From Pseudomonas sp. S06B 330 (lineage in GTDB: Bacteria > Pseudomonadota > Gammaproteobacteria > Pseudomonadales > Pseudomonadaceae), in the NCBI RefSeq assembly GCF_002845275.2, contig NZ_CP088149.1:3034501-3098500 (forward strand): a stretch of DNA of 64,000 nucleotides. The letters are read 5' to 3'. The number at the start of each line of letters is the position of its first letter. The stretch's first letter is position 1. Positions 1 to 64,000 of the stretch are shown here, piece after piece. The position numbers and the translations under genes were made by a program. The notes below the pieces were generated by a model that saw only the letters and a program-made list of their open reading frames with translations, was not told where the DNA came from and made no database searches.

Positions 1-621
1 CAGCACCAACTGGCGATGGGTGAAATACACGCCCTTTGGGTTGCCGGTGGTACCGGTGGTGTAAAACAGCGTCGCCAGCGAGTTCTCGTCGAAGTCGGGA
101 AACTCAAACTGGGCTTGCGCGGCAGCCAACAGCACCTCGTACTCACCCAGCATCGGCAATGTAGTGGCACAGGGCTCGGCATCGCTGAAGCGGATAAAGC
201 CCTCAACCGTCGGCACATCACCCTGCAACTGTTCCAGCAAGGGCAGGAAGTCATCATGCACCAGCACCAGGCGATCTTCAGCATGGTTCATGGTGTAGCG
301 GATCTGCTCGGCAGACAGGCGCACATTGACCGTGTGCAGTACCGCGCCAATCATCGGCACGGCAAAGAAACACTCCAGCGCCCGGTGGCTGTCCCAGTCA
401 AGCAAGGCCACGGTGTCGCCGGGTTTGACCCCGGCCTGAACCAGGACATTGGCCAGGCGCTGAATGCGTTCGAGCAGGGTCGTATAGCTGTAACGTAGCT
501 TGTCAGCGTAGACAATTTCCTGGCCGGGCTGGTAACGCACGCCGGACAGCAGCAGGCGCTTGATCAGCAGCGGGTAGCTATAAGCCCCAGGTGCCGGAGT
601 AATGACACGAGTGTTGATCAT
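1..621 (-). CDS. AMP-dependent acyl-CoA ligase (DmdB-like), 3' part missing
   Basis: N-terminal 207 codons of an ANL-family acyl-CoA synthetase, which activates a carboxylic acid with ATP and CoA. The visible protein begins MINTRVITPAPGAYSYPLL and reaches the P-loop-like motif YTTGTTGNPKGV at about residues 187-198. The adenylation core and C-terminal lid lie beyond the left edge. The N-terminus resembles proteins annotated as methylthiopropionyl-CoA ligase (DmdB type) in Pseudomonas; that is from memory, and the true substrate is unknown. The start lies 11 bp downstream of the stop of the acyl-CoA dehydrogenase gene, so the two are probably co-transcribed as the last known genes of the leftward operon. 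Truncated only by the window. Confidence 0.9.
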   Translation of the reverse strand, partial: MINTRVITPAPGAYSYPLLIKRLLLSGVRYQPGQEIVYADKLRYSYTTLLERIQRLANVLVQAGVKPGDTVALLDWDSHRALECFFAVPMIGAVLHTVNVRLSAEQIRYTMNHAEDRLVLVHDDFLPLLEQLQGDVPTVEGFIRFSDAEPCATTLPMLGEYEVLLAAAQAQFEFPDFDENSLATLFYTTGTTGNPKGVYFTHRQLVL

Positions 622-632
622 CGCAGAATCCT

Positions 633-2411
633 TCACAGTTGCTCGGCGTCGAGCAGGTACAGGCTGGCGCTGCCGGCCTTGATGGTGGCGGTCAACGAGT
701 GGATACGCGGCAACAGGCGTGCGAAGTAGAAGCGTGCAGTGCCCAGCTTGCGGGTGTAGAACTCGGCTTGCTCCGGTTGCTTGAGGGCGACATCGGCCAT
801 CTGTGCCCACATGTAGGCATAGAGCGTGTAACCAAACACATGCAGGTATTCGACCGCCGCCGCGCCAATTTCCTGAGGGTTACCCTGTGCACGGTCCAAC
901 ACCCAGGCGGTCAGCTCATCCAGGTTGGTCACGGCCGCCAGCAGCGGCGCGCTGAATTCAACTCGCGAACGCTCCAGCGCACTGGCGAACGCCTTGATCT
1001 GCGAGGACAGCACGCTGTAAGCGCGACCACCGTCAGCGACCAATTTGCGGCCCAAAAGGTCCATGGCCTGGATACCGTTGGTACCTTCGTAGATCTGGGT
1101 GATACGGCAATCGCGGATCAGTTGTTCCTGACCCCATTCGCGGATGTAACCGTGGCCGCCGAAAATCTGTTGGCCATGGACCGTCGTTTCCAGGCCCATG
1201 TCGGTGAGGAAGGCCTTGGCCACAGGCGTCAGCAGCGCAACCTGGGCGTCGGCGCGACTACGCTCGTCGGCGTCATCGCTGTATTTGGCCAAGTCCAATT
1301 GCAAGGCAACATAGGTGGAGAAGGCTCGCCCGCCTTCGTTCAAGGCTTTCATGGTCAACAGCATGCGCCGCACATCCGGGTGCACAACGATCGGGTCGGC
1401 AATCTGCCCGGCAGCAACCGGCCCTGTTGGTGCACGGCTTTGCAGACGCTCACGGGCGTACTCGATCGCGTTCTGATAGGAGCGCTCACCCAGCGCCAGG
1501 CCCTGGATGCCCACGCCCAGGCGTTCGTAGTTCATCATGGTGAACATGGCATTCAAGCCTTTGTTCAGGTCACCGACCAGATAGCCCGTGGCGCCATCGA
1601 AGTTCATCACGCAGGTGGCTGAAGCCTTGATCCCCATCTTGTGCTCGATGGAACCGCAGCTCACCGCGTTGGCGGCGCCCAACGAGCCGTCTGCCTCGAC
1701 CATAACCTTGGGTACCAGGAACAGCGAGATGCCCTTGGCGCCGGCCGGTGCATCGGGCAACTTGGCCAACACCAGGTGGATGATGTTTTCAGTCAGATCC
1801 TGCTCACCGCCGGTGATGAAAATCTTTGTACCGCTGATGCGGTAGCTGCCATCGGCTTGCGCCTCGGCACGGGTGCGAATCAAGCCCAGATCGGTACCGG
1901 CATGCGGCTCGGTCAGGCACATCGAGCCCGTCCAGCGCCCTTCGTACATGGCTGGCAGGTACTGTTGCTTGAGCGCTTCACTGGCGTGATTGAGCAGTGA
2001 CAAACACGCTCCGGCGGTGAGCATCGGGTACAGACCAAAGGACAGGTTGGCGGCGTTGAGCATTTCCTCAACCTGAGCGCCGATCACCTTCGGCATGCCC
2101 ATGCCGCCGTATTCCGGCGACCCCGCTACACCGACCCAACCATCTTCGGCATAGCGCTGATAGGCCTGAGCAAAGCCATCCGGGGTGATTACCCGACCGG
2201 CTTCCCAGCGGCAACCCTGTTCGTCACCGCTACGGTTAAGCGGTGCCACCACCTCGGCGATGACCTTGCCGGCCTGTTCAAGAATGGCCTTGGCGGTATC
2301 GGCATCGACATGTTCGGCCAACGCCGGAATCCGTGACCAAACGTCCGGGATGGCGAAGACCTCGTTGAACAGAAATTCCATGTCGCGCAAAGGTGGTTGG
2401 TAATCAGACAT
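633..2411 (-). CDS. Acyl-CoA dehydrogenase, DmdC-like long form
   Basis: 592-residue FAD-dependent acyl-CoA dehydrogenase that would introduce a 2,3-double bond into an acyl-CoA. It is longer than the usual 380-400 residues because of extra N- and C-terminal segments, as in the DmdC/AcdA-like subfamily. Visible marks are PEYGGMG near residue 100, the TEPHAGTD flavin/substrate segment near 167, and IYEGTNGIQ near 440 with the canonical catalytic Glu. The ATG overlaps the stop of the RND gene by 8 bp, so translational coupling is likely. Together with the ligase downstream it could activate and oxidise one acyl substrate. The physiological substrate cannot be read from sequence. Confidence 0.93.
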   Translation of the reverse strand: MSDYQPPLRDMEFLFNEVFAIPDVWSRIPALAEHVDADTAKAILEQAGKVIAEVVAPLNRSGDEQGCRWEAGRVITPDGFAQAYQRYAEDGWVGVAGSPEYGGMGMPKVIGAQVEEMLNAANLSFGLYPMLTAGACLSLLNHASEALKQQYLPAMYEGRWTGSMCLTEPHAGTDLGLIRTRAEAQADGSYRISGTKIFITGGEQDLTENIIHLVLAKLPDAPAGAKGISLFLVPKVMVEADGSLGAANAVSCGSIEHKMGIKASATCVMNFDGATGYLVGDLNKGLNAMFTMMNYERLGVGIQGLALGERSYQNAIEYARERLQSRAPTGPVAAGQIADPIVVHPDVRRMLLTMKALNEGGRAFSTYVALQLDLAKYSDDADERSRADAQVALLTPVAKAFLTDMGLETTVHGQQIFGGHGYIREWGQEQLIRDCRITQIYEGTNGIQAMDLLGRKLVADGGRAYSVLSSQIKAFASALERSRVEFSAPLLAAVTNLDELTAWVLDRAQGNPQEIGAAAVEYLHVFGYTLYAYMWAQMADVALKQPEQAEFYTRKLGTARFYFARLLPRIHSLTATIKAGSASLYLLDAEQL

Positions 2412-4899
2412 GATGCGAATACTCGACTTCTTTGGTGGAGTGTTGCAGCCCGTCAGCGCTGACGGGGCTGGGTGCAGGAGCCTCAGCCTTGTTGCCCGGC
2501 AAGAGGAAATACGACAGTGCTGGAATCAGAATCAGCGCGCCGAGCATGTTCCAGAGGAACATGAAGGTCAGCAGGATGCCCATGTCGGCCTGGAACTTGA
2601 TGGGCGACCAGGCCCACCCCACCACCCCGGCAGCCAGGGTGATGCCGACCAGACCCACCACCCGACCGGTGAACGCCACGGCGTTTTCATAGGCCTCTGA
2701 CAGCGGCAAGCCCTTGCGCTGGTAGTGCAACTGCACACTGAGCAGGTACAGCGCGTAATCGACGCCAATACCCACGCCCAGGGCGATCACCGGCAAGGTG
2801 GCGACTTTGACGCCGATGCCCATCATCACCATCAGCGCCTCGCACAGCACCGAAGTGAGTATCAGGGGCAGCACTGCCACCAGGGTTGCGCGCCAGCTGC
2901 GGAAGGTGATCAGGCAGAACACCGTGACCGCCAGGTACACCAGCAACAACATGGTGCGGTTGGCATCACGGACAACGATGTTGGTCGCCGCTTCGATGCC
3001 GGCGCTGCCGGCGGCGAGCAGGAATTGACGGTCTTCACTGCTGTTGGCCTGGGCAAAACGCTCGGCAACCGCAACCACTTCATCGAGGGTGTCGGCCTTG
3101 TGGTCCTTGAGGTAGGCGATCACCGGCATCACCGAGCAATCGTTGTTGAACAGCTCCGGGGCATTGACCGAGGCCTGCTGCGCCGCGTAATTGAGCACGT
3201 CCTGGTTACGTTGGATGCTGTTGAGCTTGGGGTTACCCTCATAGGTGCCAGCGGTGATCTGGCGTACGGCGTTGGTCAACGACAGCGTGGTCTGAACCCC
3301 GGCATGCTGCTGCAGCTCCCAGGCCAGGCGGTCGGCGAGCACCAGGGTCTGGTAACGCAGGCACCCTTCAGGCGCGGTCTTGATCATCACCGCAAAGGTG
3401 TCGCTGGACAGCGCGTAATGCCCAGTGATGTAGGCGTTGTCGCGGTTGTAGCGGGAGTCGGCATGCAGTTCCGGGGCGCCGCTGTCGAGGTCACCGATCT
3501 TCAGCTGCAGGCTCATGGCAAAGCCGCCTGCGCCGAGAATGGCCGCCACCACCAAAGCACCTGTTGCCCATTTACGCGTGGTAAAGCGGTCGAGCAGGTC
3601 CCAAAGCTTACCGAAGCCGCGGTGTTCGGCGGCTCTAGAGTCAATACGCAAGGCGCGCTCGGCGGCTTTGCGGCCAACACCGATGTAAGACAGCGCCACC
3701 GGCATCAGCAGCAGCGAGGTAAAGATCAGCACCGCCACACCGATACTAGCCGTGATTGCCAGGTCCTGGATCACCGGAATGTCGATCAGCATCAACACGG
3801 CAAAGCCCACCGCATCGGCCAGCAGCGCGGTGACCCCAGCGATGAACAGGCGCCGGAAGGTGTAGCGCGCGGCAACCTGGCGATGGGTGCCACGGCCGAT
3901 GTCCTGCATGATGCCGTTCATTTTCTGCGCGGCATGCGACACACCAATGGCAAAGATCAGGAACGGCACCAGAATCGAATACGGGTCGATGGCATAGCCC
4001 AGCCAGGCGACGATACCCAGTTGCCAGACCACCGCGGTCAACGAACACACCACCACCAGCAAGGTACTGCGTACACAACGGGTGTAGAGGTAGATGATCA
4101 CCAAGGTGGTGACCACCGCCAGGGCAAAGAACAGCATCACCTGCATCAGGCCATCGATCAGGTCGCCCATCAGTTTGGCAAAGCCGATCACATGAATCTT
4201 GTACGTGCCCTGCCCGCCGTTTTCTGCACCGATGGCTTCGTATTGGTTGCGCAGTTGCTCAAGCTTTTGCGAGAACGCGTAATAATCGATACCGCGACCG
4301 GTGGCCGAGTCATGATCCAACAGCGGCACAATCAGCATGCTCGACTTGAAGTCGCGAGCCACCAGGCTGCCAACGATGTTGGCGCGCTCGATGTTCTGAC
4401 GCAATTGTGCGATGTCGGCGGCCGAGCCCTGATAGCTGTCCGGCATTACCGGACCACCCTGGAAACCTTCTTCGGTGACCTCGGTCCAGCGCACTGCCGG
4501 GCTCCACAGCGACTTCATCCAGGCGCGGTCGACGCCTTGGCTGAGGAACAGTTCATCGTTGATATGGCGCAGGGTCTGCAAGTACGCCGGATCGAAGATA
4601 TCGCCTTCGGTGTTCTCCACCACCACGCGCAAGGAGTTGCCCAGGCCACGCAACGATTGGCGGTTCTCAAGGTAGTTCTGAATGTACGGGTGGCTCTGCG
4701 GAATCATCTTCTCGAAGCTGGGGCGCAGCTCCAGGCGCGTCAGGGCCATGTAGCCCAGCACCACAGTAGCCAGCAGCATCAACACCATGAACGGCAGTCG
4801 ATGGTTGAACACCAGGCGTTCCAGCCAGTTGCCCGAGCGCGTGTCGAATTCGTCGAGGGTGCGTATTACCGGCAAGGTGTCTTGTTTGATGGTGGCCAT
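2404..4899 (-). CDS. RND/MMPL-type transporter
   Basis: 831-residue inner-membrane protein of the RND superfamily (MMPL/HpnN-like, single-component type). It has a first membrane span near residues 34-54, a large periplasmic loop, a cluster of five spans around 250-405, then a second loop and a second cluster. The sterol-sensing-like motif GVGIGVDYALYLL is near residue 710. Such pumps move hydrophobic molecules (lipids, hopanoids, sterols) rather than working with a classic MexA/OprM pair. It follows the Ycf48-like gene by 30 bp and overlaps the acyl-CoA dehydrogenase start. The DUF1302-DUF1329-Ycf48-RND order is a recurring unit, which I recall from steroid- and hydrophobic-substrate clusters. 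Direction of transport and cargo are unknown. Confidence 0.92.
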   Translation of the reverse strand: MATIKQDTLPVIRTLDEFDTRSGNWLERLVFNHRLPFMVLMLLATVVLGYMALTRLELRPSFEKMIPQSHPYIQNYLENRQSLRGLGNSLRVVVENTEGDIFDPAYLQTLRHINDELFLSQGVDRAWMKSLWSPAVRWTEVTEEGFQGGPVMPDSYQGSAADIAQLRQNIERANIVGSLVARDFKSSMLIVPLLDHDSATGRGIDYYAFSQKLEQLRNQYEAIGAENGGQGTYKIHVIGFAKLMGDLIDGLMQVMLFFALAVVTTLVIIYLYTRCVRSTLLVVVCSLTAVVWQLGIVAWLGYAIDPYSILVPFLIFAIGVSHAAQKMNGIMQDIGRGTHRQVAARYTFRRLFIAGVTALLADAVGFAVLMLIDIPVIQDLAITASIGVAVLIFTSLLLMPVALSYIGVGRKAAERALRIDSRAAEHRGFGKLWDLLDRFTTRKWATGALVVAAILGAGGFAMSLQLKIGDLDSGAPELHADSRYNRDNAYITGHYALSSDTFAVMIKTAPEGCLRYQTLVLADRLAWELQQHAGVQTTLSLTNAVRQITAGTYEGNPKLNSIQRNQDVLNYAAQQASVNAPELFNNDCSVMPVIAYLKDHKADTLDEVVAVAERFAQANSSEDRQFLLAAGSAGIEAATNIVVRDANRTMLLLVYLAVTVFCLITFRSWRATLVAVLPLILTSVLCEALMVMMGIGVKVATLPVIALGVGIGVDYALYLLSVQLHYQRKGLPLSEAYENAVAFTGRVVGLVGITLAAGVVGWAWSPIKFQADMGILLTFMFLWNMLGALILIPALSYFLLPGNKAEAPAPSPVSADGLQHSTKEVEYSHHV

Positions 4900-4929
4900 C
4901 AGGGTCTTCTCTTGTTATGGGAGCGGTGG

Positions 4930-5997
4930 TTATTCGACATCGAGCGTGCGTACACCACGCTCACCCACCAGCACCAGGTCGGTTGCCGCCGCGAATGCCG
5001 CGCCGGTTACCGGGGTACGTGCGGTTTGGCTGAATTGAGCAAAACTGACACCGTCGTCATGACTGATCAGCACATCGCCTGCCTGGCTCAACAGCCACAG
5101 CTGGCCGGCACTGTCCAGGCTTGCTGCGGTGATGCTATTGCGCAGGCCAGTGGTCACCGGCTGCCAGTGCTGGCCGCCATCAGTGCTGCGCAGCACATTG
5201 CCGCGCAAGCCAAAGGCCAACAGCGCCCCCGGCTTACCGACCGCGCCAAACAAGGTGCCGCTATAAGGAATGTTCAGGCGGGTGAAGTGTTGGCCATCAG
5301 CGGCCAGTTTCAGCAACAGGCCCTGTTCACCGGTGATGTACAGCGCACCATCGACACTGGCCAGGCTGGTCAGGTGCAACGCTTGCGGGTTGTCGCTGCG
5401 TTCCAGCCACGGTGTCCAATGCTGGCCACCATCCTGGGTGTGCAACAACAGATTGAATACGCCAACGGCAAAGCCGTGTTGCTCATCGGCAAACCAGACA
5501 TCGAGCAAAGGCTTGTCGGCGCCCTCTTGCACCAGACGCTCGCTTTCACCGATCAAGGTTGCCCAGCGATCGTCGTCTGGCGAGGCCTGGGCCTGAGCGC
5601 GGTAGTAGGCCAGCACCTGCTCGCCGAGCACGCGACCATCCAGTTGCTTTTGCCAACTGGCGCCGCCATCGCGGCTGTGCAGAATCACCCCGTCGTTGCC
5701 CACCGCCCAACCCTGCTCGGCGCTGGGAAAACTGACCGCGTTGAGGTCGGCACTGGCCGGCACTTGCGCCTGCTGCCACTGCTTGCCGTTGTCATCGGAA
5801 TACACAATGTGCCCGCGCGGGCCCACCGCTACCAGGCGCGCGCCGGCGCTGGTCACATCCCGCAACGGGCTCACGGTCGCCAAGGCACTGGGCATCGCCG
5901 GCATATCCAGCACATCCATGTAAGGTGCGGCCTGTGCCGCGCCTTGAAGAGCGGCCCACGTCAACATCAACGCGGTACAGCGCTTGAGAAAAAACAT
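4930..5997 (-). CDS. Ycf48/BNR-like beta-propeller protein, exported
   Basis: 355-residue protein with an N-terminal signal peptide (hydrophobic run ending AAQAA near residue 23) and repeated Ycf48/BNR-type blades of the form YSDDNGKQW, HSRDGGASW, HTQDGGQHW and RSTDGGQHW. This suggests a periplasmic beta-propeller scaffold. Related proteins (photosystem II assembly factor Ycf48) act in membrane-complex assembly; no photosynthetic role is implied here. I chose ATG at 5997 because GGAGG lies seven bases upstream and the signal peptide starts there; a longer reading frame extends nine codons further. It sits between DUF1329 and RND genes and probably helps assemble or couple that export system. 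Confidence 0.85.
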   Translation of the reverse strand: MFFLKRCTALMLTWAALQGAAQAAPYMDVLDMPAMPSALATVSPLRDVTSAGARLVAVGPRGHIVYSDDNGKQWQQAQVPASADLNAVSFPSAEQGWAVGNDGVILHSRDGGASWQKQLDGRVLGEQVLAYYRAQAQASPDDDRWATLIGESERLVQEGADKPLLDVWFADEQHGFAVGVFNLLLHTQDGGQHWTPWLERSDNPQALHLTSLASVDGALYITGEQGLLLKLAADGQHFTRLNIPYSGTLFGAVGKPGALLAFGLRGNVLRSTDGGQHWQPVTTGLRNSITAASLDSAGQLWLLSQAGDVLISHDDGVSFAQFSQTARTPVTGAAFAAATDLVLVGERGVRTLDVE

Positions 5998-6093
5998 ACT
6001 CGATCCTCCGGATCGCCGCTGCACGCAGCAGGCTGCTCAACCAACGGTCCGCCATCGCGTGGATGCCGGACCGTACCTACCCTGTGGATCTAC

Positions 6094-7452
6094 TCAGCGA
6101 ATACCGGCCCCGGCCAGGGATTCCGGCGACCACTGGGTCTTGGACAGTGGATCGATGTAGCGGATACCGCCGTAGGCACCGACCACGCCGTTCAGGTTGT
6201 AGGTGCCGCCGATCAGGTCGTAGATCATGAAGGGCGTGGCATCCGGGGTCTGTTTGTCGTAGCTCTGGCTCAGGAAGGCAAACGAACCACGGTACAGCTG
6301 GCCGCGGGCGTCGTACTGGTCGGAGGCCAGAGCGATCCAGCTGTCTTCGTCGAGGTAGAAGCGACGCTTGTGATAGATATGGCGAGCGCCGGACTTGAGC
6401 TTGCCCTCAACCACCCACACCCGGTGTTTTTCCCAGCGCACGAATTCGGGCGCCAGATGGTTTGGCGTGGTCAGTGTTTTGATGTTGGTGTTATAGGTGA
6501 GTTTGTAGGTGTTGTACGGCACGTACATTTCCTGCTTGCCCACCAGGGTCCAGTCGTAGCGGTCCAGGGCGCCGTTGAAGACAAACACGTCATCGTAGGT
6601 ACCCGAGCCCGAGGTGCCTGGGTTCGGTGTGTCGTAGGCCAGGTTTGGCGCCAGCTTGACCCGACGTTGACCCGGCAGGTATTGCCAGGCGCTGCGCGGT
6701 TGCACCAGCGGGTTGGCGGCATCGCGCAGCATCATCGCTTCGCCGGCACGGCGGGCCGGCGCGGTGTACACCAACTTCATCTGGTAGTAGGTGTCTTTGG
6801 CACCGATGGTTTTGTTCATGTCCTCGTAGATTGGGTAGCTGATGTTCGCTTGTCCGGTGGTGGACAGCGACGCTACACCGGCAGAGTCGACGTTCCACGA
6901 GTCGTACTTGGCGGCCATGCTCACGCCCTGGTAGCGCAGGAGAAAGTTCCACATCGCCTCGGCGCCGGTTTGCGGAATCGGGAACGGGATGCCTGGCAGC
7001 ACGTTGTCAACAGCCGTACCGCCTTCCTGGCTCTTGGCACCGACGGCATTTTTCAGGGTGTTGTCCAGCACCGGCTGAGGCAGTGCCACAGTACGGTGGG
7101 TGGGGTAGACATCGACCCGGAAGGTCGGGAAGCGCTTGAGCAGCTCCAGGGTGGTCGCGGTGAGCTGACCTTTGTACTGGTCGACGTTCTTGCCATCGAT
7201 CACCATCAACGGTTTTTCCCCGGCAAACGGGTCTGGACGCATGCTGTCGCCGCTCTTGTAGCTGGCCGGTGGGGTCACCAGGCCGCCTTGGTAAGCGGGA
7301 ATCGAACCGTCGGCGTTGGCGCCTGATTCAGCGCCAATTCGGGTCAGGCTGGTGCCCAGGCGGGCGGCCTGATCACTGGAGACAGCTGCGTGGGCAGTAG
7401 TGATGGTTGCCAGCGACAGGCATGTGGCTAATAAGGTATGCACGAAATTCAT
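6094..7452 (-). CDS. DUF1329 family periplasmic protein
   Basis: 452-residue secreted protein with a clean signal peptide (cleavage after TTAHA, about residue 22), covering the DUF1329 family over its whole length. The family is predicted to have a LolA/LolB-like lipid-binding fold and is found almost always next to DUF1302. Start ATG at 7452 is taken because the signal peptide begins there and AGGA lies 12 bases upstream; the longer frame to 7497 would overlap the DUF1302 stop. It lies 41 bp after DUF1302 and before the Ycf48-like gene. A role in carrying hydrophobic molecules across the periplasm is inference. Confidence 0.9.
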   Translation of the reverse strand: MNFVHTLLATCLSLATITTAHAAVSSDQAARLGTSLTRIGAESGANADGSIPAYQGGLVTPPASYKSGDSMRPDPFAGEKPLMVIDGKNVDQYKGQLTATTLELLKRFPTFRVDVYPTHRTVALPQPVLDNTLKNAVGAKSQEGGTAVDNVLPGIPFPIPQTGAEAMWNFLLRYQGVSMAAKYDSWNVDSAGVASLSTTGQANISYPIYEDMNKTIGAKDTYYQMKLVYTAPARRAGEAMMLRDAANPLVQPRSAWQYLPGQRRVKLAPNLAYDTPNPGTSGSGTYDDVFVFNGALDRYDWTLVGKQEMYVPYNTYKLTYNTNIKTLTTPNHLAPEFVRWEKHRVWVVEGKLKSGARHIYHKRRFYLDEDSWIALASDQYDARGQLYRGSFAFLSQSYDKQTPDATPFMIYDLIGGTYNLNGVVGAYGGIRYIDPLSKTQWSPESLAGAGIR

Positions 7453-7493
7453 GATTATTGTTTTCCTGCGTGATGTCTGAAGGAAGACGTGAC

Positions 7494-9449
7494 TCAAAAA
7501 GTGGTTTTAACAGTGAGGTAAAGCGCGCCACGGTCCTCAGTGGTGGCACCGCCGCCAGAGAAGGAGGCATAACCTCCGCCGTAGCAGGTGTAGTCCTGCT
7601 CGCCGTCCAGGGCATTAGGAGTCGCGCCATCGGTCTGGCCGTTTTTGCACGACTGCGATTTGCCAAAGCTGTCGACGTACTTGAGGTCGACGAAATATTG
7701 GTTGTAGACCGCGGCGCCAACGCCCACGGCGTAGTTGCCGGTGTCCTCGGCGCCGCCACCCTGTACAGGTGAAACGCCATCGATGCCGACGTTGACCGAC
7801 AGCGGCATGCTCAGGTCAACGCCTGGCATGACCTGGTACCAGGTCGGAGTGAAGTTGACCGCGATACCCCAGTTGTCACGGGTCGGCTTGTCGATGCCGC
7901 GGTAGCTGCTTTTGCCCTTGTACAAGGCTTCGTTGTGGCCATCGAGTTTGAGCAGGTTGCTGTAGAACAGCTCGCCCAACAGGGTGGCGCTGTCGAACAG
8001 CGGTGTGTCGCCGATGCTCATCAAACCGTTGAGGGTCCAGTGCAGGGTCTGGCCAGTGGCACCAAGACCGTCGCCATCACTGGGTACGTCATAGACCACA
8101 CCGCTGCTGGGCAGGCGTGGAGGCAACAGACCGAAGCCACCGCCCAGCCCACCTTGCCCTGGCGCACTGACAATGGCCGGAATACTGGACAGCGGCATGT
8201 TGTGGCGGATGTTCAGGTCACTACCGACACTGATCCCGGCTACGTCTTTGGAAAGGCTCAGGCCGTAGACGTCAATGTTGTCGGCGTAAGCAAACTGGTA
8301 CGAGGCACTTTGCAGTGAGTTGTAGAGGTTGCCGACCGCGCCTTGGGGGCTGCCCGGTGGTGTACCGAACGGGCCACGGGATACAGTCAGGCCACGGGTA
8401 TCGAGCCAGGCTTGAGGAAGAATCTCCGAGGTCTTGCGGTAGTAGAAACCGAGCGTGCCGCCCAGCCATTCCGGCGACCACTTGGCCATGACACCCCAAT
8501 CGCCACGCTTGTCCGGGGTCAAGTCGTTGCCACGGCGGATACTGGTCAGCGCCCCCTGCACCGGGATCAGGCCTGGGGTGCCGGTATGACCGAGCAAGAA
8601 GCTCTGGGCACCCTCACCCACCACGTCCGAACCGCCATAATAGGTGCCCGCTTCTGGCAGCCTGGCAGCATCCCAATCAAGGAAATACTGGGCGCCAATG
8701 GTCAGCTCAGGATTGACCAGAAACGAGGTAGACAGCTGATTGCGCGGCACGAACAGTTCTTTGGCTTCGGTGCCAGGCGATGCGGCAAGCTTCGCCAGGT
8801 CCAGGCCCGACTGCCCATAGCTGAGCGAGTGCACTGGGTTGAGCAGTGTTTCACCCCAGAACAGGTTGTGCTGACCGAGTTTGCCGCTCAGCTCCGAGCT
8901 GTCGCCAACTTCGGTGCGCATGAACACGAAGGCATCGAGCACTTCACCCGACGGGCCGCTGTAGTAACGCTGGGCATAGTTGCTCAGGTGCGGGCTGCCC
9001 AGGGGCGTACCGGTACCGGGCAAGCCATTGAGGCTCGGGTTGATACCAGAGCTGTCACCATTGCCGTTGACGAAGGGGTTGGAGTTCGAACCGGTGTTGT
9101 CATAGGCCTTGTCGTACCAGCTGGCAGCACTGACGCGAAAGCCCATGTTGCCCTGGTAGATCACGTCCAGTTCGGTCAGCAGGTCGACACGGTTGGTGAT
9201 ATTGGTGCCGGCCTTGCGGAAGTTGTAGTCGCCGTCGTTGTTGTTCGGCGTGGCCAGCATGCGCTTGTCGGCGCTTTCGGTGCGCACCCCGTAGTTGTAC
9301 TTGACGGTGTTGTCCAGACGCACGGCCCAGTCTTCGTTACCGGTATCGACTTCGAACGCCTGGGCGCCAGGCAGTGCGAGCAAACCGATGGCGCAGGCGA
9401 GCAGATGACGCTGCGATGTCACAGCGCAAAGAGTGCGGTGTTTTGGCAT
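7494..9449 (-). CDS. DUF1302 family predicted outer-membrane beta-barrel
   Basis: 651-residue exported protein of the DUF1302 family. It has a signal peptide in the first 33 residues (AIGLLALPGAQA), followed by a Gly/Asn/aromatic-rich sequence with alternating strands, and ends in an aromatic C-terminus (LYLTVKTTF) typical of Bam-assembled outer-membrane barrels. I chose ATG 9449 (GGAG nine bases upstream); 21 upstream codons in the same frame look non-coding. It is the first envelope gene of the DUF1302-DUF1329-Ycf48-RND set and follows the hydrolase gene by 85 bp. Likely the outer-membrane element of the system; substrate unknown. Confidence 0.9.
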   Translation of the reverse strand: MPKHRTLCAVTSQRHLLACAIGLLALPGAQAFEVDTGNEDWAVRLDNTVKYNYGVRTESADKRMLATPNNNDGDYNFRKAGTNITNRVDLLTELDVIYQGNMGFRVSAASWYDKAYDNTGSNSNPFVNGNGDSSGINPSLNGLPGTGTPLGSPHLSNYAQRYYSGPSGEVLDAFVFMRTEVGDSSELSGKLGQHNLFWGETLLNPVHSLSYGQSGLDLAKLAASPGTEAKELFVPRNQLSTSFLVNPELTIGAQYFLDWDAARLPEAGTYYGGSDVVGEGAQSFLLGHTGTPGLIPVQGALTSIRRGNDLTPDKRGDWGVMAKWSPEWLGGTLGFYYRKTSEILPQAWLDTRGLTVSRGPFGTPPGSPQGAVGNLYNSLQSASYQFAYADNIDVYGLSLSKDVAGISVGSDLNIRHNMPLSSIPAIVSAPGQGGLGGGFGLLPPRLPSSGVVYDVPSDGDGLGATGQTLHWTLNGLMSIGDTPLFDSATLLGELFYSNLLKLDGHNEALYKGKSSYRGIDKPTRDNWGIAVNFTPTWYQVMPGVDLSMPLSVNVGIDGVSPVQGGGAEDTGNYAVGVGAAVYNQYFVDLKYVDSFGKSQSCKNGQTDGATPNALDGEQDYTCYGGGYASFSGGGATTEDRGALYLTVKTTF

Positions 9450-9534
9450 TGCGATGACTCCACGAATTGTTATTTTTGTTATCGCCGCCCGACTTGTGCG
9501 GGCGTTGGTCAAGCGTCCGTGCAGTGCTGCAGGA

Positions 9535-10101
9535 TTATTGGTCGAGCTGGTGAATCAAGGTTTCGGCCAACGGCCAAGGGCCGAATCCGGAAGCCGGGTT
9601 GAGGTGGCCAACATTGCCCAGTTGCAACAGCTCGCTACCCCAGCCCTCGGCCATGGCCGCGACGGCACTGAGGCTTGCCAGGTGATCGTCGCTGCTGGCC
9701 GCAACGATGCTGGGAAATGGCAGTGTGGTGATCGGCAGCGGCGCCCAGCCATTGGCGCGCAAGGTATCCGGGCTTGGATAGGCGGCGGGCCACTGGGCCT
9801 GCAGATCTGGGGGGGCGGCCAGTAACGCGCCTTTGATCGGCCGGTCATAGCGTGCGGCCCAATGGGCGACCATCAGCACACCGGCGCTGTGCGCCACCAG
9901 CAGCACATCGCCGTCGATCTGCTCCAGCTCGCGCTGGATCGCTTCGACCCGGGCATTGCAATCAAGCCCGTTGACCTGCAGAGGAGGCACTGCGCGAACC
10001 TTGCTCAGGCGCGCCTGGAGCAGCGTCTGCCAATGCTCGGCGACATGGTCGCGCAGGCCAGGGACGATCAGAACAGTAGCGGCGGTATGCAATCTTTCCA
10101 C
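9535..10101 (-). CDS. RBBP9/YdeN-type alpha/beta hydrolase
   Basis: 188-residue small serine hydrolase of the RBBP9/YdeN family. The nucleophile elbow is AHSAGV (Ser near residue 78), the acid is probably in SSDDH, and the catalytic His is in VGHLN. The GTG start at 10101 gives the family's usual length of about 190 residues, with AGG upstream; the open frame continues to 10311 but that part contains the promoter/operator and reads as non-coding. It is the first gene of the leftward operon. It could release an acid from an ester substrate for the downstream ligase and dehydrogenase (inference). Confidence 0.82.
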   Translation of the reverse strand: MERLHTAATVLIVPGLRDHVAEHWQTLLQARLSKVRAVPPLQVNGLDCNARVEAIQRELEQIDGDVLLVAHSAGVLMVAHWAARYDRPIKGALLAAPPDLQAQWPAAYPSPDTLRANGWAPLPITTLPFPSIVAASSDDHLASLSAVAAMAEGWGSELLQLGNVGHLNPASGFGPWPLAETLIHQLDQ

Positions 10102-10158
10102 GTCAGCACCTATGCTCAAGACATCTGCTCGCTGTGTCAGTCGAGCGTTTCGAGAGTC

Positions 10159-10222
10159 ACAGTAATCACCCCTCCCCTGGGGTGCTTTACATTGAGCGTC
10201 AGTGACTTCACATTTGATGACA
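10159..10222 (-). promoter_or_regulatory. Operator A: AraC-type direct repeat plus promoter
   Basis: On the + strand, GGGGTGCTT (10179-10187) is followed by two boxes 21 bp apart: CATTGAGCGTCA (10190-10201) and CATTTGATGACA (10211-10222). Read leftward, the conserved AAGCAC of the first block can serve as a weak -35, with TACTGT (complement of 10159-10164) as -10 and a 17-bp spacer. It lies about 80-120 bp upstream of the hydrolase GTG. Two boxes exactly two helical turns apart are the classic AraC-family layout. The same element occurs at 17932-17995. Confidence 0.65.
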
Positions 10223-10292
10223 GCGCGACGGGCGCCCGTCAGGCGGGCGTGGGCCAAGTCTCCCGAGCGCTCATTAAGGTAGCGAAACCGGC

Positions 10293-10321
10293 TTTTCATT
10301 TGACGACACACAGGCTATAAA
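10293..10321 (+). promoter_or_regulatory. Promoter of the AraC gene with overlapping operator half-site
   Basis: TTTTCA (10293-10298) and TATAAA (10316-10321) are separated by 17 bp and precede the AraC start codon by 55 bp. The -35 region overlaps CATTTGACGACA (10297-10308), which differs at one base from the distal box of operator A. This suggests autoregulation. An imperfect hairpin at 10324-10348 would be in the 5' leader. Confidence 0.5.
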
Positions 10322-10376
10322 AAGCGACCCGCCGCAGAAGCGGGACGCCTAATGAGAATGCGTGGAAAACAATAAA

Positions 10377-11387
10377 ATGACCGCCCTCGTCCGTGCTGCA
10401 AGCTTGACCAATTACCTCGAAGTCTCGCGCCACGTGGGGTTGAACCCCCATGCCTTGCTCGCCCAGGTCGGCCTCAGTGCCGCCTTGCTCGACGATCCCA
10501 ATCAACGCCTTGCCGTTTCAAGCGTCATTAGCCTGCTGGAGGAATCCGCGCGGGTCAGTGGCTGTGAATCCTTTGGCCTGCGCATGGCTGAATTGCGCCA
10601 GCTTTCGGACTTTGGCGAGATCAGCCTGCTGCTCAGCCACCAGCGCACCTTGCGCGATGCCTTGCTGGTGATCGTGCAATACCGTCATCTGCTCAACGAC
10701 GCCTTGGCCATCCATATCGAAGATGCGGGCAAAAGCGTGATCATCCGTGAAGAAGTGGTCAGTGATCTGCCGCACAGCAGCCGACAGGCCACCGAGCTTG
10801 CCATTGGTGTCATGCGCCGCCTGTGTGCGGCGGTTCTGGGCGCGCACTGGCATCCGATCAGTGCCAATTTCACCCACGCTGCCCCGGCGGACCTGGCCAT
10901 TCACCGGCGGATTTTCGGTTGCAAACTGGTGTTTGGCAGCGAGTTCAATGGCATTGTCTGCGCCGCGGCTGACCTCGATGCCGCCAACCCACTGGCCAAC
11001 GAAGCCATGGCGCGCCTGGCCCAGCGGTACCTGGACACTCTTCAGGCCAGCGGCAAACTGTCGTTGGAACTGGAAATGCGCAAAACCATCTACCTGCTGC
11101 TGCCTATGGGCCGGGCGACCATCGAACAGGTGGCACAAACCCAGGGCATGAACGTGCGCACCCTGCAGCGGCGCCTGGAAGAATGCGGGGTGACCTTCAG
11201 CGACCTGATCAACGGCGTACGTCGTGACCTGGTGATTCGGTACCTGGAAAACCCCAGCTATTCGCTGGGGCGGATTGCCGACATGCTGGGCTACTCGATG
11301 CCGAGTTCATTTACTCGCTGGTTTATTGCGCAGTTCGGCATGCCGCCGGCAACCTGGCGAGCCCAGCATGGCCGCGCTGAACCGTAG
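10377..11387 (+). CDS. AraC-family regulator (PF12625 type)
   Basis: 336-residue transcriptional regulator. It has an OruR/ArgR-type N-terminal ligand domain (start MTALVRAASLTNYLEVSRH) and a C-terminal double helix-turn-helix, with MNVRTLQRRLEECGVTF and the second helix around LGYSMPSSFTRWF. ATG 10377 is preferred over GTG 10362 because family members begin with this Met. It is divergent from the hydrolase-DUF1302-RND-ligase operon, whose promoter carries an AraC-like operator, so it is the best candidate for its activator; its own promoter holds a similar box. The stop codon TAG (11385-11387) lies inside the first bases of a REPIN. Confidence 0.92.
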   Translation: MTALVRAASLTNYLEVSRHVGLNPHALLAQVGLSAALLDDPNQRLAVSSVISLLEESARVSGCESFGLRMAELRQLSDFGEISLLLSHQRTLRDALLVIVQYRHLLNDALAIHIEDAGKSVIIREEVVSDLPHSSRQATELAIGVMRRLCAAVLGAHWHPISANFTHAAPADLAIHRRIFGCKLVFGSEFNGIVCAAADLDAANPLANEAMARLAQRYLDTLQASGKLSLELEMRKTIYLLLPMGRATIEQVAQTQGMNVRTLQRRLEECGVTFSDLINGVRRDLVIRYLENPSYSLGRIADMLGYSMPSSFTRWFIAQFGMPPATWRAQHGRAEP

Positions 11388-11494
11388 CCGCCGCCAGGCT
11401 GCGATCGGGCGTGAAACGGCCGTCATTCGGGCCCATTGTGGAGGCTGGATGACGACTGCTTCGCAGCCGATCGCAGCCTGGCGGCAGCGGCTAC
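11384..11494. repeat. REPIN between convergent genes
   Basis: Two inverted REP units: GTAGCCGCCGCCAGGCTGCG at the left end and its near-complement ending GCAGCGGCTAC at the right end, 111 bp in total. It fills the gap between the AraC gene and the convergent sulfate-exporter gene and supplies the AraC stop codon. It can fold into a long stem and may work as a bidirectional transcription or decay barrier. The same family occurs at 22052-22558, 47632-47766 and 58415-58551. Confidence 0.9.
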
Positions 11495-11502
11495 GGGAAT
11501 TG

Positions 11503-12513
11503 TCAAAGCCCCCAATGCATCAGGGCTAGCACCAACAAGACAAGAAACACGGTCTCGCCCACCATCAGGGCAATCGGCTTGAAGCCCACCTTGGCCAGTT
11601 CCTTGAGCTGAGTCTTCATCCCCAGCGCACTGATCGCCACCACCAAGCACCAGCGCGACAGGTCATTGACCCCGCCCTGCACCACCGTTGGCACCCAGCC
11701 AGTACTGTTCAGGCAGGCCAGCAATACAAAGCCGACCGCGAACCAAGGCAACAAGGGTGGCCGTTGCCCGGTGGCGTCATCCCCTGCCCGTCGGGTAATC
11801 ATCGCTGCAACGACAATCACCGGCAGCAACATCGCCACCCGCATCAACTTGACCACCGTGGCAATGTCGCCGGTCTCGGTCGACATGCTGTAGCCCGCGC
11901 CAACCACCTGCGCCACATCATGAATCGTGGCCCCGAGGAATACCCCAGCCTGAGGCGGTGAAAGCTGCAACCAACCGGCAATCATCGGATAAAGGATCAT
12001 CGCCAGGGTCGACAGCGCCGACACGCCAATCACGGTGAACAACGTGGCATGTTCTTTCTGCTTGTGGTGCGGTAAGGCGGCAGCCAGTGCCAAGGCCGCC
12101 GACGCGCCACAGATGGCCGTTGCGCCGCCGGTGAGCATGCCGAACAAGCGATTGAAACCCATCGCCTTGGCCACCACCATCGACACACCGATGGTCACCG
12201 CAACAATGATGATTACCAGCGCCACCGGCTTCCAACCCAGGCTGGCGATCTGTTCCAGGGTGATGCGCATGCCTAACAACGCCACGCCCACGCGCAGCAC
12301 GGTGCGCGCCGTAAACTCAATGCCGGCCTTGCAGCGACCGTCAACCGAGAGAAAATTCAAGGCCATGCCCAGCAACAGGGCGAAGAGCATCACCGGCGCA
12401 TCATAATGCTCGCTAAGAAAGCTGGCCGCGCCAGCCGCAATCAGGCTGACGACAAAACCCGGCGCAAGCTCGCGCACGCGGTGGTTGACGGCGGCGATGG
12501 CAACAGTGCTCAT
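11503..12513 (-). CDS. YeiH/UPF0324 putative sulfate (sulfite) exporter
   Basis: 336-residue polytopic membrane protein of the PSE family (PF03601), with about ten hydrophobic spans and the conserved GGATAICGASAALALAAAL segment near residue 110. Relatives near sulfonate-degradation genes are thought to export sulfite or sulfate; the best studied E. coli YeiH has no firm function. Start ATG overlaps the Rieske stop by 4 bp (ATGA), so it is the last gene of the leftward operon. In this context it could relieve inorganic sulfur released by the TauD-type enzyme, which is inference. Confidence 0.9.
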   Translation of the reverse strand: MSTVAIAAVNHRVRELAPGFVVSLIAAGAASFLSEHYDAPVMLFALLLGMALNFLSVDGRCKAGIEFTARTVLRVGVALLGMRITLEQIASLGWKPVALVIIIVAVTIGVSMVVAKAMGFNRLFGMLTGGATAICGASAALALAAALPHHKQKEHATLFTVIGVSALSTLAMILYPMIAGWLQLSPPQAGVFLGATIHDVAQVVGAGYSMSTETGDIATVVKLMRVAMLLPVIVVAAMITRRAGDDATGQRPPLLPWFAVGFVLLACLNSTGWVPTVVQGGVNDLSRWCLVVAISALGMKTQLKELAKVGFKPIALMVGETVFLVLLVLALMHWGL

Positions 12514-12836
12514 TGGCCGGACTCCTCGGCATCGATAACGATAAACAGCTGCTCGCCCTGGCGCTCGACCGGGTAGTTGGCGACCTTGAGCTGGGTAGAA
12601 TTGAGCAGGTACCCGCTGGCCAGGTCGAAACGCAGGCCATGGGCGCAACACTGGATCACACGCCCTTCCAGGCGTCCGCCACACAGGGAAGAGCCTTGGT
12701 GCGGGCAACTGTCATCAATGGCGTAAAACTGGTCGGCTACGTTGAACAGTGCCAGGCTCTTGTCCGCGAACTCCAGCAGTACACGGCCGCCACGCTCCGG
12801 CACCTTGGCCCCTGGCACAGGGTAGCGGTAACTCAT
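12510..12836 (-). CDS. Small Rieske [2Fe-2S] protein
   Basis: 108-residue soluble Rieske ferredoxin-like protein. The cluster ligands are visible as CPH (near residue 43) and CCAH (near residue 63), in the order C-X-H ... C-X2-H. No signal peptide or membrane anchor is present. Such proteins pass electrons to oxygenases, but no ring-hydroxylating oxygenase alpha subunit is in this operon. It may serve an oxygenase encoded elsewhere or have a redox role with the neighbouring FrnE-like protein. It overlaps both neighbours by 4 bp, indicating tight coupling. Confidence 0.9.
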   Translation of the reverse strand: MSYRYPVPGAKVPERGGRVLLEFADKSLALFNVADQFYAIDDSCPHQGSSLCGGRLEGRVIQCCAHGLRFDLASGYLLNSTQLKVANYPVERQGEQLFIVIDAEESGQ

Positions 12837-13483
12837 GCCAGAACCGCCTCTGCCAGCGCCTCACGCATGGCCGCGAGCAACACCTCGGCCGGTTGCGCAC
12901 CGACCACTTGCAGCTCATTGATGCGAAAACATGGCACGCCGTTTGTGGCGCCATCATCGGCCGTAACGAACGGGCTCGCATCGCCACGTAAACAGTCGGC
13001 GACTTGTGCCGGGCTCAAGCCACAGGCCTGGGCAATTTGCATCAAGGTAATCGGGTCGCCCAGGTCCTTGCCCTGCTCAAAGTAGGCCGCAAACAGCTGC
13101 CCCAACAGGGCGTCGACCTGCTCCGGCTTGCCCAGGGCGACGGCGCGCTGCAGCAAGCGATGGGCATCGGCGGTGTTGGGCATGCGGCTGATGCGGGAAA
13201 AATCGATCGTCACCCCTACCGCCTCGGCCGCCGCACGAACCTGGGCTTGACGCAGGCGTACGGCCTCGTCACTGCCCAGGCGCTTGCGATAGAACGCTTC
13301 GAACGGCTGACCGGTCCTGGCCATGTCCGGCAGCAGTTGCACCCCGCGCCAACGCAGGCTGACCTCAACCTGTGGTTGCTCCACGCGCAATTGCGCGAGC
13401 GCCTGCTGCAGTTGACGCTGGCCGATCAGGCACCAGGGGCAGATAAAGTCAAAAAATACATCAATGGACAACGCGTGTTTCAC
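12833..13483 (-). CDS. FrnE-like DsbA-family oxidoreductase
   Basis: 216-residue cytosolic thioredoxin-fold protein of the FrnE/DsbA family (PF01323), with the CPWC active-site motif near residue 16 and the characteristic GVPCFRINE cis-Pro segment near residue 180. No export signal. Family members include disulfide isomerases and 2-hydroxychromene-2-carboxylate isomerase relatives. It overlaps the MFS stop and the Rieske start by 4 bp each. In this operon it might act as a glutathione- or thiol-dependent isomerase on the pathway substrate; this is a guess. Confidence 0.9.
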   Translation of the reverse strand: MKHALSIDVFFDFICPWCLIGQRQLQQALAQLRVEQPQVEVSLRWRGVQLLPDMARTGQPFEAFYRKRLGSDEAVRLRQAQVRAAAEAVGVTIDFSRISRMPNTADAHRLLQRAVALGKPEQVDALLGQLFAAYFEQGKDLGDPITLMQIAQACGLSPAQVADCLRGDASPFVTADDGATNGVPCFRINELQVVGAQPAEVLLAAMREALAEAVLA

Positions 13484-14802
13484 GGTTTTACCTCCTGAAT
13501 CTGCGCCGCGCCTGGCGCTGTTTGCTGCAAGCCCTCTAAGCGGGCCATGTCGCTGTGGTAATGGCGCTTGGCAATAAAGAACACCGCGGCGGCGCCAATG
13601 CTGATCAGTGGCACCAGCTGGAACGCGGCATGCAGGCCGATCAGATCGGAAACCCGGCCAGTGATCAGCGGCCCCGTCGCCAGGCCCAACAGGTTGTTGG
13701 CCAGGGTCAAGGTGGCAAAGGCCGTGCCGTGTACGGAATAGTGCGTCAGGTTGGCAACCATGGCGCTCGAAGGGCCGTTGGTGCCCGCTGCAATCATCAT
13801 CCCCAGGCAGATCAGCACCAGTTGCGCGGTACCCGATGGCAATGCAAAAGCCAGCGACAGCAGCAGGCAGCTACCCAGGCAATAGGCAATAGCCAAGCTG
13901 ATTTTACGGTCCGGGCGCTGACGACCGAGGCGGTCGCAGAGCATGGCGCAGAGAATCATGCCGATGCCACTGCACAACACGATGATGGCGGCGACAACGC
14001 CAGCCTTATCGGTGCCCATGTCGTAGTAACGGTTCAGGTAGCTGGGCATCCACACAATCACCGTACCGCCGACAAACAACTGCAAGCCGCTGGCAACATA
14101 GGCGGCGATGACCGAACGACTGCCGTACAGGGTGTGCAGCGGGCGAGCAATCTTGCACGCGGCTTGAGCGGCGCGCTTGGGGGCGATTTTCGCTTCTTTG
14201 ACAATCAACGGGTAGAGCAATGCCAGCAACAGGCCGAACAGGGCCATACCGGCAAACGCCCAACGCCAGCCAAAATGCTGGGCCATCACACCACCTAAGG
14301 CCATGCCCAGCACCGAGCCGAACATGCCGCCGGCCATGAAGGCCCCGGCCAAGGTCGCGCGCATGTCCCGGGGGAACACCGCGACCACCACGGCGATGCC
14401 GACACTGCCATAGGCAGCTTCGCCGACACCCACCAGAAAACGGGCGACAAACATCTGTTGGTAATTTTCTGCCAAGGCGCAGCCGAGGGTTGCCAGGCTC
14501 CAGAGCACGGCCATCAGCACCAGGCTCTTGATCCGGCCAAAACGGTCGGCCATCAGGGACAGCGGAAAGGTCAGCAGCCCAACCATCAGCGCAACGATAC
14601 CGCTGAGCAGGCCCAACTGACTGTCACTCAGCGCCCATTCGCTCTTGAGCAACGGGAACACAGCATTAAGCACCTGCCGCGACATGTAGTCGGAGATCAG
14701 CAAGCCGAAGGTCAAGGCAAAGACAATCCAGGCATAACGCCGTGGAATGCCACGTGAAGTGTCGGCACCATCATCTGTGGCGCTGGCGATATAGGCGGCC
14801 AT
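13480..14802 (-). CDS. MFS transporter
   Basis: 440-residue major facilitator with 12 predicted spans. The MFS signature DRFGRIKSL lies between spans 2 and 3, and the second-half equivalent CDRLGRQRPDRK near residue 295. It resembles the anion:cation symporter/aromatic-acid group that imports organic acids. It lies 110 bp downstream of the BKACE gene, behind a strong hairpin, and overlaps the FrnE-like start. Presumed importer of the pathway's substrate. Confidence 0.92.
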   Translation of the reverse strand: MAAYIASATDDGADTSRGIPRRYAWIVFALTFGLLISDYMSRQVLNAVFPLLKSEWALSDSQLGLLSGIVALMVGLLTFPLSLMADRFGRIKSLVLMAVLWSLATLGCALAENYQQMFVARFLVGVGEAAYGSVGIAVVVAVFPRDMRATLAGAFMAGGMFGSVLGMALGGVMAQHFGWRWAFAGMALFGLLLALLYPLIVKEAKIAPKRAAQAACKIARPLHTLYGSRSVIAAYVASGLQLFVGGTVIVWMPSYLNRYYDMGTDKAGVVAAIIVLCSGIGMILCAMLCDRLGRQRPDRKISLAIAYCLGSCLLLSLAFALPSGTAQLVLICLGMMIAAGTNGPSSAMVANLTHYSVHGTAFATLTLANNLLGLATGPLITGRVSDLIGLHAAFQLVPLISIGAAAVFFIAKRHYHSDMARLEGLQQTAPGAAQIQEVKP

Positions 14803-14876
14803 GCTGCCTCCTCTGATTGTCTGGCGTAAGTCTTGTTGTTATGAGAAGCCTGACTGACAGCGCAATGGACTGTGGC

Positions 14877-14905
14877 GGGTCGGCACCAGCGTGGTGGGCC
14901 GACCC
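14877..14905 (-). terminator. Hairpin between BKACE and MFS genes
   Basis: GGGTCGGC (14877-14884) pairs with GCCGACCC (14898-14905), and the loop itself has ACCA/TGGT pairing. No U-run follows in the leftward direction, so it is more likely an mRNA-stabilising or attenuating hairpin than a full terminator. It would allow higher expression of the upstream QOR-TauD-BKACE genes than of the MFS-exporter part. Confidence 0.55.
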
Positions 14906-14912
14906 TGCCCGG

Positions 14913-15965
14913 TCAGCCGCGCTGTGGCACACCCTTCTGGCCTGGCTGGCGGTTTGGCGCCATGCCGTTGGCTTTTAGGGTCTGTTCGATGCTGCTGTAC
15001 TGCTCGCCGATGCGATAAATAGCGCGAGCTTCTTTACCGGTGGCAATTTCACGGCCCAACTCGTGGGCGACGCGCACAGTCTGCTGGATCTGCTGCACCG
15101 AGCCAAAGCGCTTGCCGTGCTGGTCAATGATAGTGTCTTCGTTGCCGCAACGTGGGTGCAGGCCCATGGCCAGGGCCATGGTGTTGAACGGCAGCACGTT
15201 CTTGAGCAGCGATTCGGCGGTCAAGGTGCAACCGTCTGGCGCGCGGTGAATGAAGTTGAAGAAGTTGAACGGGTTCGGGCCATCAAAGCCGCCGCCGATA
15301 CCGATCCAGGTCAGGTTCAGCGGGCCCATGTAGTCGCCGCGACGCACGATGCGATCGAGGGTTTCCAGGGCATGCATGCCGGTGAGCTGGAAGTGCGGCT
15401 GGATGTTGCTCGCCTGCAGACGACGCAGGTGCTCGCGAACCCAGGCTGGGCCGGCCGGTACGGTCATTTCACTGTACGCCGCGTGAATCGCCGGGTGGGC
15501 CAGGGAGGTGCCTTCCAGGTATTCCGGATACAGCAGCTCCATGATGTTCATTTGTGTGGTGTTGATCGCCACCGTGACCTGATCAGGCTTGGGCGTCAGT
15601 TCGGCGAGCATGTGACGGGTGTCGTCACTGAGCCATTTGGCCGCTTCGCCATCGCTTTCCGGGGCGAAGGAGATCGAGCCACCGACCTGAATAATCATAT
15701 CCGGCACCGCTTCGCGTACACCGGCAATCAGTTCGTTGAATTTGGACAGGCGTTTGGAGCCTTTGCCATCGAGTTCGCGCACATGCAAGTGGAGCACGGT
15801 GGCGCCCGCTTCATAGCAGTCAACGGCTTTCTGGACCTGTTCGTCCATGGTCAGCGGAATGTCTTCAGGGAAATCCTCAGGCATCCATTCCGGGCCATAA
15901 GGGGCGACGGTGATTACCACCTTTTCCATGTTTTCCGGGTGCAACGAATCGTCGAAGAATTGCAT
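14913..15965 (-). CDS. BKACE-family beta-keto acid cleavage enzyme (DUF849)
   Basis: 350-residue TIM-barrel enzyme of the Kce/BKACE family (PF05853). These Zn-dependent enzymes condense a beta-keto acid with acetyl-CoA and split it to acetoacetate and a new acyl-CoA. The metal site is indicated by VLHLHVREL near residue 60, and the C-terminal part shows GNEDTIIDQHGKRFGS. The specificity depends on a few residues that I cannot assign. It lies between the dioxygenase and the MFS gene of the same operon. A strong sign that the pathway passes through a 3-keto acid. Confidence 0.92.
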   Translation of the reverse strand: MQFFDDSLHPENMEKVVITVAPYGPEWMPEDFPEDIPLTMDEQVQKAVDCYEAGATVLHLHVRELDGKGSKRLSKFNELIAGVREAVPDMIIQVGGSISFAPESDGEAAKWLSDDTRHMLAELTPKPDQVTVAINTTQMNIMELLYPEYLEGTSLAHPAIHAAYSEMTVPAGPAWVREHLRRLQASNIQPHFQLTGMHALETLDRIVRRGDYMGPLNLTWIGIGGGFDGPNPFNFFNFIHRAPDGCTLTAESLLKNVLPFNTMALAMGLHPRCGNEDTIIDQHGKRFGSVQQIQQTVRVAHELGREIATGKEARAIYRIGEQYSSIEQTLKANGMAPNRQPGQKGVPQRG

Positions 15966-16034
15966 GCTTTGGTCCTCAGTCTTGTTATTGTCTTTTGTCC
16001 GCCAGGCAGCGGAGGGGTAATGCAGGTCGTGGTC

Positions 16035-16883
16035 TTAAAACGTGCGGTCGCCCTTGATCCCGGCGCGCTCCATCTTGCGGTGGCATGCGGGGTAATCCAT
16101 GACCGCGTAGTGTTGAGTGCTGCGGTTGTCCCAAATCGCAATGCTGTTGGGCTTCCAGCGCCAACGCACCTGGTACTCAGGCAGGTACGCCTGGCTGATC
16201 AGGTAGCGCAACAGATCAGAGGCGCCGGGGTTGGCATCCTGGCCGAACCGCACCCGTTGTGGGGTGTGGTAGTTGCTGAAATGGGTGGTGAAGGCGTTGA
16301 CGAACAGCACCTGTTCACCGGTCTCCGGATGAGTACGCACCACCGGGTGCTCGGCATCGGGGTACTGGGCCTTGAGCGCCAGGCGCTTTTCGATCGGCAT
16401 GTTGGCACCGAAGCTGGCTTCAATGCTGTGCCGGGCGCGCAGGCCTTCAATCTTCTGTTTCACCTCATCCGGCAGGTTCTGGTATGCCAGGACCATGTTC
16501 GCCCACATGGTGTCACCACCCACGGGCGGGCACTCCACACAGCGCAACACACAGCCCATGGGCGGTGCGTCACGCCAGGTGGCGTCGGTGTGCCAGGCGT
16601 TCTCATAACGATCAGCTGGCTGGTCCGGGCGCTTGTAGATCTGCACCAGGCCCGGATGCTCCGGGTCGCTGCCGGCTACTGGATGGTCTTCCAGCTCACC
16701 AAAGCGCCGGGCAAATGCCACATGGTCGGCGCGGCTAATGTTCTGGTCACGCAAGAACAGCACTCGGTGCTTGAGCAATTGCGCACGGAGCTGCTCGAAC
16801 AGATCATCATCGTGTACCGCATCGGCCAGGTTGACCCCGGACACTTCGGCGCCGATGGCACAGGTCAGTTGTTCGATGTGCAT
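16035..16883 (-). CDS. TauD/TfdA-family Fe(II)/2-oxoglutarate dioxygenase
   Basis: 282-residue non-haem iron dioxygenase. The facial triad is visible as WHTDATW (His and Asp near residues 96-98) and a distal His in STQHYAVMDY near 255; the 2-oxoglutarate-binding Arg is probably in CHRKMERAG. The segment PPVGGDTMWANM matches the TauD family. ATG 16883 is chosen (GAGG eight bases upstream). Family members hydroxylate carbon next to sulfonate, ether or amine groups, causing release of sulfite, an alcohol or an amine. The YeiH exporter in the operon favours a sulfonate, but the substrate is not proven. Confidence 0.93.
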   Translation of the reverse strand: MHIEQLTCAIGAEVSGVNLADAVHDDDLFEQLRAQLLKHRVLFLRDQNISRADHVAFARRFGELEDHPVAGSDPEHPGLVQIYKRPDQPADRYENAWHTDATWRDAPPMGCVLRCVECPPVGGDTMWANMVLAYQNLPDEVKQKIEGLRARHSIEASFGANMPIEKRLALKAQYPDAEHPVVRTHPETGEQVLFVNAFTTHFSNYHTPQRVRFGQDANPGASDLLRYLISQAYLPEYQVRWRWKPNSIAIWDNRSTQHYAVMDYPACHRKMERAGIKGDRTF

Positions 16884-16896
16884 GCTACAGCCCTCT

Positions 16897-17877
16897 TCAG
16901 ATGACGAAGATTGACGAACCGGTGGTTTTGCGCGCTTCCAGGTCACGGTGGGCCTGAACAGCATCCTGCAGGGCGTAGTGCTGGTTGATCTCGATCTTGA
17001 TTCGGCCACTGCCGACGTGATCGAACAGCTCACCGGCAAGATCGGCCTTCTCCGCCGGGTCGGCGATATAGTCGGCCAGCGCCGGGCGGGTCATGAACAG
17101 CGAACCTTTCATGGCCAGCAGCTGCGGATCGAACGGCGGGATGGTGCCGGAGGCGGTACCAACGCAAACCATCAGGCCACGACGCTTGAGCGAGTCGAGC
17201 GACGCCATGAAGGTAGTCTTGCCAACACTGTCGAACACCACATTGACACCAACGCCGTCGGTCAACTCACGCACCCGCGAGGCCACATCTTCATGGCTGT
17301 AGTTGATGGTGTGGGTGCAACCATGGGCGCGAGCCACTTCAGCCTTCGCGTCAGTGGAGACCGTACCGATCACGTTGACGCCGAGCAGCTTGGCCCACTG
17401 CGAAACGATCAGGCCAACGCCACCGGCAGCGGCGTGCAGCAATACCGTGTCACCGGGCTTGAAGTCATACAGGCGGCGCATCAGGTAGGCCGAGGTCAGA
17501 CCGCGCATGGTCATCGCCGCTGCGGTTTCGAAAGCGATGGTTTCCGGCAGTTTGATCAGTGCGGCGGCGCCGATCAGGCGTTCGTCGCAATAAGCCCCCA
17601 GCGTGTTGATAAAACCGGTGTAGGTCACACGGTCGCCAACCACGACGTTGGTCACCCCCTCCCCCACAGCCTGGACCACCCCGGCTGCCTCAACACCGAT
17701 GCCGTTGGGCAGCGGGATCGGGTAAGTGCCGTTGCGGAAATAGGTGTCAGCGTAGTTCAGGCCAACTGCAACCTGGCGCAGGCGGACCTGGCCCGGGCCT
17801 GGGTCACCGACTTCGGCATCCTCATAACGCAAGACCTCAGGACCACCGCTTTCATAGAAACGTACGACTTTGGACAT
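16897..17877 (-). CDS. Quinone oxidoreductase (zeta-crystallin-like MDR)
   Basis: 326-residue zinc-free medium-chain dehydrogenase/reductase of the quinone oxidoreductase family. The N-terminal GroES-like domain contains GLNYADTYFRNGTYP; the NADPH-binding Rossmann segment is AAAGGVGLIVSQWAKLLG near residue 150. ATG 17877 has GGAG eight bases upstream and is preferred to the start six codons earlier. First gene of the leftward operon, preceded by an AraC-type operator at 17932-17995. It may reduce an enone or quinone intermediate. Confidence 0.92.
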   Translation of the reverse strand: MSKVVRFYESGGPEVLRYEDAEVGDPGPGQVRLRQVAVGLNYADTYFRNGTYPIPLPNGIGVEAAGVVQAVGEGVTNVVVGDRVTYTGFINTLGAYCDERLIGAAALIKLPETIAFETAAAMTMRGLTSAYLMRRLYDFKPGDTVLLHAAAGGVGLIVSQWAKLLGVNVIGTVSTDAKAEVARAHGCTHTINYSHEDVASRVRELTDGVGVNVVFDSVGKTTFMASLDSLKRRGLMVCVGTASGTIPPFDPQLLAMKGSLFMTRPALADYIADPAEKADLAGELFDHVGSGRIKIEINQHYALQDAVQAHRDLEARKTTGSSIFVI

Positions 17878-17931
17878 TCTTGTCACTCCAATCATCGATC
17901 TGGACGCATGGCGTCAGTTCAGGTTGATTGG

Positions 17932-17995
17932 ACTCTATGCCCAACGCTTGCGGGGTGCTTCGCATCGGACGACAAGGGTTTTTCATTTGATGACA
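17932..17995 (-). promoter_or_regulatory. Operator B: same element as operator A
   Basis: GGGGTGCTT (17952-17960), CATCGGACGACA (17963-17974) and CATTTGATGACA (17984-17995) are arranged exactly as in operator A, with 21 bp between the two boxes. Read leftward, AAGCAC is a possible -35 and TAGAGT (complement of 17932-17937) a -10, spacer 17 bp, again as in operator A. It lies 75-118 bp upstream of the quinone oxidoreductase ATG. 32 of 44 positions are identical between the two operators. Confidence 0.65.
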
Positions 17996-18072
17996 AACCC
18001 CGCGCCACTGGCCGCCTGCAAGGCTTTCTCGTACGATGGTTGACCCCAGTTCACCTTGCCAACGAGCCTCAG

Positions 18073-19572
18073 ATGAAGTCCCCAGCCGGTTTGCTGTTTT
18101 CAGGTATTGAGCTGGATCGCGACAGTACCACCCCGCTTTATCGCCAGCTGTACTTGCAGATTCGCAAGCAGATTCTCACTGGGCGCCTCAAAGGGGGAAT
18201 TCGTCTACCCTCAACGCGTACCCTCAGCCAGGAACTGAGCCTCTCGCGCATTACCCTGCTCAATGCCTTCGACCAGCTGATTGCCGAGGGTTTTCTGGTG
18301 TCGCGTACAGGCGCTGGCACCTTCGTGGGCGATGAATGGGAGCGCTCGGCCAGTGTCGAACCGCAGCCAGCGGTGCCACCAACGCTGTCGGACCTCAGTC
18401 AAACCATGCTGTCACTGCGCAGCGATCACTTTCGCGGGGTGTCCTATGCGCATTGCGGCGCCGACACGCCCACGTCGTTCTTGCCTAGCCATGGCGCGTT
18501 TGAAGCCTTTCCTCAAGTGGTATGGCGGCGCTTGCTCAACCGTCACGCGCAAAAGCCGAGCAAGGCCCTGCTCGGTTATGGCGAACTGCAAGGGTTGATC
18601 GAGCTGCGCCAGGCCATTGCCGAGTACGTCTTCGACGCCCGTGGCATCGACTGCTCCGCACAACAGGTAGTGATCGTCTCCGGAGCGCAACAAGCCTTCA
18701 ACCTGCTGGCGATGCTGCTGCTCAATCCGGATGATCCGGTGTGGATGGAAGATCCCGGCCACATTGCCGCGCGGATTGCCTTCCAGGCCCACGGTTGCCA
18801 GGTGATACCGGTACGGATCGACGACCAGGGCATCAACGTCCAGCAAGGCATTGCTGACTGCCCGGATGCCCGCCTGGTGTTCACCACCCCCTCGCGTCAG
18901 CACCCCTTGGGGGTGACCCTCAGCCATGGCCGGCGCCTTGAACTGATCGACTGGGCAGCAGCCAACCAGCGCTGGATCATCGAAGACGATTGCGACAGTG
19001 AGCTGCGCTATAACGGTCGGCAATTGCCGGCGTTGTACGCCATGGACCAGCACGACCGGGTGATCTATGTCGGTACCTTCAGCAAGGTCCTGTTCCCGTC
19101 CCTGCGCCTGGGCTACGTGATTCTGCCCAATGCCCTGGTCGAGCCGTTCTGCACCATGCGCGCAGTGATGGACCGCAGCCCGCCGACCCTGCTGCAGGCG
19201 GTTACTGCCGAGTTTATGAGTGAAGGCCACTTCATCGGCCATATTCGCCGTATGCGAGCACTCTACCAGGCACGTCAGCAATGCCTGGTCGACGTGCTGC
19301 AACGACGCCTCGGCGATTTTTTACGGATCACCCCGGTGGATGCTGGCATGCACCTGATTGCCTGGCTGCCACCACAACTCGATGATCAGGAAGTGGCCCG
19401 GCAACTGGCGGTGCACGGCGTACACACCTACGCATTGAGCGACTACTGCCTGCAACGTTACCTGCCGCCAGCGTTGCTGATTGGCTTTGCCGGTACCGCG
19501 CAGGAACAGGCCGAGCAGAAAGTCGACGCCCTGGTCCAGGCGTTGCGGGCGATGGGGCTTTTATCCAAGTGA
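18073..19572 (+). CDS. MocR/PdxR-type GntR regulator with aminotransferase domain
   Basis: 499-residue chimeric regulator. A GntR winged helix spans roughly residues 15-85 (TPLYRQLYLQIRKQIL, LPSTRTLSQELSLSRITL), then a linker, then a fold-type I aminotransferase domain with the PLP lysine in GTFSKVLFPSLRLGYV near residue 340. These regulators bind DNA in response to PLP or an amino compound. The start ATG 18073 follows the divergent operon's control region; the frame is open further upstream but reads through the operator. It probably controls the isomerase and MFS genes downstream, and perhaps the divergent operon. Confidence 0.92.
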   Translation: MKSPAGLLFSGIELDRDSTTPLYRQLYLQIRKQILTGRLKGGIRLPSTRTLSQELSLSRITLLNAFDQLIAEGFLVSRTGAGTFVGDEWERSASVEPQPAVPPTLSDLSQTMLSLRSDHFRGVSYAHCGADTPTSFLPSHGAFEAFPQVVWRRLLNRHAQKPSKALLGYGELQGLIELRQAIAEYVFDARGIDCSAQQVVIVSGAQQAFNLLAMLLLNPDDPVWMEDPGHIAARIAFQAHGCQVIPVRIDDQGINVQQGIADCPDARLVFTTPSRQHPLGVTLSHGRRLELIDWAAANQRWIIEDDCDSELRYNGRQLPALYAMDQHDRVIYVGTFSKVLFPSLRLGYVILPNALVEPFCTMRAVMDRSPPTLLQAVTAEFMSEGHFIGHIRRMRALYQARQQCLVDVLQRRLGDFLRITPVDAGMHLIAWLPPQLDDQEVARQLAVHGVHTYALSDYCLQRYLPPALLIGFAGTAQEQAEQKVDALVQALRAMGLLSK

Positions 19573-19679
19573 AGTCAGTGGCCTTATCATTTGATCCGTA
19601 ATGGATCTATCGGGAGTTCCACGCCGGCGCGATAAAGAACACGCCGGTAGAACCGGTGCCCGCACCAGGAACGACTCGA

Positions 19680-20732
19680 ATGAAAGCACTACAAGAACGC
19701 TTCGCTACGTTACTGAACCACAACGCGGACGGCGCTCCCGCGCCGCTGCTGACCCGCGAGTTGGCCACCCGCCTGCTCCAGCGCCTCGACCAGGCACGCC
19801 TGTTCGCCCACGCCTATCCGCTGCTGACCAACCTCACCTACGGTGGCCTGACGCCTTTCGACCTGCTCGACTTTGCCTATCGCCATGAATTGGCAGGGCT
19901 GAGCCTGCACATGCTCGATGGCGAACACAACAGCCTGTCGCAAATGGATGCTGCACAGCTGCATGCCTTTGCCGCCAAGGCCCGCGCCTTGCAGCTGGAT
20001 GTGCACCTGGAGATCAGCAGCACGCTCAAGGCTGATGTCGATGCGGCCATCGCCGTGGCCAAGGCCATTGGCACCCGCAACATCCGCGTGTACTCGCGCT
20101 ACGAAGGCCAACTGTCTCAGGTAATGGACCGCATCAGCGGCGACTTGTTGTACCTGGGCCAACAAGCCGATGCCCATGACCTGCATTTCGATTTCGAGCA
20201 GCACGAGGAGCTCAAAAGCGACGAAATCGCGCAACTGCTCCGCCAGGCCAACCACCCGCGCCTGCATGCCCTGTTTGACTTTGGCAACATGATCAATGCT
20301 TGTGAGCAACCCCTGCAGGCCCTCGCCAACCTTGCCCCGCACATCCGTCAGACCCACCTCAAAGGTGTTCGCGTGGTTGCCGAAGAACAAGGGTTTGGCC
20401 ACTACGGTGTGCTTCAGGGTAGCGTCGAAGACGATCTGCCCAGCGCACGCATGCTGTTTGAATTGCTGATGCTCGGCGAACAGCAACCGCAGGTGATCGC
20501 CTTCATCCTCGAACAGGAAAACCACTACGTTGCCCCGGCCTTCCGCCAGAGCAACGAAGCTGCCGATCCCTTCATCGCCTACCGGGAAATGAGCGAAACG
20601 CCACTGCCTGCAGGTTTCACCCTGGAGCAAATGCTGGCAGGTGAACAGCGTTGGGCCAACAACCAGGTGACCTACGTGAAGACCCTGCTGGCCGAACTGC
20701 GCACCCTTGCCGAGCTGACCCTGGCCGCCTGA
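19680..20732 (+). CDS. Sugar phosphate isomerase/epimerase-like TIM barrel
   Basis: 350-residue protein of the AP-endonuclease-2-like (xylose isomerase-like) family. Candidate metal ligands are spread as Glu in HLEISST, Glu in DFEQHEEL, Asp in LFDFGN, and His in RQTHLKG, as in IolE/hydroxypyruvate isomerase types. ATG 19680 is preferred (AGGAA upstream) to one eight codons earlier. It is 107 bp after MocR and 32 bp before the MFS gene, so it probably belongs to the same transcript. The substrate is not recognisable. Confidence 0.88.
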   Translation: MKALQERFATLLNHNADGAPAPLLTRELATRLLQRLDQARLFAHAYPLLTNLTYGGLTPFDLLDFAYRHELAGLSLHMLDGEHNSLSQMDAAQLHAFAAKARALQLDVHLEISSTLKADVDAAIAVAKAIGTRNIRVYSRYEGQLSQVMDRISGDLLYLGQQADAHDLHFDFEQHEELKSDEIAQLLRQANHPRLHALFDFGNMINACEQPLQALANLAPHIRQTHLKGVRVVAEEQGFGHYGVLQGSVEDDLPSARMLFELLMLGEQQPQVIAFILEQENHYVAPAFRQSNEAADPFIAYREMSETPLPAGFTLEQMLAGEQRWANNQVTYVKTLLAELRTLAELTLAA

Positions 20733-20764
20733 ACGCTACTACCCATCACGCCTGGAGAATAACA

Positions 20765-22033
20765 ATGACCGTGCAAGACAAGGCCAAATGGTTCAAATTC
20801 CTGATCCTCATCCTCGGTGGCGGCACCATCTACAAGCTCGCCAACCTCAAAGACGCCTTCTATGTGCCGATGCAGGAGTTCATGGGGCTGTCCCATACCC
20901 AGATCGGCCTGTTGCTCAGTGCCAATGCCATCATCGCCACCGGGCTGTTCGTGGTGGGCGGCGTACTTGCCGACCGCTTTGACACCCGCAAACTGATCCC
21001 CCTGGGCCTGCTCGGCACCGGTGCGCTGGGCCTGTACCTGGCGACCTTCCCGCCGTTCAACAGCCTGATGATCGTGTTCTGCTTGCTGGCAGTCTGCGCC
21101 GACTGCATCTACTGGCCGGCGCTGCTCAAGGCCATTCGTGGTTTGGGCGATGACAAAGAGCAAGGCCGCCTGTTCGGCCTGCTCGAAGGTGGGCGTGGGG
21201 TGATCGACACGCTGGTAGCCTTCTCGGCCCTGGGCGTGTTCATTGCCATGGGCGCTGCCGAAGCGGGCCTGAAGGCCGCGATTGTGTTCTACTCGGTCAT
21301 CGACATCGCTGCCGGGGTCCTGACCTGGTTCCTGCTCAAGGGCACACAGGCCAGCCAACCCGTCATCTCGAGGAAAAACCCACTGTCGAACCTGATGGAA
21401 GCCATCAAGGTACCGGCCATCTGGGTGGTCAGCTGCAACGTGTTCATGGTTTACATCGTCTACTGCGGGCTGACCTACTTCATCCCCTACCTCAAGGAAG
21501 TCTATGGCTTGCCGGTGGCCCTGGTCGGCGCGTACGGCATCATCAACCAATACATGCTGAAGATCCTTGGCGGCCCTGCCGGAGGCTTCCTTGCCGACAA
21601 ACAGTTCAAGAGCCCCAGCCGCTATATGAAATGGGCATTTCTGGCACTGCTGCCGCTGATGGTGATCATCCTGATGGTGCCCAAGAGCCCGGGATACATC
21701 TACGCCGGCATGGCAGCCACACTGTCCTTTGCCTTTATCGTGTTTTCCATGCGCGGGGTGTTCTGGGCGCCAATGGGTGAAGTGGGGATTGCCCCGCACA
21801 TCACCGGGTCGGCCTTCGGTATCGGTTGTTTGATTGGCTATGCGCCGGGGATGTTCGCCTATGTCGGCTATGGTGCGCTGCTTGACCACTTCCCGGGCCA
21901 GCAGGGCTACAACTATGTGTTCATCGCCATGATGGTGCTGGCCGTGATTGGTTTTGTGGTCGCCAGCCTGATGCACAGGCTGGTGCGTAACAATGCGCAA
22001 CTTGCGGCGACGGCACAGCCAGCGGTGAACTGA
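20765..22033 (+). CDS. MFS transporter
   Basis: 422-residue major facilitator. The 12-span pattern starts with KFLILILGGGTIYKLANL; a DRFDTRKL loop follows span 2 and a DKQFKSPSRYMK loop the second-half equivalent. ATG 20765 has GGAG eight bases upstream. Groups with sugar/glycerol-phosphate-like MFS importers by general appearance, but I cannot name a substrate. Last gene of the MocR-isomerase-MFS unit, followed by the REPIN array. Confidence 0.9.
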   Translation: MTVQDKAKWFKFLILILGGGTIYKLANLKDAFYVPMQEFMGLSHTQIGLLLSANAIIATGLFVVGGVLADRFDTRKLIPLGLLGTGALGLYLATFPPFNSLMIVFCLLAVCADCIYWPALLKAIRGLGDDKEQGRLFGLLEGGRGVIDTLVAFSALGVFIAMGAAEAGLKAAIVFYSVIDIAAGVLTWFLLKGTQASQPVISRKNPLSNLMEAIKVPAIWVVSCNVFMVYIVYCGLTYFIPYLKEVYGLPVALVGAYGIINQYMLKILGGPAGGFLADKQFKSPSRYMKWAFLALLPLMVIILMVPKSPGYIYAGMAATLSFAFIVFSMRGVFWAPMGEVGIAPHITGSAFGIGCLIGYAPGMFAYVGYGALLDHFPGQQGYNYVFIAMMVLAVIGFVVASLMHRLVRNNAQLAATAQPAVN

Positions 22034-22051
22034 CGCGCTCGGCACTATCGA

Positions 22052-22558
22052 TCGCCGCTGCCGCCAGGCTGCGATCGGGCGTGAAACGGTCGCAAAGCCT
22101 GGCCACCGCGATTCATCCAGCCCAACAAGGTGTCCGATTTGCGACTGCCCTGCAGTCGACCACAACTGATGCCCTCGTAGCCGCTGCCGCCAGGCTGCGA
22201 TCGGGCGTGAAACGGCCGCAAAATCTGGCAACCGCGATTCGTCCGGCCCAACAAGGTGTCCGATTTGCGACTGCCCTGCAGTCGATCGCAGCCTTACGGC
22301 AGCGGCTACAGCTGCTGCCGTAAGGCTGCGATCGGGCATGAAACGGCCGCAAAACCTGGCCACCGCGATTCATCCAGCCCAACGAGGTGTCCTGCAGTCG
22401 ATCCCAGCTGATGCCCTCGTAGCCGCTGCCGCCAGGCTGCGATCGGGCGTGAAACGGCCGTAAAACCTGGCAACCGCGATTCATCCAGCCCAACAAGGTG
22501 TCCGATTTGCGACTGCCCTGCAGTCGATCCCAGCCTCGTGCCTCGGCAGCAGCTCTAC
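22052..22558. repeat. Array of four REP/REPIN units
   Basis: Four copies of a unit starting CCGCTGCCGCCAGGCTGCG and continuing with GATCGGGCGTGAAACGGCCG, beginning near 22052, 22177, 22310 and 22419. Copy 22177-22309 is a complete REPIN closed by AGCGGCTAC. The others end in variant right arms (GACCACAACTGATG, GATCCCAGCTGATG), and copy 3 lacks about 15 bp of the inner spacer. The array fills the entire gap between the convergent MFS and kup genes and could fold into several hairpins. Confidence 0.9.
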
Positions 22559-24460
22559 CTACATTTCCACTTGCGTACCCAGCTCAATCACCCGATTGAG
22601 CGGCAAGTTGAAATACTTAAGGTTGCTGTTGGCGTTCTTGAGCAAGAACGCGAACAACCCTTCTCGCCAACGCGCCATGCCAATGCGCTTGGTCGGGATG
22701 ACCGTCTCGCGGCTAAGGAAATAGGTAGTGCCCATCGGGCTGAAATCCAGCGCCGGCACATGGCACAACTGCAGCGCGGTCGGCACGTCAGGCTCTTCGA
22801 TAAAGCCGAAGTTAAGGTGGACCCGGTAAAACCCATCGCCAAAGTCCTCAACCTCAAAACGCTCAGACAGCGGCACCCGTGGTCGATCCTGCGACACCAC
22901 GGTCAACAGCACTACCCGCTCATGCAGCACCTGGTTGTGCAACAGGTTGTGCAACAACGCATGAGGCACGGCGTCGGAGCGCGCGGTCAGGAACACCGCC
23001 GTACCCTGCACGCGATATGGCGGCTGCGAGGCGATGCTGGCGATAAACAGCGGCAGCGGCAAGGCCGACTCGTCCAGGCGCTCGACGATGATCTTGCGTC
23101 CGCGCTTCCAGGTGGTCATGAGGATAAACAAGGCGATACCGGCAATCACCGGGAACGCACCACCCTGGAAGATCTTCGGCGCATTGGCGGCAAAGTACAG
23201 GCTGTCGACCAGCAAGAAACCAAGCAACAGCGGCACCGCCAGCCAGCGCGGGGTCTTCCACAGCAGCAGGACCACCGCCGCCGAGAGCAAGGTGGTAATC
23301 AACATGGTGCCGGTCACCGCCACACCATAGGCCGCGGCCAGCGCACCAGACGACTCGAAACCGAGCACCAGCAGGACCACGCCCACCATCAGCGCCCAAT
23401 TCACCGTGCCGATATAGATCTGCCCCTGCTCCTGGCTGGAGGTGTGCTGAATGAACATCCGTGGCACATAGCCCAGCTGGATGGCCTGGCGGGTCAGCGA
23501 GAATGCGCCGGAGATCACCGCCTGCGAGGCAATGATGGTGGCCAGGGTGGCGAGCCCGACCATCGGCAGCAAGGCCCAGGTCGGTGCCAGTAGGTAGAAC
23601 GGATTGCGCACCGCCTCGGGGTTGCCAAGAATCAGCGCGCCCTGGCCGAAGTAGTTCAGCACCAGGCCGGGCAACACCAGCACAATCCAGGCGCGGGCAA
23701 TGGGCTTGCGGCCAAAGTGGCCCATGTCGGCATACAGCGCTTCGGCACCGGTCAGGGCCAACACCACCGCGCCCAGAATGGCCACACCGATGCCAGGATG
23801 CACCACAAAGAACTGCACCGCCCAGGCAGGATTGAGCGCCAGCAGCACCTCGGGACGCTGGGCGATGCCATAGACACCCAGTGCGCCCAGCACGGTGAAC
23901 CACAGCACCATCACCGGCCCAAACAGGGTGCCGATGCGGGCGGTGCCGTGCTTCTGAATCAAAAACAGCGCCACCAGCACCACCAGCGCAATGGGTACAA
24001 CCCAATGGTCAATGCCATCGAAGGCCAGCTGCAGGCCCTCCACCGCCGAAAGTACTGAGATCGCCGGGGTAATCATGCTGTCGCCATAGAACAGCGCCGC
24101 GCCGAACAAACCAAGCAGCACCAGTACCCGGCTCAAGCGCGGATACGGCGCAGCTGCACGCCGTGCCAGCGCGGTCAGGGCCATGATGCCGCCTTCGCCC
24201 TGGTTGTCGGCGCGCAACACAAACAGCACGTACTTGATGGTCACTACCCAAATCAGTGACCAGAACACCAGCGACAAAATGCCGAGCACACCGTCATGGT
24301 TGGCCTGCACGCCATAGTGGCCGGCGAAGACTTCCTTCAGGGTGTACAGCGGGCTGGTGCCGATATCGCCATAGACCACACCGACGGCGGCGATAAGCAA
24401 GCTGATTGACGAGGTTTTTGCGGGGGCATGGCTAGCGGCGTGGGAGGCGGATGAGCTCAC
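22559..24460 (-). CDS. kup: Kup low-affinity potassium transporter
   Basis: 633-residue KUP/HAK/KT-type K+:H+ symporter. The N-terminal signature [20 protein letters not shown] is near residues 27-46, followed by about 12 spans to residue 440 and a cytosolic C-terminal domain of about 190 residues. Full family length. Transcribed leftward, ending immediately beside the REPIN array. No operon partners are apparent: the LysR gene upstream ends 137 bp away on the same strand. Confidence 0.97.
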
Positions 24461-24597
24461 AATATGACTTCTCGAATACGCAAGGCCTGAAAACAGCTGC
24501 CGAGCAGCGCATATTCGCTGCTGGGACAGTCAGGAAGTTACGCCGCCAGTATCCTTGCTCGTCCGCCACGACGGCGTAAAAAGTGCGTAAAAAAACG

Positions 24598-25521
24598 CTA
24601 GAGCATGTAACCCGCCCAGATGCGTCGTTCGACCAGGTCGGCAGCGATCTCAGTGAAGGTTTCACCGACAAATTTGGCCGCCGGGCTGATCCTGCGGTCG
24701 GCCGCAAACACCTGCACCAACTTGCGCATCGGCGTCGGGTCAACCAACGGTGCGGCGCACAGCGTGCCGCTTTCCAGTTGGCTGTAGATCGAGGCCAGCG
24801 GCAGTGCAGTGAGGCCGAACCCATGACGCACCAGGTCAACCATTGCGCCAAATGCGTCCGCTTCAACGCTGGTGCGCAAACTGATGCCAACTTCTCGCGC
24901 ACAGCCATCAAGGATCGTGCGTAAACCGTGGCGAGCGCTGGGCAGCACCAGTGCCTGTTCCGCCAGGCTGCTGAATGCCACTGGTGTGTCCAGGCGCAGC
25001 CCGGCTTGCGGCGGGCCGACCAGTACCAGGTTTTCCATCATCACCGGGACGATACGCAGGGTGTGCAGTGGCTGAGGGTCATAGGAGATTGCCAGCTCAA
25101 GTTCACCGCGCTGCACCCAGTCAAGCAGGTAGCCGCTGTAGGCCGAGGAAAAACGGATCCCCAGGTTCGGTTGTGCTTCGCGCAACCGGCGTACCAGCGG
25201 TACGGTGGCGATTTCGGCAACGGTGGGCGTGGTACCGATCACCACGGTGCCGCGAAACAGCGTACGCCCCCCTACCGCAGCACTGCGTATCGACTCCATC
25301 TCATCCATGATCCGCGTGGCATGGGCCAGTACCTCGCGGCCCATCTCGGTGATTTGCATGCCGCGGCCATGGCGTTCAAACAGGTACACGCCCAGCTCCT
25401 TTTCCAATTGCCGGATCTGCCGACTGAGGGCAGGTTGGGCAATGTGCAGGCGGTCGGAGGCCTTGCTCAAGCTGCCCAGCTCAGCAACGTGAATCAGGGT
25501 TTTGAGTTGAACAACATCCAT
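24598..25521 (-). CDS. LysR-family regulator of the C5-dicarboxylate-like cassette
   Basis: 307-residue LysR regulator. The winged HTH is in residues 1-60 (LGSLSKASDRLHIAQPALSR), and the effector domain runs from about 90 to the end. ATG 25521 is chosen because LysR proteins start directly before the first HTH helix; the frame is open 25 codons further. It is divergent from the acyl-CoA dehydrogenase gene, with a perfect inverted repeat at 25581-25597 in between. The layout resembles the LysR gene of the P. aeruginosa itaconate locus. Confidence 0.93.
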   Translation of the reverse strand: MDVVQLKTLIHVAELGSLSKASDRLHIAQPALSRQIRQLEKELGVYLFERHGRGMQITEMGREVLAHATRIMDEMESIRSAAVGGRTLFRGTVVIGTTPTVAEIATVPLVRRLREAQPNLGIRFSSAYSGYLLDWVQRGELELAISYDPQPLHTLRIVPVMMENLVLVGPPQAGLRLDTPVAFSSLAEQALVLPSARHGLRTILDGCAREVGISLRTSVEADAFGAMVDLVRHGFGLTALPLASIYSQLESGTLCAAPLVDPTPMRKLVQVFAADRRISPAAKFVGETFTEIAADLVERRIWAGYML

Positions 25522-25580
25522 GGGCTGCCCCGTCTGATGAGTAGCTGCATTAACGGGCGAGTGTAACCTGCGCCAGCAGC

Positions 25581-25597
25581 TATGCCCAATCGGCATA
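25581..25597. promoter_or_regulatory. Predicted LysR operator palindrome
   Basis: TATGCC-CAATC-GGCATA is a perfect 17-bp inverted repeat containing the T-N11-A pattern of LysR sites. It lies 60 bp from the LysR start and 82 bp from the acyl-CoA dehydrogenase start, the usual position for control of both directions. Confidence 0.7.
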
Positions 25598-25678
25598 TCT
25601 CAAAGAGAAAAACGGTAGTCCTCCTCCCTCCTCCATCACGCCAGAATGGACGAAAACACAACGGCCGGGACTCCAACA

Positions 25679-26842
25679 ATGACTGATCGCAACGACGAAG
25701 CACTCATCGCCATACGAGAGGGTGTGCGCGCCCTGTGTGCCGACTTCCCTGCCCAATACTGGCGCAAGATCGATGAGCACAAAGGCTTCCCGGAAGCCTT
25801 TGTCAGCGCCATGACCGCTGCGGGCTGGTTGTCGGCGATGATCCCCGAAGCCTACGGCGGCTCGGGGCTGGGCCTGGCTGAAGCGTCGGTGATCCTCGAA
25901 GAGGTCAACCATTGCGGCGGCAACTCCGGGACCATCCACGGCCAGATGTACAACATGTTCACCCTGCTGCGCCACGGCAGCGACGCGCAGAAGCGTTACT
26001 ACCTGCCCAAGCTTGCCAGTGGTGAACTGCGCCTGCAGTCGATGGGGGTCACCGAGCCGACCACCGGGACCGACACCACCAAAATCAAGACCACCGCCGT
26101 GCGCGAGGGTGACCACTATGTGATCAACGGCCAGAAAGTCTGGATCTCACGGGTCCAGCATTCCGACCTGATGATCCTCCTGGCCCGCACCACCCCCTTG
26201 GCCGAGGTACAGAAAAAATCCGAAGGCATGTCGATCTTCCTCGTTGACCTGCGCGAAGCCATTGGCAACGGCCTGACCGTGCAACCGATCGCCAACATGG
26301 TCAACCACGAAACCAACGAGCTGTTCTTTGACAACCTGCGCATCCCAGCCAGCAGCCTGATCGGTGAAGAAGGCAAAGGCTTCAAGTACATCCTCGACGG
26401 CCTGAATGCCGAACGCACCCTGATTGCCGCTGAGTGCATCGGTGACGGCCGATGGTTCATCGAGAAGTCCAGCCAGTACGCCAGGGACCGCGTGGTGTTC
26501 GGGCGGCCAATCGGCCAGAACCAGGGCGTGCAGTTTCCAATTGCCCAAGCGCATATCGAAATCGAGGCCGCTGACCTGATGCGCTGGCGTGCCTGTGCCG
26601 AATACGACAGCGGCAAGAACGCCGGTGCCGCCGCCAACATGGCCAAGTACCTGGCGGCCAAGGCCAGTTGGGAAGCGGCCAACGCCTGCCTGCAAACCCA
26701 TGGTGGCTTCGGTTTTGCCAATGAATACGATGTCGAGCGCAAGTTCCGTGAGACCCGCCTGTACCAGGTCGCACCGATTTCCACCAACTTGATCCTGTCA
26801 TACGTGGCCGAGCACCTGCTGGAGCTGCCACGTTCGTTCTAG
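25679..26842 (+). CDS. Acyl-CoA dehydrogenase with relocated catalytic base
   Basis: 387-residue acyl-CoA dehydrogenase. Visible are PEAYGGSGLG, the TEPTTGTDTTK flavin segment near residue 125, and QTHGGFGFANEYDVERKFRE near the end. The usual catalytic Glu of the YEGT motif is absent: the sequence reads LYQVAPIS. A Glu occurs in LNAERTLIA near residue 243, the place used by isovaleryl-CoA and long-chain dehydrogenases. ATG 25679 is chosen over the one 11 codons upstream. First gene of the cassette. In the P. aeruginosa itaconate locus a comparable dehydrogenase gene is present with no clear role. Confidence 0.92.
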   Translation: MTDRNDEALIAIREGVRALCADFPAQYWRKIDEHKGFPEAFVSAMTAAGWLSAMIPEAYGGSGLGLAEASVILEEVNHCGGNSGTIHGQMYNMFTLLRHGSDAQKRYYLPKLASGELRLQSMGVTEPTTGTDTTKIKTTAVREGDHYVINGQKVWISRVQHSDLMILLARTTPLAEVQKKSEGMSIFLVDLREAIGNGLTVQPIANMVNHETNELFFDNLRIPASSLIGEEGKGFKYILDGLNAERTLIAAECIGDGRWFIEKSSQYARDRVVFGRPIGQNQGVQFPIAQAHIEIEAADLMRWRACAEYDSGKNAGAAANMAKYLAAKASWEAANACLQTHGGFGFANEYDVERKFRETRLYQVAPISTNLILSYVAEHLLELPRSF

Positions 26843-26889
26843 GTTGCCATTGTTCCCTGCACCGGCCTGATAACAACAGAGATAACAAT

Positions 26890-28092
26890 ATGACTCAGCC
26901 CTCAGGATGCCGCCCCCTCGACGGCATCACCGTCGTCAGCCTCGAACATGCGATTGCCGCGCCCTTTTGCACCCGTCAGCTGGCCGACCTTGGCGCCCGC
27001 GTAATCAAGGTAGAACGCCCAGGTGTCGGTGACTTTGCCCGCGGTTACGATGAGCGCGTCAATGGCCTGGCCTCGCACTTCGTCTGGACCAACCGTTCAA
27101 AAGAGAGCCTGACCCTGGACCTCAAGCAACCGCTGGCCATCGAGGTGCTCGACACCTTGCTTTCACAAGCGGATGTCTTGGTACAGAACCTCGCCCCGGG
27201 TGCTGCTGAGCGGATGGGCCTATCGTTCGAGACGCTGCATCAGCGTTTTCCGCGGCTGATCCTGTGTGACATTTCCGGGTATGGCAAAGGTGGGCCTTAC
27301 GAGCAGAAAAAGGCCTACGACCTGCTGATCCAGAGCGAGGGCGGTTTTCTCTCGGTCACCGGTGGCCCGCACGAAAGCCAGATGGCCAAAGCGGGTTGCT
27401 CGATTGCCGACATCGCGGCCGGCATGTACGCCTACACCGGGATTCTCAGCGCCTTGCTACTGCGCGACAAAACCGGTGAAGGCAGCCATGTTGAGGTGTC
27501 CATGCTCGAAAGCCTGGTCGAATGGATGAACTTCCCGCTGTACTACGCCTACGCCGGCGCCCCTGCACCGACACGCAGTGGCGCGGCGCACGCCACCATC
27601 TACCCGTACGGCCCGTTCCCAACCGGTGATGGCAACACCGTCATGCTTGGCTTGCAGAACGAGCGGGAATGGCAGCTGTTTTGCGCCACGGTGTTGCTGC
27701 AGCCGCAGTTGGCTGACGATGAGCGCTTCAATGCCAACGTCAGACGCGTGGACAACCGTGAGGTCCTGCGTGCACTGATTATTCAGGCATTTGCCAGCCT
27801 GAGCCTGGCAGCAGTGACCGAACGCCTGGACCAGGCGCAGATCGCCAATGCCCGGGTCAACGACATGCAAGGCGTGTGGGAGCACCCGCAGTTGCAGGCG
27901 CGTGAGCGCTGGAAGCAGGTGCGCACCAGCGCTGGCGTTGTTCCGAGTCTGCTGCCACCGGCTACTAGCAATGCCTACATGCCGCGCATGGATCCGGTGC
28001 CGGCTCTTGGTGAGCATACCGAGCAGATACTGCGAGGCCTTGGCTTGTCAGCCGAGCACATTGCCGAACTCCATACGACTGGCAGCATTTAA
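26890..28092 (+). CDS. Class III (CaiB/BaiF) CoA-transferase
   Basis: 400-residue family III CoA-transferase. N-terminal marks are VVSLEHAIAAPFCTRQLADL and GARVIKVERPGVGDFAR; the catalytic Asp is in KKAYDLLIQ near residue 145, and SGYGKGGPY precedes it. It moves CoA from a donor such as succinyl-CoA to a carboxylic acid. With the downstream hydratase and lyase it matches an itaconate CoA-transferase role (itaconate to itaconyl-CoA); mesaconate or another C5 acid is also possible. 47 bp after the dehydrogenase gene. Confidence 0.93.
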   Translation: MTQPSGCRPLDGITVVSLEHAIAAPFCTRQLADLGARVIKVERPGVGDFARGYDERVNGLASHFVWTNRSKESLTLDLKQPLAIEVLDTLLSQADVLVQNLAPGAAERMGLSFETLHQRFPRLILCDISGYGKGGPYEQKKAYDLLIQSEGGFLSVTGGPHESQMAKAGCSIADIAAGMYAYTGILSALLLRDKTGEGSHVEVSMLESLVEWMNFPLYYAYAGAPAPTRSGAAHATIYPYGPFPTGDGNTVMLGLQNEREWQLFCATVLLQPQLADDERFNANVRRVDNREVLRALIIQAFASLSLAAVTERLDQAQIANARVNDMQGVWEHPQLQARERWKQVRTSAGVVPSLLPPATSNAYMPRMDPVPALGEHTEQILRGLGLSAEHIAELHTTGSI

Positions 28093-28103
28093 AGGAGCAC
28101 AAC

Positions 28104-28949
28104 ATGAGCAACATTGATTACTCCGAATGGATCGGTCGCATTGAAGAAAGCCGTGATCAGCTCAGCCATAACCTGGTAAAACGCATTGCCGCCACCCTCG
28201 GCGAACCCGCCCCCCAGCCCGGCGAAGCACTGCCACCGCTCTGGCATTGGGCATTCTTTCAAGAGCCTGTAGCGCAAATCGGCTTAGGCACCGACGGCCA
28301 CCCGGCACGTGGCGGCTTCCTACCACCGGCCGACAACCGCAACCGTATGTGGGCGGGTAGCCGTCTGACGTTTAACCGCCCGCTGAAGGTCGATGCCCAG
28401 GTGAAGCGGATTTCCACCCTGCTCAAGGTCGAGGAAAAACACGGCCGCACCGGCTCGCTGCTGTTTGTCACCGTACGCCACGAGATCGTTCAGAACGGTG
28501 AATGTGCCTTGGTCGACGAACAGGACATCGTCTACCGCGAGCCCTCCCCACCCAAGCTCGGCGGTACCGAACCCCTGCTGGCCGGACAATGGCGAGAAGT
28601 CGTTGAACCCAACGCCACCTTGCTGTTCCGCTATTCGGCAGTGACCTTTAACGGTCATCGCATTCATTACGACTGGCCCTATGTCACCGAAACGGAAGGC
28701 TATCCCGGCCTGGTGGTGCACGGGCCGCTGATTGCGACGCTGAACCTGCGCGCATTCCTGCGCGCCCATCCACAGGCACGCATCAAGACGTTCAGCTTTC
28801 GCGGCCTACGTCCGTTGATTTCACCGCAGCCGTTCGAAGTGTCTGGTCAGCTGACGGCACCGGGCAAGGCCCTGCTTCAGGCGGGAAACCAGGACGGCAC
28901 CGCGCAAATCGCAGAAGTGACCTTCATTGAGGGAGGCCGTCATGACTGA
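28104..28949 (+). CDS. MaoC-like/HTD2 hydratase (itaconyl- or mesaconyl-CoA type)
   Basis: 281-residue double hot-dog protein related to mesaconyl-C4-CoA hydratase and itaconyl-CoA hydratase. The hydratase motif RIHYDWPY, followed by YPGLVVHGPL, is at residues 190-212, and an N-terminal hot-dog half covers the first 140 residues. AAGGAG lies eight bases before the ATG. In the proposed pathway it would hydrate itaconyl-CoA to citramalyl-CoA. Its stop overlaps the start of the lyase gene by 8 bp, so the products are probably made together. Confidence 0.9.
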   Translation: MSNIDYSEWIGRIEESRDQLSHNLVKRIAATLGEPAPQPGEALPPLWHWAFFQEPVAQIGLGTDGHPARGGFLPPADNRNRMWAGSRLTFNRPLKVDAQVKRISTLLKVEEKHGRTGSLLFVTVRHEIVQNGECALVDEQDIVYREPSPPKLGGTEPLLAGQWREVVEPNATLLFRYSAVTFNGHRIHYDWPYVTETEGYPGLVVHGPLIATLNLRAFLRAHPQARIKTFSFRGLRPLISPQPFEVSGQLTAPGKALLQAGNQDGTAQIAEVTFIEGGRHD

Positions 28950-29763
28950 CGCCGTGATCCGAAGTGCCCTGTTCGTCCCCGCCAGCCGCGCGGAACGCAT
29001 TGCCAAAGCCTTGGCCAGCGGCGCCGACCGGGTCATCGTTGACCTCGAAGACGCCGTGGAGGAACCGCTCAAGGATCAGGCACGCAACAACCTTGAGCAG
29101 TTTCTCCACGAGCACCCCGAGGTTCAGTTGCTGGTGCGCGTGAATGGGCCTGAGCATCGAGCACACAGCGCCGATCTGGCACTGTGTCAGCGCTTTCCCC
29201 AGATCATTGGCCTACTGCTGCCCAAAGCAGAGACACCGGCTCAGATTCGCCAGGCCAGTGCCACCGGCAAAGCGGTGTTGCCGATCATCGAAACCGCTCG
29301 CGGTCTGGCGGCGCTGTCTGATATTGCAACCACACGCGCCGTAGAGCGCCTGTGTTTCGGCAGTCTTGACCTGGCCTTGGACCTGAATTTACGCAGTGGT
29401 ACTCGCGCTGCTGAGCAGATGCTTGATCAGGCCCGCTATGCCGTGCTGCTCAACACCCGTGTCGCCAGCCTGGCACCGGCGTTAGATGGGGTATTTCCCG
29501 CCATCAAAGACCACGACGGCCTCCGACAGACAGTAGCAAACGCCCGCGACATGGGCTTTGGTGGGGTCTTGTGCATTCACCCAGAGCAAGTGGCGGTGAT
29601 TCATGCGGCCTTGCAACCCAGCGAGGATGAGCTTGGCTGGGCGAAGCGCGTGCTGCACGCCGCAGCGAGCAGTGCCGGCGCATTCGCCCTGGACGGTCAG
29701 ATGGTCGACGCCCCGGTGATCGCCCGCGCCCGCACCATTGTTGCGCAGGCCGGCGACAGGTGA
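28942..29763 (+). CDS. CitE-like lyase (citramalyl-CoA lyase type)
   Basis: 273-residue HpcH/HpaI-aldolase-fold CitE family member. Mg and substrate residues are visible in VDLEDAVEE (near 30), LLPKAET (near 93), PIIETARGL (near 114), FGSLDLALDL (near 138) and the CoA-binding GVLCIHPEQ (near 210). It would split (S)-citramalyl-CoA to acetyl-CoA and pyruvate if the pathway is itaconate degradation. ATG 28942 is preceded by GGGAGG and overlaps the hydratase stop. It ends 4 bp from the convergent peroxidase gene. Confidence 0.92.
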   Translation: MTDAVIRSALFVPASRAERIAKALASGADRVIVDLEDAVEEPLKDQARNNLEQFLHEHPEVQLLVRVNGPEHRAHSADLALCQRFPQIIGLLLPKAETPAQIRQASATGKAVLPIIETARGLAALSDIATTRAVERLCFGSLDLALDLNLRSGTRAAEQMLDQARYAVLLNTRVASLAPALDGVFPAIKDHDGLRQTVANARDMGFGGVLCIHPEQVAVIHAALQPSEDELGWAKRVLHAAASSAGAFALDGQMVDAPVIARARTIVAQAGDR

Positions 29764-29767
29764 CGCT

Positions 29768-30646
29768 TCAGCCGAGCAATGCGCTCAGATCCAAGCGTTG
29801 CGCAATGATCGGCGGGCACCAGTAGTAGCCGCCGGTGAGCGGACGGCTGAAGCGGTACAGGGCATCGACCACGCCGTCTTCCAGGCCGCTCATGCGGCGC
29901 AATTGAACCTCGAAGGCATCGAAGCTATTGCCAAAGGCCAGGAAGGCCAGGCCCGCACCGCGCTGGTCGGCCCACGGCATCGAGCGGCGGACGATAAACG
30001 CCTCAGGGTCAAAGCTTTCCTGAGCGGTGCGTTTGACGTGGGCAGATTCCGGCGCCTCGTCGAGCTCTTCATTGTCTGCCTTGCGACGGCCGATGATGTC
30101 GTCCTGTTCGGCTTGCGGCAGCGCCTTGAAGCTGTCCAGGTCGTGGCGCCACAACTGGAATGCGGCGAAGCTCGAACCGCTCAGGCCCGGCACATCGCTG
30201 GCAACGATGGCGGCGTCGACGGCGGCATCTTCAATCGGGTTCTCGGTGCCGTCTTCATAACCGGTCAGATCAAAACCGCTTTTGTGGCGGAAGGCGTCTG
30301 TCGCTTCGGCCAGGTTGAAGGCCGGTGCCAACAGTTTCTCCAGGTCCTGACTGAGCAGCCACAGCTCACCACGGTCTTCGCCACGCAGCCACAGCCACAG
30401 GTCATGTTGGGTGCACGGGTTATCAACTGCGGCAGTGAGCTGCGGGAACGCGCGCAGGCCGTCAATGCTGCGACCCAGCGCGTGCACCAGCGGCGCACCG
30501 AAACCGGCTACCACACGGCTGCCATCGACCTGTTGCAGCAGCGCATCGAGCACGCCCGGCAGCGCGGCCGGCGATTGCAGGGTGAAGAACAGATGAAGGG
30601 CTTGCGCGGGAACGGGGGCGGCGAGAATGCCTGGCTGGAACTGCAT
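29768..30646 (-). CDS. Dye-decolourising (DyP) haem peroxidase
   Basis: 292-residue DyP peroxidase, probably class P/B. The distal GYEDGTENP motif (catalytic Asp) is near residue 132, the proximal haem His in AHVKRTAQESFDP near 205, and the distal Arg in IVRRSMPW near 223. No Tat signal, so cytosolic; no encapsulin gene is adjacent. ATG 30646 (AAGGA 12 bases upstream) gives normal family length; the frame is open 46 codons further without coding character. Confidence 0.93.
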   Translation of the reverse strand: MQFQPGILAAPVPAQALHLFFTLQSPAALPGVLDALLQQVDGSRVVAGFGAPLVHALGRSIDGLRAFPQLTAAVDNPCTQHDLWLWLRGEDRGELWLLSQDLEKLLAPAFNLAEATDAFRHKSGFDLTGYEDGTENPIEDAAVDAAIVASDVPGLSGSSFAAFQLWRHDLDSFKALPQAEQDDIIGRRKADNEELDEAPESAHVKRTAQESFDPEAFIVRRSMPWADQRGAGLAFLAFGNSFDAFEVQLRRMSGLEDGVVDALYRFSRPLTGGYYWCPPIIAQRLDLSALLG

Positions 30647-30806
30647 CGGGAATCGGATCCTTGAGTAAAGCGCGAATGCTACTGCCTGAGGACAGGGTCT
30701 ACAAGCGCGTCGGCTTGACGCAGGCGCGTGATGAGAAGCACTCGTACTACGAGGACTAAAATCCTCGCCTACACTGCCGTTCATCCCTTATTTGCGAGCC
30801 TGTGAC

Positions 30807-31721
30807 ATGACTGCATCACCGCTGCTAAGCGCGTTTCTGCCCCTGGCCTTGGGGTTCATCATGCTAGGGTTGGGACTGACCCTGACCCTGGCCGACTTCG
30901 CCCGAGTGGTGAAATTCCCCAAACCGGTGCTGATCGGCCTGGCCTGTCAGATTCTCCTACTGCCTTTTATCTGCTTTCTTATTGCAAAAGGTTTCGGCCT
31001 GGCCCCAGCCCTGGCGGTGGGCCTGATGTTGCTGGCCGCCTCCCCAGGCGGCACCACGGCCAACCTGTTCAGCCACCTGGCGCATGGCGACGTGGCCCTG
31101 AACGTGACCCTGACCGCAGTCAACTCACTGATCGCCATCCTGACCATGCCACTGCTGGTGAACCTGTCGCTGGCGTATTTCATGACCGCTGATCAAGCGA
31201 TCCCCCTGCAATTTAGCAAGGTGCTGCAGGTGTTCGCGATTGTCTTGGTGCCGGTAGCTTTGGGCATGCTGATCCGTCGCCTGGCACCGGGGTTTTCGGC
31301 GCGCATGGAGCGGCCAATGAAGATTATTGCCGCGCTGTTTCTGCTGTTCACCATCGTGTTGGCGATGGTCAAGGACTGGCAGACCGTACTCGACTACGCG
31401 CCCGTGGTAGGCGGCGCGGCCCTGTTGTTCAACCTGCTGAGCCTGGGTATTGGTTACTGGCTGCCACGCCTGCTGAAAATCCCCAAGCGCCAGGCGATCG
31501 CCATCGGCATGGAGATCGGCATTCACAACGGCACCTTGGCCATCGCCTTGGCCCTGGCCCCTACCCTGCTGAACAACTCGACCATGGCGATACCGGCGGC
31601 GATTTACAGCTTGATCATGTTCTTTACGGCGGCGGGATTTGGCTGGTGGGTGAGCCGAGGGCATGAACAGTCCTCACCTGTGGGCGCTGGCCTTGCCAGC
31701 GATGCAGACACCCGGCAATAG
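30807..31721 (+). CDS. BASS-family (bile acid:Na+ symporter-like) transporter
   Basis: 304-residue membrane protein with about ten spans and the BASS/NTCP-like pattern (LLAASPGGTTANLFSHLAHGD near residue 80). Family members move bile acids, pantoate, pyruvate or other organic anions with Na+. ATG 30807 is preferred to a TTG five codons upstream. Divergent from the DyP gene (160 bp apart). The last 14 or so residues (SSPVGAGLASDA and following) are encoded by a REP element and are probably a late C-terminal extension. Confidence 0.9.
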   Translation: MTASPLLSAFLPLALGFIMLGLGLTLTLADFARVVKFPKPVLIGLACQILLLPFICFLIAKGFGLAPALAVGLMLLAASPGGTTANLFSHLAHGDVALNVTLTAVNSLIAILTMPLLVNLSLAYFMTADQAIPLQFSKVLQVFAIVLVPVALGMLIRRLAPGFSARMERPMKIIAALFLLFTIVLAMVKDWQTVLDYAPVVGGAALLFNLLSLGIGYWLPRLLKIPKRQAIAIGMEIGIHNGTLAIALALAPTLLNNSTMAIPAAIYSLIMFFTAAGFGWWVSRGHEQSSPVGAGLASDADTRQ

Positions 31722-31764
31722 CTGATACCGCGTCGATGCCATCGCCGGCAAGGCCGGCTCCCCC
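31680..31764. repeat. REPIN of the GGCCTTGCC family
   Basis: Left arm GTGGGCGCTGGCCTTGCCAG (31681 on) and right arm GCCATCGCCGGCAAGGCCGG (31739 on) are inverted copies of the common putida-type REP. The left arm lies within the reading frame of the BASS transporter gene. A single related REP is at 62527-62552. Confidence 0.85.
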
Positions 31765-31782
31765 AAGTGCTTTGCCTGACGC

Positions 31783-32097
31783 CTACGCGTCGGTGCTCAG
31801 GCCCATCTGGCGCGCTTCGATGCCATCGAGCAACGCATCGAGCAGCGCCATGGCCATCTCCACCGAATGTTGGGTTGACCAGACAAAACCGCGCCCTTCT
31901 TTGCTGGCGTATTGCACGGCTTCAAGGACAGTGGTGCGGGCGCACCTGAGGTAAAGCAAGGCATGCACCAGCGTGTCTTCTGCGCTGATACCCGCACGCA
32001 CGCTGAACAAGGGCGGATGTTCCGGGCAACTGGGGACGTCGGTCTCGACCGTTTTAATAAGGTGCAGGCTGGGAGGATCGGGGACGGGCTTTTTCAT
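31783..32097 (-). CDS. DUF3077 family small protein
   Basis: 104-residue soluble protein of a Pseudomonas-specific family (DUF3077). Features are an N-terminal Pro-rich stretch (MKKPVPDPPSLHL) and a helical core containing VRAGISAEDTLVHALLYLRC and HSVEMAMALLDALLDG. No known activity. ATG 32097 has GGAG eight bases upstream. It has a 291-bp upstream gap, unusual for so small a gene, and that gap contains a BvgA-like palindrome (32361-32374), suggesting that it responds to the neighbouring phosphorelay. Confidence 0.8.
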   Translation of the reverse strand: MKKPVPDPPSLHLIKTVETDVPSCPEHPPLFSVRAGISAEDTLVHALLYLRCARTTVLEAVQYASKEGRGFVWSTQHSVEMAMALLDALLDGIEARQMGLSTDA

Positions 32098-32360
32098 GGT
32101 CAACTCCAGGTCTTTAAAGGAGCTGCCACCGCACCGTCGCCAAACGATTGGGTGGCAGCCATGCGTGGGTTGGCGAACCGGAAGACACTGGAAAACCCGG
32201 CAGGGCCGAAACCCTCCCACACATAGCCGCCATTAAGAATGGAAGCTTTCTGTCAGTATCTTTTCCCGAGTCGCCAAACCCGATCACCGAATAGTCAGTG
32301 ACCGAGCGAGCCTAGTGTGAAGACCTTCCCCGGGCAAGCTACTGAAGCCGACAGATTACG

Positions 32361-32374
32361 TAGGATATGTCCTA
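32361..32374. promoter_or_regulatory. BvgA/RocA-like palindrome upstream of DUF3077
   Basis: TAGGATATGTCCTA, an inverted repeat of the TAGGA/TCCTA heptad cores, followed at once by another half site TAGGAAG (32373-32379). It lies 264 bp upstream of the DUF3077 ATG and 15 bp past the kinase stop. Compare 37418-37431 and 38189-38202. Confidence 0.5.
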
Positions 32375-32388
32375 GGAAGCGGAGCTGG

Positions 32389-35300
32389 CTAGTCACCCTG
32401 AAGACTCAACAACGCCTGCTCCAGCGCATTGATCGCCGCTTCAACCTGCGCCACCGCCTGCTGGAGCTGCCCAAACGTGGCCTGCGGGTCCAGACACACT
32501 GCCTCCAATTGGCGGCAACACTCAACCAACAGTTCACCTTTGACTACCCGTGCAGCACCTTTGATCCGATGCGCCAGCTCGGCCACCTTGTCGGTATCGC
32601 CCTCTTGCAACAAGGCCGACAAGCGCTGGCAGTCGTTGCGATTGTTGTTGATCAGCTCGTTGAGTATCTGCCGAAACTTCACCGGCTCGCTGCTGATCAG
32701 CAGCTCCAGCGGGCCAAGGTCGACCAATTGCAAAGTGGCTGGTCCGGCGACCAACAATTCCCCGGTTAAGCTTTGCTCCGCTTCCCCGTGCTGGTACGCC
32801 ATCAGACGAGCGTCCAGCTCATCAAGCCCTATGGGTTTGATCAGGCATTCATTCATCCCCGCTTCAATACACAGCCCAATCTCTTCGGGCTGCGCATCGG
32901 CAGTCAGGCCAATGATCACTGTGGCCGGCATAGCCCCTTGAAGCTCAGCCTGGCGAATGGCACGGGTCAGGTCGACACCGTTCATGATGGGCATATGGCA
33001 GTCTGTGATGACGACATCAAATGCCTGCTCTTGCCAGCGTGCAAAGGCTTCCTTGCCATCCTCTGCCTCCCTGACATCATGACCGAGGAAAATCAGCTGT
33101 TGATGAAGCACCTGGCGATTGACCCGGTGATCATCGACCACCAGCACCTGTAAGCGATAACGCTGCCCCGTTTTTATCAGTGCCGGTGTGAAGCCGACGC
33201 TGATGCATTCGAGCACCTGAAGACGCAGTTCGACATCCACCCGCGTGCCACGGCCCAGCGCACTGGTCATGCTCACCTGGCCCCCCATCATTTCGCACAG
33301 CGAGCGACAGATCACCAAGCCCAGACCGGTGCCTTCGTTGGGCTGCACATTACGCTGAACCTGAACAAAGGGACGGAACAGGCGCTGCTGGTCAGCCGGG
33401 CTGATGCCAACGCCACTGTCCTCAACGCTAAGCCGAACGTTGATCAGGTTGGCGTCGATCAACACGCCAGCAATGCTGATCTTGACCGCACCCTCCTCGG
33501 TAAATTTGATCGCATTGCTCACCAGGTTGGAGAGGATCTGCTTGAAGCGCAGGGCATCGACCAATACATCACAATTGATGCTTGAATCGATTTCCAAGAT
33601 CAGCTTCAGACGCTTCTGTCGGGCCAGCCCTTCGAATACACGCGCCACCGATTCGACCAGTTCACGCAAGTTGGCGCGGTTGGGTGACAAGCTCAGGCGT
33701 CCGGACTCAATGCGCGCGATGTCGAGGATGTCGCCAATCAGCTCCAGCAGGCTTTTTGCCGAGGTGTAGGCGATCTCGATACTGGCCCGGTCAATGGGAA
33801 CACTGTCAGCACGTTTAAGAGCCAGTTCCAGAATGCCAATGACCGCATTCATCGGTGTGCGAATCTCGTGGCTCATGGTCGCCAAAAAGCTGGTTTTCGC
33901 CCGGCTGGCGTCCACCGCCTGGTTCTTGGCTTCCTTCAACTGCTGCACCAAATGGCGATGCTCGGTGATATCCAGCCAGCCGCAGATCACGCCCTTGGTC
34001 ACCCCACGTGAGTCTTGAAAGGGTTGTACCCAGTGTTCGATCCACAGGTCCCTGCCGTTGGCCTGAATTTGATGTACCGACTCGATTGTCTGGCCGTCGC
34101 GTATGGCTTGCAGGTAATGCTGGTGAAAGTCTGGGATGCTTTCGAAATGCTCCATCGGCAGTTCATGCACCGTCTTGTTCAATACCTGCTCGGCGCTCAG
34201 GCCAACCGCTTTGAGGTAGCTGCGGTTGCACGACAGCATCCGGCCGTTGATATCCCGCACATACAGGGGCGGCGGCATGCAATCGGTCAGGGTTTGAACG
34301 AACTGCAACTGGTCATTGAGCATCTGCTCAGCCTTGAGGCGGGCTTTTATCTGGCGGCGCAAATAGACTACCCACACCAGCGAGAGCAACAGCAATACGC
34401 CAGCGGCGGCAATGACTTCACTGATGACGCGCTCGTAATTACGCCAGGTCTGGCCGCTCATCCCGGGCGGTGAACGCCAGCGGTTGGAAATCGCGTTGAG
34501 TTCATCCGGCGCAATGCTCTGCAGGACTTTGTCGATAATTGACTGCAGTTCGGCATCGCTGCGGCGCATGGCAAAGTTGACCTTAGCGGGCCCTACGTCG
34601 AGCACGTAATTGATCGCCAGTTTGTCACGGAACAGGCGCTCGATGTAGTAACGCGCTGCGGGTAGCGCGACGACGGCGGCATCGGCCTTGCCTTCATACA
34701 GCAGGTTCATGCTGTCGAGCGATCCGCCCGCCTCGACCAGTTGCGCATCAGGGTAGCGTTTGCGTAGCTGTCGAATGGCCACGTGCCCGGTCGCAATAGA
34801 GACGCGTTTGTTGGCCAAACTGTCCAGTTTGCCTTGTTGCTCGACAGTGCTGAGCAACACAAAAGGCCCGGAAATTATAGGTCGGCTAAAGCGCAGCTTG
34901 GTTTCACGTTCAGGGCTGGCCGTCATGATTGCCAGGTCCGCATCACCTTTTTGCACGGCATCAATCATTTGCGGAAAACCGCCACTGCGCGACGTCACTT
35001 GAAAGTGCAGCCCGGTGCTCAGGGTCACCACTTCGAGAAGATCTGCTATGCCACCGGAAAATACCCCGCTGGAGTCAAAATAGGCACCGGGTGCCAGGTC
35101 ATCATTGATCACCAGGCGTGCCACCGGGTGGCGTTCGATCCAGCGCAATTGCTCATTGGTCAGGTTAAGAGGCTCTTCGCTGGGGATGAAACTGTTGCCG
35201 ACCCAGCGTTTGGCCAGGTTACGCAACTGCACTTCACCGATGGCGCCGATGGCCACATTGAGTAAGTGCTGCAGTCGGGTGCTGTCTGCGCGCAAGGCAT

Positions 35301-36072
35301 AGCTGTAGCCGCCCACTGACAGGTCGGTAAAACGCTCGAAGCGGACAAAACCATAGAATGAGCGGTTGATCCGGTAGTAGGCGCTGTACAGGTCGTCCAG
35401 GTACACATCGGCCTGGCCGAACGATGCCGCAGCGATGGCCTTGTCGTGATCGGCATAGACCCGAAAGTCGGCACGGGGAAAGCGCTTGCGTAAATCCTCG
35501 CTGTGCGCGGCCGTGGTTGCCACGCGCAGCCCCGCCAGGTCGATGGGCGAATGCCGGGGTTCGGCGCTGCGCTTGAACAGCGCGAGCCGATCTCGGGCAT
35601 AGGGTGTACTGAGGATCAGGTTTTCCCGTGGCTGGTGACTGCCATGGCTACTGATCATATCGATACTGCCCGCCTGCAAGGCCTGCAGCGCCTGCGCATC
35701 GCTGGCAAAAGGGACGATCTTGACCTGTACGCCTAGCAACTGCGACACCAGCGCGGTTGCATCGGCACTGATGCCTTCGTACTGGTTGTCTTCGGCATTG
35801 ACCGCGAACGGCGCGGACTCACTGGGCGATATGCCGAGCCTGATTTCACCCTTGTGCCGCAACCAGTGCCAGTCGTCAGTGGAAATCGCGATGTCATGAC
35901 GGTCGATATGCAACTGACTGGACAGCACTTGCAGTGGCAGCGGCAACGGCGCGGCGTGCAATGAGGCACTGAACGCGATCAGGCAAATGGAAAGCCAAAT
36001 AGGACGTAGATACATGTGTGAGGGAAACCGAAGGTGCCTGAAGACTGAGTCAGCCATGTGAGAGGTATTCAT
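32389..36072 (-). CDS. BvgS/RocS-like hybrid sensor histidine kinase
   Basis: 1227-residue unorthodox kinase. Signal/anchor at about 20-40; two periplasmic Venus-flytrap (SBP_bac_3) domains, about 75-292 and 305-530; a membrane span at 549-571; PAS domain 590-700; HisKA with MSHEIRTPMNA (His near 735); HATPase (GTGLGLVICRSL near 915); receiver with phospho-Asp in VITDCHMPIMNG near 1024; Hpt with AHRIKGAARVV (His near 1168). This is the full H-D-H chain of BvgS. It lies 75 bp after the REC-EAL gene on the same strand. The order kinase/REC-EAL/REC-HTH equals rocS1-rocR-rocA1 (sadS-R-A) of P. aeruginosa, which controls cup fimbriae. Confidence 0.94.
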   Translation of the reverse strand: MNTSHMADSVFRHLRFPSHMYLRPIWLSICLIAFSASLHAAPLPLPLQVLSSQLHIDRHDIAISTDDWHWLRHKGEIRLGISPSESAPFAVNAEDNQYEGISADATALVSQLLGVQVKIVPFASDAQALQALQAGSIDMISSHGSHQPRENLILSTPYARDRLALFKRSAEPRHSPIDLAGLRVATTAAHSEDLRKRFPRADFRVYADHDKAIAAASFGQADVYLDDLYSAYYRINRSFYGFVRFERFTDLSVGGYSYALRADSTRLQHLLNVAIGAIGEVQLRNLAKRWVGNSFIPSEEPLNLTNEQLRWIERHPVARLVINDDLAPGAYFDSSGVFSGGIADLLEVVTLSTGLHFQVTSRSGGFPQMIDAVQKGDADLAIMTASPERETKLRFSRPIISGPFVLLSTVEQQGKLDSLANKRVSIATGHVAIRQLRKRYPDAQLVEAGGSLDSMNLLYEGKADAAVVALPAARYYIERLFRDKLAINYVLDVGPAKVNFAMRRSDAELQSIIDKVLQSIAPDELNAISNRWRSPPGMSGQTWRNYERVISEVIAAAGVLLLLSLVWVVYLRRQIKARLKAEQMLNDQLQFVQTLTDCMPPPLYVRDINGRMLSCNRSYLKAVGLSAEQVLNKTVHELPMEHFESIPDFHQHYLQAIRDGQTIESVHQIQANGRDLWIEHWVQPFQDSRGVTKGVICGWLDITEHRHLVQQLKEAKNQAVDASRAKTSFLATMSHEIRTPMNAVIGILELALKRADSVPIDRASIEIAYTSAKSLLELIGDILDIARIESGRLSLSPNRANLRELVESVARVFEGLARQKRLKLILEIDSSINCDVLVDALRFKQILSNLVSNAIKFTEEGAVKISIAGVLIDANLINVRLSVEDSGVGISPADQQRLFRPFVQVQRNVQPNEGTGLGLVICRSLCEMMGGQVSMTSALGRGTRVDVELRLQVLECISVGFTPALIKTGQRYRLQVLVVDDHRVNRQVLHQQLIFLGHDVREAEDGKEAFARWQEQAFDVVITDCHMPIMNGVDLTRAIRQAELQGAMPATVIIGLTADAQPEEIGLCIEAGMNECLIKPIGLDELDARLMAYQHGEAEQSLTGELLVAGPATLQLVDLGPLELLISSEPVKFRQILNELINNNRNDCQRLSALLQEGDTDKVAELAHRIKGAARVVKGELLVECCRQLEAVCLDPQATFGQLQQAVAQVEAAINALEQALLSLQGD

Positions 36073-36147
36073 TTGCGAATAGAATGCGCTGTTGGACAGC
36101 GGTCATGGCTGTGCGAATGATAGCTCAAAGCGGCCCATTTAATTCGA

Positions 36148-37338
36148 TCAACTGCGCCCCGCCTGCTCCGTGCAGTAATCGACAAAATGGTTCTGCGGCA
36201 TAGGACGCGCAAACAGATAGCCCTGGGCATAGGTGCCACCGAGTTCGATCAGGCGTGCTTGTTGTTCAGCATTTTCCACCCCTTCAATGACCAGTGAGAA
36301 GCCCAGCGCCTGGGCCAGGGCCACCGCGCAACTGATGATCGCGGCACTTCTGGGTTGAGTCTGCAGTTTGTGTACGAAGGCGCGATCGAGCTTTATCTGA
36401 CTGAACGGCAATTCGCTGAGCCGATCCAGTGACGAATACCCTGCCCCGAAGTCGTCCATGGCCAAGCCGCAGCCCATGATGCGCAAGCGCACCAGATTCT
36501 CCAGGCTGCTGGCCGGGGCACTGATCAACCCGGACTCGGTGATCTCGAACATGATCTGTGTCGCTGGAACCTGAAAACGCTTGAGCAAGGCCGGGATACG
36601 CTCAGTCAAAACGCTACAGGCCAATTGTGCGGGGTGCAGGTTGAACGCCAGGTTGATGGCTCGGCCTTGAGACGCCAATCGTTGGTGCAGGGTCAGGCCC
36701 TGGGTCAACATCTGGTAGAACAACCGGTCGATCAGGTGGTTCTGCTCCATGACCGGCAAGAAATGCGCTGGCGTCAACACGCCCCACTGTGGGTGCGTCC
36801 AGCGCGCCAACACTTCAGCGCCTACCAGCCGTTGCCCTTGAAGGGTGACTTTAGGCTGGAAGTAGGCCTCGAACTCGCCATTGTCCAGGCCCCGTTCTAC
36901 ATCCTGCAGGGAGGGCAGCTCGGCAGACTCGAGCATGCGTGGCGCAGACTGGTTATGGGCTTGATAATGCGAGGCCAAGCGTTTGAAACCCTCCAGATTG
37001 AAGGGCTTGCCCAGGTCACCGAGGAATGTCAGCCCAAGGCAATGGATCATCGCAATAGTCGCCTGACGCAAGATCGGGTCCAGCTCGCTGCACAGTACCA
37101 CTGCACGCACTTTGCCCAGGCTGCTGACGTGGCGCAGAAATGCCAAGCCATCCATGCCGGGCATTTTCAGATCACACAGGACAATGTCGACCTGGGCGCA
37201 GCCGTCCAGGATCGCGATGGCTTCGTCACCATTGGCTGCTTGCAAAATCGGGCCCGGCAGCAGTTTTTCTAACGCTGTCACGGTAACCAGTCGCTGAAAG
37301 GGCTCATCCTCCAACACCAGCACAGTCAAGTTTTGCAT
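36148..37338 (-). CDS. RocR-like response regulator with EAL c-di-GMP phosphodiesterase
   Basis: 396-residue protein. The N-terminal receiver (LVLEDEPFQRLV; phospho-Asp in VLCDLKMPGMDG near 57) is joined to a C-terminal EAL domain from about 140. Catalytic residues appear intact: EVLARW in place of EALLRW, Asn in LAFNLHP, Glu in FEITESG, DDFGAGYSSLDRL, Lys in IKLDRAF, Glu in EGVENAEQ, Gln in YAQGYLF. It should therefore hydrolyse c-di-GMP, and may compete with the HTH regulator for phosphate from the kinase, as proposed for RocR. ATG 37338; a TTG six codons upstream is possible. Divergent from the LuxR-type gene. Confidence 0.93.
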   Translation of the reverse strand: MQNLTVLVLEDEPFQRLVTVTALEKLLPGPILQAANGDEAIAILDGCAQVDIVLCDLKMPGMDGLAFLRHVSSLGKVRAVVLCSELDPILRQATIAMIHCLGLTFLGDLGKPFNLEGFKRLASHYQAHNQSAPRMLESAELPSLQDVERGLDNGEFEAYFQPKVTLQGQRLVGAEVLARWTHPQWGVLTPAHFLPVMEQNHLIDRLFYQMLTQGLTLHQRLASQGRAINLAFNLHPAQLACSVLTERIPALLKRFQVPATQIMFEITESGLISAPASSLENLVRLRIMGCGLAMDDFGAGYSSLDRLSELPFSQIKLDRAFVHKLQTQPRSAAIISCAVALAQALGFSLVIEGVENAEQQARLIELGGTYAQGYLFARPMPQNHFVDYCTEQAGRS

Positions 37339-37417
37339 TTTTTGTTCTACACACAAAGGGGTGCTCAGTGTGTGGACAGGGGGGCGGTTGGCACCATGCG
37401 ACTTTTCCCATGCGTCC

Positions 37418-37431
37418 TCAGAAATTTCCTA
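37418..37431. promoter_or_regulatory. BvgA/RocA-like palindrome in the divergent regulator gap
   Basis: TCAGAAATTTCCTA matches TAGGAAATTTCCTA at 12 of 14 positions. It lies 80 bp upstream of the REC-EAL start and 111 bp upstream of the LuxR-type regulator start, so it could serve autoregulation of both transcripts. Confidence 0.55.
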
Positions 37432-37541
37432 AGCTTTGTTACCTGAGGTCAGGATTCTGCCCAATCCCGCCAATGGTGTTAATCTTTCACGGCTGATGTA
37501 ACCCAGCCCAAGACAAGCCAGAAACAAGGTTAATTGAAACT

Positions 37542-38168
37542 ATGCATAGCGTATTGATCGTCGACGATCATCCGGTGATTCGACTGGCCGTCAGGGTCCT
37601 GCTGGAAAAGCACGATATGCGTGTAGTGGGCGAAGCCGACAATGGCCTGGATGCCGTTCAACTAGTTCGGGAGTTGACCCCGCAAGTGGTCATTCTGGAT
37701 ATTGGCATTCCCAAACTCGATGGCCTCACAGTTATCAGCCGTATCAAGGCGCTTAATGTGCGCAGTGAAATACTGGTGCTGACATCGCAAACCGCCGACG
37801 CCGTTTGCCGGCGCTGCATCCAGCTCGGTGCTCGCGGCTTCATTAATAAAGAAGAAGACCTCGGCAGCCTGATTACCGCGATCAAAGCGGTGGAGTCGGG
37901 TTATAACTTTTTCCCTTCATTGACCTATGACAGTGTCAATTCGACAGATCAGCTCACTGAACTTGAACAGATACAGTCCTTGACCGATCGGGAAGTTACC
38001 GTACTGCAGTACCTGGCCCAGGGATACTCCAACAAGGAGATCGGTGAAAAGCTCTTTCTCAGTAACAAAACGGTCAGCACCTACAAAACCCGTCTGTTGC
38101 AAAAACTGGGTGCTGCTTCGCTCGTAGATCTTGCCGAGTTCGCCAAGCGCAATGCACTGACGCCTTAA
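37542..38168 (+). CDS. BvgA/RocA-like NarL-family response regulator
   Basis: 208-residue regulator. The receiver starts VLIVDDHPVIRLAVRVLLEK, with phospho-Asp in VVILDIGIPKLDG near 54 and the Thr/Ser switch in VLTSQ near 83. The LuxR-type HTH begins LTDREVTVLQYLAQGYSNKE near 147. Strong similarity in layout to BvgA and RocA1. It is the likely output of the hybrid kinase and sits 177 bp upstream of the fimbrial operon on the same strand. A perfect BvgA-type palindrome lies between them. Confidence 0.94.
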   Translation: MHSVLIVDDHPVIRLAVRVLLEKHDMRVVGEADNGLDAVQLVRELTPQVVILDIGIPKLDGLTVISRIKALNVRSEILVLTSQTADAVCRRCIQLGARGFINKEEDLGSLITAIKAVESGYNFFPSLTYDSVNSTDQLTELEQIQSLTDREVTVLQYLAQGYSNKEIGEKLFLSNKTVSTYKTRLLQKLGAASLVDLAEFAKRNALTP

Positions 38169-38188
38169 TAGTCAGCGCTGAAGGCCTG

Positions 38189-38202
38189 TAGGAAATTTCC
38201 TA
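38189..38202. promoter_or_regulatory. Perfect BvgA-like operator upstream of the fimbrial operon
   Basis: TAGGAAATTTCCTA is a perfect 14-bp palindrome made of two inverted TTTCCTA heptads. That is the high-affinity BvgA primary site described at the fha promoter (established knowledge of BvgA). It is centred about 150 bp before the major-subunit ATG. Looser TTCTACC/CTCCTAG half-sites follow, as in BvgA arrays. Confidence 0.65.
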
Positions 38203-38345
38203 GGGTCGCGTCGGCAACGTCCTACTCACTTCTACCATCTTCACTCCTAGACTTACTCCAGCTCAACGGTACACAGATACCGGGGCTTCGAGAGTGTTCC
38301 ATTGAGTCCCCTTCAAGGACATCAATTTAAACTTAGGAGTGTGAA

Positions 38346-38900
38346 ATGAAAGTTAGTACCTTGGCCAGCGCAATCATGGCAGTTACCCTTGCTGCGACGT
38401 CTGCGGCAAGTTTCGCAACCGATAAAGGTCACGGAAGAATCACCTTCGAAGGTTCGATTATCGACGCGCCTTGCTCTATTTCTCAAAAGTCGGCCTACCA
38501 GACCGTCGAGATGGACCAGATCTCCAACGTTGCCCTGAAGAACGGCGGCAAATCCCACCTGACTCCATTCAAGATCGACCTGATCGGCTGTGAGCTTGGC
38601 ACGATGAAATCCGCCACCGCCAAGTTCACCGGTTCGCCAGCGGGCAACGCTGACCTGTTGGCCATCCGCGGCTCCGCCCAGGGCGCTAGCCTGGCGATTG
38701 CCGACCACACCGGCGCACTGATCAAGCTCGGCTCCGAATCGCCTGCACAGCCGCTTTCCGATGGCGACACCTACCTGCAGTTCAACGCTTACCTGCAGGG
38801 CGACATGGTTGAGCCACAAGGTGGTGGCACAGCCATACCAGCGGCTATCGTTCCGGGCACCTACGAAACCTTCGCCAACTTCACCCTCGACTATCAGTAA
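38346..38900 (+). CDS. Major fimbrial subunit (PapA/MrpA-like pilin)
   Basis: 184-residue pilin with a signal peptide (first 23 residues, ending AASFA), the IIDAPCSIS segment bearing the first Cys of the pilin disulfide, the second Cys in IDLIGCELG, and a C-terminal beta-zipper ending FANFTLDYQ. TAGGAG lies upstream of the ATG. First gene of the nine-gene chaperone-usher operon, and followed by a strong hairpin; both points mark it as the abundant shaft subunit. Expression is probably driven by the BvgA-like operator upstream. Confidence 0.92.
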   Translation: MKVSTLASAIMAVTLAATSAASFATDKGHGRITFEGSIIDAPCSISQKSAYQTVEMDQISNVALKNGGKSHLTPFKIDLIGCELGTMKSATAKFTGSPAGNADLLAIRGSAQGASLAIADHTGALIKLGSESPAQPLSDGDTYLQFNAYLQGDMVEPQGGGTAIPAAIVPGTYETFANFTLDYQ

Positions 38901-38921
38901 CACGCATCGTTACTGAGGTGA

Positions 38922-38952
38922 CCCGGAGCACGTACCCAGTGCGTGCTCCGGG
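38922..38952 (+). terminator. Strong hairpin after the major pilin gene
   Basis: CCCGGAGCACG (38922-38932) pairs perfectly with CGTGCTCCGGG (38942-38952) across a 9-nt loop. No T-run follows, so partial termination or protection of the upstream mRNA from 3' exonucleases is more likely than full termination. This is the expected way to make far more major subunit than usher and minor subunits. Confidence 0.75.
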
Positions 38953-38970
38953 GTGCTTGTGGAGGTTTAG

Positions 38971-39519
38971 ATGATTCGCTCAACCACAGTGCTGCTGATA
39001 CCGCTGGCGCTGTTCGGGCTTGGCGAGCCCGCTCGCGCCACTGAACCATTACCTGGCGGTGCGCAAAAGGGGCGCGTGCAACTGGTCGGGAGCATTGTCG
39101 ACAGCGCGTGCAGCATCCGTGTAGGCAATGCCAATCAGGCCGTCGCTTTCAAACCTACTGCACTTGGCGGACTAGTGCGCGGCGCCACCTCTGATCAACA
39201 AACCTTGAACATTTACATCAGCGATTGCATTGCTTCGAATTCAAGCGCCGATGGTGATCCTTCACAACGCTTCCGGCTGACGTTCGAAAGCGAACGTGAA
39301 GGCAAACACTTCGGTGTTCAGGGCGCCGCCCGAGGCATTGCATTACAGATAAAAGATGAACAAGGGAAGTTGATTTCACCTGGCATGTTACTGGAACACA
39401 GCACACCGTCTGCGGACATGCTGATGCTTAATTACTCGCTGACCCTCGTCGGTAGCGGGCATGCACTGGAAGCGGGCGATTATCACGCCACGATCAAGCT
39501 GAGTATTCAGCACTTCTGA
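38971..39519 (+). CDS. Fimbrial minor subunit
   Basis: 182-residue pilin-like protein with a signal peptide (first 23 residues), GSIVDSACSIRVG and ISDCIAS holding the paired Cys, and a C-terminal DYHATIKLSIQHF beta-zipper. GGAGG lies six bases upstream of the ATG. Placed between the major subunit and the usher, as PapH-type terminators or anchor subunits are; which role it has cannot be decided here. Confidence 0.88.
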   Translation: MIRSTTVLLIPLALFGLGEPARATEPLPGGAQKGRVQLVGSIVDSACSIRVGNANQAVAFKPTALGGLVRGATSDQQTLNIYISDCIASNSSADGDPSQRFRLTFESEREGKHFGVQGAARGIALQIKDEQGKLISPGMLLEHSTPSADMLMLNYSLTLVGSGHALEAGDYHATIKLSIQHF

Positions 39520-39563
39520 ACTGCCGATACTGATTGTGCAGTAGCGCTCAAGGATTTAGTCAC

Positions 39564-42053
39564 GTGGATCATCGTAAGGTACTGGCTACCACTGCATTGT
39601 ACTGCGTGGCGGCGTGGGCAAATGCGGCCGAAGAATTCCAATTCAACACCGATGTACTCGACGTCAAGGATCGCGAGAACCTTGATCTTGGGGTGTTTGC
39701 TTCGGCCAACTTCATTATGCCCGGCCAATATACCCTGCTGGTACAAGTGAACCGCGATACGTTGAGCGAGTTCCCCATTGCTTATTTCCCTGCCCAGGAC
39801 GATCCGAAAAGCAGTGTTGCCTGTCTTTCGCCGGCGCTGGTCAGCGAATTGGGTTTAAAGGAACAGGTTGTCAAAGCCCTGACCTGGTGGCACGACGGCG
39901 CCTGCCTGGACTTCAGTAGTGTGCCTGGCATGCAGGCACGCGGCGACCTGGGCACTTCGGGGCTGTACCTGAGCATCCCCCAGGATCAGCTGGAATACAC
40001 CGCGGCCAACTGGGACCCACCCTCGCGCTGGGACGAAGGGATTTCCGGCGTGCTGTTCGATTACAACTTCAACGCCCAGACCACCGATCGCAAGCGCGGC
40101 GAAGGTCGCAGCGACAGCCTCAGTGGTAACGGTACTGCAGGTGTCAACCTGGGCGCCTGGCGTTTGCGCGGCGACTGGCAAAGCCAGATGCAACACAGTG
40201 CTGGCCAGCCGTCTCAAGACCAGTTTTCCTGGAGCCGCTTTTATGCGCTGCGCGCTGTGCCGTCACTGCGTTCGAGCCTGATTCTTGGCGAAGACTACCT
40301 GGACTCGAACCTGTTCGGCAGTTTCCGCTACACCGGCGGCAACCTGAGCAGCGACGATAATATGCTGCCCCCCAACCTCAGGGGATACGCCCCTGAAGTC
40401 AGCGGTGTGGCCCGCACCAACGCACGCGTGGTGATTCGCCAGCAAGGCCGGGTGCTCTACGACACCCAGGTGCCGCCGGGCGCTTTTCGTATCCAGGACC
40501 TCAACGATGCGGTCTCTGGTCAGCTTGATGTGCGCGTCGAAGAACAAGACGGCAGCGTCCAGGAATTCCAGATGGACACCGCTAGCATCCCCTACCTCAC
40601 CCGCCCAGGCACAGTGCGCTACAAGCTGGCCGCCGGCAAACCCTCCGACTGGGAACATCAGATGGATGGCCCGGCCTTCGCCACCGGTGAGTTTTCCTGG
40701 GGTGTAAGCAATGGCTGGTCGCTGTATGGCGGCAGCCTCGGCGCCAAGGACTACAGCTCGCTGGCCGTGGGCGTGGGCCGCGACCTGATGGCCTTCGGTG
40801 CACTGTCATTCGATGTCACCCAGTCGCGGGCGACGCTCCCGGAACACGATACGCTCAGCGGCAAGTCCTACCGTGCCAGCTATTCCAAGCGCTTTGACGA
40901 GTATGACAGCCAAGTTACCTTCGCCGGTTACCGGTTCTCCGAGGAGAACTACATGAGCATGAACGAATTCATCGAAACCCGGCGTGGCGGCCAGCCGCTG
41001 AACCAGAGCAAGGAGCTGTACACGACAACGGTAAGCAAACAGTTTCGTGATTCCTCGCTCAGCGTGTACCTCAACTACAACCACCAGACCTACTGGAACA
41101 GCCAAGCGAGCGATCGCTACAGCCTGTCACTGTCGCGCTATTTCAATGTGGGCGGCTTGAAGAACCTTAGCCTGTCGCTGACTGCGTACCAGAACAAGTC
41201 CAACGGTACCTCCGATGACGGCGCCTACCTGTCGGTCAGTATTCCTTGGGACAGCACCGGTTCGTTCAGCTACAGCTCATCGGTCAACCGCGGTGAAAGC
41301 GCCCACAGCCTGAGTTACTACGACAGTCTCGATGAGCGTAGCCGTTACATGCTCAGCGCCGGCAAGGCCTCAAGCGGGCCAACCGCCAGTGGTTTCCTGT
41401 CTCATGACGGTGACCAGGCCCAGGTAGTGGCCAGCGCCAGCTATCAGGCCGGTGAATACACCTCGGCCGGCCTGTCCCTGCAAGGCGGCGCCACGCTGAC
41501 CGGCCAGGGCGCGGCGCTGCACCGTAGCAGCGTGATGGGTGGCACCCGGTTGCTGGTCGATACCCAGGGTGTGGCGGGCGTCCCAGTGCGCGGTAACGGC
41601 GGGGTCAGCCGTACCAACCGCTTCGGCAAGGCGGTGATTACCGACGTTAACAGCTACTACCGCAACCAAGCCAACATCGTGCTGGACGACCTGGCCGACG
41701 ATGTCGAAGCCACCCAGTCAATTACCCAGGCCACCTTGACCGAGGGCGCGATTGGCTACCGCCGTTTCGATGTGATCGCAGGCCACAAGGCCATGGTCAT
41801 CATTCGCATGGCCAATCGCATCGCTCCGCCCTTTGGCGCGACCGCACAGAACAGCCGCGGCCAGGAAACCGGCATTGTCGGCGAAGAAGGATCGACTTAT
41901 CTGAGCGGCATGAAGCCGGGCGAAACCATGTCGGTGCATTGGGATGGCGCCGCGCGCTGCCATTTCACCCTACCCGACCAGGTCCAATCGCCTGCACGAC
42001 AACTGGAGCTGCTGTGTCAGCCCGTCAGCGAGGCGGACAACGCCGCCGCTTAA
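39564..42053 (+). CDS. Fimbrial outer-membrane usher
   Basis: 829-residue usher (PapC/FimD family). It has a signal peptide, an N-terminal domain from EFQFNTDVLDVKDRENLDLG, a long beta-barrel with the conserved GSFRYTGGNLSSDDNMLPPNLRG-type segment near residue 255 (shown here in part: DDNMLPPNLRGYAP), a plug domain, and two C-terminal domains ending with Cys residues. GTG 39564 is chosen since AAGGA lies upstream and the signal peptide starts there. Exports and orders pilins delivered by the adjacent chaperone. Confidence 0.93.
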   Translation: MDHRKVLATTALYCVAAWANAAEEFQFNTDVLDVKDRENLDLGVFASANFIMPGQYTLLVQVNRDTLSEFPIAYFPAQDDPKSSVACLSPALVSELGLKEQVVKALTWWHDGACLDFSSVPGMQARGDLGTSGLYLSIPQDQLEYTAANWDPPSRWDEGISGVLFDYNFNAQTTDRKRGEGRSDSLSGNGTAGVNLGAWRLRGDWQSQMQHSAGQPSQDQFSWSRFYALRAVPSLRSSLILGEDYLDSNLFGSFRYTGGNLSSDDNMLPPNLRGYAPEVSGVARTNARVVIRQQGRVLYDTQVPPGAFRIQDLNDAVSGQLDVRVEEQDGSVQEFQMDTASIPYLTRPGTVRYKLAAGKPSDWEHQMDGPAFATGEFSWGVSNGWSLYGGSLGAKDYSSLAVGVGRDLMAFGALSFDVTQSRATLPEHDTLSGKSYRASYSKRFDEYDSQVTFAGYRFSEENYMSMNEFIETRRGGQPLNQSKELYTTTVSKQFRDSSLSVYLNYNHQTYWNSQASDRYSLSLSRYFNVGGLKNLSLSLTAYQNKSNGTSDDGAYLSVSIPWDSTGSFSYSSSVNRGESAHSLSYYDSLDERSRYMLSAGKASSGPTASGFLSHDGDQAQVVASASYQAGEYTSAGLSLQGGATLTGQGAALHRSSVMGGTRLLVDTQGVAGVPVRGNGGVSRTNRFGKAVITDVNSYYRNQANIVLDDLADDVEATQSITQATLTEGAIGYRRFDVIAGHKAMVIIRMANRIAPPFGATAQNSRGQETGIVGEEGSTYLSGMKPGETMSVHWDGAARCHFTLPDQVQSPARQLELLCQPVSEADNAAA

Positions 42054-42075
42054 TTTTTTTGCAACAGGTACCTCT

Positions 42076-42834
42076 ATGAAAACCCGCTTCAAACGCAACA
42101 CCCTGTCGCTGCTCGCCGTTTTCGGTGCGTGCACCGCACAAACCAGCCTGGCTGCCGTGTCGCTGGACCGCACTCGGGTGATTTTTACCGGCACCGAAAA
42201 ATCGGTCAGCCTCAGCATCAGCAACCAGAACGGCCAACTGCCCTACCTGGCCCAGGCCTGGGTCGAGAACGAGCAGGCCGAGAAAATCACCGGCCCCCTG
42301 GTGGTGGTGCCGCCGATCCAGCGCCTGGAAGCCGGTGCCAACAGTCAGGTGAAGATTCAAGGCCTACCTGAACTGAGCCAGCTCCCCCAGGATCGCGAGT
42401 CGCTGTTCTATTTCAACCTGCGCGAAATTCCGCCACGTAGCGATAAACCCAACACCTTGCAGATTGCCCTGCAGACGCGGGTCAAACTGTTCTATCGGCC
42501 AGCGGCAATTGCTCCAAAGCGTGGGGTGAATGAAGCCCCCTGGCAGGAAAAACTGACCCTGACCCGCCAGAACGACCGCTATCTGGTCAATAACCCGACA
42601 CCCTTCTACATCACCGTAATCGATGCAACGCGCGACCCCAAGGCCGACACCGTGACCGGTTTCAAACCCTTGATGATCGCCCCCAAGGCCCAGCAGGACC
42701 TGGGTTTGAGCAGCAAGACGCTGGGCGAAAAGCCAGTACTGACCTACGTCAATGACTACGGCGGCCGCCCGCAATTGCAGTTCAGCTGTGTGGCCAGCAC
42801 CTGTACCGCCAGTCCCGTCGACAACAAACGCTGA
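42076..42834 (+). CDS. Periplasmic fimbrial chaperone (PapD-like)
   Basis: 252-residue PapD-family chaperone with a signal peptide, first-domain features VSLDRTRVIFTGTEKSVSLS and REIPPRSDKPNTLQIALQTR (the FYREIP-like signature), the subunit-binding Arg in the N-terminal strand, and a second domain with TPFYITV. It ends with a Cys pair (QFSCVASTCTASP). 22 bp after the usher. It gives donor-strand complementation to pilins in the periplasm. Confidence 0.94.
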   Translation: MKTRFKRNTLSLLAVFGACTAQTSLAAVSLDRTRVIFTGTEKSVSLSISNQNGQLPYLAQAWVENEQAEKITGPLVVVPPIQRLEAGANSQVKIQGLPELSQLPQDRESLFYFNLREIPPRSDKPNTLQIALQTRVKLFYRPAAIAPKRGVNEAPWQEKLTLTRQNDRYLVNNPTPFYITVIDATRDPKADTVTGFKPLMIAPKAQQDLGLSSKTLGEKPVLTYVNDYGGRPQLQFSCVASTCTASPVDNKR

Positions 42835-42870
42835 CTCCCGAGCCCTGTCGTATTCAAGTGAGTGCACACC

Positions 42871-43449
42871 ATGATGCCTGGAACCCGTAGCTGCCTGGCA
42901 GCCTTGCTCTACAGCGCAAGTGTTTCAACCTTGTCTCATGCCGCTGGCACCCTTGCGCAGACGGCCGAGGTTCAAGTGACCGGGACCTTGCTTGAAAGCG
43001 CCTGCTATCTGGACCCGCGCTCCACCTATCAGACCCTGGCACTGGGCGACCTGAGCACCGCCCGATTGTTGCGCGTGGGCGATCAGGGTACCCCTGTGGC
43101 CCTGCACCTCAAGCTGCACGGTTGTGTGCGCAGTGACGGCGGTCGACGGGACAGTCAGCATGGAACCCTGATCTGGAGCGCCATCGAACCGGTCCTGGCA
43201 CTGACCTTCAATGCCGTGGCCGATGCCGACAGCCCCGAACTGATCAAGGTGGCCGGGGCCGAGGGCTTCGGCCTGCGCTTGCTCGATGTCCAGGGCCGCG
43301 ACGTGCGCCTGGGCCGAACCGCGCCGGCGTGGTTCGTCTCGCCAGGCGATAACCAGCTGACCTATTACATTCGCCCTGAGCGCACAGCGGCCCCTTTGCG
43401 CCCGGGCGCCTTCCGCGCCAGCCTGAATGTGAACCTGGCGTATGACTGA
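42871..43449 (+). CDS. Fimbrial minor subunit
   Basis: 192-residue pilin-like protein with a signal peptide ending near LSHAAG, GTLLESACYLDPRSTYQTL with the first Cys, KLHGCVRS with the second, and a C-terminal SLNVNLAYD beta-zipper. ATG 42871 is preferred to a GTG three codons upstream; no strong ribosome-binding site is visible. Its stop precedes the next subunit start by 10 bp. Likely part of the tip fibrillum or an adaptor. Confidence 0.85.
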   Translation: MMPGTRSCLAALLYSASVSTLSHAAGTLAQTAEVQVTGTLLESACYLDPRSTYQTLALGDLSTARLLRVGDQGTPVALHLKLHGCVRSDGGRRDSQHGTLIWSAIEPVLALTFNAVADADSPELIKVAGAEGFGLRLLDVQGRDVRLGRTAPAWFVSPGDNQLTYYIRPERTAAPLRPGAFRASLNVNLAYD

Positions 43450-43459
43450 GGCCCCTGCA

Positions 43460-43942
43460 ATGACTACCGCACGTCCCGCACTGCTGGCCATGCTGCTTGG
43501 CTGTGCATCCATTACCCACGCTGACGAGCAGCAGGTGGTGACGATCGAGGGGGTCGTCTATGCGGCGATTCCTTGCGTGATCAATAAAAACGCGCCCATT
43601 ACTGGCCCCTTTGGCGATGTGCAGACCGCCGGTATCGATGGCAATTACAAGACCATCACCCTGGAGTACGCGCTCGACTGCAGCCGCTCGGCGACCAATG
43701 AACTGCGCATGCAGGTACGCGGTGACCCCGCTTTCGATCCCGCGCTGCTGTTGGTGCGGGGTTATGACAACCTCGGCATTGCCCTAAAAAAAGACGGCGT
43801 ACCGCTTGCGCTTAATACCTGGGCTGACTTCGACACCCGCAAAAAGCCAGTGCTGCAAGCCGTCCTGGTCAAACGAGAAAACAGTGTGGTCCAAGCCGGC
43901 GGCTTAAATGCCGGTGCAACCCTGGTGGTGGATTATCGATGA
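43460..43942 (+). CDS. Fimbrial minor subunit
   Basis: 160-residue small pilin with a signal peptide (first 21 residues), the motif EGVVYAAIPCVINKNAPI and second Cys in YALDCSRSA, ending AGATLVVDYR. The layout resembles PapE/MrpG-type tip subunits. ATG 43460 has GAGG nine bases upstream; an earlier ATG at 43442 would overlap the previous gene. The stop overlaps the next ATG (ATGA). Confidence 0.82.
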   Translation: MTTARPALLAMLLGCASITHADEQQVVTIEGVVYAAIPCVINKNAPITGPFGDVQTAGIDGNYKTITLEYALDCSRSATNELRMQVRGDPAFDPALLLVRGYDNLGIALKKDGVPLALNTWADFDTRKKPVLQAVLVKRENSVVQAGGLNAGATLVVDYR

Positions 43943-44442
43943 ACACCCTATGGCGCTTTTTGCTCATCCTGTCGCTTACGACCTTGCCCCTGCCGTACGT
44001 TGGCGCGGAAAACATGAAGTTTACCGGCAACCTGCTGGCGCCGCCCGGCTGCACCGTCAGCGACAAGGGCGGGCGTATCGAGGTGCGCTTCGAGCGCAAT
44101 ATCGCGGTCAACCGCATCGATGGTGAACGCTACCGCCAGGCGATTCCCTATCAGATCGAATGCCCGGGGGCGGCCGGCGCCGGCATCACCTGGCACATGC
44201 GCCTGACCCTCAAGGGGGATGACGTCCACTTCGACCCTGCCGCGCTCAAGACCTCGGTGAACGACCTGGGTATCAGGGTACTGCTGGGTGGTACCGCACT
44301 GATTCCTAATGAACCCCGGGAAGTCGATGTTTACGCATCGACACCGCCCGTGCTGGAAGCTGTACCGGTCAAGTTTACCGGCGCGGAGTTGCCCAGCACC
44401 GACTTTACCGCTTCGGCGCTATTGATGGCCGAGCTTTATTAG
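43939..44442 (+). CDS. Fimbrial minor subunit
   Basis: 167-residue pilin-like protein with a signal peptide ending near GAEN, an N-terminal strand FTGNLLAPPGCTVSDKG, the second Cys in PYQIECPGA, and the C-terminal TASALLMAELY beta-zipper. ATGA overlap with the preceding gene shows coupling. PapF/PapK-like initiators are of this size. Confidence 0.82.
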   Translation: MNTLWRFLLILSLTTLPLPYVGAENMKFTGNLLAPPGCTVSDKGGRIEVRFERNIAVNRIDGERYRQAIPYQIECPGAAGAGITWHMRLTLKGDDVHFDPAALKTSVNDLGIRVLLGGTALIPNEPREVDVYASTPPVLEAVPVKFTGAELPSTDFTASALLMAELY

Positions 44443-44450
44443 GAGGATCT

Positions 44451-44987
44451 ATGGGCAAGTGGACCATGACCCTGAGTGCCTGGGTTACCGCCAGCCTCTG
44501 GTTGCCTGCGGTGCAGGCAGAAGACAACTTGTACTTCTCCGGCACCCTGGTGAATGAACCTTGTGTACTGGTAGCGGAAGACGAACTGTTCAACCTGAAC
44601 TTCAAGACCGTGATCAACAAGGACCTTTACCTCAACGGCAGAACGCTGGGACGCCCCATCGACCTGCGCCTGACAAACTGCGATCTGGACGTTGGCAAGC
44701 GCATGGTCAGCATCACCCTCAGCGCCGATGGCAACGAAAGCATCGAGCCACCGGGCCTGCTGGTACTTGAGAGCGCCACTGTCCAAGGCCTGATGGTGGG
44801 GCTGGAGACCACGGCCGGCACTGCCATGCCCTTGAACAAGACCCACCGCATGGGAGAACTCTCCAGTGGCGACAACGTGGTCAGCTTCAAGGCTTACCTG
44901 CAAGGGGAGCCCGAGGTGCTGGCCAATCGAACCCTTGGGTTAGGCGACTTTAAAGGGTCCCTGACTTTTGCCTTGAGTTACGAGTGA
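44451..44987 (+). CDS. Fimbrial minor subunit
   Basis: 178-residue pilin-like protein with a signal peptide ending VQAED, LYFSGTLVNEPCVLVAED with the first Cys, RLTNCDLDV with the second, and GSLTFALSYE at the end. Excellent ribosome-binding site (TAGGAGG) before the ATG. It is immediately upstream of the tip adhesin-like gene, overlapping it by 4 bp, so it is the likely adaptor (PapF/MrpG position). Confidence 0.85.
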   Translation: MGKWTMTLSAWVTASLWLPAVQAEDNLYFSGTLVNEPCVLVAEDELFNLNFKTVINKDLYLNGRTLGRPIDLRLTNCDLDVGKRMVSITLSADGNESIEPPGLLVLESATVQGLMVGLETTAGTAMPLNKTHRMGELSSGDNVVSFKAYLQGEPEVLANRTLGLGDFKGSLTFALSYE

Positions 44988-45838
44988 TCACCTTGAAAAA
45001 GCCTTACGCAACTGCGCTGCGCAGCGCCCTGGCATCGGTGCTGCTATGCGGTGCGGTGATGCAGGTACAAGCCATTACCATTACTACAACTGAAAGTCGT
45101 TATGAGCCAGGTGGGGTACGTTATTACTTCGTAGTGAACGACTGGATGTCGGGCGAGGCAGGTCGGCCTAACCCGTGCCAAACGGACGATCCGCGTCTAA
45201 CCGTTTGTAGAGTTGGGCTTGTCGCGAGCAAACGTCCGGGATACTACGATGCAGTAGGGTGGTACAACTCGTACGATCTGCCCGTTCGCCGTGGCAGCTC
45301 GTCGATGGACCATCTGCTGTTGGATCTGCAGAGTAAAGGTTTTCGGATACCGCTGAGTGCATCGATTCTGGTCCCACTTGAAGACGTCAACGATGAACTC
45401 TGCATCAGTTTCAGCTCCTCGAGAATCGGGCCCGACCTTGGTGGATTCATAGGTCTGTTCGGGCCATGCTCCCGTGTTGTTAAGCCGGTGCTGCAGTGCG
45501 AGATCAAGGGCGATCCCACGATCAACCATAAAAATCTGCCTGACAATGCGCTGGACGGCGTAAAGGCCTCGACCCAGCTCAGTTTGCAGTGCCGAGGGCC
45601 GGCCAGCGTTACTGTCTCGGCATCCAGAACAAATGCTTCAGGCGTGCGACTCAGAAGCGACGACAGCCTGTACTCGAAAGTAACCGTCAACGGTAAAGAC
45701 GCCACGGCGGGTATCAATGTGGCGGTTTCAGATGGCCTGAGCACCAGGCTCGATATCACCTCGACCTTGAGCACAAACGGAACAGTTGCCCCAGGGCCGT
45801 TCTCAGGCTCCACTGTGATTACCGTTTCACCACCTTGA
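44984..45838 (+). CDS. Two-domain tip adhesin-like fimbrial protein (MrpH-like layout)
   Basis: 284-residue exported protein, last in the fimbrial operon. The signal peptide runs to about residue 30. The N-terminal domain of about 140 residues is unlike a pilin (VRYYFVVNDWMSGEAG, NPC, and further Cys); a pilin-like second domain begins VLQCEIKGDPTINHKNLPD and ends GPFSGSTVITVSPP. The layout recalls Proteus MrpH, a zinc-dependent adhesin, but the N-domain has only one His. GTG 44984 overlaps the preceding stop; TTG 44993 is possible. Base composition looks less GC-rich than the flanking genes. The 3' end overlaps the convergent AraC gene by 20 bp. Confidence 0.78.
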   Translation: MITLKKPYATALRSALASVLLCGAVMQVQAITITTTESRYEPGGVRYYFVVNDWMSGEAGRPNPCQTDDPRLTVCRVGLVASKRPGYYDAVGWYNSYDLPVRRGSSSMDHLLLDLQSKGFRIPLSASILVPLEDVNDELCISFSSSRIGPDLGGFIGLFGPCSRVVKPVLQCEIKGDPTINHKNLPDNALDGVKASTQLSLQCRGPASVTVSASRTNASGVRLRSDDSLYSKVTVNGKDATAGINVAVSDGLSTRLDITSTLSTNGTVAPGPFSGSTVITVSPP

Positions 45839-46619
45839 GCCCACGCGGCGGCGCGCCGTAAGTGCGGCGAAACAAACGGCTGAAATGCGCCTGGTCGTAA
45901 AAGCCCAGGTCCAGGGCGATCGCACTCAACGGCTGCCCCGCCAATACCCGTGGCAGCGCGCGCTCCAAGCGCAGTTGAGTCAGCCATTGCTGCGGTGGCA
46001 AGCCGCAATGGTTGCGAAAACGCCGTAACAGTTGCCAAGGGCTCAAGTCGACGAACGCCGCCATTTCTTCCAGGCTCGGCGGCTGGTCGAGGCGTGATTC
46101 CAGCCAGTCGCGTAACAATCGCCAACGCTGGGGATCGAAACCGTTGCCAGGTTCGCTGACGTTGAGGCTGGAGCCCATGCCGAGCAGCAGCGCCAAGGTT
46201 TCCCATAGCTGGCTCTCAAAGGCCAGCGCATCCTGCTGATGATGCAAGCCATAGAGCAACTGTTGCAACTGCGGATTGCGCAGTTGCTTGGCGCTGAGGG
46301 TCGGCAAGCCCTGGCGACCGTCGCTCAGGTCGCGGCTGACTTCGGTCAGCCAGGTGGGATCCAGGGTCAGGATGCGGATGGCATACCCTTGGTCATCAGC
46401 GCTGGCACCGTCATGCACATGCTCCGGTGCCATCAGCAGAATGTCCCCTGCCCCGGCCAACTGGCGTTCGCCTCCAGCGGCATAACGCTGCTGACCAGTG
46501 ACGATCAGGCCAATGTGATATTCCAGGTGAAAATGCCGAGGAAAGGCAAATTGCTGGTAACGGGCATCGATCAGGCGTACGCCTGGATGCCCCGGCGCCT
46601 GATGAACGACGCTATCCAA
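45819..46619 (-). CDS. AraC-family regulator (cupin-HTH)
   Basis: 266-residue regulator with an N-terminal cupin (FPRHFHLEYHIGLIVTGQQ, LMAPEHVHDG) and a C-terminal AraC double HTH (ENMAAF-type first helix; PLSAIALDLGFYDQAHFSRLF). It starts with TTG directly after the TAG stop of the dehydratase gene, with no gap, so it is probably translated by coupling with it and may regulate it in response to its substrate. The start is uncertain because no good ribosome-binding site is visible. Confidence 0.88.
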   Translation of the reverse strand: MDSVVHQAPGHPGVRLIDARYQQFAFPRHFHLEYHIGLIVTGQQRYAAGGERQLAGAGDILLMAPEHVHDGASADDQGYAIRILTLDPTWLTEVSRDLSDGRQGLPTLSAKQLRNPQLQQLLYGLHHQQDALAFESQLWETLALLLGMGSSLNVSEPGNGFDPQRWRLLRDWLESRLDQPPSLEEMAAFVDLSPWQLLRRFRNHCGLPPQQWLTQLRLERALPRVLAGQPLSAIALDLGFYDQAHFSRLFRRTYGAPPRGLKVVKR

Positions 46620-47537
46620 CTAGCAGGCCGCCCGCCACTGGCGGATCTGATCGATGGTTGCGGTGACGCCACCGCAGACAATCACCAAGACCTTGTCATA
46701 GCGTTTGAGCGCCTCGGTTGGGGCATACGCCAGGGCCAGTGCAGCGCCACAGGCCGGTTCAACCAGAATGCGTTGATCAGAAAGGAAGCGCTCGCAAGCG
46801 TCCAATGCGTCTTGGTCACTGACGACATGACTGTACACCGGTCGCTCCTGGCTCCACGCAAAGGCACGCTGGCAGACCTGTTTGGCCGCCAGCGAAGTGG
46901 CCACGGTGTTGACGCTGTCCAGAGCGATCCATTGTTTTTGCGCCATGGCCGCGGCCAGGGAGGCAGCACCTTGGGTTTCCACGGCAAACACCGGTACCTG
47001 ATCCCAACCGTTGCGCGCCAGGCCTTCGCACACACCAGAAAGCAGACCGCCGCCGCCAACCGCGACCACTACCGCATCAGGCGTGAAGTTGCTGGCCGCC
47101 ACTTCATCGATCATGGTCGCGTGGCCTTGCCAGAGCAGCGGGTCATCAAAGGGATGGATATAGGCATCGTCATCGCCCAGCAGCGACAGCGCCAGGGCGT
47201 TGGCTTCATGCCAGGCCTTGCCGTGAACGATGACATCGGCCTGCTCCTGGCGGATCAGCTGTTTGGCGCGCTCGGTGGTGGTTTCCGGCACCACCACAGT
47301 GACGGCCAGGCCCAGGCAGCGCCCGGCGTAGGCCACGGCAATGCCCGCGTTGCCGCCTGAGGAGGAGACAAAACGGCGCTTGCCCTGTTTGGCATAGGCC
47401 TCACAGGCCGCGCCAATACCGCGCAACTTGAACGAGCCGGAAGGCTGCAAGGCGTCGAGTTTCAGCCAGATGTCCAGGCCACTGGCCAGGCTCAGCGGGC
47501 GGGATGCCAGCAGTGGGGTTTCGATATGCAGGCTCAT
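46620..47537 (-). CDS. PLP-dependent serine/threonine dehydratase-like enzyme
   Basis: 305-residue fold-type II PLP enzyme. The PLP lysine is in GSFKLRGIG near residue 41, SSGGNAGIAVAYAG near 67, and the glycine-rich phosphate loop VAVGGGGLLSG near 169. It resembles catabolic L-serine/L-threonine dehydratases, which give 2-oxo acid and ammonia; no ACT regulatory domain is present. GGGAG precedes the ATG 47537. Co-transcribed with the AraC gene that abuts it. Confidence 0.9.
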   Translation of the reverse strand: MSLHIETPLLASRPLSLASGLDIWLKLDALQPSGSFKLRGIGAACEAYAKQGKRRFVSSSGGNAGIAVAYAGRCLGLAVTVVVPETTTERAKQLIRQEQADVIVHGKAWHEANALALSLLGDDDAYIHPFDDPLLWQGHATMIDEVAASNFTPDAVVVAVGGGGLLSGVCEGLARNGWDQVPVFAVETQGAASLAAAMAQKQWIALDSVNTVATSLAAKQVCQRAFAWSQERPVYSHVVSDQDALDACERFLSDQRILVEPACGAALALAYAPTEALKRYDKVLVIVCGGVTATIDQIRQWRAAC

Positions 47538-47631
47538 GCGCTTACTCCCTGTAGAGAACACCTCCAGCCTACGCCTAACGCGTCGCTCAATCTTGTACGA
47601 AATTGCGGACAACTGTCTTGATTGGCCCCTT

Positions 47632-47766
47632 GTAGCCGCTGCCGTGAGGCTGCGATCGGGCGTGAAACGCTCGTAAAACCTGCCACCGGATTCGTCAGGC
47701 CCAAGACGGTGCCCCGTTGCGACTGCTCTGCGGTCGATCGCAGCCTCGTGCCTCGGCAGCGGCTAC
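47632..47766. repeat. REPIN overlapping the CrtZ-like gene's stop
   Basis: 135-bp element from GTAGCCGCTGCCGTGAGGCT to CTCGGCAGCGGCTAC, same family as 11384-11494. The right arm provides the TAG stop of the leftward hydroxylase gene (complement of 47763-47765). Confidence 0.9.
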
Positions 47767-48254
47767 GACACGTTGCCGTTATTGGGGGCGCTCCCAGTGC
47801 GTCGTGCACGCAGCTGACGCTTGAGCCGATGCAGCGGCGGCGCATACAAAAAGCCAAACGACACGCTGTTTTCCCGGCCCTTCAAGGCATGGTGGAGCAA
47901 ATGCGCTTTGTACAAGCGCTTGAGGTAACGGTTGCGCGGCTGCGGCTTGAACGGCCAATGCCGGTGCACGATGCCGTCGTGGACAATCACATAGATCACC
48001 CCAAAAGCCGCCACTCCGGCACCAACCCACTGCAACGGCGCATGCCCGGCACGGCCAAGCGCCACCAGAGCAAAGGCAATCAATGCCAACGCCAGTAGGT
48101 AAATATCGTTGGTTTCCAGCGCGCCTAAATGCGGTTCATGGTGCGAACGGTGCAGGAACCAGCCCCAGCCATGCATGATGTAACGATGCGCCAGGTAGCC
48201 GATGCCTTCCATGGCTGTCAGGGTGCAGAAAAATACAGCGAGGTTGAGGATCAT
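47763..48254 (-). CDS. CrtZ-like beta-carotene hydroxylase family protein
   Basis: 163-residue integral-membrane di-iron hydroxylase of the fatty acid hydroxylase/CrtZ family. The His clusters are AHRYIMHGW, LHRSHHEP, VHDGIVHRHWPF and HLLHHALKGRENSVSFGF, and there are about four membrane spans. The pattern and length fit beta-carotene 3-hydroxylase, but no other carotenoid gene is in the window, so the substrate may be different. It probably needs ferredoxin electrons. Its stop codon lies in a REPIN. Confidence 0.88.
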   Translation of the reverse strand: MILNLAVFFCTLTAMEGIGYLAHRYIMHGWGWFLHRSHHEPHLGALETNDIYLLALALIAFALVALGRAGHAPLQWVGAGVAAFGVIYVIVHDGIVHRHWPFKPQPRNRYLKRLYKAHLLHHALKGRENSVSFGFLYAPPLHRLKRQLRARRTGSAPNNGNVS

Positions 48255-48346
48255 CGAAAACGGCTGACCTGCGTGCGCGGTGTAGAGGTGGCATCAAGGG
48301 CGAAAAGCCTACCACCACGGCGCCGTTGGGCACACCCTGATTGAGC

Positions 48347-48496
48347 TTAAAAACGATTGAACGTCTCGCTTTCGGTGACTTTGGGCAGATAGTGACTGAC
48401 GCTGTAGGTGTGTGACTGGGCGGGAGGTGATGGTGGCAAGGCGGTCGCGATGCCGACAAAGCCGATGACAAGCAGGGACAGCAGATAGTGATGCAT
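48347..48496 (-). CDS. Small exported or membrane-anchored peptide, 49 residues
   Basis: Starts MHHYLLSLLVIGFVGIAT and consists of a hydrophobic signal/anchor of about 20 residues followed by a Pro/Ser/Thr-rich tail (PPSPPAQSHTYSVSHYLP). An AGGAG ribosome-binding site lies seven bases upstream of the ATG at 48496, which is the main support for a real gene. It lies between the AraC and CrtZ-like genes. I do not recognise a family. Confidence 0.6.
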   Translation of the reverse strand: MHHYLLSLLVIGFVGIATALPPSPPAQSHTYSVSHYLPKVTESETFNRF

Positions 48497-48647
48497 AACG
48501 AAGCTCCTGCATCCTGGCGGTGGCCGGGATGGTGAAGTTTTTTGTTGTTGGTCACCTACTTTCACTGTTTGCCGGGCAGATGTCTTGTCATTTTGTGCCA
48601 CTGGCTTATCTTTTCAGGACAGCACAGAAAATATCCGCCGACCGGTA

Positions 48648-49661
48648 TCAGTCGGCACTGCCCGCTTCTTGCTGCCTGGCCCATTGCGTCAGGCTCATGC
48701 CGTACCAACGCTGGAATGCCCGGGCAAAGGCGCTCTGGTCCGCATACCCGAGCAATTCTGATAGCTGGCAGACACTCATGTCGGGCTCCGACAGGTAGTG
48801 GCGGACCATGTGCTGGCGGGTCTGGTCGAGCAGTTTCTGGAACGAAGTGCCTTCGTTGGCCAAATGCCGCTGCAAAGTTCTCGGGCTCAGGTGCATGACT
48901 TCGGCAATGTAGTCGAGCGTGACCCGTCCATCCGGGAGGAAGCTGCGTAGCAGACGTTGCACCTGACCGGCGAATCCCCCCTCACTGCGGTTACTCAACT
49001 GTGCCAGGCGCTGGCGCATGAACTCATGCAGCGCGTGATCGGCGTTGGGCACTGGCATGGCCAGCAAGCTGTCACTGAACACCCAGGCATTGTCTGGCGC
49101 GTTGAACTGCGGGGAAATACCCAGCAGTTGACGGTATTGGTTACTGGGTGCCAACGGGGCATGTTTGATCAGTAACGCCTGCGGTTGCCAGTGGCTGCCC
49201 AGCAGACCCTGCATCAATTGCTGGCCGACGCCCATGGCCAACTCGTCGATCTGCAATTGCCCGCGGTGGCTAGCGATACTCGACACATAACTGAGCACCG
49301 TCTGGCCGTCTCTATGCTGCAACAGCACTTCGGTGCTGTTGTTGTGCATATGGAAGTAGTGGCTGAGGTCGTGCAGCGCCTGCTCCACGCTCCGCGCATT
49401 GCGGATCAGATAACGCAGCGTGCCAAAGATGTCGACACCCTGAAACAAGCCGTACTGCAAACCGAACAGGGGATTGTTGGCAACCTTGGCGGCATGCTCG
49501 AGCAGGTGCACGAACTTGTCGTAGCTGATCAGGTTGTTGGGGTTGTCCTGGACATCGCTCAACAGGCCCACATGGTTGAGCAAGGCCTCGGGGTCAAGCT
49601 GCTGGCTGCAGGCAAATTCGGCGAAGCCGGCGAGTGCTGAAGCACGGGTCAGATGAGACAT
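48648..49661 (-). CDS. AraC-family regulator (PF12625 type)
   Basis: 337-residue regulator of the OruR/ArgR type. N-terminal ligand domain from MSHLTRASALAGFAEFACS; C-terminal HTH with LSPRTLQRHLANEGTSFQKL and LGYADQSAFARAFQRWYGMS. ATG 49661 is chosen because family proteins start there. Divergent from the cupin-SDR-ADH cassette; the 209-bp gap between them contains CCAAG-CCAT-CTTGG near 49741-49755, which may be an operator. Probable activator of the cassette. Confidence 0.92.
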   Translation of the reverse strand: MSHLTRASALAGFAEFACSQQLDPEALLNHVGLLSDVQDNPNNLISYDKFVHLLEHAAKVANNPLFGLQYGLFQGVDIFGTLRYLIRNARSVEQALHDLSHYFHMHNNSTEVLLQHRDGQTVLSYVSSIASHRGQLQIDELAMGVGQQLMQGLLGSHWQPQALLIKHAPLAPSNQYRQLLGISPQFNAPDNAWVFSDSLLAMPVPNADHALHEFMRQRLAQLSNRSEGGFAGQVQRLLRSFLPDGRVTLDYIAEVMHLSPRTLQRHLANEGTSFQKLLDQTRQHMVRHYLSEPDMSVCQLSELLGYADQSAFARAFQRWYGMSLTQWARQQEAGSAD

Positions 49662-49870
49662 GTTCAGGCGCTTTAAAGTTATTGGAAGTACTGAAATGCA
49701 AGGCTCACATAGTCGAGACAAGCACGGCTCAAGTCAAATGCCAAGCCATCTTGGGCGTGGCGCGAAATGGATGATCATTAGCATGATTTACAAAGCCACG
49801 CCGCGCCTGGCACGCCTACCATCAGTGGCGCTTTTTGATTGATCTACAACAGCCGCTGAGGATAACAACA

Positions 49871-50389
49871 ATGACAATGCCAACCCCCGTCTACGAACAC
49901 GACCATTTGCTGTCGCTGGACACCAACCGCCTGCCGATTTTCAAAGATGCCCTGGCCCCGTACTTCCCCGGCGTCGACGTGCAACCGTTGTTCCTCGATC
50001 CCAGCGTCGGCACCTGGGTGCTGCGGGTTATCTTCCACCCAGGCGTTACCCTGCCCTGCCACTACCACACAGGTGCCGTGCACCTGTACACGATGTCCGG
50101 GCGCTGGAATTACCTTGAATACCCAGACCAGCCTCAAACCGCTGGCTGCTACCTGTTCGAGCCCGGGGGGTCGGTGCATACCTTTTCGACCCCGGCAGAC
50201 AATACCGAACTGACCGACACCTTCATGGTGGTGCACGGCGCCAACATCAACTTCGACCAGGACGGCAACTACGTCGGTCTGATGGACGCCAGCGACATCA
50301 TGCAACTGATTGACCGGCTGGTGCGCGAACGCGGCATGCAACCGGCGCGCTATATCCGCCCGGCGCAGGCGCGCTATACCACCGCCTGA
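49871..50389 (+). CDS. Cupin of the 2,4'-dihydroxyacetophenone dioxygenase family
   Basis: 172-residue cupin. Metal-binding motif 1 is PCHYHTGAVHLYTMSG near residues 65-80, with His, His and His candidates; motif 2 is around FEPGGSVHTF near residue 100. The family includes the DAD dioxygenase that cleaves a C-C bond beside a carbonyl, and acetylacetone-cleaving-like enzymes. ATG 49871 has GAGGA upstream. First gene of a three-gene cassette. The substrate could be an aromatic or steroid-like ketone; not determined. Confidence 0.85.
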   Translation: MTMPTPVYEHDHLLSLDTNRLPIFKDALAPYFPGVDVQPLFLDPSVGTWVLRVIFHPGVTLPCHYHTGAVHLYTMSGRWNYLEYPDQPQTAGCYLFEPGGSVHTFSTPADNTELTDTFMVVHGANINFDQDGNYVGLMDASDIMQLIDRLVRERGMQPARYIRPAQARYTTA

Positions 50390-50463
50390 CCCTTAGCTCA
50401 TGAACGCCCCGCCGCGGTTGCGCTGCGGCTGGGACTTACTCGCGCGTTTTGTGGAATTCATCG

Positions 50464-51486
50464 ATGAACCCAGCCAATCTCCCCAACGGTGCTGAGGGGC
50501 AGGTGCCCCCTATCCCCCGCTCCGTGTTCATCACCGGTGCCAGTGGCTTTATCGGCCAGGCCCTGCGCAAGCGTTACCAAGCCCTTGGCTGTGACGTACG
50601 CGGCATGGATCTTAACGCCGACCCGGCGCACAACGTGGTGGCCGGCGATCTGTGCAACCCGCAAGGTTGGCGTGACCATGCCAAAGGTTGCGAACTGTTC
50701 ATCAACACCGCAGCGATCGTCTCGCTTGCCGCATCCTGGCAACGTTATCGCCAGGTGTCGGTACGTGGTGTGCGTAATTGCCTGGACGTGGCCATTGCCG
50801 GCGGAGCCACGCGTTTTGTCCAGCTGTCATCCATCGCCGCGCTGGGTTGGCAGTATCCCGATCAGGCCGATGAGCAATGCGACGTGGTGATCGGCAATGA
50901 GTACCGTTATGGCGTCGCCAAGGGCGCCAGCGAGCATGTGGTATTGGCCGCCCATAGTGCTGGCGAGATCGACTGCACTATCGTTCGCCCCGGCGATGTC
51001 TATGGGCCCGGCTCCCGGGCCTGGCTCAGCGAACCGCTGAAAATGGCCAAGTCGGGCATGCTGATCCTTCCCGACGGTGGCCGCGGCATGTTCACGCCTG
51101 TGTACATCGATGACCTGCTCGATGGTTTGATGCTAGCTGCTGGCCTGCCTCAGGCTTTGGGGCAAATTTTTCACATCAGTGCCCACGAAGCCGTCAGCTG
51201 CCAGCAGTTTTTCTCCAACCACTGGCACTGGGCCGGGCGTTCCGGAAGCCCGCGCAGCTTGCCGCTGAAGGCCGCCGTGGCGATCACCGGGCTGTTATGG
51301 CGCATCAATCAGTGGCTCGGTCGCCACGACGAAGTCACCCCGGACGTGATGTACATGTTTTCCCGCAGTGGTGGGATCTCCATCGACAAGGCCAGACGCC
51401 TGCTCGGCTACCAGCCCAAGGTCGCCCTGGAGGAAGGCCTGCGCCGGTCCAAAGCCTGGCTGAGCGAAACCGGACAACTGAGCTGA
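50464..51486 (+). CDS. NAD(P)-dependent extended SDR (epimerase/3-beta-HSD-like)
   Basis: 340-residue extended short-chain dehydrogenase. Nucleotide-binding motif GASGFIGQAL near residue 25, catalytic Tyr/Lys in YRYGVAKGASE near 155, and a C-terminal substrate domain with VYIDDLLDGL. It resembles 3-beta-hydroxysteroid dehydrogenase/isomerase-like SDRs by general pattern. 74 bp after the cupin gene and 24 bp before the zinc dehydrogenase. ATG 50464 chosen over a TTG five codons upstream. Confidence 0.88.
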   Translation: MNPANLPNGAEGQVPPIPRSVFITGASGFIGQALRKRYQALGCDVRGMDLNADPAHNVVAGDLCNPQGWRDHAKGCELFINTAAIVSLAASWQRYRQVSVRGVRNCLDVAIAGGATRFVQLSSIAALGWQYPDQADEQCDVVIGNEYRYGVAKGASEHVVLAAHSAGEIDCTIVRPGDVYGPGSRAWLSEPLKMAKSGMLILPDGGRGMFTPVYIDDLLDGLMLAAGLPQALGQIFHISAHEAVSCQQFFSNHWHWAGRSGSPRSLPLKAAVAITGLLWRINQWLGRHDEVTPDVMYMFSRSGGISIDKARRLLGYQPKVALEEGLRRSKAWLSETGQLS

Positions 51487-51510
51487 ACCTGCCTCTTAGG
51501 AGCCTGCCCC

Positions 51511-52590
51511 ATGAAAGCAGTCGTAATGCGTAACCAAACGCTGGTCGTTGAACAGCTCACGGCACCTCAACCGGCCCACGGCCAGGTACTGGTGAAAACT
51601 CTGGCCTGTGGCATCTGCGGTTCTGACCTGCACATGTACCACCACTGTGAAAACGTGCTCAGCGGTTTTCGCAATGCCAACATCCCGGTGGCCTTTGACC
51701 CCAGCCAGGGCTTGGTAATGGGCCACGAGTACTGCGCCGAGATTCTCGATCACGGCCCCGATTGCGATAAGAAGCTAAAGGTTGGCACACGGGTCTGCGC
51801 CTTGCCATTTGTGATCAGCCCGACACGTTTCGAGCATATCGGCTTCTCCACCCCCTATCCCGGTGGCTATGGCGAGCAAATGGTACTTGCCGAACCGATG
51901 CTGGTAGCGGTGCCAGGGGACTTGCCAGCGCCTATCGCGGCGTTGACCGAGCCCTTGACCGTGGCCGTACATGCGGTCAATCGCGCGCAACTGAGCGGTG
52001 AGGAAGTGCCGTTGGTGATCGGCTGCGGGCCAATTGGCCTGGCCGTGATTGCTGCGCTCAAGGCCAGAGGCGTGGGCCCGGTGATTGCCGCGGACTTTTC
52101 CCCGGCGCGGCGCGCCCTGGCAGAAAAGTTCGGTGCCGACCAGGTGGTCGATCCGGGCGTAAACTCGCCCTACACGTCGTGGCTTGAGGTCGCCGCCCCG
52201 AGCGACTACGACATGCGCAGCCCTCTGGCGCTGCTGGGGCTGGGCCCGCAACCACGCCCCTGTGTGGTATTCGAATGCGTCGGCGTACCAGGCATGATCC
52301 AGCAGATGATTCAGCACGCACCGCCGCGCTCGCGCCTGATCGTAGTCGGCATGTGCATGCAGAGCGACCAGATAGAACCGCTGATGGCCTTGCCCAAGGA
52401 GCTCAATGTGCACTTTACCTTTGGCTATACGGCTGAAGAGTTCGTGGACACCCTGCACGCCCTGGCGGATGGCAGCCTCGATGCTGCCGCGATGATCACT
52501 GGCACGGTCGGCCTGGACGGCGTTGCCGATGCCTTTACTCAGTTGGCCCGCCCGGAGCAGCATGCCAAAGTAATGATCGTGCACGACTGA
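51511..52590 (+). CDS. Zinc-binding medium-chain alcohol dehydrogenase
   Basis: 359-residue MDR dehydrogenase. Catalytic zinc ligands are in CGICGSDLHMYHH (Cys near 36) and GHEYCAEIL (His/Glu near 70). The four-Cys structural zinc lobe is not evident. The Rossmann motif is VIGCGPIGLAVIAALKARG near 170. GGAG lies upstream of the ATG. It oxidises an alcohol or hydroxy acid with NAD(P), presumably a step of the same pathway as the cupin and SDR. Confidence 0.92.
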   Translation: MKAVVMRNQTLVVEQLTAPQPAHGQVLVKTLACGICGSDLHMYHHCENVLSGFRNANIPVAFDPSQGLVMGHEYCAEILDHGPDCDKKLKVGTRVCALPFVISPTRFEHIGFSTPYPGGYGEQMVLAEPMLVAVPGDLPAPIAALTEPLTVAVHAVNRAQLSGEEVPLVIGCGPIGLAVIAALKARGVGPVIAADFSPARRALAEKFGADQVVDPGVNSPYTSWLEVAAPSDYDMRSPLALLGLGPQPRPCVVFECVGVPGMIQQMIQHAPPRSRLIVVGMCMQSDQIEPLMALPKELNVHFTFGYTAEEFVDTLHALADGSLDAAAMITGTVGLDGVADAFTQLARPEQHAKVMIVHD

Positions 52591-52618
52591 GCACGCCGGC
52601 AACGCTAACCTGACGGCC

Positions 52619-53560
52619 TCAATCACGCACCGTAACAGTGGCGGTAGTGCCGGCACGCAGCTGGTCTTTGCCGGCATAGTTGGGGTCGATCTGGATACGT
52701 ACCGGAATGCGCTGGGCCAGTTTGACCCAGGTGTAGCTGGGGTTGACGTTGGCCAGTAGGCGGTTGCCCAGCGCATTTTCGCGATCGGTAATGGCGTAGG
52801 CAATGCTCTGCACCGTACCCTCGAAACGTTCGCCACTCATCAAGGCGATATCCACACGGCTGCCGGGATGAATCCGTGGCAGCTTGGTTTCTTCAAAGTA
52901 GCCACTGACATGGAACGAGGCGCTGTCAACCAGTGCCAGCAAGCCGATCCCGCTGTTGGCGTAGTCGCCCTGGCGGGTCAATAGATTGGTCACATAGCCA
53001 CTGACCGGCGCATAGATGCGCGTGTGTTCAAGGTCCAATTGAGCCTGGGTCAACGCAGCTTGCGCCAGCTCGATATTGGCCAATGCCAGGCTCAGATCCG
53101 ACTGGCCACGCATCAGCTCGGCTTGGGCGACAGCGACATCGGTACTGGACTTTTCCCACTCTTCACCGGAAATCGCGAAGCCCTGCTTGAGCGTGCGTCG
53201 CCGCTGTTCCTCACTCTGACGTTGCTTGAGTAAGGCCTGGCTGGAAACGATCTGCGCCCGCGCCTGGCCCTCACTGGCCTTGGACACTTCCACCGCCCGA
53301 CGCGCGTACTCCACCGCCAGGGCATAGCGCGCCGGGTCGATTTCCAGCAGCAGGTCGCCCTTGTTCACATGCTGGTTATCGTCCACATGCAAGGCGATGA
53401 TGCGCCCGGAGACATCCGCCGAGAGTGTTACTACGTCAGCGCGCACCCGTGCGTCGCGGGTCCAGGGATCACGTGTGTAATGCTCCCAGGCATACCAGCC
53501 AAGGAGCAGCGCCAGCAGCACAATTGCCAGGGTCGAGGCCTGGGCGACAACTTTTTTCAC
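52619..53560 (-). CDS. Membrane fusion protein of an AaeAB-like efflux system
   Basis: 313-residue HlyD/EmrA-family protein. Single N-terminal membrane anchor (residues 8-25), lipoyl-like half motifs (VSGRIIALHVDDNQHVNKGD and the later APVSGYVTNLL), and a coiled-coil of about residues 80-165. It links the inner-membrane AaeB-like protein to an outer-membrane channel. It ends the aaeB-aaeX-aaeA-ordered set. E. coli AaeAB exports hydroxylated aromatic acids. Confidence 0.92.
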   Translation of the reverse strand: MKKVVAQASTLAIVLLALLLGWYAWEHYTRDPWTRDARVRADVVTLSADVSGRIIALHVDDNQHVNKGDLLLEIDPARYALAVEYARRAVEVSKASEGQARAQIVSSQALLKQRQSEEQRRRTLKQGFAISGEEWEKSSTDVAVAQAELMRGQSDLSLALANIELAQAALTQAQLDLEHTRIYAPVSGYVTNLLTRQGDYANSGIGLLALVDSASFHVSGYFEETKLPRIHPGSRVDIALMSGERFEGTVQSIAYAITDRENALGNRLLANVNPSYTWVKLAQRIPVRIQIDPNYAGKDQLRAGTTATVTVRD

Positions 53561-53564
53561 GGTT

Positions 53565-53765
53565 TCAGCTCCCCATGAACAGGATGATCAAGGCACAAAT
53601 GCAGGTGTACAGCGCTCCTTCGAACAGCGCCGGATGCCACACCCGCTGCATCACCCCCAGGCGCTGCAGCAGCCACAACAGCGCAAACAACAACGGCATG
53701 GCCAGCAACAGGGCCTGGGCAATCGGCGGCAAGTAGACACCGCCCACCTCGAAATCAATGGGCAA
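53565..53765 (-). CDS. DUF1656 (AaeX-like) small membrane protein
   Basis: 66-residue protein with two membrane spans and the family start (M)PIDFEVGGVYLPPI. The start is a TTG at 53765, inside the end of the FUSC gene (11-bp overlap), with GGAG eight bases upstream; the alternative TTG at 53795 adds ten residues that do not fit the family. It accompanies nearly all AaeB/AaeA pairs and has no known biochemical function. Confidence 0.82.
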   Translation of the reverse strand: MPIDFEVGGVYLPPIAQALLLAMPLLFALLWLLQRLGVMQRVWHPALFEGALYTCICALIILFMGS

Positions 53766-55902
53766 GGGCTGGCGCTCCTTCAGTTGCGGGATCAAGGTAA
53801 CTGCTGTAATGGCGCAAGAAGCCGGCGATCACCAGCAGCGCAACACGGATACGAAACAGCGAACGCAAATCCTCGGCGGGGGCGTTGAACTGCTCGCTGT
53901 GCAAGGCGTCGAGCGCTTCACCCAGGGCCTGCAAGGTGTCAAGCAAAGCCGCCAGTTGTACCCGCGTGCGTCCGGCGATATAGCGGCCAGTATCGCGCAA
54001 CACCTGCTCCAGCTGCGCGCGGGTCTGTGCTGCGATCAACGGGTTGTCGCGGCTCTGCTCCTGCAGTTGTCGCAAGGCCACACCCAATGCCATGCAGGCC
54101 AGGTTGACCTCGAACAGCGCCTTGGAACGAGCATCCTGAGTGGCTGGCAACAGGCCGAGGATCAAGGTCAAACGATCGACCATGCGACTTTCGAATGCGA
54201 ACTGGCGCTCATCGGAGGTAGGCCCCTTAAGCAGCGCGTAGACTTGTTCACGGGTCTCGCGAAACAGACGCTCGATGCGTAGCTGCGGGTTGAATGGGAA
54301 CACCCAGGCATACACCAGCAGCGACAACACCCCACCGCATACATAAGCGCCGGCAAATTCGAACCACTGGATCGCAGTGTTCTGCCAGGCGCCGATGTTC
54401 TGCGGGCCAAACAGCAGAAAGCTGGACAACCCCAGGCCCATACCGATACCCGCCGTCATAGGCGTCGACAGCCCGACTGCGACCACGTACAGCAACGGCA
54501 GTAGTAGCAGGAATAGCATTTCGACATCGACCACCTGAGGGATCAGCCAGAACTGATACAAGGCCGACACCACCAGGGCCAAGCCCAAGCCGCGCACGTA
54601 GTTTTGCGCAGCCATGAGTGGTCGCGGAAAGGTGGCCATCAGTGAACACAGGATGCCAACAATGATGACCCCGGCACGGGCGCCGTCCCAGGCGGTCTCG
54701 ATCCAGATCAAGCCCGCGCAGAGCAAGGCGATGAAGGCACGGCTGGCGTTCATCGCAGCCAGGCGAAAGTCCAGGTGCAAAGGATTGGTCCGGGCCTGGC
54801 GGTACAAGCAATCCCCGGACCGGCCTTCCTGGATCGCATCGCTGAGTTCGAGCATTTCGCTCAGTTGTTCCAGCATCCGCGCCTGCTCCCAGCGCAGAGC
54901 CCAGGCCAGCGAACGCAGGGTGGCCGGCATGTCATTCTTTAGTTGTTCGGCCTGCAGCGCTGCCTGGTCGAAGCGCCGCTGCAAGGCACTGAAGTGCTCG
55001 CGAGCACTGGCTGGCATGGCCCTGCCCTGTTGCGCCAACTGGTCGAGGAACGCCAGTTCGTCAGTGAGCAGGCGGTTGATGAAATCCGGATAGGCCCCCT
55101 GCCAACGCTCGGCAATCATCAGCTTCTGGTTGCGCAGCACAGTAAGCCTGGAGGTGAGCAACACCAGCTGATTGCCCAGCAACTGCACCAGGCCGTTGGC
55201 GCCGCGCAGGTGTGGCGCATCGAAATACAGGTGGCGGCGAAAGCTCTCCAAAGCGCTGATTTCGCCAAGGATCTGCATTTGTCGCTGGCTGAAGGCGGCC
55301 GCCGTTTCCTCGCCACGGATGGCCGCCGCAGCATGGCTGGCCATCAGTTTGATCAAATTGTCGACCTTGGCAAAGTAACCACGAGTCACCGCCTGCGGCC
55401 TGGCACTGAGCAAACTCACTACGCTCACACAGGCCACCGCCAGCAGGGTTTCAGTAACCCGGGTGATGGCCAGCATCAGGGTATTGTCCTGCTCCGGAAT
55501 CGCCAGCATGGCCACCACCACGGCGGTGAAGCCACTGAGCACAAAGGCGTGAGAACTGGTGTAGCGCAACAAGGTACCCCCGGCGGTACACAGGGCTAGC
55601 CACAGCGCCAGGGTAACCATGAATGGCAAAGGCGCCTGGGGGAACAGCGCCATGATCAGCACGGCTACGGCGGCGCCTATCGTGGTGCCCACCACCTGGG
55701 CAAAGCTGCGCTGCAAGGTCATGCCGCCCAAAGGCTGGCTGACGATAAACACGGCCATGATCGACCATTTGGGCTGGTCGAGGTCAAAGATGAAGGCCAG
55801 GTACAGGGTCAGCAAACAGGCCACGATAGTGCGCAGGGCGAAGCGAAACGTGTCCGGCCCCGGGTGCAGAACCATCTTGAAATAGTTGATCAGTGGCTGC
55901 AT
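53755..55902 (-). CDS. AaeB-like FUSC-family efflux transporter
   Basis: 715-residue inner-membrane protein (PF04632). It has two clusters of about five to six spans, near residues 20-170 and 380-530, each followed by a long cytosolic helical region. ATG 55902 has GAGGGAG upstream. With the DUF1656 protein and the HlyD-type protein it forms an aromatic-acid (or similar) efflux system. No LysR regulator is adjacent. Confidence 0.93.
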   Translation of the reverse strand: MQPLINYFKMVLHPGPDTFRFALRTIVACLLTLYLAFIFDLDQPKWSIMAVFIVSQPLGGMTLQRSFAQVVGTTIGAAVAVLIMALFPQAPLPFMVTLALWLALCTAGGTLLRYTSSHAFVLSGFTAVVVAMLAIPEQDNTLMLAITRVTETLLAVACVSVVSLLSARPQAVTRGYFAKVDNLIKLMASHAAAAIRGEETAAAFSQRQMQILGEISALESFRRHLYFDAPHLRGANGLVQLLGNQLVLLTSRLTVLRNQKLMIAERWQGAYPDFINRLLTDELAFLDQLAQQGRAMPASAREHFSALQRRFDQAALQAEQLKNDMPATLRSLAWALRWEQARMLEQLSEMLELSDAIQEGRSGDCLYRQARTNPLHLDFRLAAMNASRAFIALLCAGLIWIETAWDGARAGVIIVGILCSLMATFPRPLMAAQNYVRGLGLALVVSALYQFWLIPQVVDVEMLFLLLLPLLYVVAVGLSTPMTAGIGMGLGLSSFLLFGPQNIGAWQNTAIQWFEFAGAYVCGGVLSLLVYAWVFPFNPQLRIERLFRETREQVYALLKGPTSDERQFAFESRMVDRLTLILGLLPATQDARSKALFEVNLACMALGVALRQLQEQSRDNPLIAAQTRAQLEQVLRDTGRYIAGRTRVQLAALLDTLQALGEALDALHSEQFNAPAEDLRSLFRIRVALLVIAGFLRHYSSYLDPATEGAPALAH

Positions 55903-56353
55903 ACCGCTCCCTCGTCGCACCGTGCTGCTATTCACCTTAGCCACAGCGGCGGGCCAACGGAAGCGGCGTTCACACACTACAGCGTTGCAAATCCGGAACA
56001 GTGGCGATCCAGATGCTTTCTGAAGCAATTGTCATCAAAACAACCTTGACCTTGGTGCCATTGAACGTTAGTTTCTCGCCCGCATTTTTGCATGCCTATA
56101 CAGGAGTCCTGCATTGGACAGTTGCCCTAGTCGATTGCGACAGGTTCATACGGCGCGCTAGTTCAGCAGACTCTTTCTGCCACTGCCTCGCCGTCTCTGG
56201 CGGTCAGTGGTGCCTCGCATCATTTCCCCTCCCAGCAAGCCCAGCACGAACATCCGTGGCCTTGGCTTGTGACCCTGCGCAATCCATGTGTTCATCCTTG
56301 CATCGAAAAGGTTCGATGCCGTAGCGGCGTACGCCGTGGATTTGAGGTTTGTC
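55903..56353 (+). other. Long gap: mgtC promoter and leader region
   Basis: 451 bp between the divergent aaeB-like and mgtC genes. No credible gene was seen. It contains a perfect hairpin at 56300-56319 and the self-complementary GGCGTACGCC at 56326-56335 just before mgtC. A 12-codon reading frame at 56092-56130 lacks a ribosome-binding site. Confidence 0.6.
56300..56319 (+). promoter_or_regulatory. Leader hairpin upstream of mgtC
   Basis: GCATCGAA (56300-56307) and TTCGATGC (56312-56319) form a perfect 8-bp stem with an AAGG loop, ending 34 bp before the mgtC ATG. Possible element of a regulated 5' leader; mgtC leaders in enterobacteria respond to Mg2+ and ATP, but by a different sequence. 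Confidence 0.5.
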
Positions 56354-57061
56354 ATGGATTGGAAAGTCTTTCTCCTGCGCGTCAGCGTCGCGCTTGTACT
56401 GGGTGCCTTGATCGGCGCCGAACGCCAACTGCGCCAGCGCCTGACCGGCCTGCGCACCAATGCCCTGGTCAGCACCGGCGCCTGCCTGTTCGTGTTGATG
56501 ACCCAGGCGGTGCCGGGCATGGTCGCTACCGATGCGTCGCGCATTGCCGCGTATGTGGTGTCGGGCATTGGTTTTCTTGGCGGTGGCGTGATCATGCGTG
56601 ATGGTTTGAACGTGCGCGGTCTGAACACCGCGGCCACGCTCTGGTGCACCGCTGCTATCGGTGTGCTGTGCAGCCTGGGCCTGCTGTTGGAGGCGGCGCT
56701 GGGCAGCTGTGTGGTGTTGTGCGCCAACATTCTGCTGCGCGATATTGCTCAGCGCCTGAATCAACAGCAGGTGCTGCCCGCCAATGAGGCTGAACAGCGT
56801 TTTGAGGTGCGCATCATCTGCCGTGCCGAAGACGAGATCCAGGTACGCAGCCTGATGCTCCACGGTTTCAGCAATGGCGGCCTGCGCCTGCAGTCGCTGC
56901 ACAGTGAAGACCTGGCCAACCCGGCCAAGCTTGAAGTGCGTGCCGAACTGCTGGGCAGCCCCGAGGCGCCAACCCAACTGGAACGCCTGGTCAGTCGGGT
57001 CAGCCTGGAAAAAGGCGTCAGCGCCGTGCGCTGGCAAGTGCAGGCGCTGACGGCTGACTAA
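56354..57061 (+). CDS. mgtC: MgtC/SapB-family protein
   Basis: 235-residue inner-membrane protein. N-terminal MgtC domain with about five spans (RVSVALVLGALIGAERQLRQ, GLRTNALVSTGACLFVL, GIGFLGGGVIMRDG, LNTAATLWCTAAIG) and a soluble C-terminal ACT-like domain. MgtC supports growth at low Mg2+ and inhibits ATP synthase in Salmonella. GAGG lies upstream of the ATG 56354. The stop overlaps the convergent 71-residue gene by 4 bp. Confidence 0.92.
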   Translation: MDWKVFLLRVSVALVLGALIGAERQLRQRLTGLRTNALVSTGACLFVLMTQAVPGMVATDASRIAAYVVSGIGFLGGGVIMRDGLNVRGLNTAATLWCTAAIGVLCSLGLLLEAALGSCVVLCANILLRDIAQRLNQQQVLPANEAEQRFEVRIICRAEDEIQVRSLMLHGFSNGGLRLQSLHSEDLANPAKLEVRAELLGSPEAPTQLERLVSRVSLEKGVSAVRWQVQALTAD

Positions 57062-57273
57062 CGGCGCTCGTCCGACAACGGCGTGGGTTGATCGGGTTCC
57101 GGCAAGCGCTGGTCCTGGTCCGGGGCATCGGGCAGACGCTCGATGTCCTGGGGGTGCTCCCGGCGTTGTGGGTCACCGTCCACGTTGGGGTCGGTGACCG
57201 GGTCATGTTCACGTTGCGGGTTGTTCAGCGGATCCTTCCACAGCGGATCATCATCAGGACGTGGGTGGCTCAT
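57058..57273 (-). CDS. Small highly charged hypothetical protein, 71 residues
   Basis: Hydrophilic, acidic, Pro/Asp-rich protein (start MSHPRPDDDPLWKDPLNNPQ) with no predicted structure, signal or Cys. GAGAGG lies before the ATG. Similar short proteins are frequent in Pseudomonas as conserved hypotheticals. Convergent with mgtC, with a 4-bp overlap of stops. No function can be assigned. Confidence 0.75.
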   Translation of the reverse strand: MSHPRPDDDPLWKDPLNNPQREHDPVTDPNVDGDPQRREHPQDIERLPDAPDQDQRLPEPDQPTPLSDERR

Positions 57274-57465
57274 GGCAATAACCTCTCAAAGCCGGCACGA
57301 AGAAAGCCGCACCGTATAGGTTCGAGCCAGGCCCCCTGCCCCCGGTGCCGTCGAGGCGATCAACGGCTGGGTAGCGTAAATATGCTCAATGCCCAGCAAA
57401 ATCCGCTGCAGCGCCCAGCACGCGAAGGGGTATCGTGTAGCAAAATAATCAGCCAGAGGTGCACT

Positions 57466-58377
57466 GTGGCGTCCTATACCTTGCGTCAGTTGAAGTATTT
57501 CGTCACCACCGTCGAGTGCGGCAGCGTCGCCGAAGCGTCGCGCAAGCTGTACATCGCGCAACCGTCGATTTCAACGGCAATCAAAGGCCTGGAAGACAGC
57601 TTCGGCGTGCAGCTGTTCATCCGTCATCACGCCCAGGGCGTGTCGCTGACCCCCGGTGGTGCGCGGTTCTATCGCAAAGCCCAGGAACTGCTGCGCATGG
57701 CCCGTGAGTTCGAACAGAACGCCCTGGCCGACAATGACGTGGTCTGCGGGCAGATTGATATCGGCTGCTTCGAGACTGTTGCCCCGCTCTACCTGCCGCG
57801 CCTGATCAAAGGCTTTCACGAACGCTTCCCCGGGGTCGAGATTCGCTTGCAGGACGGCGAGCAGCAAGAGCTGGTGCAGGGCCTGACCGGGGGGCGTTTC
57901 GATCTGGCGATCTTCTACGATCATGACCTGGACAGCACCATCGAGACCGAAGCCTTGATGGCGCCGCAACGGCCTTACGCGCTGTTGCCGGCTGGGCATC
58001 GTTTTGCCGAGCAGGCGCAGGTGTCGTTGCGTGACCTGGCATTGGAGCCAATGATTCTGCTCGATGTGCAGCCCAGCCGGACATACTTCGTGAGTATCTT
58101 CGAGGAACTGGGGTTGAGCCCGAACATTGTTTTCAGCTCGCCTTCGATCGAGATGGTGCGTGGGATGGTCGGCCAAGGGTTTGGCTTTGCGGTGCTGGTC
58201 ACCCGGCCACAAACCACCAGCACCTATGACGGGCAGGCGTTGGTGTGTGTCGAGTTAGCGGAAGAGGTGACCGGCTCAGGGCTGGTGGCCGGCTGGTTGA
58301 AACGTGCGCAGCTGACCAAGCCTGCGCAGTTGTTTGTCGATTACTGCAAGGAGCAGTTTGCGGCATGGTTGAAATGA
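57466..58377 (+). CDS. LysR-family regulator
   Basis: 303-residue LysR regulator. The HTH at the N-terminus contains YTLRQLKYFVTTVECGSVAE and KLYIAQPSISTAIKGLE; the effector domain follows. GTG 57466 is used, with AGAGG seven bases upstream; the frame is open upstream but without the family's start. It is convergent with the amine-catabolism operon, with a REPIN between them. It could regulate that operon, but no divergent arrangement supports this. Confidence 0.92.
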   Translation: MASYTLRQLKYFVTTVECGSVAEASRKLYIAQPSISTAIKGLEDSFGVQLFIRHHAQGVSLTPGGARFYRKAQELLRMAREFEQNALADNDVVCGQIDIGCFETVAPLYLPRLIKGFHERFPGVEIRLQDGEQQELVQGLTGGRFDLAIFYDHDLDSTIETEALMAPQRPYALLPAGHRFAEQAQVSLRDLALEPMILLDVQPSRTYFVSIFEELGLSPNIVFSSPSIEMVRGMVGQGFGFAVLVTRPQTTSTYDGQALVCVELAEEVTGSGLVAGWLKRAQLTKPAQLFVDYCKEQFAAWLK

Positions 58378-58414
58378 CGGTTACCACAGCTGCTCTGCCT
58401 TGCTTGTTCCCCTT

Positions 58415-58551
58415 GTAGCCGCTGCCGTGAGGCTGCGATCGGGCGTGAAACGGCCGCAAAACCTGGCGACAACGTTCCGACAGGCACAACGCGGGAACGA
58501 GTTGCGACGGCTCTGCAGTCGATCGCAGCCTCGTGCCTGGGCAGCGGCTAC
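58415..58551. repeat. REPIN between convergent genes
   Basis: 137-bp element from GTAGCCGCTGCCGTGAGGCT to CTGGGCAGCGGCTAC, same family as 11384-11494 and 47632-47766. It separates the LysR gene from the solute-binding-protein gene and may stop or stabilise both transcripts. Confidence 0.9.
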
Positions 58552-58557
58552 AGAGCC

Positions 58558-59598
58558 TCAGCGCGCCGCCCAGGCGTTGAAACGCTGCTCCAGCTCTTCC
58601 CCGTGATCGACCCAGAACGCGGCATCCACTGCTTGCGCTTGGGCAAGGTTGGCCTGGGCAGTCGGCAGTTGCTGCTGAACAGCTTCAGGCAATAACGTCA
58701 ACGCGTCGCGATGCACCGGCCCATAAGGAATCTCCTCGGAGAACACCTTCTGCGCCTGCGGCTGACTGGCAAAGGCAATGAAGTCCTCGGCCAACGCCTT
58801 GTTCGGCGTACCTTTGACGATTGCCCAGTACTCTGGATCGTACAGGCTTTGCGGCCAGACAATGCCCAGCTTCATGCCCTCTTTCTGCGCCGAAGCAATG
58901 CGCCCGTTGTAGGCCGCACTCATCACCACATCACCGGCGATCAGCCATTGCGCTGGTTGTGCTCCGGCCTCCCACCACTGGATATTGCCCTTGATCTGAT
59001 CGAGCTTGGCAAACGCTCGGCTCACCCCTTGCGGCGTCGCCAGCACCTGGTACAGCTGATCAGGTTTGACGCCATCGGCAAGCAAGGCGATTTCCAGGGT
59101 GTACTTGGCGCCCTTGCGCAAGCCGCGCTTGCCGGGATACTCGCTGACATTCCAGAAGTCGGCCCACGAAGTCGGGGCCTTGGCCAGCTTGTCGTGATCG
59201 TAAGCCATGACCATCGACCAGACATAGGTCGCCACCCCACACTCACTCAGGGTGCCTGGGACAAACTGTGCCGCATCACCGAAACGCGCGAGGTCCAGGC
59301 GCTCGAACAGGCCTTCGTCACAGCCGCGCAACAACTCCGGGCTTTCGACTTCAACCACATCCCAGCTGGTATGGCCAACATCGACCATGGCTTTGATCTT
59401 CGACAGCTCACCGTTGTATTCACCCGCCACGACGCGTCCTGCGCCGCTGGCGTTGAAGGGTTGGAAATAGGCCTTGTCCTGGGCCTGTTTGGTGGCACCG
59501 CCAAAGGAGATGACAGTAAGGTTCTGTGGCGCGGCCTGGACTGCACCGCACAACAACGCCAGAGCAAAGGGAACACTGCAACGCAAGGATCTGGACAT
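58558..59598 (-). CDS. Periplasmic solute-binding protein, PotD/SpuD-like
   Basis: 346-residue exported binding protein of the polyamine-type (SBP family 1/8) group. Signal peptide of about 22 residues ending AVQAA; LTVISFGGATKQAQDKAYF at the start of the mature protein; a TSWADFWNVSEYPGKRGL hinge segment as in putrescine/spermidine binders. No ABC permease or ATPase gene follows; the next element is a REPIN. It is 51 bp after the aminotransferase gene and presumably in its transcript. Confidence 0.88.
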   Translation of the reverse strand: MSRSLRCSVPFALALLCGAVQAAPQNLTVISFGGATKQAQDKAYFQPFNASGAGRVVAGEYNGELSKIKAMVDVGHTSWDVVEVESPELLRGCDEGLFERLDLARFGDAAQFVPGTLSECGVATYVWSMVMAYDHDKLAKAPTSWADFWNVSEYPGKRGLRKGAKYTLEIALLADGVKPDQLYQVLATPQGVSRAFAKLDQIKGNIQWWEAGAQPAQWLIAGDVVMSAAYNGRIASAQKEGMKLGIVWPQSLYDPEYWAIVKGTPNKALAEDFIAFASQPQAQKVFSEEIPYGPVHRDALTLLPEAVQQQLPTAQANLAQAQAVDAAFWVDHGEELEQRFNAWAAR

Positions 59599-59649
59599 GA
59601 TCTGTTCCTCTAATGAGCCGGCTCGCCCATGCGAGCCGGCATGCGGGGC

Positions 59650-61032
59650 TTACAACAGGCCGTATTCGCGCGCAGTGCGGTCGACGGCGATACGGGTCTT
59701 GTCCACCAGCTCATCGAGCTCGGCTTTGCCGGCGACCAGAGCCGGGGCCATGATCATCCGGCCCAAGGTCGAGCGGATGATCAGGCCTTCTTCAAAACCG
59801 ATGGTGCGGCAGCGCCAGGCCATGTCGTTTTCATTGGCAAAGCGTTTGCGGCTGGCCTTGTCTTCGGCAAATTGCAGTGCCGCAACCAGGCCAGTGCCCT
59901 GTACTTCGCCAATCAACGGGTGATTGCCGAACACCTCCCGCAGGCAGCGCTGCAGGTACGGCCCGGTTTCCTGCTTAACCTGGGTGACGATGCCTTCGTC
60001 GCGCAGGGCCTTGAGGTTGGCAATCGCCACCGCCGCCGCCACCGGGTGACCGGAATAGGTCAGGCCGTGGGCGAACACCCCGCCCTGCTCCACCAACGCC
60101 TGGGCCATGCGCTTGGACAGAATCAGGCCGCCCATGGGGATGTAACCGCTGGTCAGGCCCTTAGCGATCGACAGGGTGTCGGGTTCAAAACCGAAATGCT
60201 CATGGGCAAACCACTCGCCGGTACGACCAAAGCCTCCAATCACTTCATCGGCACACAGCAGCACGTCGTACTGACGGCAGATGCGCTGAATTTCCGGCCA
60301 GTAGCTTTCTGGCGGGAAGATCATGCCGCCCGCGCCCTGGAACGGTTCGGCGACGAAGGCAGCGACGTTCTCGGCGCCCAGTTCGAGGATCTTTTCTTCC
60401 AGCTGGCGCGCTGCACGCAGGCCGAATTCGGCCGGGCTCAGATCACCTTCGTGAGCGAACCAGTACGGCTCGTCGATGTGGGCGACATCCGGGATCACCC
60501 CGCCCATGTCATGCATGAACTTCATCCCGCCCAGGGCTGTGGCTCCCAGGGTCGAGCCGTGGTAACCGTTCCAGCGGCCGATCATGATCTTCTTCTGCGG
60601 CTTGCCGAGGATCTGCCAGTAACGGCGCACGGTACGGATTAGCACCTCGTTGGCCTCGGAGCCTGAGTTGGTGTAGATCGCATGGCTGTAGTGGCTTGGC
60701 AGCAGGCTGAACAACAGCTCCGACAGTTCCACTACCGCCGGGTGGGTGGTGTGGAAAAACATGTTGTAGTACGGCAACTGTTCAAGCTGTTTGCTGGCGG
60801 CAGCGGCCAGGTCCTTGCGCCCATAGCCGAGGTTGGTGCACCACAGGCCCGACATACCGTCCAGGTAGCGTTTGCCGTCGTTGTCCCAAAGCGCCAGGCC
60901 TTCACCGCGCACGATCACCCGTGGGCCTTCCTCGTTCAGGGCTTTCTGGTCGAGAAACGCATGAATGTGGTGCGCGGCATCCAGGGCTTGGTAATCACCG
61001 GTGCTGCGATCGGGTTTCACTTGAGCGGTCAT
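59650..61032 (-). CDS. Class III omega-aminotransferase, SpuC-like
   Basis: 460-residue PLP aminotransferase. NSGSEANEVLIRTVRRYW near residue 123, the GRWNGYHGSTLGATALGG substrate segment near 155, the ADEVIGGFGRTGEWF aspartate near 262, and the PLP lysine in SIAKGLTSGYIPMGG near 290. The pattern fits putrescine:pyruvate or beta-alanine:pyruvate aminotransferases. The ATG overlaps the permease stop by 4 bp. It would convert an imported amine to an aldehyde for the neighbouring aldehyde dehydrogenase. Confidence 0.92.
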   Translation of the reverse strand: MTAQVKPDRSTGDYQALDAAHHIHAFLDQKALNEEGPRVIVRGEGLALWDNDGKRYLDGMSGLWCTNLGYGRKDLAAAASKQLEQLPYYNMFFHTTHPAVVELSELLFSLLPSHYSHAIYTNSGSEANEVLIRTVRRYWQILGKPQKKIMIGRWNGYHGSTLGATALGGMKFMHDMGGVIPDVAHIDEPYWFAHEGDLSPAEFGLRAARQLEEKILELGAENVAAFVAEPFQGAGGMIFPPESYWPEIQRICRQYDVLLCADEVIGGFGRTGEWFAHEHFGFEPDTLSIAKGLTSGYIPMGGLILSKRMAQALVEQGGVFAHGLTYSGHPVAAAVAIANLKALRDEGIVTQVKQETGPYLQRCLREVFGNHPLIGEVQGTGLVAALQFAEDKASRKRFANENDMAWRCRTIGFEEGLIIRSTLGRMIMAPALVAGKAELDELVDKTRIAVDRTAREYGLL

Positions 61033-62468
61033 TGCGAGTCTCCTTGCGGTTTTTTATCGGTCGAGGTGCCCAGTACGGACGCCAGAGGTTCAGGCTTGAA
61101 CAACGGTTTGCGCATGACGCACTTGATCCACAGCACCGCGATGATCGACACCACCAGCAGGACCAGGCCGGCATAGGCGAAGATTGCGAAGGTCATCTCC
61201 GGGCTAGGCGAGACATGCCAGATCGCAAAGAGCATGCCGGCGATGCCGAACAGCTGCGGCAGTGGGTAAAACGGCGTGCGGAACGGCCGGGCGGCCTGCG
61301 GGTAACGGCGACGCAGGGCAATTACGTTGATGTGAGTGATGATGTAGGCCAACAGCCAGGCCAGGGCGGCGGCCAGCAGCAGTTGGTTGATTGCATCGGG
61401 ATGGTCGTGCATCAGCAACAGCGGCAGCCCGGTGATTGCCGAGACGAACAGCACCGCCACCCACGGTGCGCCGGTACGCTTGCCCTGACGTTTGAGCATG
61501 CCAAACGCCTGGCCGTTGCGGGCCATGCCCAGCAGCATGCGCGGGATCGCCGCCAGAGAGCTGTTGAGGGTACTGCAAGTGGCAGTGATCGCTGCGGTCA
61601 CCAGGAACACCTGACCTGCTTCGCCGAACACGGTGGTAGCGAACAGGTAATGCGGCAAACCATTGCTGGCCAGCTCTGCCTGCGGCACGGTGAGCAAGGC
61701 GCCCAGGCAATACAGGGCGATGATCACGAAGATCACGGTCAGGCCGATCATCATCGAACCCGGGATATTGCGCTGCGGACGGCGGGTTTCCTCCACCAGC
61801 GGGCAGACGAACTCCGCACCGACGAAGCCCCATACCGCCATAGCTGTCAGGGCAATCACACCCAGGCCCAGTGGGTTCCAGCTACCGATGTCGAACAAGC
61901 CCGGGTTGGGCGAGGCGATATCGCTGTTCATCGCGCTCAGACCCATCACCAGCAAGACCACTACCATGACTACGGCCAACACGGTCTGCAGGCGGGCAAA
62001 GATATCGATGTTGAACAGGTTGAGCACGGTGAACAACGCCAGCACGCCCAGTGCCACGGTCAACGGCGGCATGGAGTGCGGGTAGACCTTGTCGATGATG
62101 AACTCCATCAACAGCAGCTCCGCCGACAGGGCAAACATCGCCACCACCACGTAGCCGGAAAAGGTCGCCAGAATCGCCGGGAATTGCCCGATGGCCACCT
62201 CCGTGTAGCTGCTCAGGCTGCCCGCGCGAGGGATCATCAAGGCCAGTTCGGAGAACGAGCAGGCATAACTCAACGCCAACAACCAGGCCAGGGCCAAGGG
62301 TACGATAAAGCCTGGACCGGCGATGCCGACGCCTTGCAGCATCAGCACCATCACGCCCTGGGACACGACCAGGCCGATGGCCACCGCCAACAACGCGGTC
62401 AGACCGAGTTTTTTGCTACTTGCAGGTGGCGCCAGGGCACCGGTGGACACGCTTGCATTGCTGCTCAT
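61029..62468 (-). CDS. APC-family amino acid/polyamine permease
   Basis: 479-residue inner-membrane permease with 12 spans. Near the N-terminus VGIAGPGFIVPLALAWLLAL, then the characteristic SELALMIPRAGSLSSYTEV near residue 75 and GFVGAEFVCPLVEETRRPQ near 215. Related to PuuP/SpuP-like amine and amino-acid importers. Its stop overlaps the aminotransferase start. Confidence 0.93.
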   Translation of the reverse strand: MSSNASVSTGALAPPASSKKLGLTALLAVAIGLVVSQGVMVLMLQGVGIAGPGFIVPLALAWLLALSYACSFSELALMIPRAGSLSSYTEVAIGQFPAILATFSGYVVVAMFALSAELLLMEFIIDKVYPHSMPPLTVALGVLALFTVLNLFNIDIFARLQTVLAVVMVVVLLVMGLSAMNSDIASPNPGLFDIGSWNPLGLGVIALTAMAVWGFVGAEFVCPLVEETRRPQRNIPGSMMIGLTVIFVIIALYCLGALLTVPQAELASNGLPHYLFATTVFGEAGQVFLVTAAITATCSTLNSSLAAIPRMLLGMARNGQAFGMLKRQGKRTGAPWVAVLFVSAITGLPLLLMHDHPDAINQLLLAAALAWLLAYIITHINVIALRRRYPQAARPFRTPFYPLPQLFGIAGMLFAIWHVSPSPEMTFAIFAYAGLVLLVVSIIAVLWIKCVMRKPLFKPEPLASVLGTSTDKKPQGDSQ

Positions 62469-62526
62469 TGGTTGCTCCGTTTTGTTTTTGTATTTTTCGA
62501 TAACAGAGTGGGGCTGCTGTGCAGCC

Positions 62527-62552
62527 CATCGCCGACAAGGCCGGCTCCTACA
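62527..62552. repeat. Single REP element, GGCCGGCTCCTAC family
   Basis: CATCGCCGACAAGGCCGGCT followed by CCTACA, one arm of the putida-type REP also found at 31680-31764. It lies in the 96-bp gap between the aldehyde dehydrogenase stop and the permease start. Confidence 0.8.
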
Positions 62553-62564
62553 ATGGCCATTCCC

Positions 62565-64000
62565 TCAGCCGCGCAACTGAATCCAGGTGGTCTTGAGTTG
62601 CGTGTACTTATCGAACGAATGCAGCGACAAGTCGCGGCCAAAACCCGATTGTTTGCCGCCACCAAAGGGCACCGTGACATCCAGGGCATCGACGGTGTTG
62701 ACCGACACGGTCCCGGCGTTCAGACGTCGAGCCACGCGGTGGGCACGGTTCAAATCGTCAGTCCACACGGATGCCGCCAGGCCATAGATGTGATCGTTGG
62801 CCAAGGCAATCGCCTGGTCTTCGTCATCGAAGACGCTAACCGCCAGCACCGGGCCGAAGACTTCTTCGCGGGCCAGGGTCATGTCGGCGGTGACACCGGT
62901 GAAGATCGTCGGCTCGATGAAATTGTCCGAACCGTCGAAGCTCAACTGACGGCCGCCACGGACCAGTTGTGCGCCCTCGCCCTGGGCTTGTTCGATGTAC
63001 TGCACGATCCGTTGGGTCTGGCGCGCATCAACAATGGCGCCAGCACGGCTGGTGGGGTTCAGCGGATTGCCGGGTTGCCACTGGCGGGCTTTTTCGACCA
63101 GGCGCTCAACGAACGCATCGGCAATCGAACGCTGCACCAGCAACCGCGAGTTGGCCGAACAGACTTCACCCTGGTTAAAGAAGATGCCAAAGGCCGCCTT
63201 TTCGGCCGCAAGGTCAAGGTCCTGGCAATCGGCGAACACCAGGTTCGGGCTCTTGCCGCCACACTCCAGCCAGACCTGCTTGAGGTTCGACTGCGCTGCG
63301 TATTGCATAAAGTACTTGCCCACTTCGGTGGAGCCGGTGAACACCAGCGCATCAACATCGTTATGCAGACCCAGCGCACGACCCGCCTCCTCACCCAGGC
63401 CTGGGACGACGTTGAGCACGCCCGCTGGAACACCGGCTTGCAAGGCAAGTTCGGCCAACCGCAGTGCTGAGAACGGCGATTGCTCCGCCGGTTTGAGTAC
63501 CACGCTGTTGCCAGCCGCCAGGGCCGGGGCCAGTTTCCAGGCGGCCATGTCCAGTGGGAAGTTCCACGGCACCACGGCGCCAATCACCCCCAAAGGCACA
63601 CGGGTGATGGTTGCCAGAACATTGCTGGCCGTCGGTGCCACCTGGTCATACAGCTTGTCGAGGCTTTCGCCGTACCAGGCAAACACATGCGCGGCGCCGG
63701 GCACATCGATGTTCCAGGCATCCATCACCGGTTTGCCCATGCTCAGCGAATCGAGCAGCGCCAGTTCATCACGGTGTTCCAGCATCAGTTGCGACAGGCG
63801 CAGCAGCACCACCTTGCGCTCGCTCGGGGCCATTTTGGCCCAAGGACCGTGTTCGAATGCACGACGGGCACTGCTGACGGCCAGGTCGACTTCGGCCTGG
63901 CCACAGGCAACCACCCGGGCCAGCACGCTGTTGTTGGCCGGGTTGATTACTTCAATACGCGCATCGTTTTGTGCCTGGCAGGGCTTACCCTCAATCAACG
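62565..64000 (-). CDS. NAD(P)+-dependent aldehyde dehydrogenase, 5' end missing
   Basis: At least 478 codons of an aldehyde dehydrogenase. It shows VPWNFPLDMAAWKLAPALA near residue 143 of the visible part, the catalytic Glu in WLECGGKSPNLVF, the catalytic Cys in NQGEVCSANSRLLVQ near 280, and a C-terminal FGGGKQSGFGRDLSLHSF. The frame stays open to the right edge. The visible first codon TTG (63998) is not taken as the start, since relatives such as PuuC/KauB have some 10-20 further residues. It would oxidise the aminoaldehyde made by the aminotransferase. Confidence 0.92.
   Translation of the reverse strand, partial: LIEGKPCQAQNDARIEVINPANNSVLARVVACGQAEVDLAVSSARRAFEHGPWAKMAPSERKVVLLRLSQLMLEHRDELALLDSLSMGKPVMDAWNIDVPGAAHVFAWYGESLDKLYDQVAPTASNVLATITRVPLGVIGAVVPWNFPLDMAAWKLAPALAAGNSVVLKPAEQSPFSALRLAELALQAGVPAGVLNVVPGLGEEAGRALGLHNDVDALVFTGSTEVGKYFMQYAAQSNLKQVWLECGGKSPNLVFADCQDLDLAAEKAAFGIFFNQGEVCSANSRLLVQRSIADAFVERLVEKARQWQPGNPLNPTSRAGAIVDARQTQRIVQYIEQAQGEGAQLVRGGRQLSFDGSDNFIEPTIFTGVTADMTLAREEVFGPVLAVSVFDDEDQAIALANDHIYGLAASVWTDDLNRAHRVARRLNAGTVSVNTVDALDVTVPFGGGKQSGFGRDLSLHSFDKYTQLKTTWIQLRG

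Follow-up and report, generated by a model that had tools for sequence, protein, structure and literature searches.

Two leftward operons in the window (the whole stretch of 64,000 nucleotides that was analysed) share one tandem-box operator, and the same element precedes two further units elsewhere in the genome. It co-occurs with an AraC-family gene located between the two operons; operator, targets and co-occurrence are read directly from the sequences compared. As a whole, these features are best explained by a regulon for the uptake and catabolism of amphiphilic organosulfonates, a reading to which we assign a probability of roughly 0.85. The AraC protein would activate this regulon and probably repress its own gene, and a sulfonate would be the substrate on whose chemistry the co-controlled enzymes act.

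The operator and its probable regulator

Operator A (10179..10222, minus strand) comprises two direct-repeat boxes and the -35 of the operon A promoter, and operator B (17952..17995, minus strand) is the same element ahead of operon B. Read on the plus strand, they are CATTGAGCGTCA-N9-CATTTGATGACA and CATCGGACGACA-N9-CATTTGATGACA, respectively. As the initial annotation had it, the two are identical at 32 of 44 positions, with 12/12 matches in the distal box, 8/12 in the proximal box, box starts 21 bp apart in both, and the minus-strand spacing AAGCAC-17 bp-TACTGT or TAGAGT at both promoters. The boxes within one operator are less alike (7/12 in A and 9/12 in B). On the strand opposite to transcription the consensus is roughly CATYNNRCGWCA-N9-CATTTSATGACA, with 12-bp direct repeats 21 bp apart; a poor -35 (AAGCAC) follows them at a distance of 2 bp. 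The distance of about 75-80 bp to the start codons that had also been proposed is right for operator A, 78 bp from the hydrolase start; for operator B it depends on the start of the QOR gene: the ATG at 17895 gives 57 bp, and the ATG at 17877, if the gene begins there, gives 75 bp. Because the original comparison involved just two sites in one window, recent duplication or chance likeness, with no shared function, had to be considered. This explanation is vanishingly improbable, as it is contradicted both by shuffling and by conservation: none of 1000 dinucleotide shuffles of the two intergenic regions reached 32/44 (maximum 29, scored as the best ungapped 44-mer match between shuffled versions of both regions), and the element is conserved over many Pseudomonas genomes and in other genera, where the filler varies but the boxes and their spacing persist.

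Direct repeats in tandem fit an AraC protein, and the AraC/XylS family typically places such boxes about two helical turns apart beside the -35. The geometry found here suits activation from a site adjoining the -35, and the 41-44-bp element would serve as operator-promoter for an activator of the AraC family whose gene lies between operons A and B. The candidate regulator, araC (10377..11387, plus strand), has the domains of the AraC/XylS family: a double HTH (HTH_18, PF12833, 1.1e-17) and an Arabinose_bd sensor N-domain (PF12625, 3.2e-47). It shares with the AraC/XylS catabolic activators that carry a PF12625 N-domain the domain architecture, the position between target operons and the tandem boxes near the -35. 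It differs from QhpR, the nearest NCBIfam model, since it scores 187.3 bits, under the cut-off of 250. A paralogue of this AraC in the same genome (40% identical, G000:C1:3690612) has MFS, GGDEF and chemoreceptor genes among its neighbours.

The araC promoter carries, as had been noticed, a further single box, CATTTGACGACA (10297..10308, plus strand), 6 nt before CTATAA. Relative to transcription its orientation is opposite to that of the operator boxes, and it lies just upstream of the -10. In 24 of 30 araC loci a box with up to 4 mismatches stands at the same distance of 6 nt from CTATAA; the other six lack it in this form. The box is probably a site of self-repression. DNA looping between operator A and this box is not claimed, because the spacings in relatives differ (about 37, 62, 75 and 86 bp) and keep no helical phase.

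Further targets and conservation of the operator

In the complete genome of 5,637,435 bases, CATTTGAYGACA occurs exactly three times, in operators A and B and in the araC promoter, and its reversed control does not occur. A degenerate operator pattern (up to 3 mismatches) is found four times, namely ahead of each of the two operons, of sorA at 993 kb and of phaC, encoding a PHA synthase, at 3.654 Mb; the reversed controls gave no match. The sorA product is an Oxidored_molyb plus Mo-co_dimer subunit and is followed by a cytochrome c gene, a pair which we take to be SorAB. This is the molybdo-subunit and cytochrome c pairing of SorAB-type sulfite:cytochrome c oxidoreductases; unlike in the known systems of this type, sorA is placed here behind an AraC operator. 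The proposal that the two operons form one regulon is therefore upheld, and the regulon is larger than was claimed: the operators strongly support at least four units, namely operon A, operon B, sorAB and phaC. The window alone revealed two of them; the sulfite-oxidising unit, which gives the strongest hint of what the regulon does, is some 2 Mb distant.

Conservation was examined with a site-first search of 398 genomes of the genus (up to 2 mismatches, reversed pattern as control). The pattern matched 87 sites spread over 57 genomes, and its reversed form matched none. Every one of the 87 sites lies ahead of a gene of the set: the hydrolase gene in 43 cases, QOR in 34, sorA in 7, BKACE in 2 and an acyl-CoA ligase gene in 1. 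This bears out the expected conservation upstream of the orthologous operons. An AraC orthologue is present in 80 of the 398 genomes, including all 57 with operators; in the other 23 nothing matched within 2 mismatches, and some of these carry sites at 3-4. Among named Pseudomonas loci, whose records overlap the 398 genomes, the operator was found at 59/59 QOR genes and 46/46 hydrolase genes. It also stays with its targets when these are separated from araC, with operon B at 82 kb in one genome (G271) and with a QOR-TauD unit at 1.1 Mb in another (G045). With up to 5 mismatches allowed, sorA has the operator in 21 of 25 AraC-positive loci vs 0 of 5 AraC-negative loci; the four AraC-positive loci without it are that of G015, an additional sorA copy in G367 and, in G349 and G233, paralogues with 62-64% identity. 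The phaC gene is found in 20 of the 398 genomes, all AraC-positive. Thirteen copies have the operator; of the other seven, six are no more than about 6 kb away from araC and the last adjoins an araC paralogue. Thus the same operator is found at each unit and is kept at orthologous units of other species.

Outside Pseudomonas, the operator precedes QOR in all six loci with an AraC at least 56% identical, although weakly in Cupriavidus (13.2 bits). Where AraC is 39-49% identical, a whole-locus scan found a diverged operator between araC and the first gene in six of eight loci and no clear operator in the other two (L123 and L127). In these eight loci, from Paraburkholderia/Caballeronia, the run begins with BKACE. 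The second HTH retains the Arg of its FTRWF motif in the six loci with a close AraC; in the eight with a distant one this Arg is replaced. None of the seven non-Pseudomonas loci with no araC in the stretch had a match above shuffle level before QOR, a small number of loci in which araC could lie outside. As with sorA (0/5), the operator is thus missing where the regulator is missing, in these few cases.

From the co-occurrence in 57/57 genomes and the way in which AraC and operator diverge together in other genera, we infer that the adjacent AraC binds the operator directly and controls its targets. Another protein could be the binder while AraC merely travels along, for instance the MocR/GntR-type protein encoded divergently from operon B, whose gene starts at 18073, adjoining operator B, and accompanies operon B in 9 of the 80 named loci. 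However, at 71 of these loci no MocR gene was found in the fetched stretch (7-21 kb), AraC is present in every operator-bearing genome, the araC promoter itself carries a box, and in other genera the operator is conserved or changes in step with AraC and its HTH. Binding by a MocR-type or other regulator is accordingly quite unlikely.

Gene content of the two operons

Operon A, on the minus strand, begins with a small serine hydrolase gene (9535..10101, PF06821). This is followed by genes for an AmeA-like, outer-membrane DUF1302 protein (7494..9512), an AmeB-like DUF1329, LolA-like protein (6094..7497) and an AmeC-like YCF48/BNR-repeat protein (4930..6024), all three with uncertain starts, and for an AmeD-like MMPL/HAE3-like RND transporter (2404..4899). 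The transporter matches the HAE3 model TIGR00921 best, yet with 151.3 bits against a cut-off of 351.9. A long acyl-CoA dehydrogenase gene (633..2411) and a gene for an AMP-forming acyl-CoA ligase complete the operon. Of the ligase, which starts near 621, the N-terminal part (1..621) is inside the window, and the operon extends beyond the left edge. The label "DmdCB-like" given earlier to these last two proteins has to be abandoned together with the Dmd pathway, as their closest solved relatives are other enzymes: the dehydrogenase matches 8png with 1034.6 bits, ahead of 6ijc (566.6), and the ligase 8hsy with 626.2 bits, ahead of 6ihk (343.7). We take 6ijc and 6ihk to be DmdC and DmdB.

The adjacent DUF1302, DUF1329, COG4447/YCF48-type and HAE3 RND genes are the four-part set of AmeABCD of Castellaniella defragrans, as described in passages of PMC6394551: an inducible, monoterpene-linked system, encoded beside catabolic genes and described as efflux. 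By this analogy, the Ame-type system here would handle a hydrophobic or amphiphilic compound, and it could serve tolerance rather than uptake because AmeABCD is described as an exporter. Unlike AmeABCD, as far as those passages describe it, operon A adds the serine hydrolase, the CoA ligase and the long acyl-CoA dehydrogenase and is co-controlled with the TauD/SorAB/YeiH set. In Pseudomonas putida, the DUF1302/DUF1329 proteins PP_0765/PP_0766 and the periplasmic/transporter partners PP_2018/PP_2019 are needed for growth on Tween 20; unlike the present regulon, that system is linked in passages of PMC10866462 to neither TauD nor BKACE nor a sulfite oxidase.

Operon B, also on the minus strand, starts with the gene for an NADPH:quinone reductase-like (QOR) oxidoreductase (16897..17895, start at 17895 or 17877). 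It continues with genes for a TauD-like alpha-ketoglutarate dioxygenase (16035..16886), a member of the BKACE beta-keto acid cleavage enzyme family (14913..15965), an MFS transporter (13480..14802), a DsbA/FrnE-like thioredoxin-fold protein (12833..13483) and a YeiH-type putative sulfate/sulfite exporter (11503..12513, start inferred). The BKACE protein passes PF05853 (199.2 bits, cut-off 24.8) and does not reach the cut-off of any of the four NCBIfam models that it matched; the YeiH-type protein passes PF03601 (249.7 vs 24.5 bits) and falls short of TIGR00698 (166.2 vs 232.6).

The coding part of the tauD-like gene begins near 16886; a longer ORF with 51 extra N-terminal residues overlaps QOR. 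The protein belongs to the TauD/TfdA superfamily (PF02668, 8.1e-67), and its iron ligands HxD...H align as WHTD and QHY, a motif in common with TauD (1gqw, 3pvj) and 5vn6. Its closest solved relative is 5vn6 (548.6 bits), with 1gqw at only 195.6. The segment preceding WHTD differs from that of TauD, which makes taurine an improbable substrate. A score of 256.6 bits, below the cut-off of 313 of the taurine dioxygenase equivalog NF007104, and the absence from the alignment of residues that we assume to contact the taurine amino group also speak, suggestively, against taurine. The subtype occurs in Pseudomonas, the Burkholderia group and other proteobacterial genera; members of the family are also named for sulfate esters and herbicides.

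Proposed function of the regulon

The suggestion that both operons possibly serve one pathway gains support from layouts that join their genes. In Rugamonas, one same-strand run contains genes of both operons, the hydrolase and QOR genes being separated by a match to the operator, and in G045 QOR-TauD adjoins an acyl-CoA dehydrogenase gene of the operon A type. A run in Parahaliea includes an alkyl-sulfatase-like protein, a ligase and a fused sulfite oxidase-cytochrome protein, with no BKACE within the fetched stretch.

In the proposed pathway, the Ame-like system and the MFS transporter would handle the compound, the ligase and dehydrogenase would act on its acyl chain, the TauD-like enzyme would cleave the C-S bond with release of sulfite, SorAB would oxidise the sulfite, YeiH would export the anion, and BKACE and PhaC would take care of the carbon. 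In its most specific and still tentative form, for which the odds are somewhat against, the compound would be a lipid-like organosulfonate, desulfonated by a dioxygenase that does not act on taurine, and BKACE would supply acetoacetate to a regulon-specific PHA synthase. None of BKACE, PhaC and QOR singles out a particular sulfonate.

The regulon could also be real and its substrate another hydrophobic acyl compound (a lipid, an ester surfactant or a terpenoid acid), the TauD-like enzyme performing some other hydroxylation and SorAB and YeiH serving side products. The monoterpene link of the Ame-type system (in passages of PMC6394551), the Tween 20 link of the DUF1302/DUF1329 pair (in passages of PMC10866462), the acyl chains indicated by ligase and dehydrogenase, and phaC within the regulon would all fit such a substrate. 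Against it stand the co-control of three sulfur-linked functions (TauD-like dioxygenase, YeiH and cytochrome-linked sulfite dehydrogenase), the restriction of the sorA operator to AraC-positive loci, and the fused protein in the Parahaliea run. We consider a non-sulfonate substrate rather unlikely and retain the organosulfonate regulon.

The regulator is of the known AraC/XylS kind, and this operator with its target set was not found in the literature searched: among the full-text matches listed (of the longer lists the best 15 of 28, 15 of 56 and 10 of 1001, as titles and abstract starts, subscription papers being outside the scope), nothing concerned this regulator, operator, target set or pathway. 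One regulator here connects a number of uncharacterised families: DUF1302, DUF1329, subtypes of BKACE and TauD, and a PHA synthase. If the lipid-like organosulfonate reading is true, a single AraC switch would direct sulfonate carbon into polyester storage. The sharp 41-bp operator offers a handle for finding the inducers and hence the substrate.

The shared operator and its conservation in Pseudomonas

Operators A (10179-10222) and B (17952-17995) were found where the initial annotation had placed them and, as it had described, they are identical at 32 of 44 positions, share the same promoter-distal box and have their box starts 21 bp apart. On the plus strand operator A reads GGGGTGCTT-TA-CATTGAGCGTCA-N9-CATTTGATGACA and operator B GGGGTGCTT-CG-CATCGGACGACA-N9-CATTTGATGACA. 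None of 1000 dinucleotide shuffles of both intergenic regions yielded a 44-mer match as good as 32, the best reaching 29. The boxes are followed on the minus strand by AAGCAC, 17 bp and TACTGT or TAGAGT, again as claimed, and the transcribed strand carries, in order, the distal box, N9, the proximal box, 2 bp, AAGCAC (-35), 17 bp and the -10. A poor -35 adjoining an AraC site is a common layout for activation through RNA polymerase contact, and AraC at the operator would activate by contacting the polymerase beside this poor -35. The sequence CATTTGAYGACA occurs three times in the 5.64-Mb genome of the strain, once in each operator and once in the araC promoter, where a further box had also been proposed; its reversed control does not occur there. 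Among the 30 best araC loci, 24 have this single box 6 nt before CTATAA; its orientation relative to transcription is opposite to that at the operators. Since AraC on the single box would cover the araC promoter, AraC probably represses its own gene.

A degenerate 41-bp pattern, scanned at up to two mismatches on 398 genomes of the genus, gave 87 matches in 57 genomes, and its reversed control gave none. The gene behind each match was assigned by tblastn with the proteins of the set (E up to 1e-8, same direction). The element proved to be conserved before the orthologous operons, the check that the initial annotation had proposed: all 87 Pseudomonas matches precede genes of the set (43 the operon-A hydrolase, 34 QOR, 7 sorA, 2 BKACE and 1 the acyl-CoA ligase), and none lacks such a gene behind it. 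Since A and B served as templates for the pattern, the hydrolase and QOR matches are expected of a conserved element; the sorA, BKACE and ligase sites were not used in building it. This AraC is encoded by 80 of the 398 genomes (best E below 1e-90), among them all 57 that bear the operator. The other 23 have no match at up to two mismatches, some having sites at three or four.

Distal units and rearranged layouts

Six distal operator matches precede a sulfite-oxidase-type gene, recognized by the Pfam domains Oxidored_molyb and Mo-co_dimer in five loci and by 90% identity in the sixth (L076). Five of these six genes are followed by a cytochrome c gene, recognized by Pfam in four cases and by similarity in L076; none was identified in locus L062. 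A seventh sorA match lies at a contig end in genome G208. The strain's own sorAB pair (L163), at 993 kb, has its operator at 993247-993285. We examined 30 sorA loci, of 32 matches in 31 genomes, allowing the operator up to five mismatches; it was present at 21 of 25 loci in genomes with this AraC versus none of five in genomes without it. The four exceptions are the locus in G015, the second copy in G367, whose first copy has the operator, and the 62-64% paralogues in G349 and G233.

A scan of the strain's genome at up to three mismatches located one further operator (3654179-3654217), which lies 78 bp upstream of a PHA synthase gene (phaC). Homologues of 73% or more occur in 20 of the 398 genomes, all 20 with this AraC. 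The operator, at four to six mismatches to the 41-bp pattern, was found at 13 phaC copies and was absent at seven; of these seven, six share a contig with araC at a distance of no more than about 6 kb, and the remaining one adjoins an araC paralogue. Thus, phaC is connected with the regulon through the operator or through its position. Among the best 80 of 547 loci retrieved with TauD, phaC of at least 72% identity also stands behind operon B in at least six.

Operons A and B are linked by position in several rearranged layouts. In G045 the element stands beside araC before MFS-DsbA-YeiH (four mismatches) and before the hydrolase operon. At a distance of 1.1 Mb, the same genome has a zero-mismatch copy in front of QOR-TauD, behind which comes a protein sharing 82% identity with the acyl-CoA dehydrogenase of operon A. 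Operon B of G271 retains its operator at a distance of 82 kb from araC. Rugamonas fusca and R. brunnea have a single same-strand run with araC behind: DUF1302, DUF1329, BNR, MMPL, AMP-forming ligase (recognized only in R. fusca), hydrolase, QOR, TauD, BKACE, MFS, DsbA and YeiH. As an operator match of about 20 bits sits between hydrolase and QOR, this run may be two transcripts. We consider that operons A and B, sorAB and phaC form one regulon, with a probability of about 0.95. Catabolic AraC regulons are already known as a kind; this four-unit regulon was not found in full-text searches of open-licence papers.

Divergent from operon B, on the plus strand, are genes for a MocR/GntR-aminotransferase-type regulator (18073-19572), a TIM-barrel (AP_endonuc_2) protein (19656-20732) and an MFS carrier (20651-22033). 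The MocR gene is beside operon B in nine of the best 80 of 547 loci.

Joint divergence of AraC and the operator

The best 80 of the 547 loci retrieved with TauD comprise 59 from Pseudomonas and 21 from other genera. In the 59, all 59 QOR genes and all 46 hydrolase genes have the operator in front (20 bits or more by weight matrix), a result not independent of the genus scan, since the 57 genomes supplied the matrix and some records are the same contigs. Six loci of the other genera encode an AraC of 56% identity or more (Parahaliea, Pseudomaricurvus, Microbulbifer, two Rugamonas and Cupriavidus, with the weakest match), and all six show an operator match of 13 to 41 bits before QOR, a level reached by none of 200 shuffles. 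The remaining 15 have no operator match before QOR, but in eight of them another gene comes first. When these loci were scanned over their whole length, six of the eight, from Paraburkholderia and Caballeronia and with an AraC of 47-49% identity (L121:6421, L122:6304, L131:6362, L138:6349, L153:6318 and L160:6390), showed a diverged element, still of two direct repeats, between araC and BKACE. It scores -13 to 3 bits there, and ten shuffles of one locus scored -18 to -27; no clear one was seen in L127 and L123. The other seven, whose fetched stretch contains no araC, have no operator match, the best score anywhere being -7 to -26 bits.

AraC retains the Arg of FTRWF, within its second HTH, in the six loci of at least 56% identity, and another residue takes its place in all eight distant ones. 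Operator match and Arg are thus kept or changed together across loci, so AraC and operator diverge jointly. This comparison of sequences provides the strongest evidence obtained here for binding of the element by AraC, and AraC is very probably the direct regulator of the four units. The diverged element and changed HTH of the Paraburkholderia and Caballeronia loci could possibly represent a sister regulon.

QOR-TauD-BKACE-MFS-hydrolase runs also occur in Burkholderia, Trinickia and some Paraburkholderia (L119, L120, L133, L140, L148 and L152), where the fetched stretch contains neither such an operator nor a similar AraC; perhaps they serve the same pathway under a different regulator. The strain itself has a 40% AraC paralogue (G000:C1:3690612-3691598, L164), neighboured by MFS, GGDEF and chemoreceptor genes.

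Predicted pathway

Operon A contains all four AmeABCD-type parts (DUF1302, DUF1329, a COG4447/YCF48-type protein and an HAE3 RND protein), the same four as AmeABCD of Castellaniella defragrans, which PMC6394551 connects to monoterpenes and describes as efflux. Beyond these, operon A encodes a serine hydrolase, a long acyl-CoA dehydrogenase and an acyl-CoA ligase. According to PMC10866462, P. putida requires a DUF1302/DUF1329 pair on Tween 20.

Some loci carry additional BKACE genes. In two genomes, regulon genes have a second BKACE (62%) nearby, accompanied by another AraC (49-57%) (L065:18455-19901 and L073:5143-7419), and the BKACE after TauD is just 61-62% identical in L104, L106, L107, L116, L117, L124 and L132; hence two BKACE subtypes seem to alternate. 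An additional pair of TauD (75-79%) and BKACE (60-64%) immediately upstream of operon B in L090, L132, L137 and L157 hints at a paralogous module.

The TauD-like dioxygenase of operon B has its iron ligands in place and scores below the taurine dioxygenase cut-off; the rest of the operon encodes YeiH, an MFS carrier, BKACE, QOR and a FrnE-like protein. Because the TauD-like/YeiH set is joined with sorAB, release of sulfite from a sulfonate is the simplest reading, and we lean towards sulfonate catabolism as the function of the regulon. The Parahaliea run, in which no BKACE was seen, includes a protein resembling alkyl sulfatases and another in which sulfite oxidase and cytochrome are fused, so an amphiphilic sulfur compound fits; that the substrate is amphiphilic has slightly better than even odds. 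BKACE enzymes produce acetoacetate, which, as a conjecture, could supply the PHA synthase.
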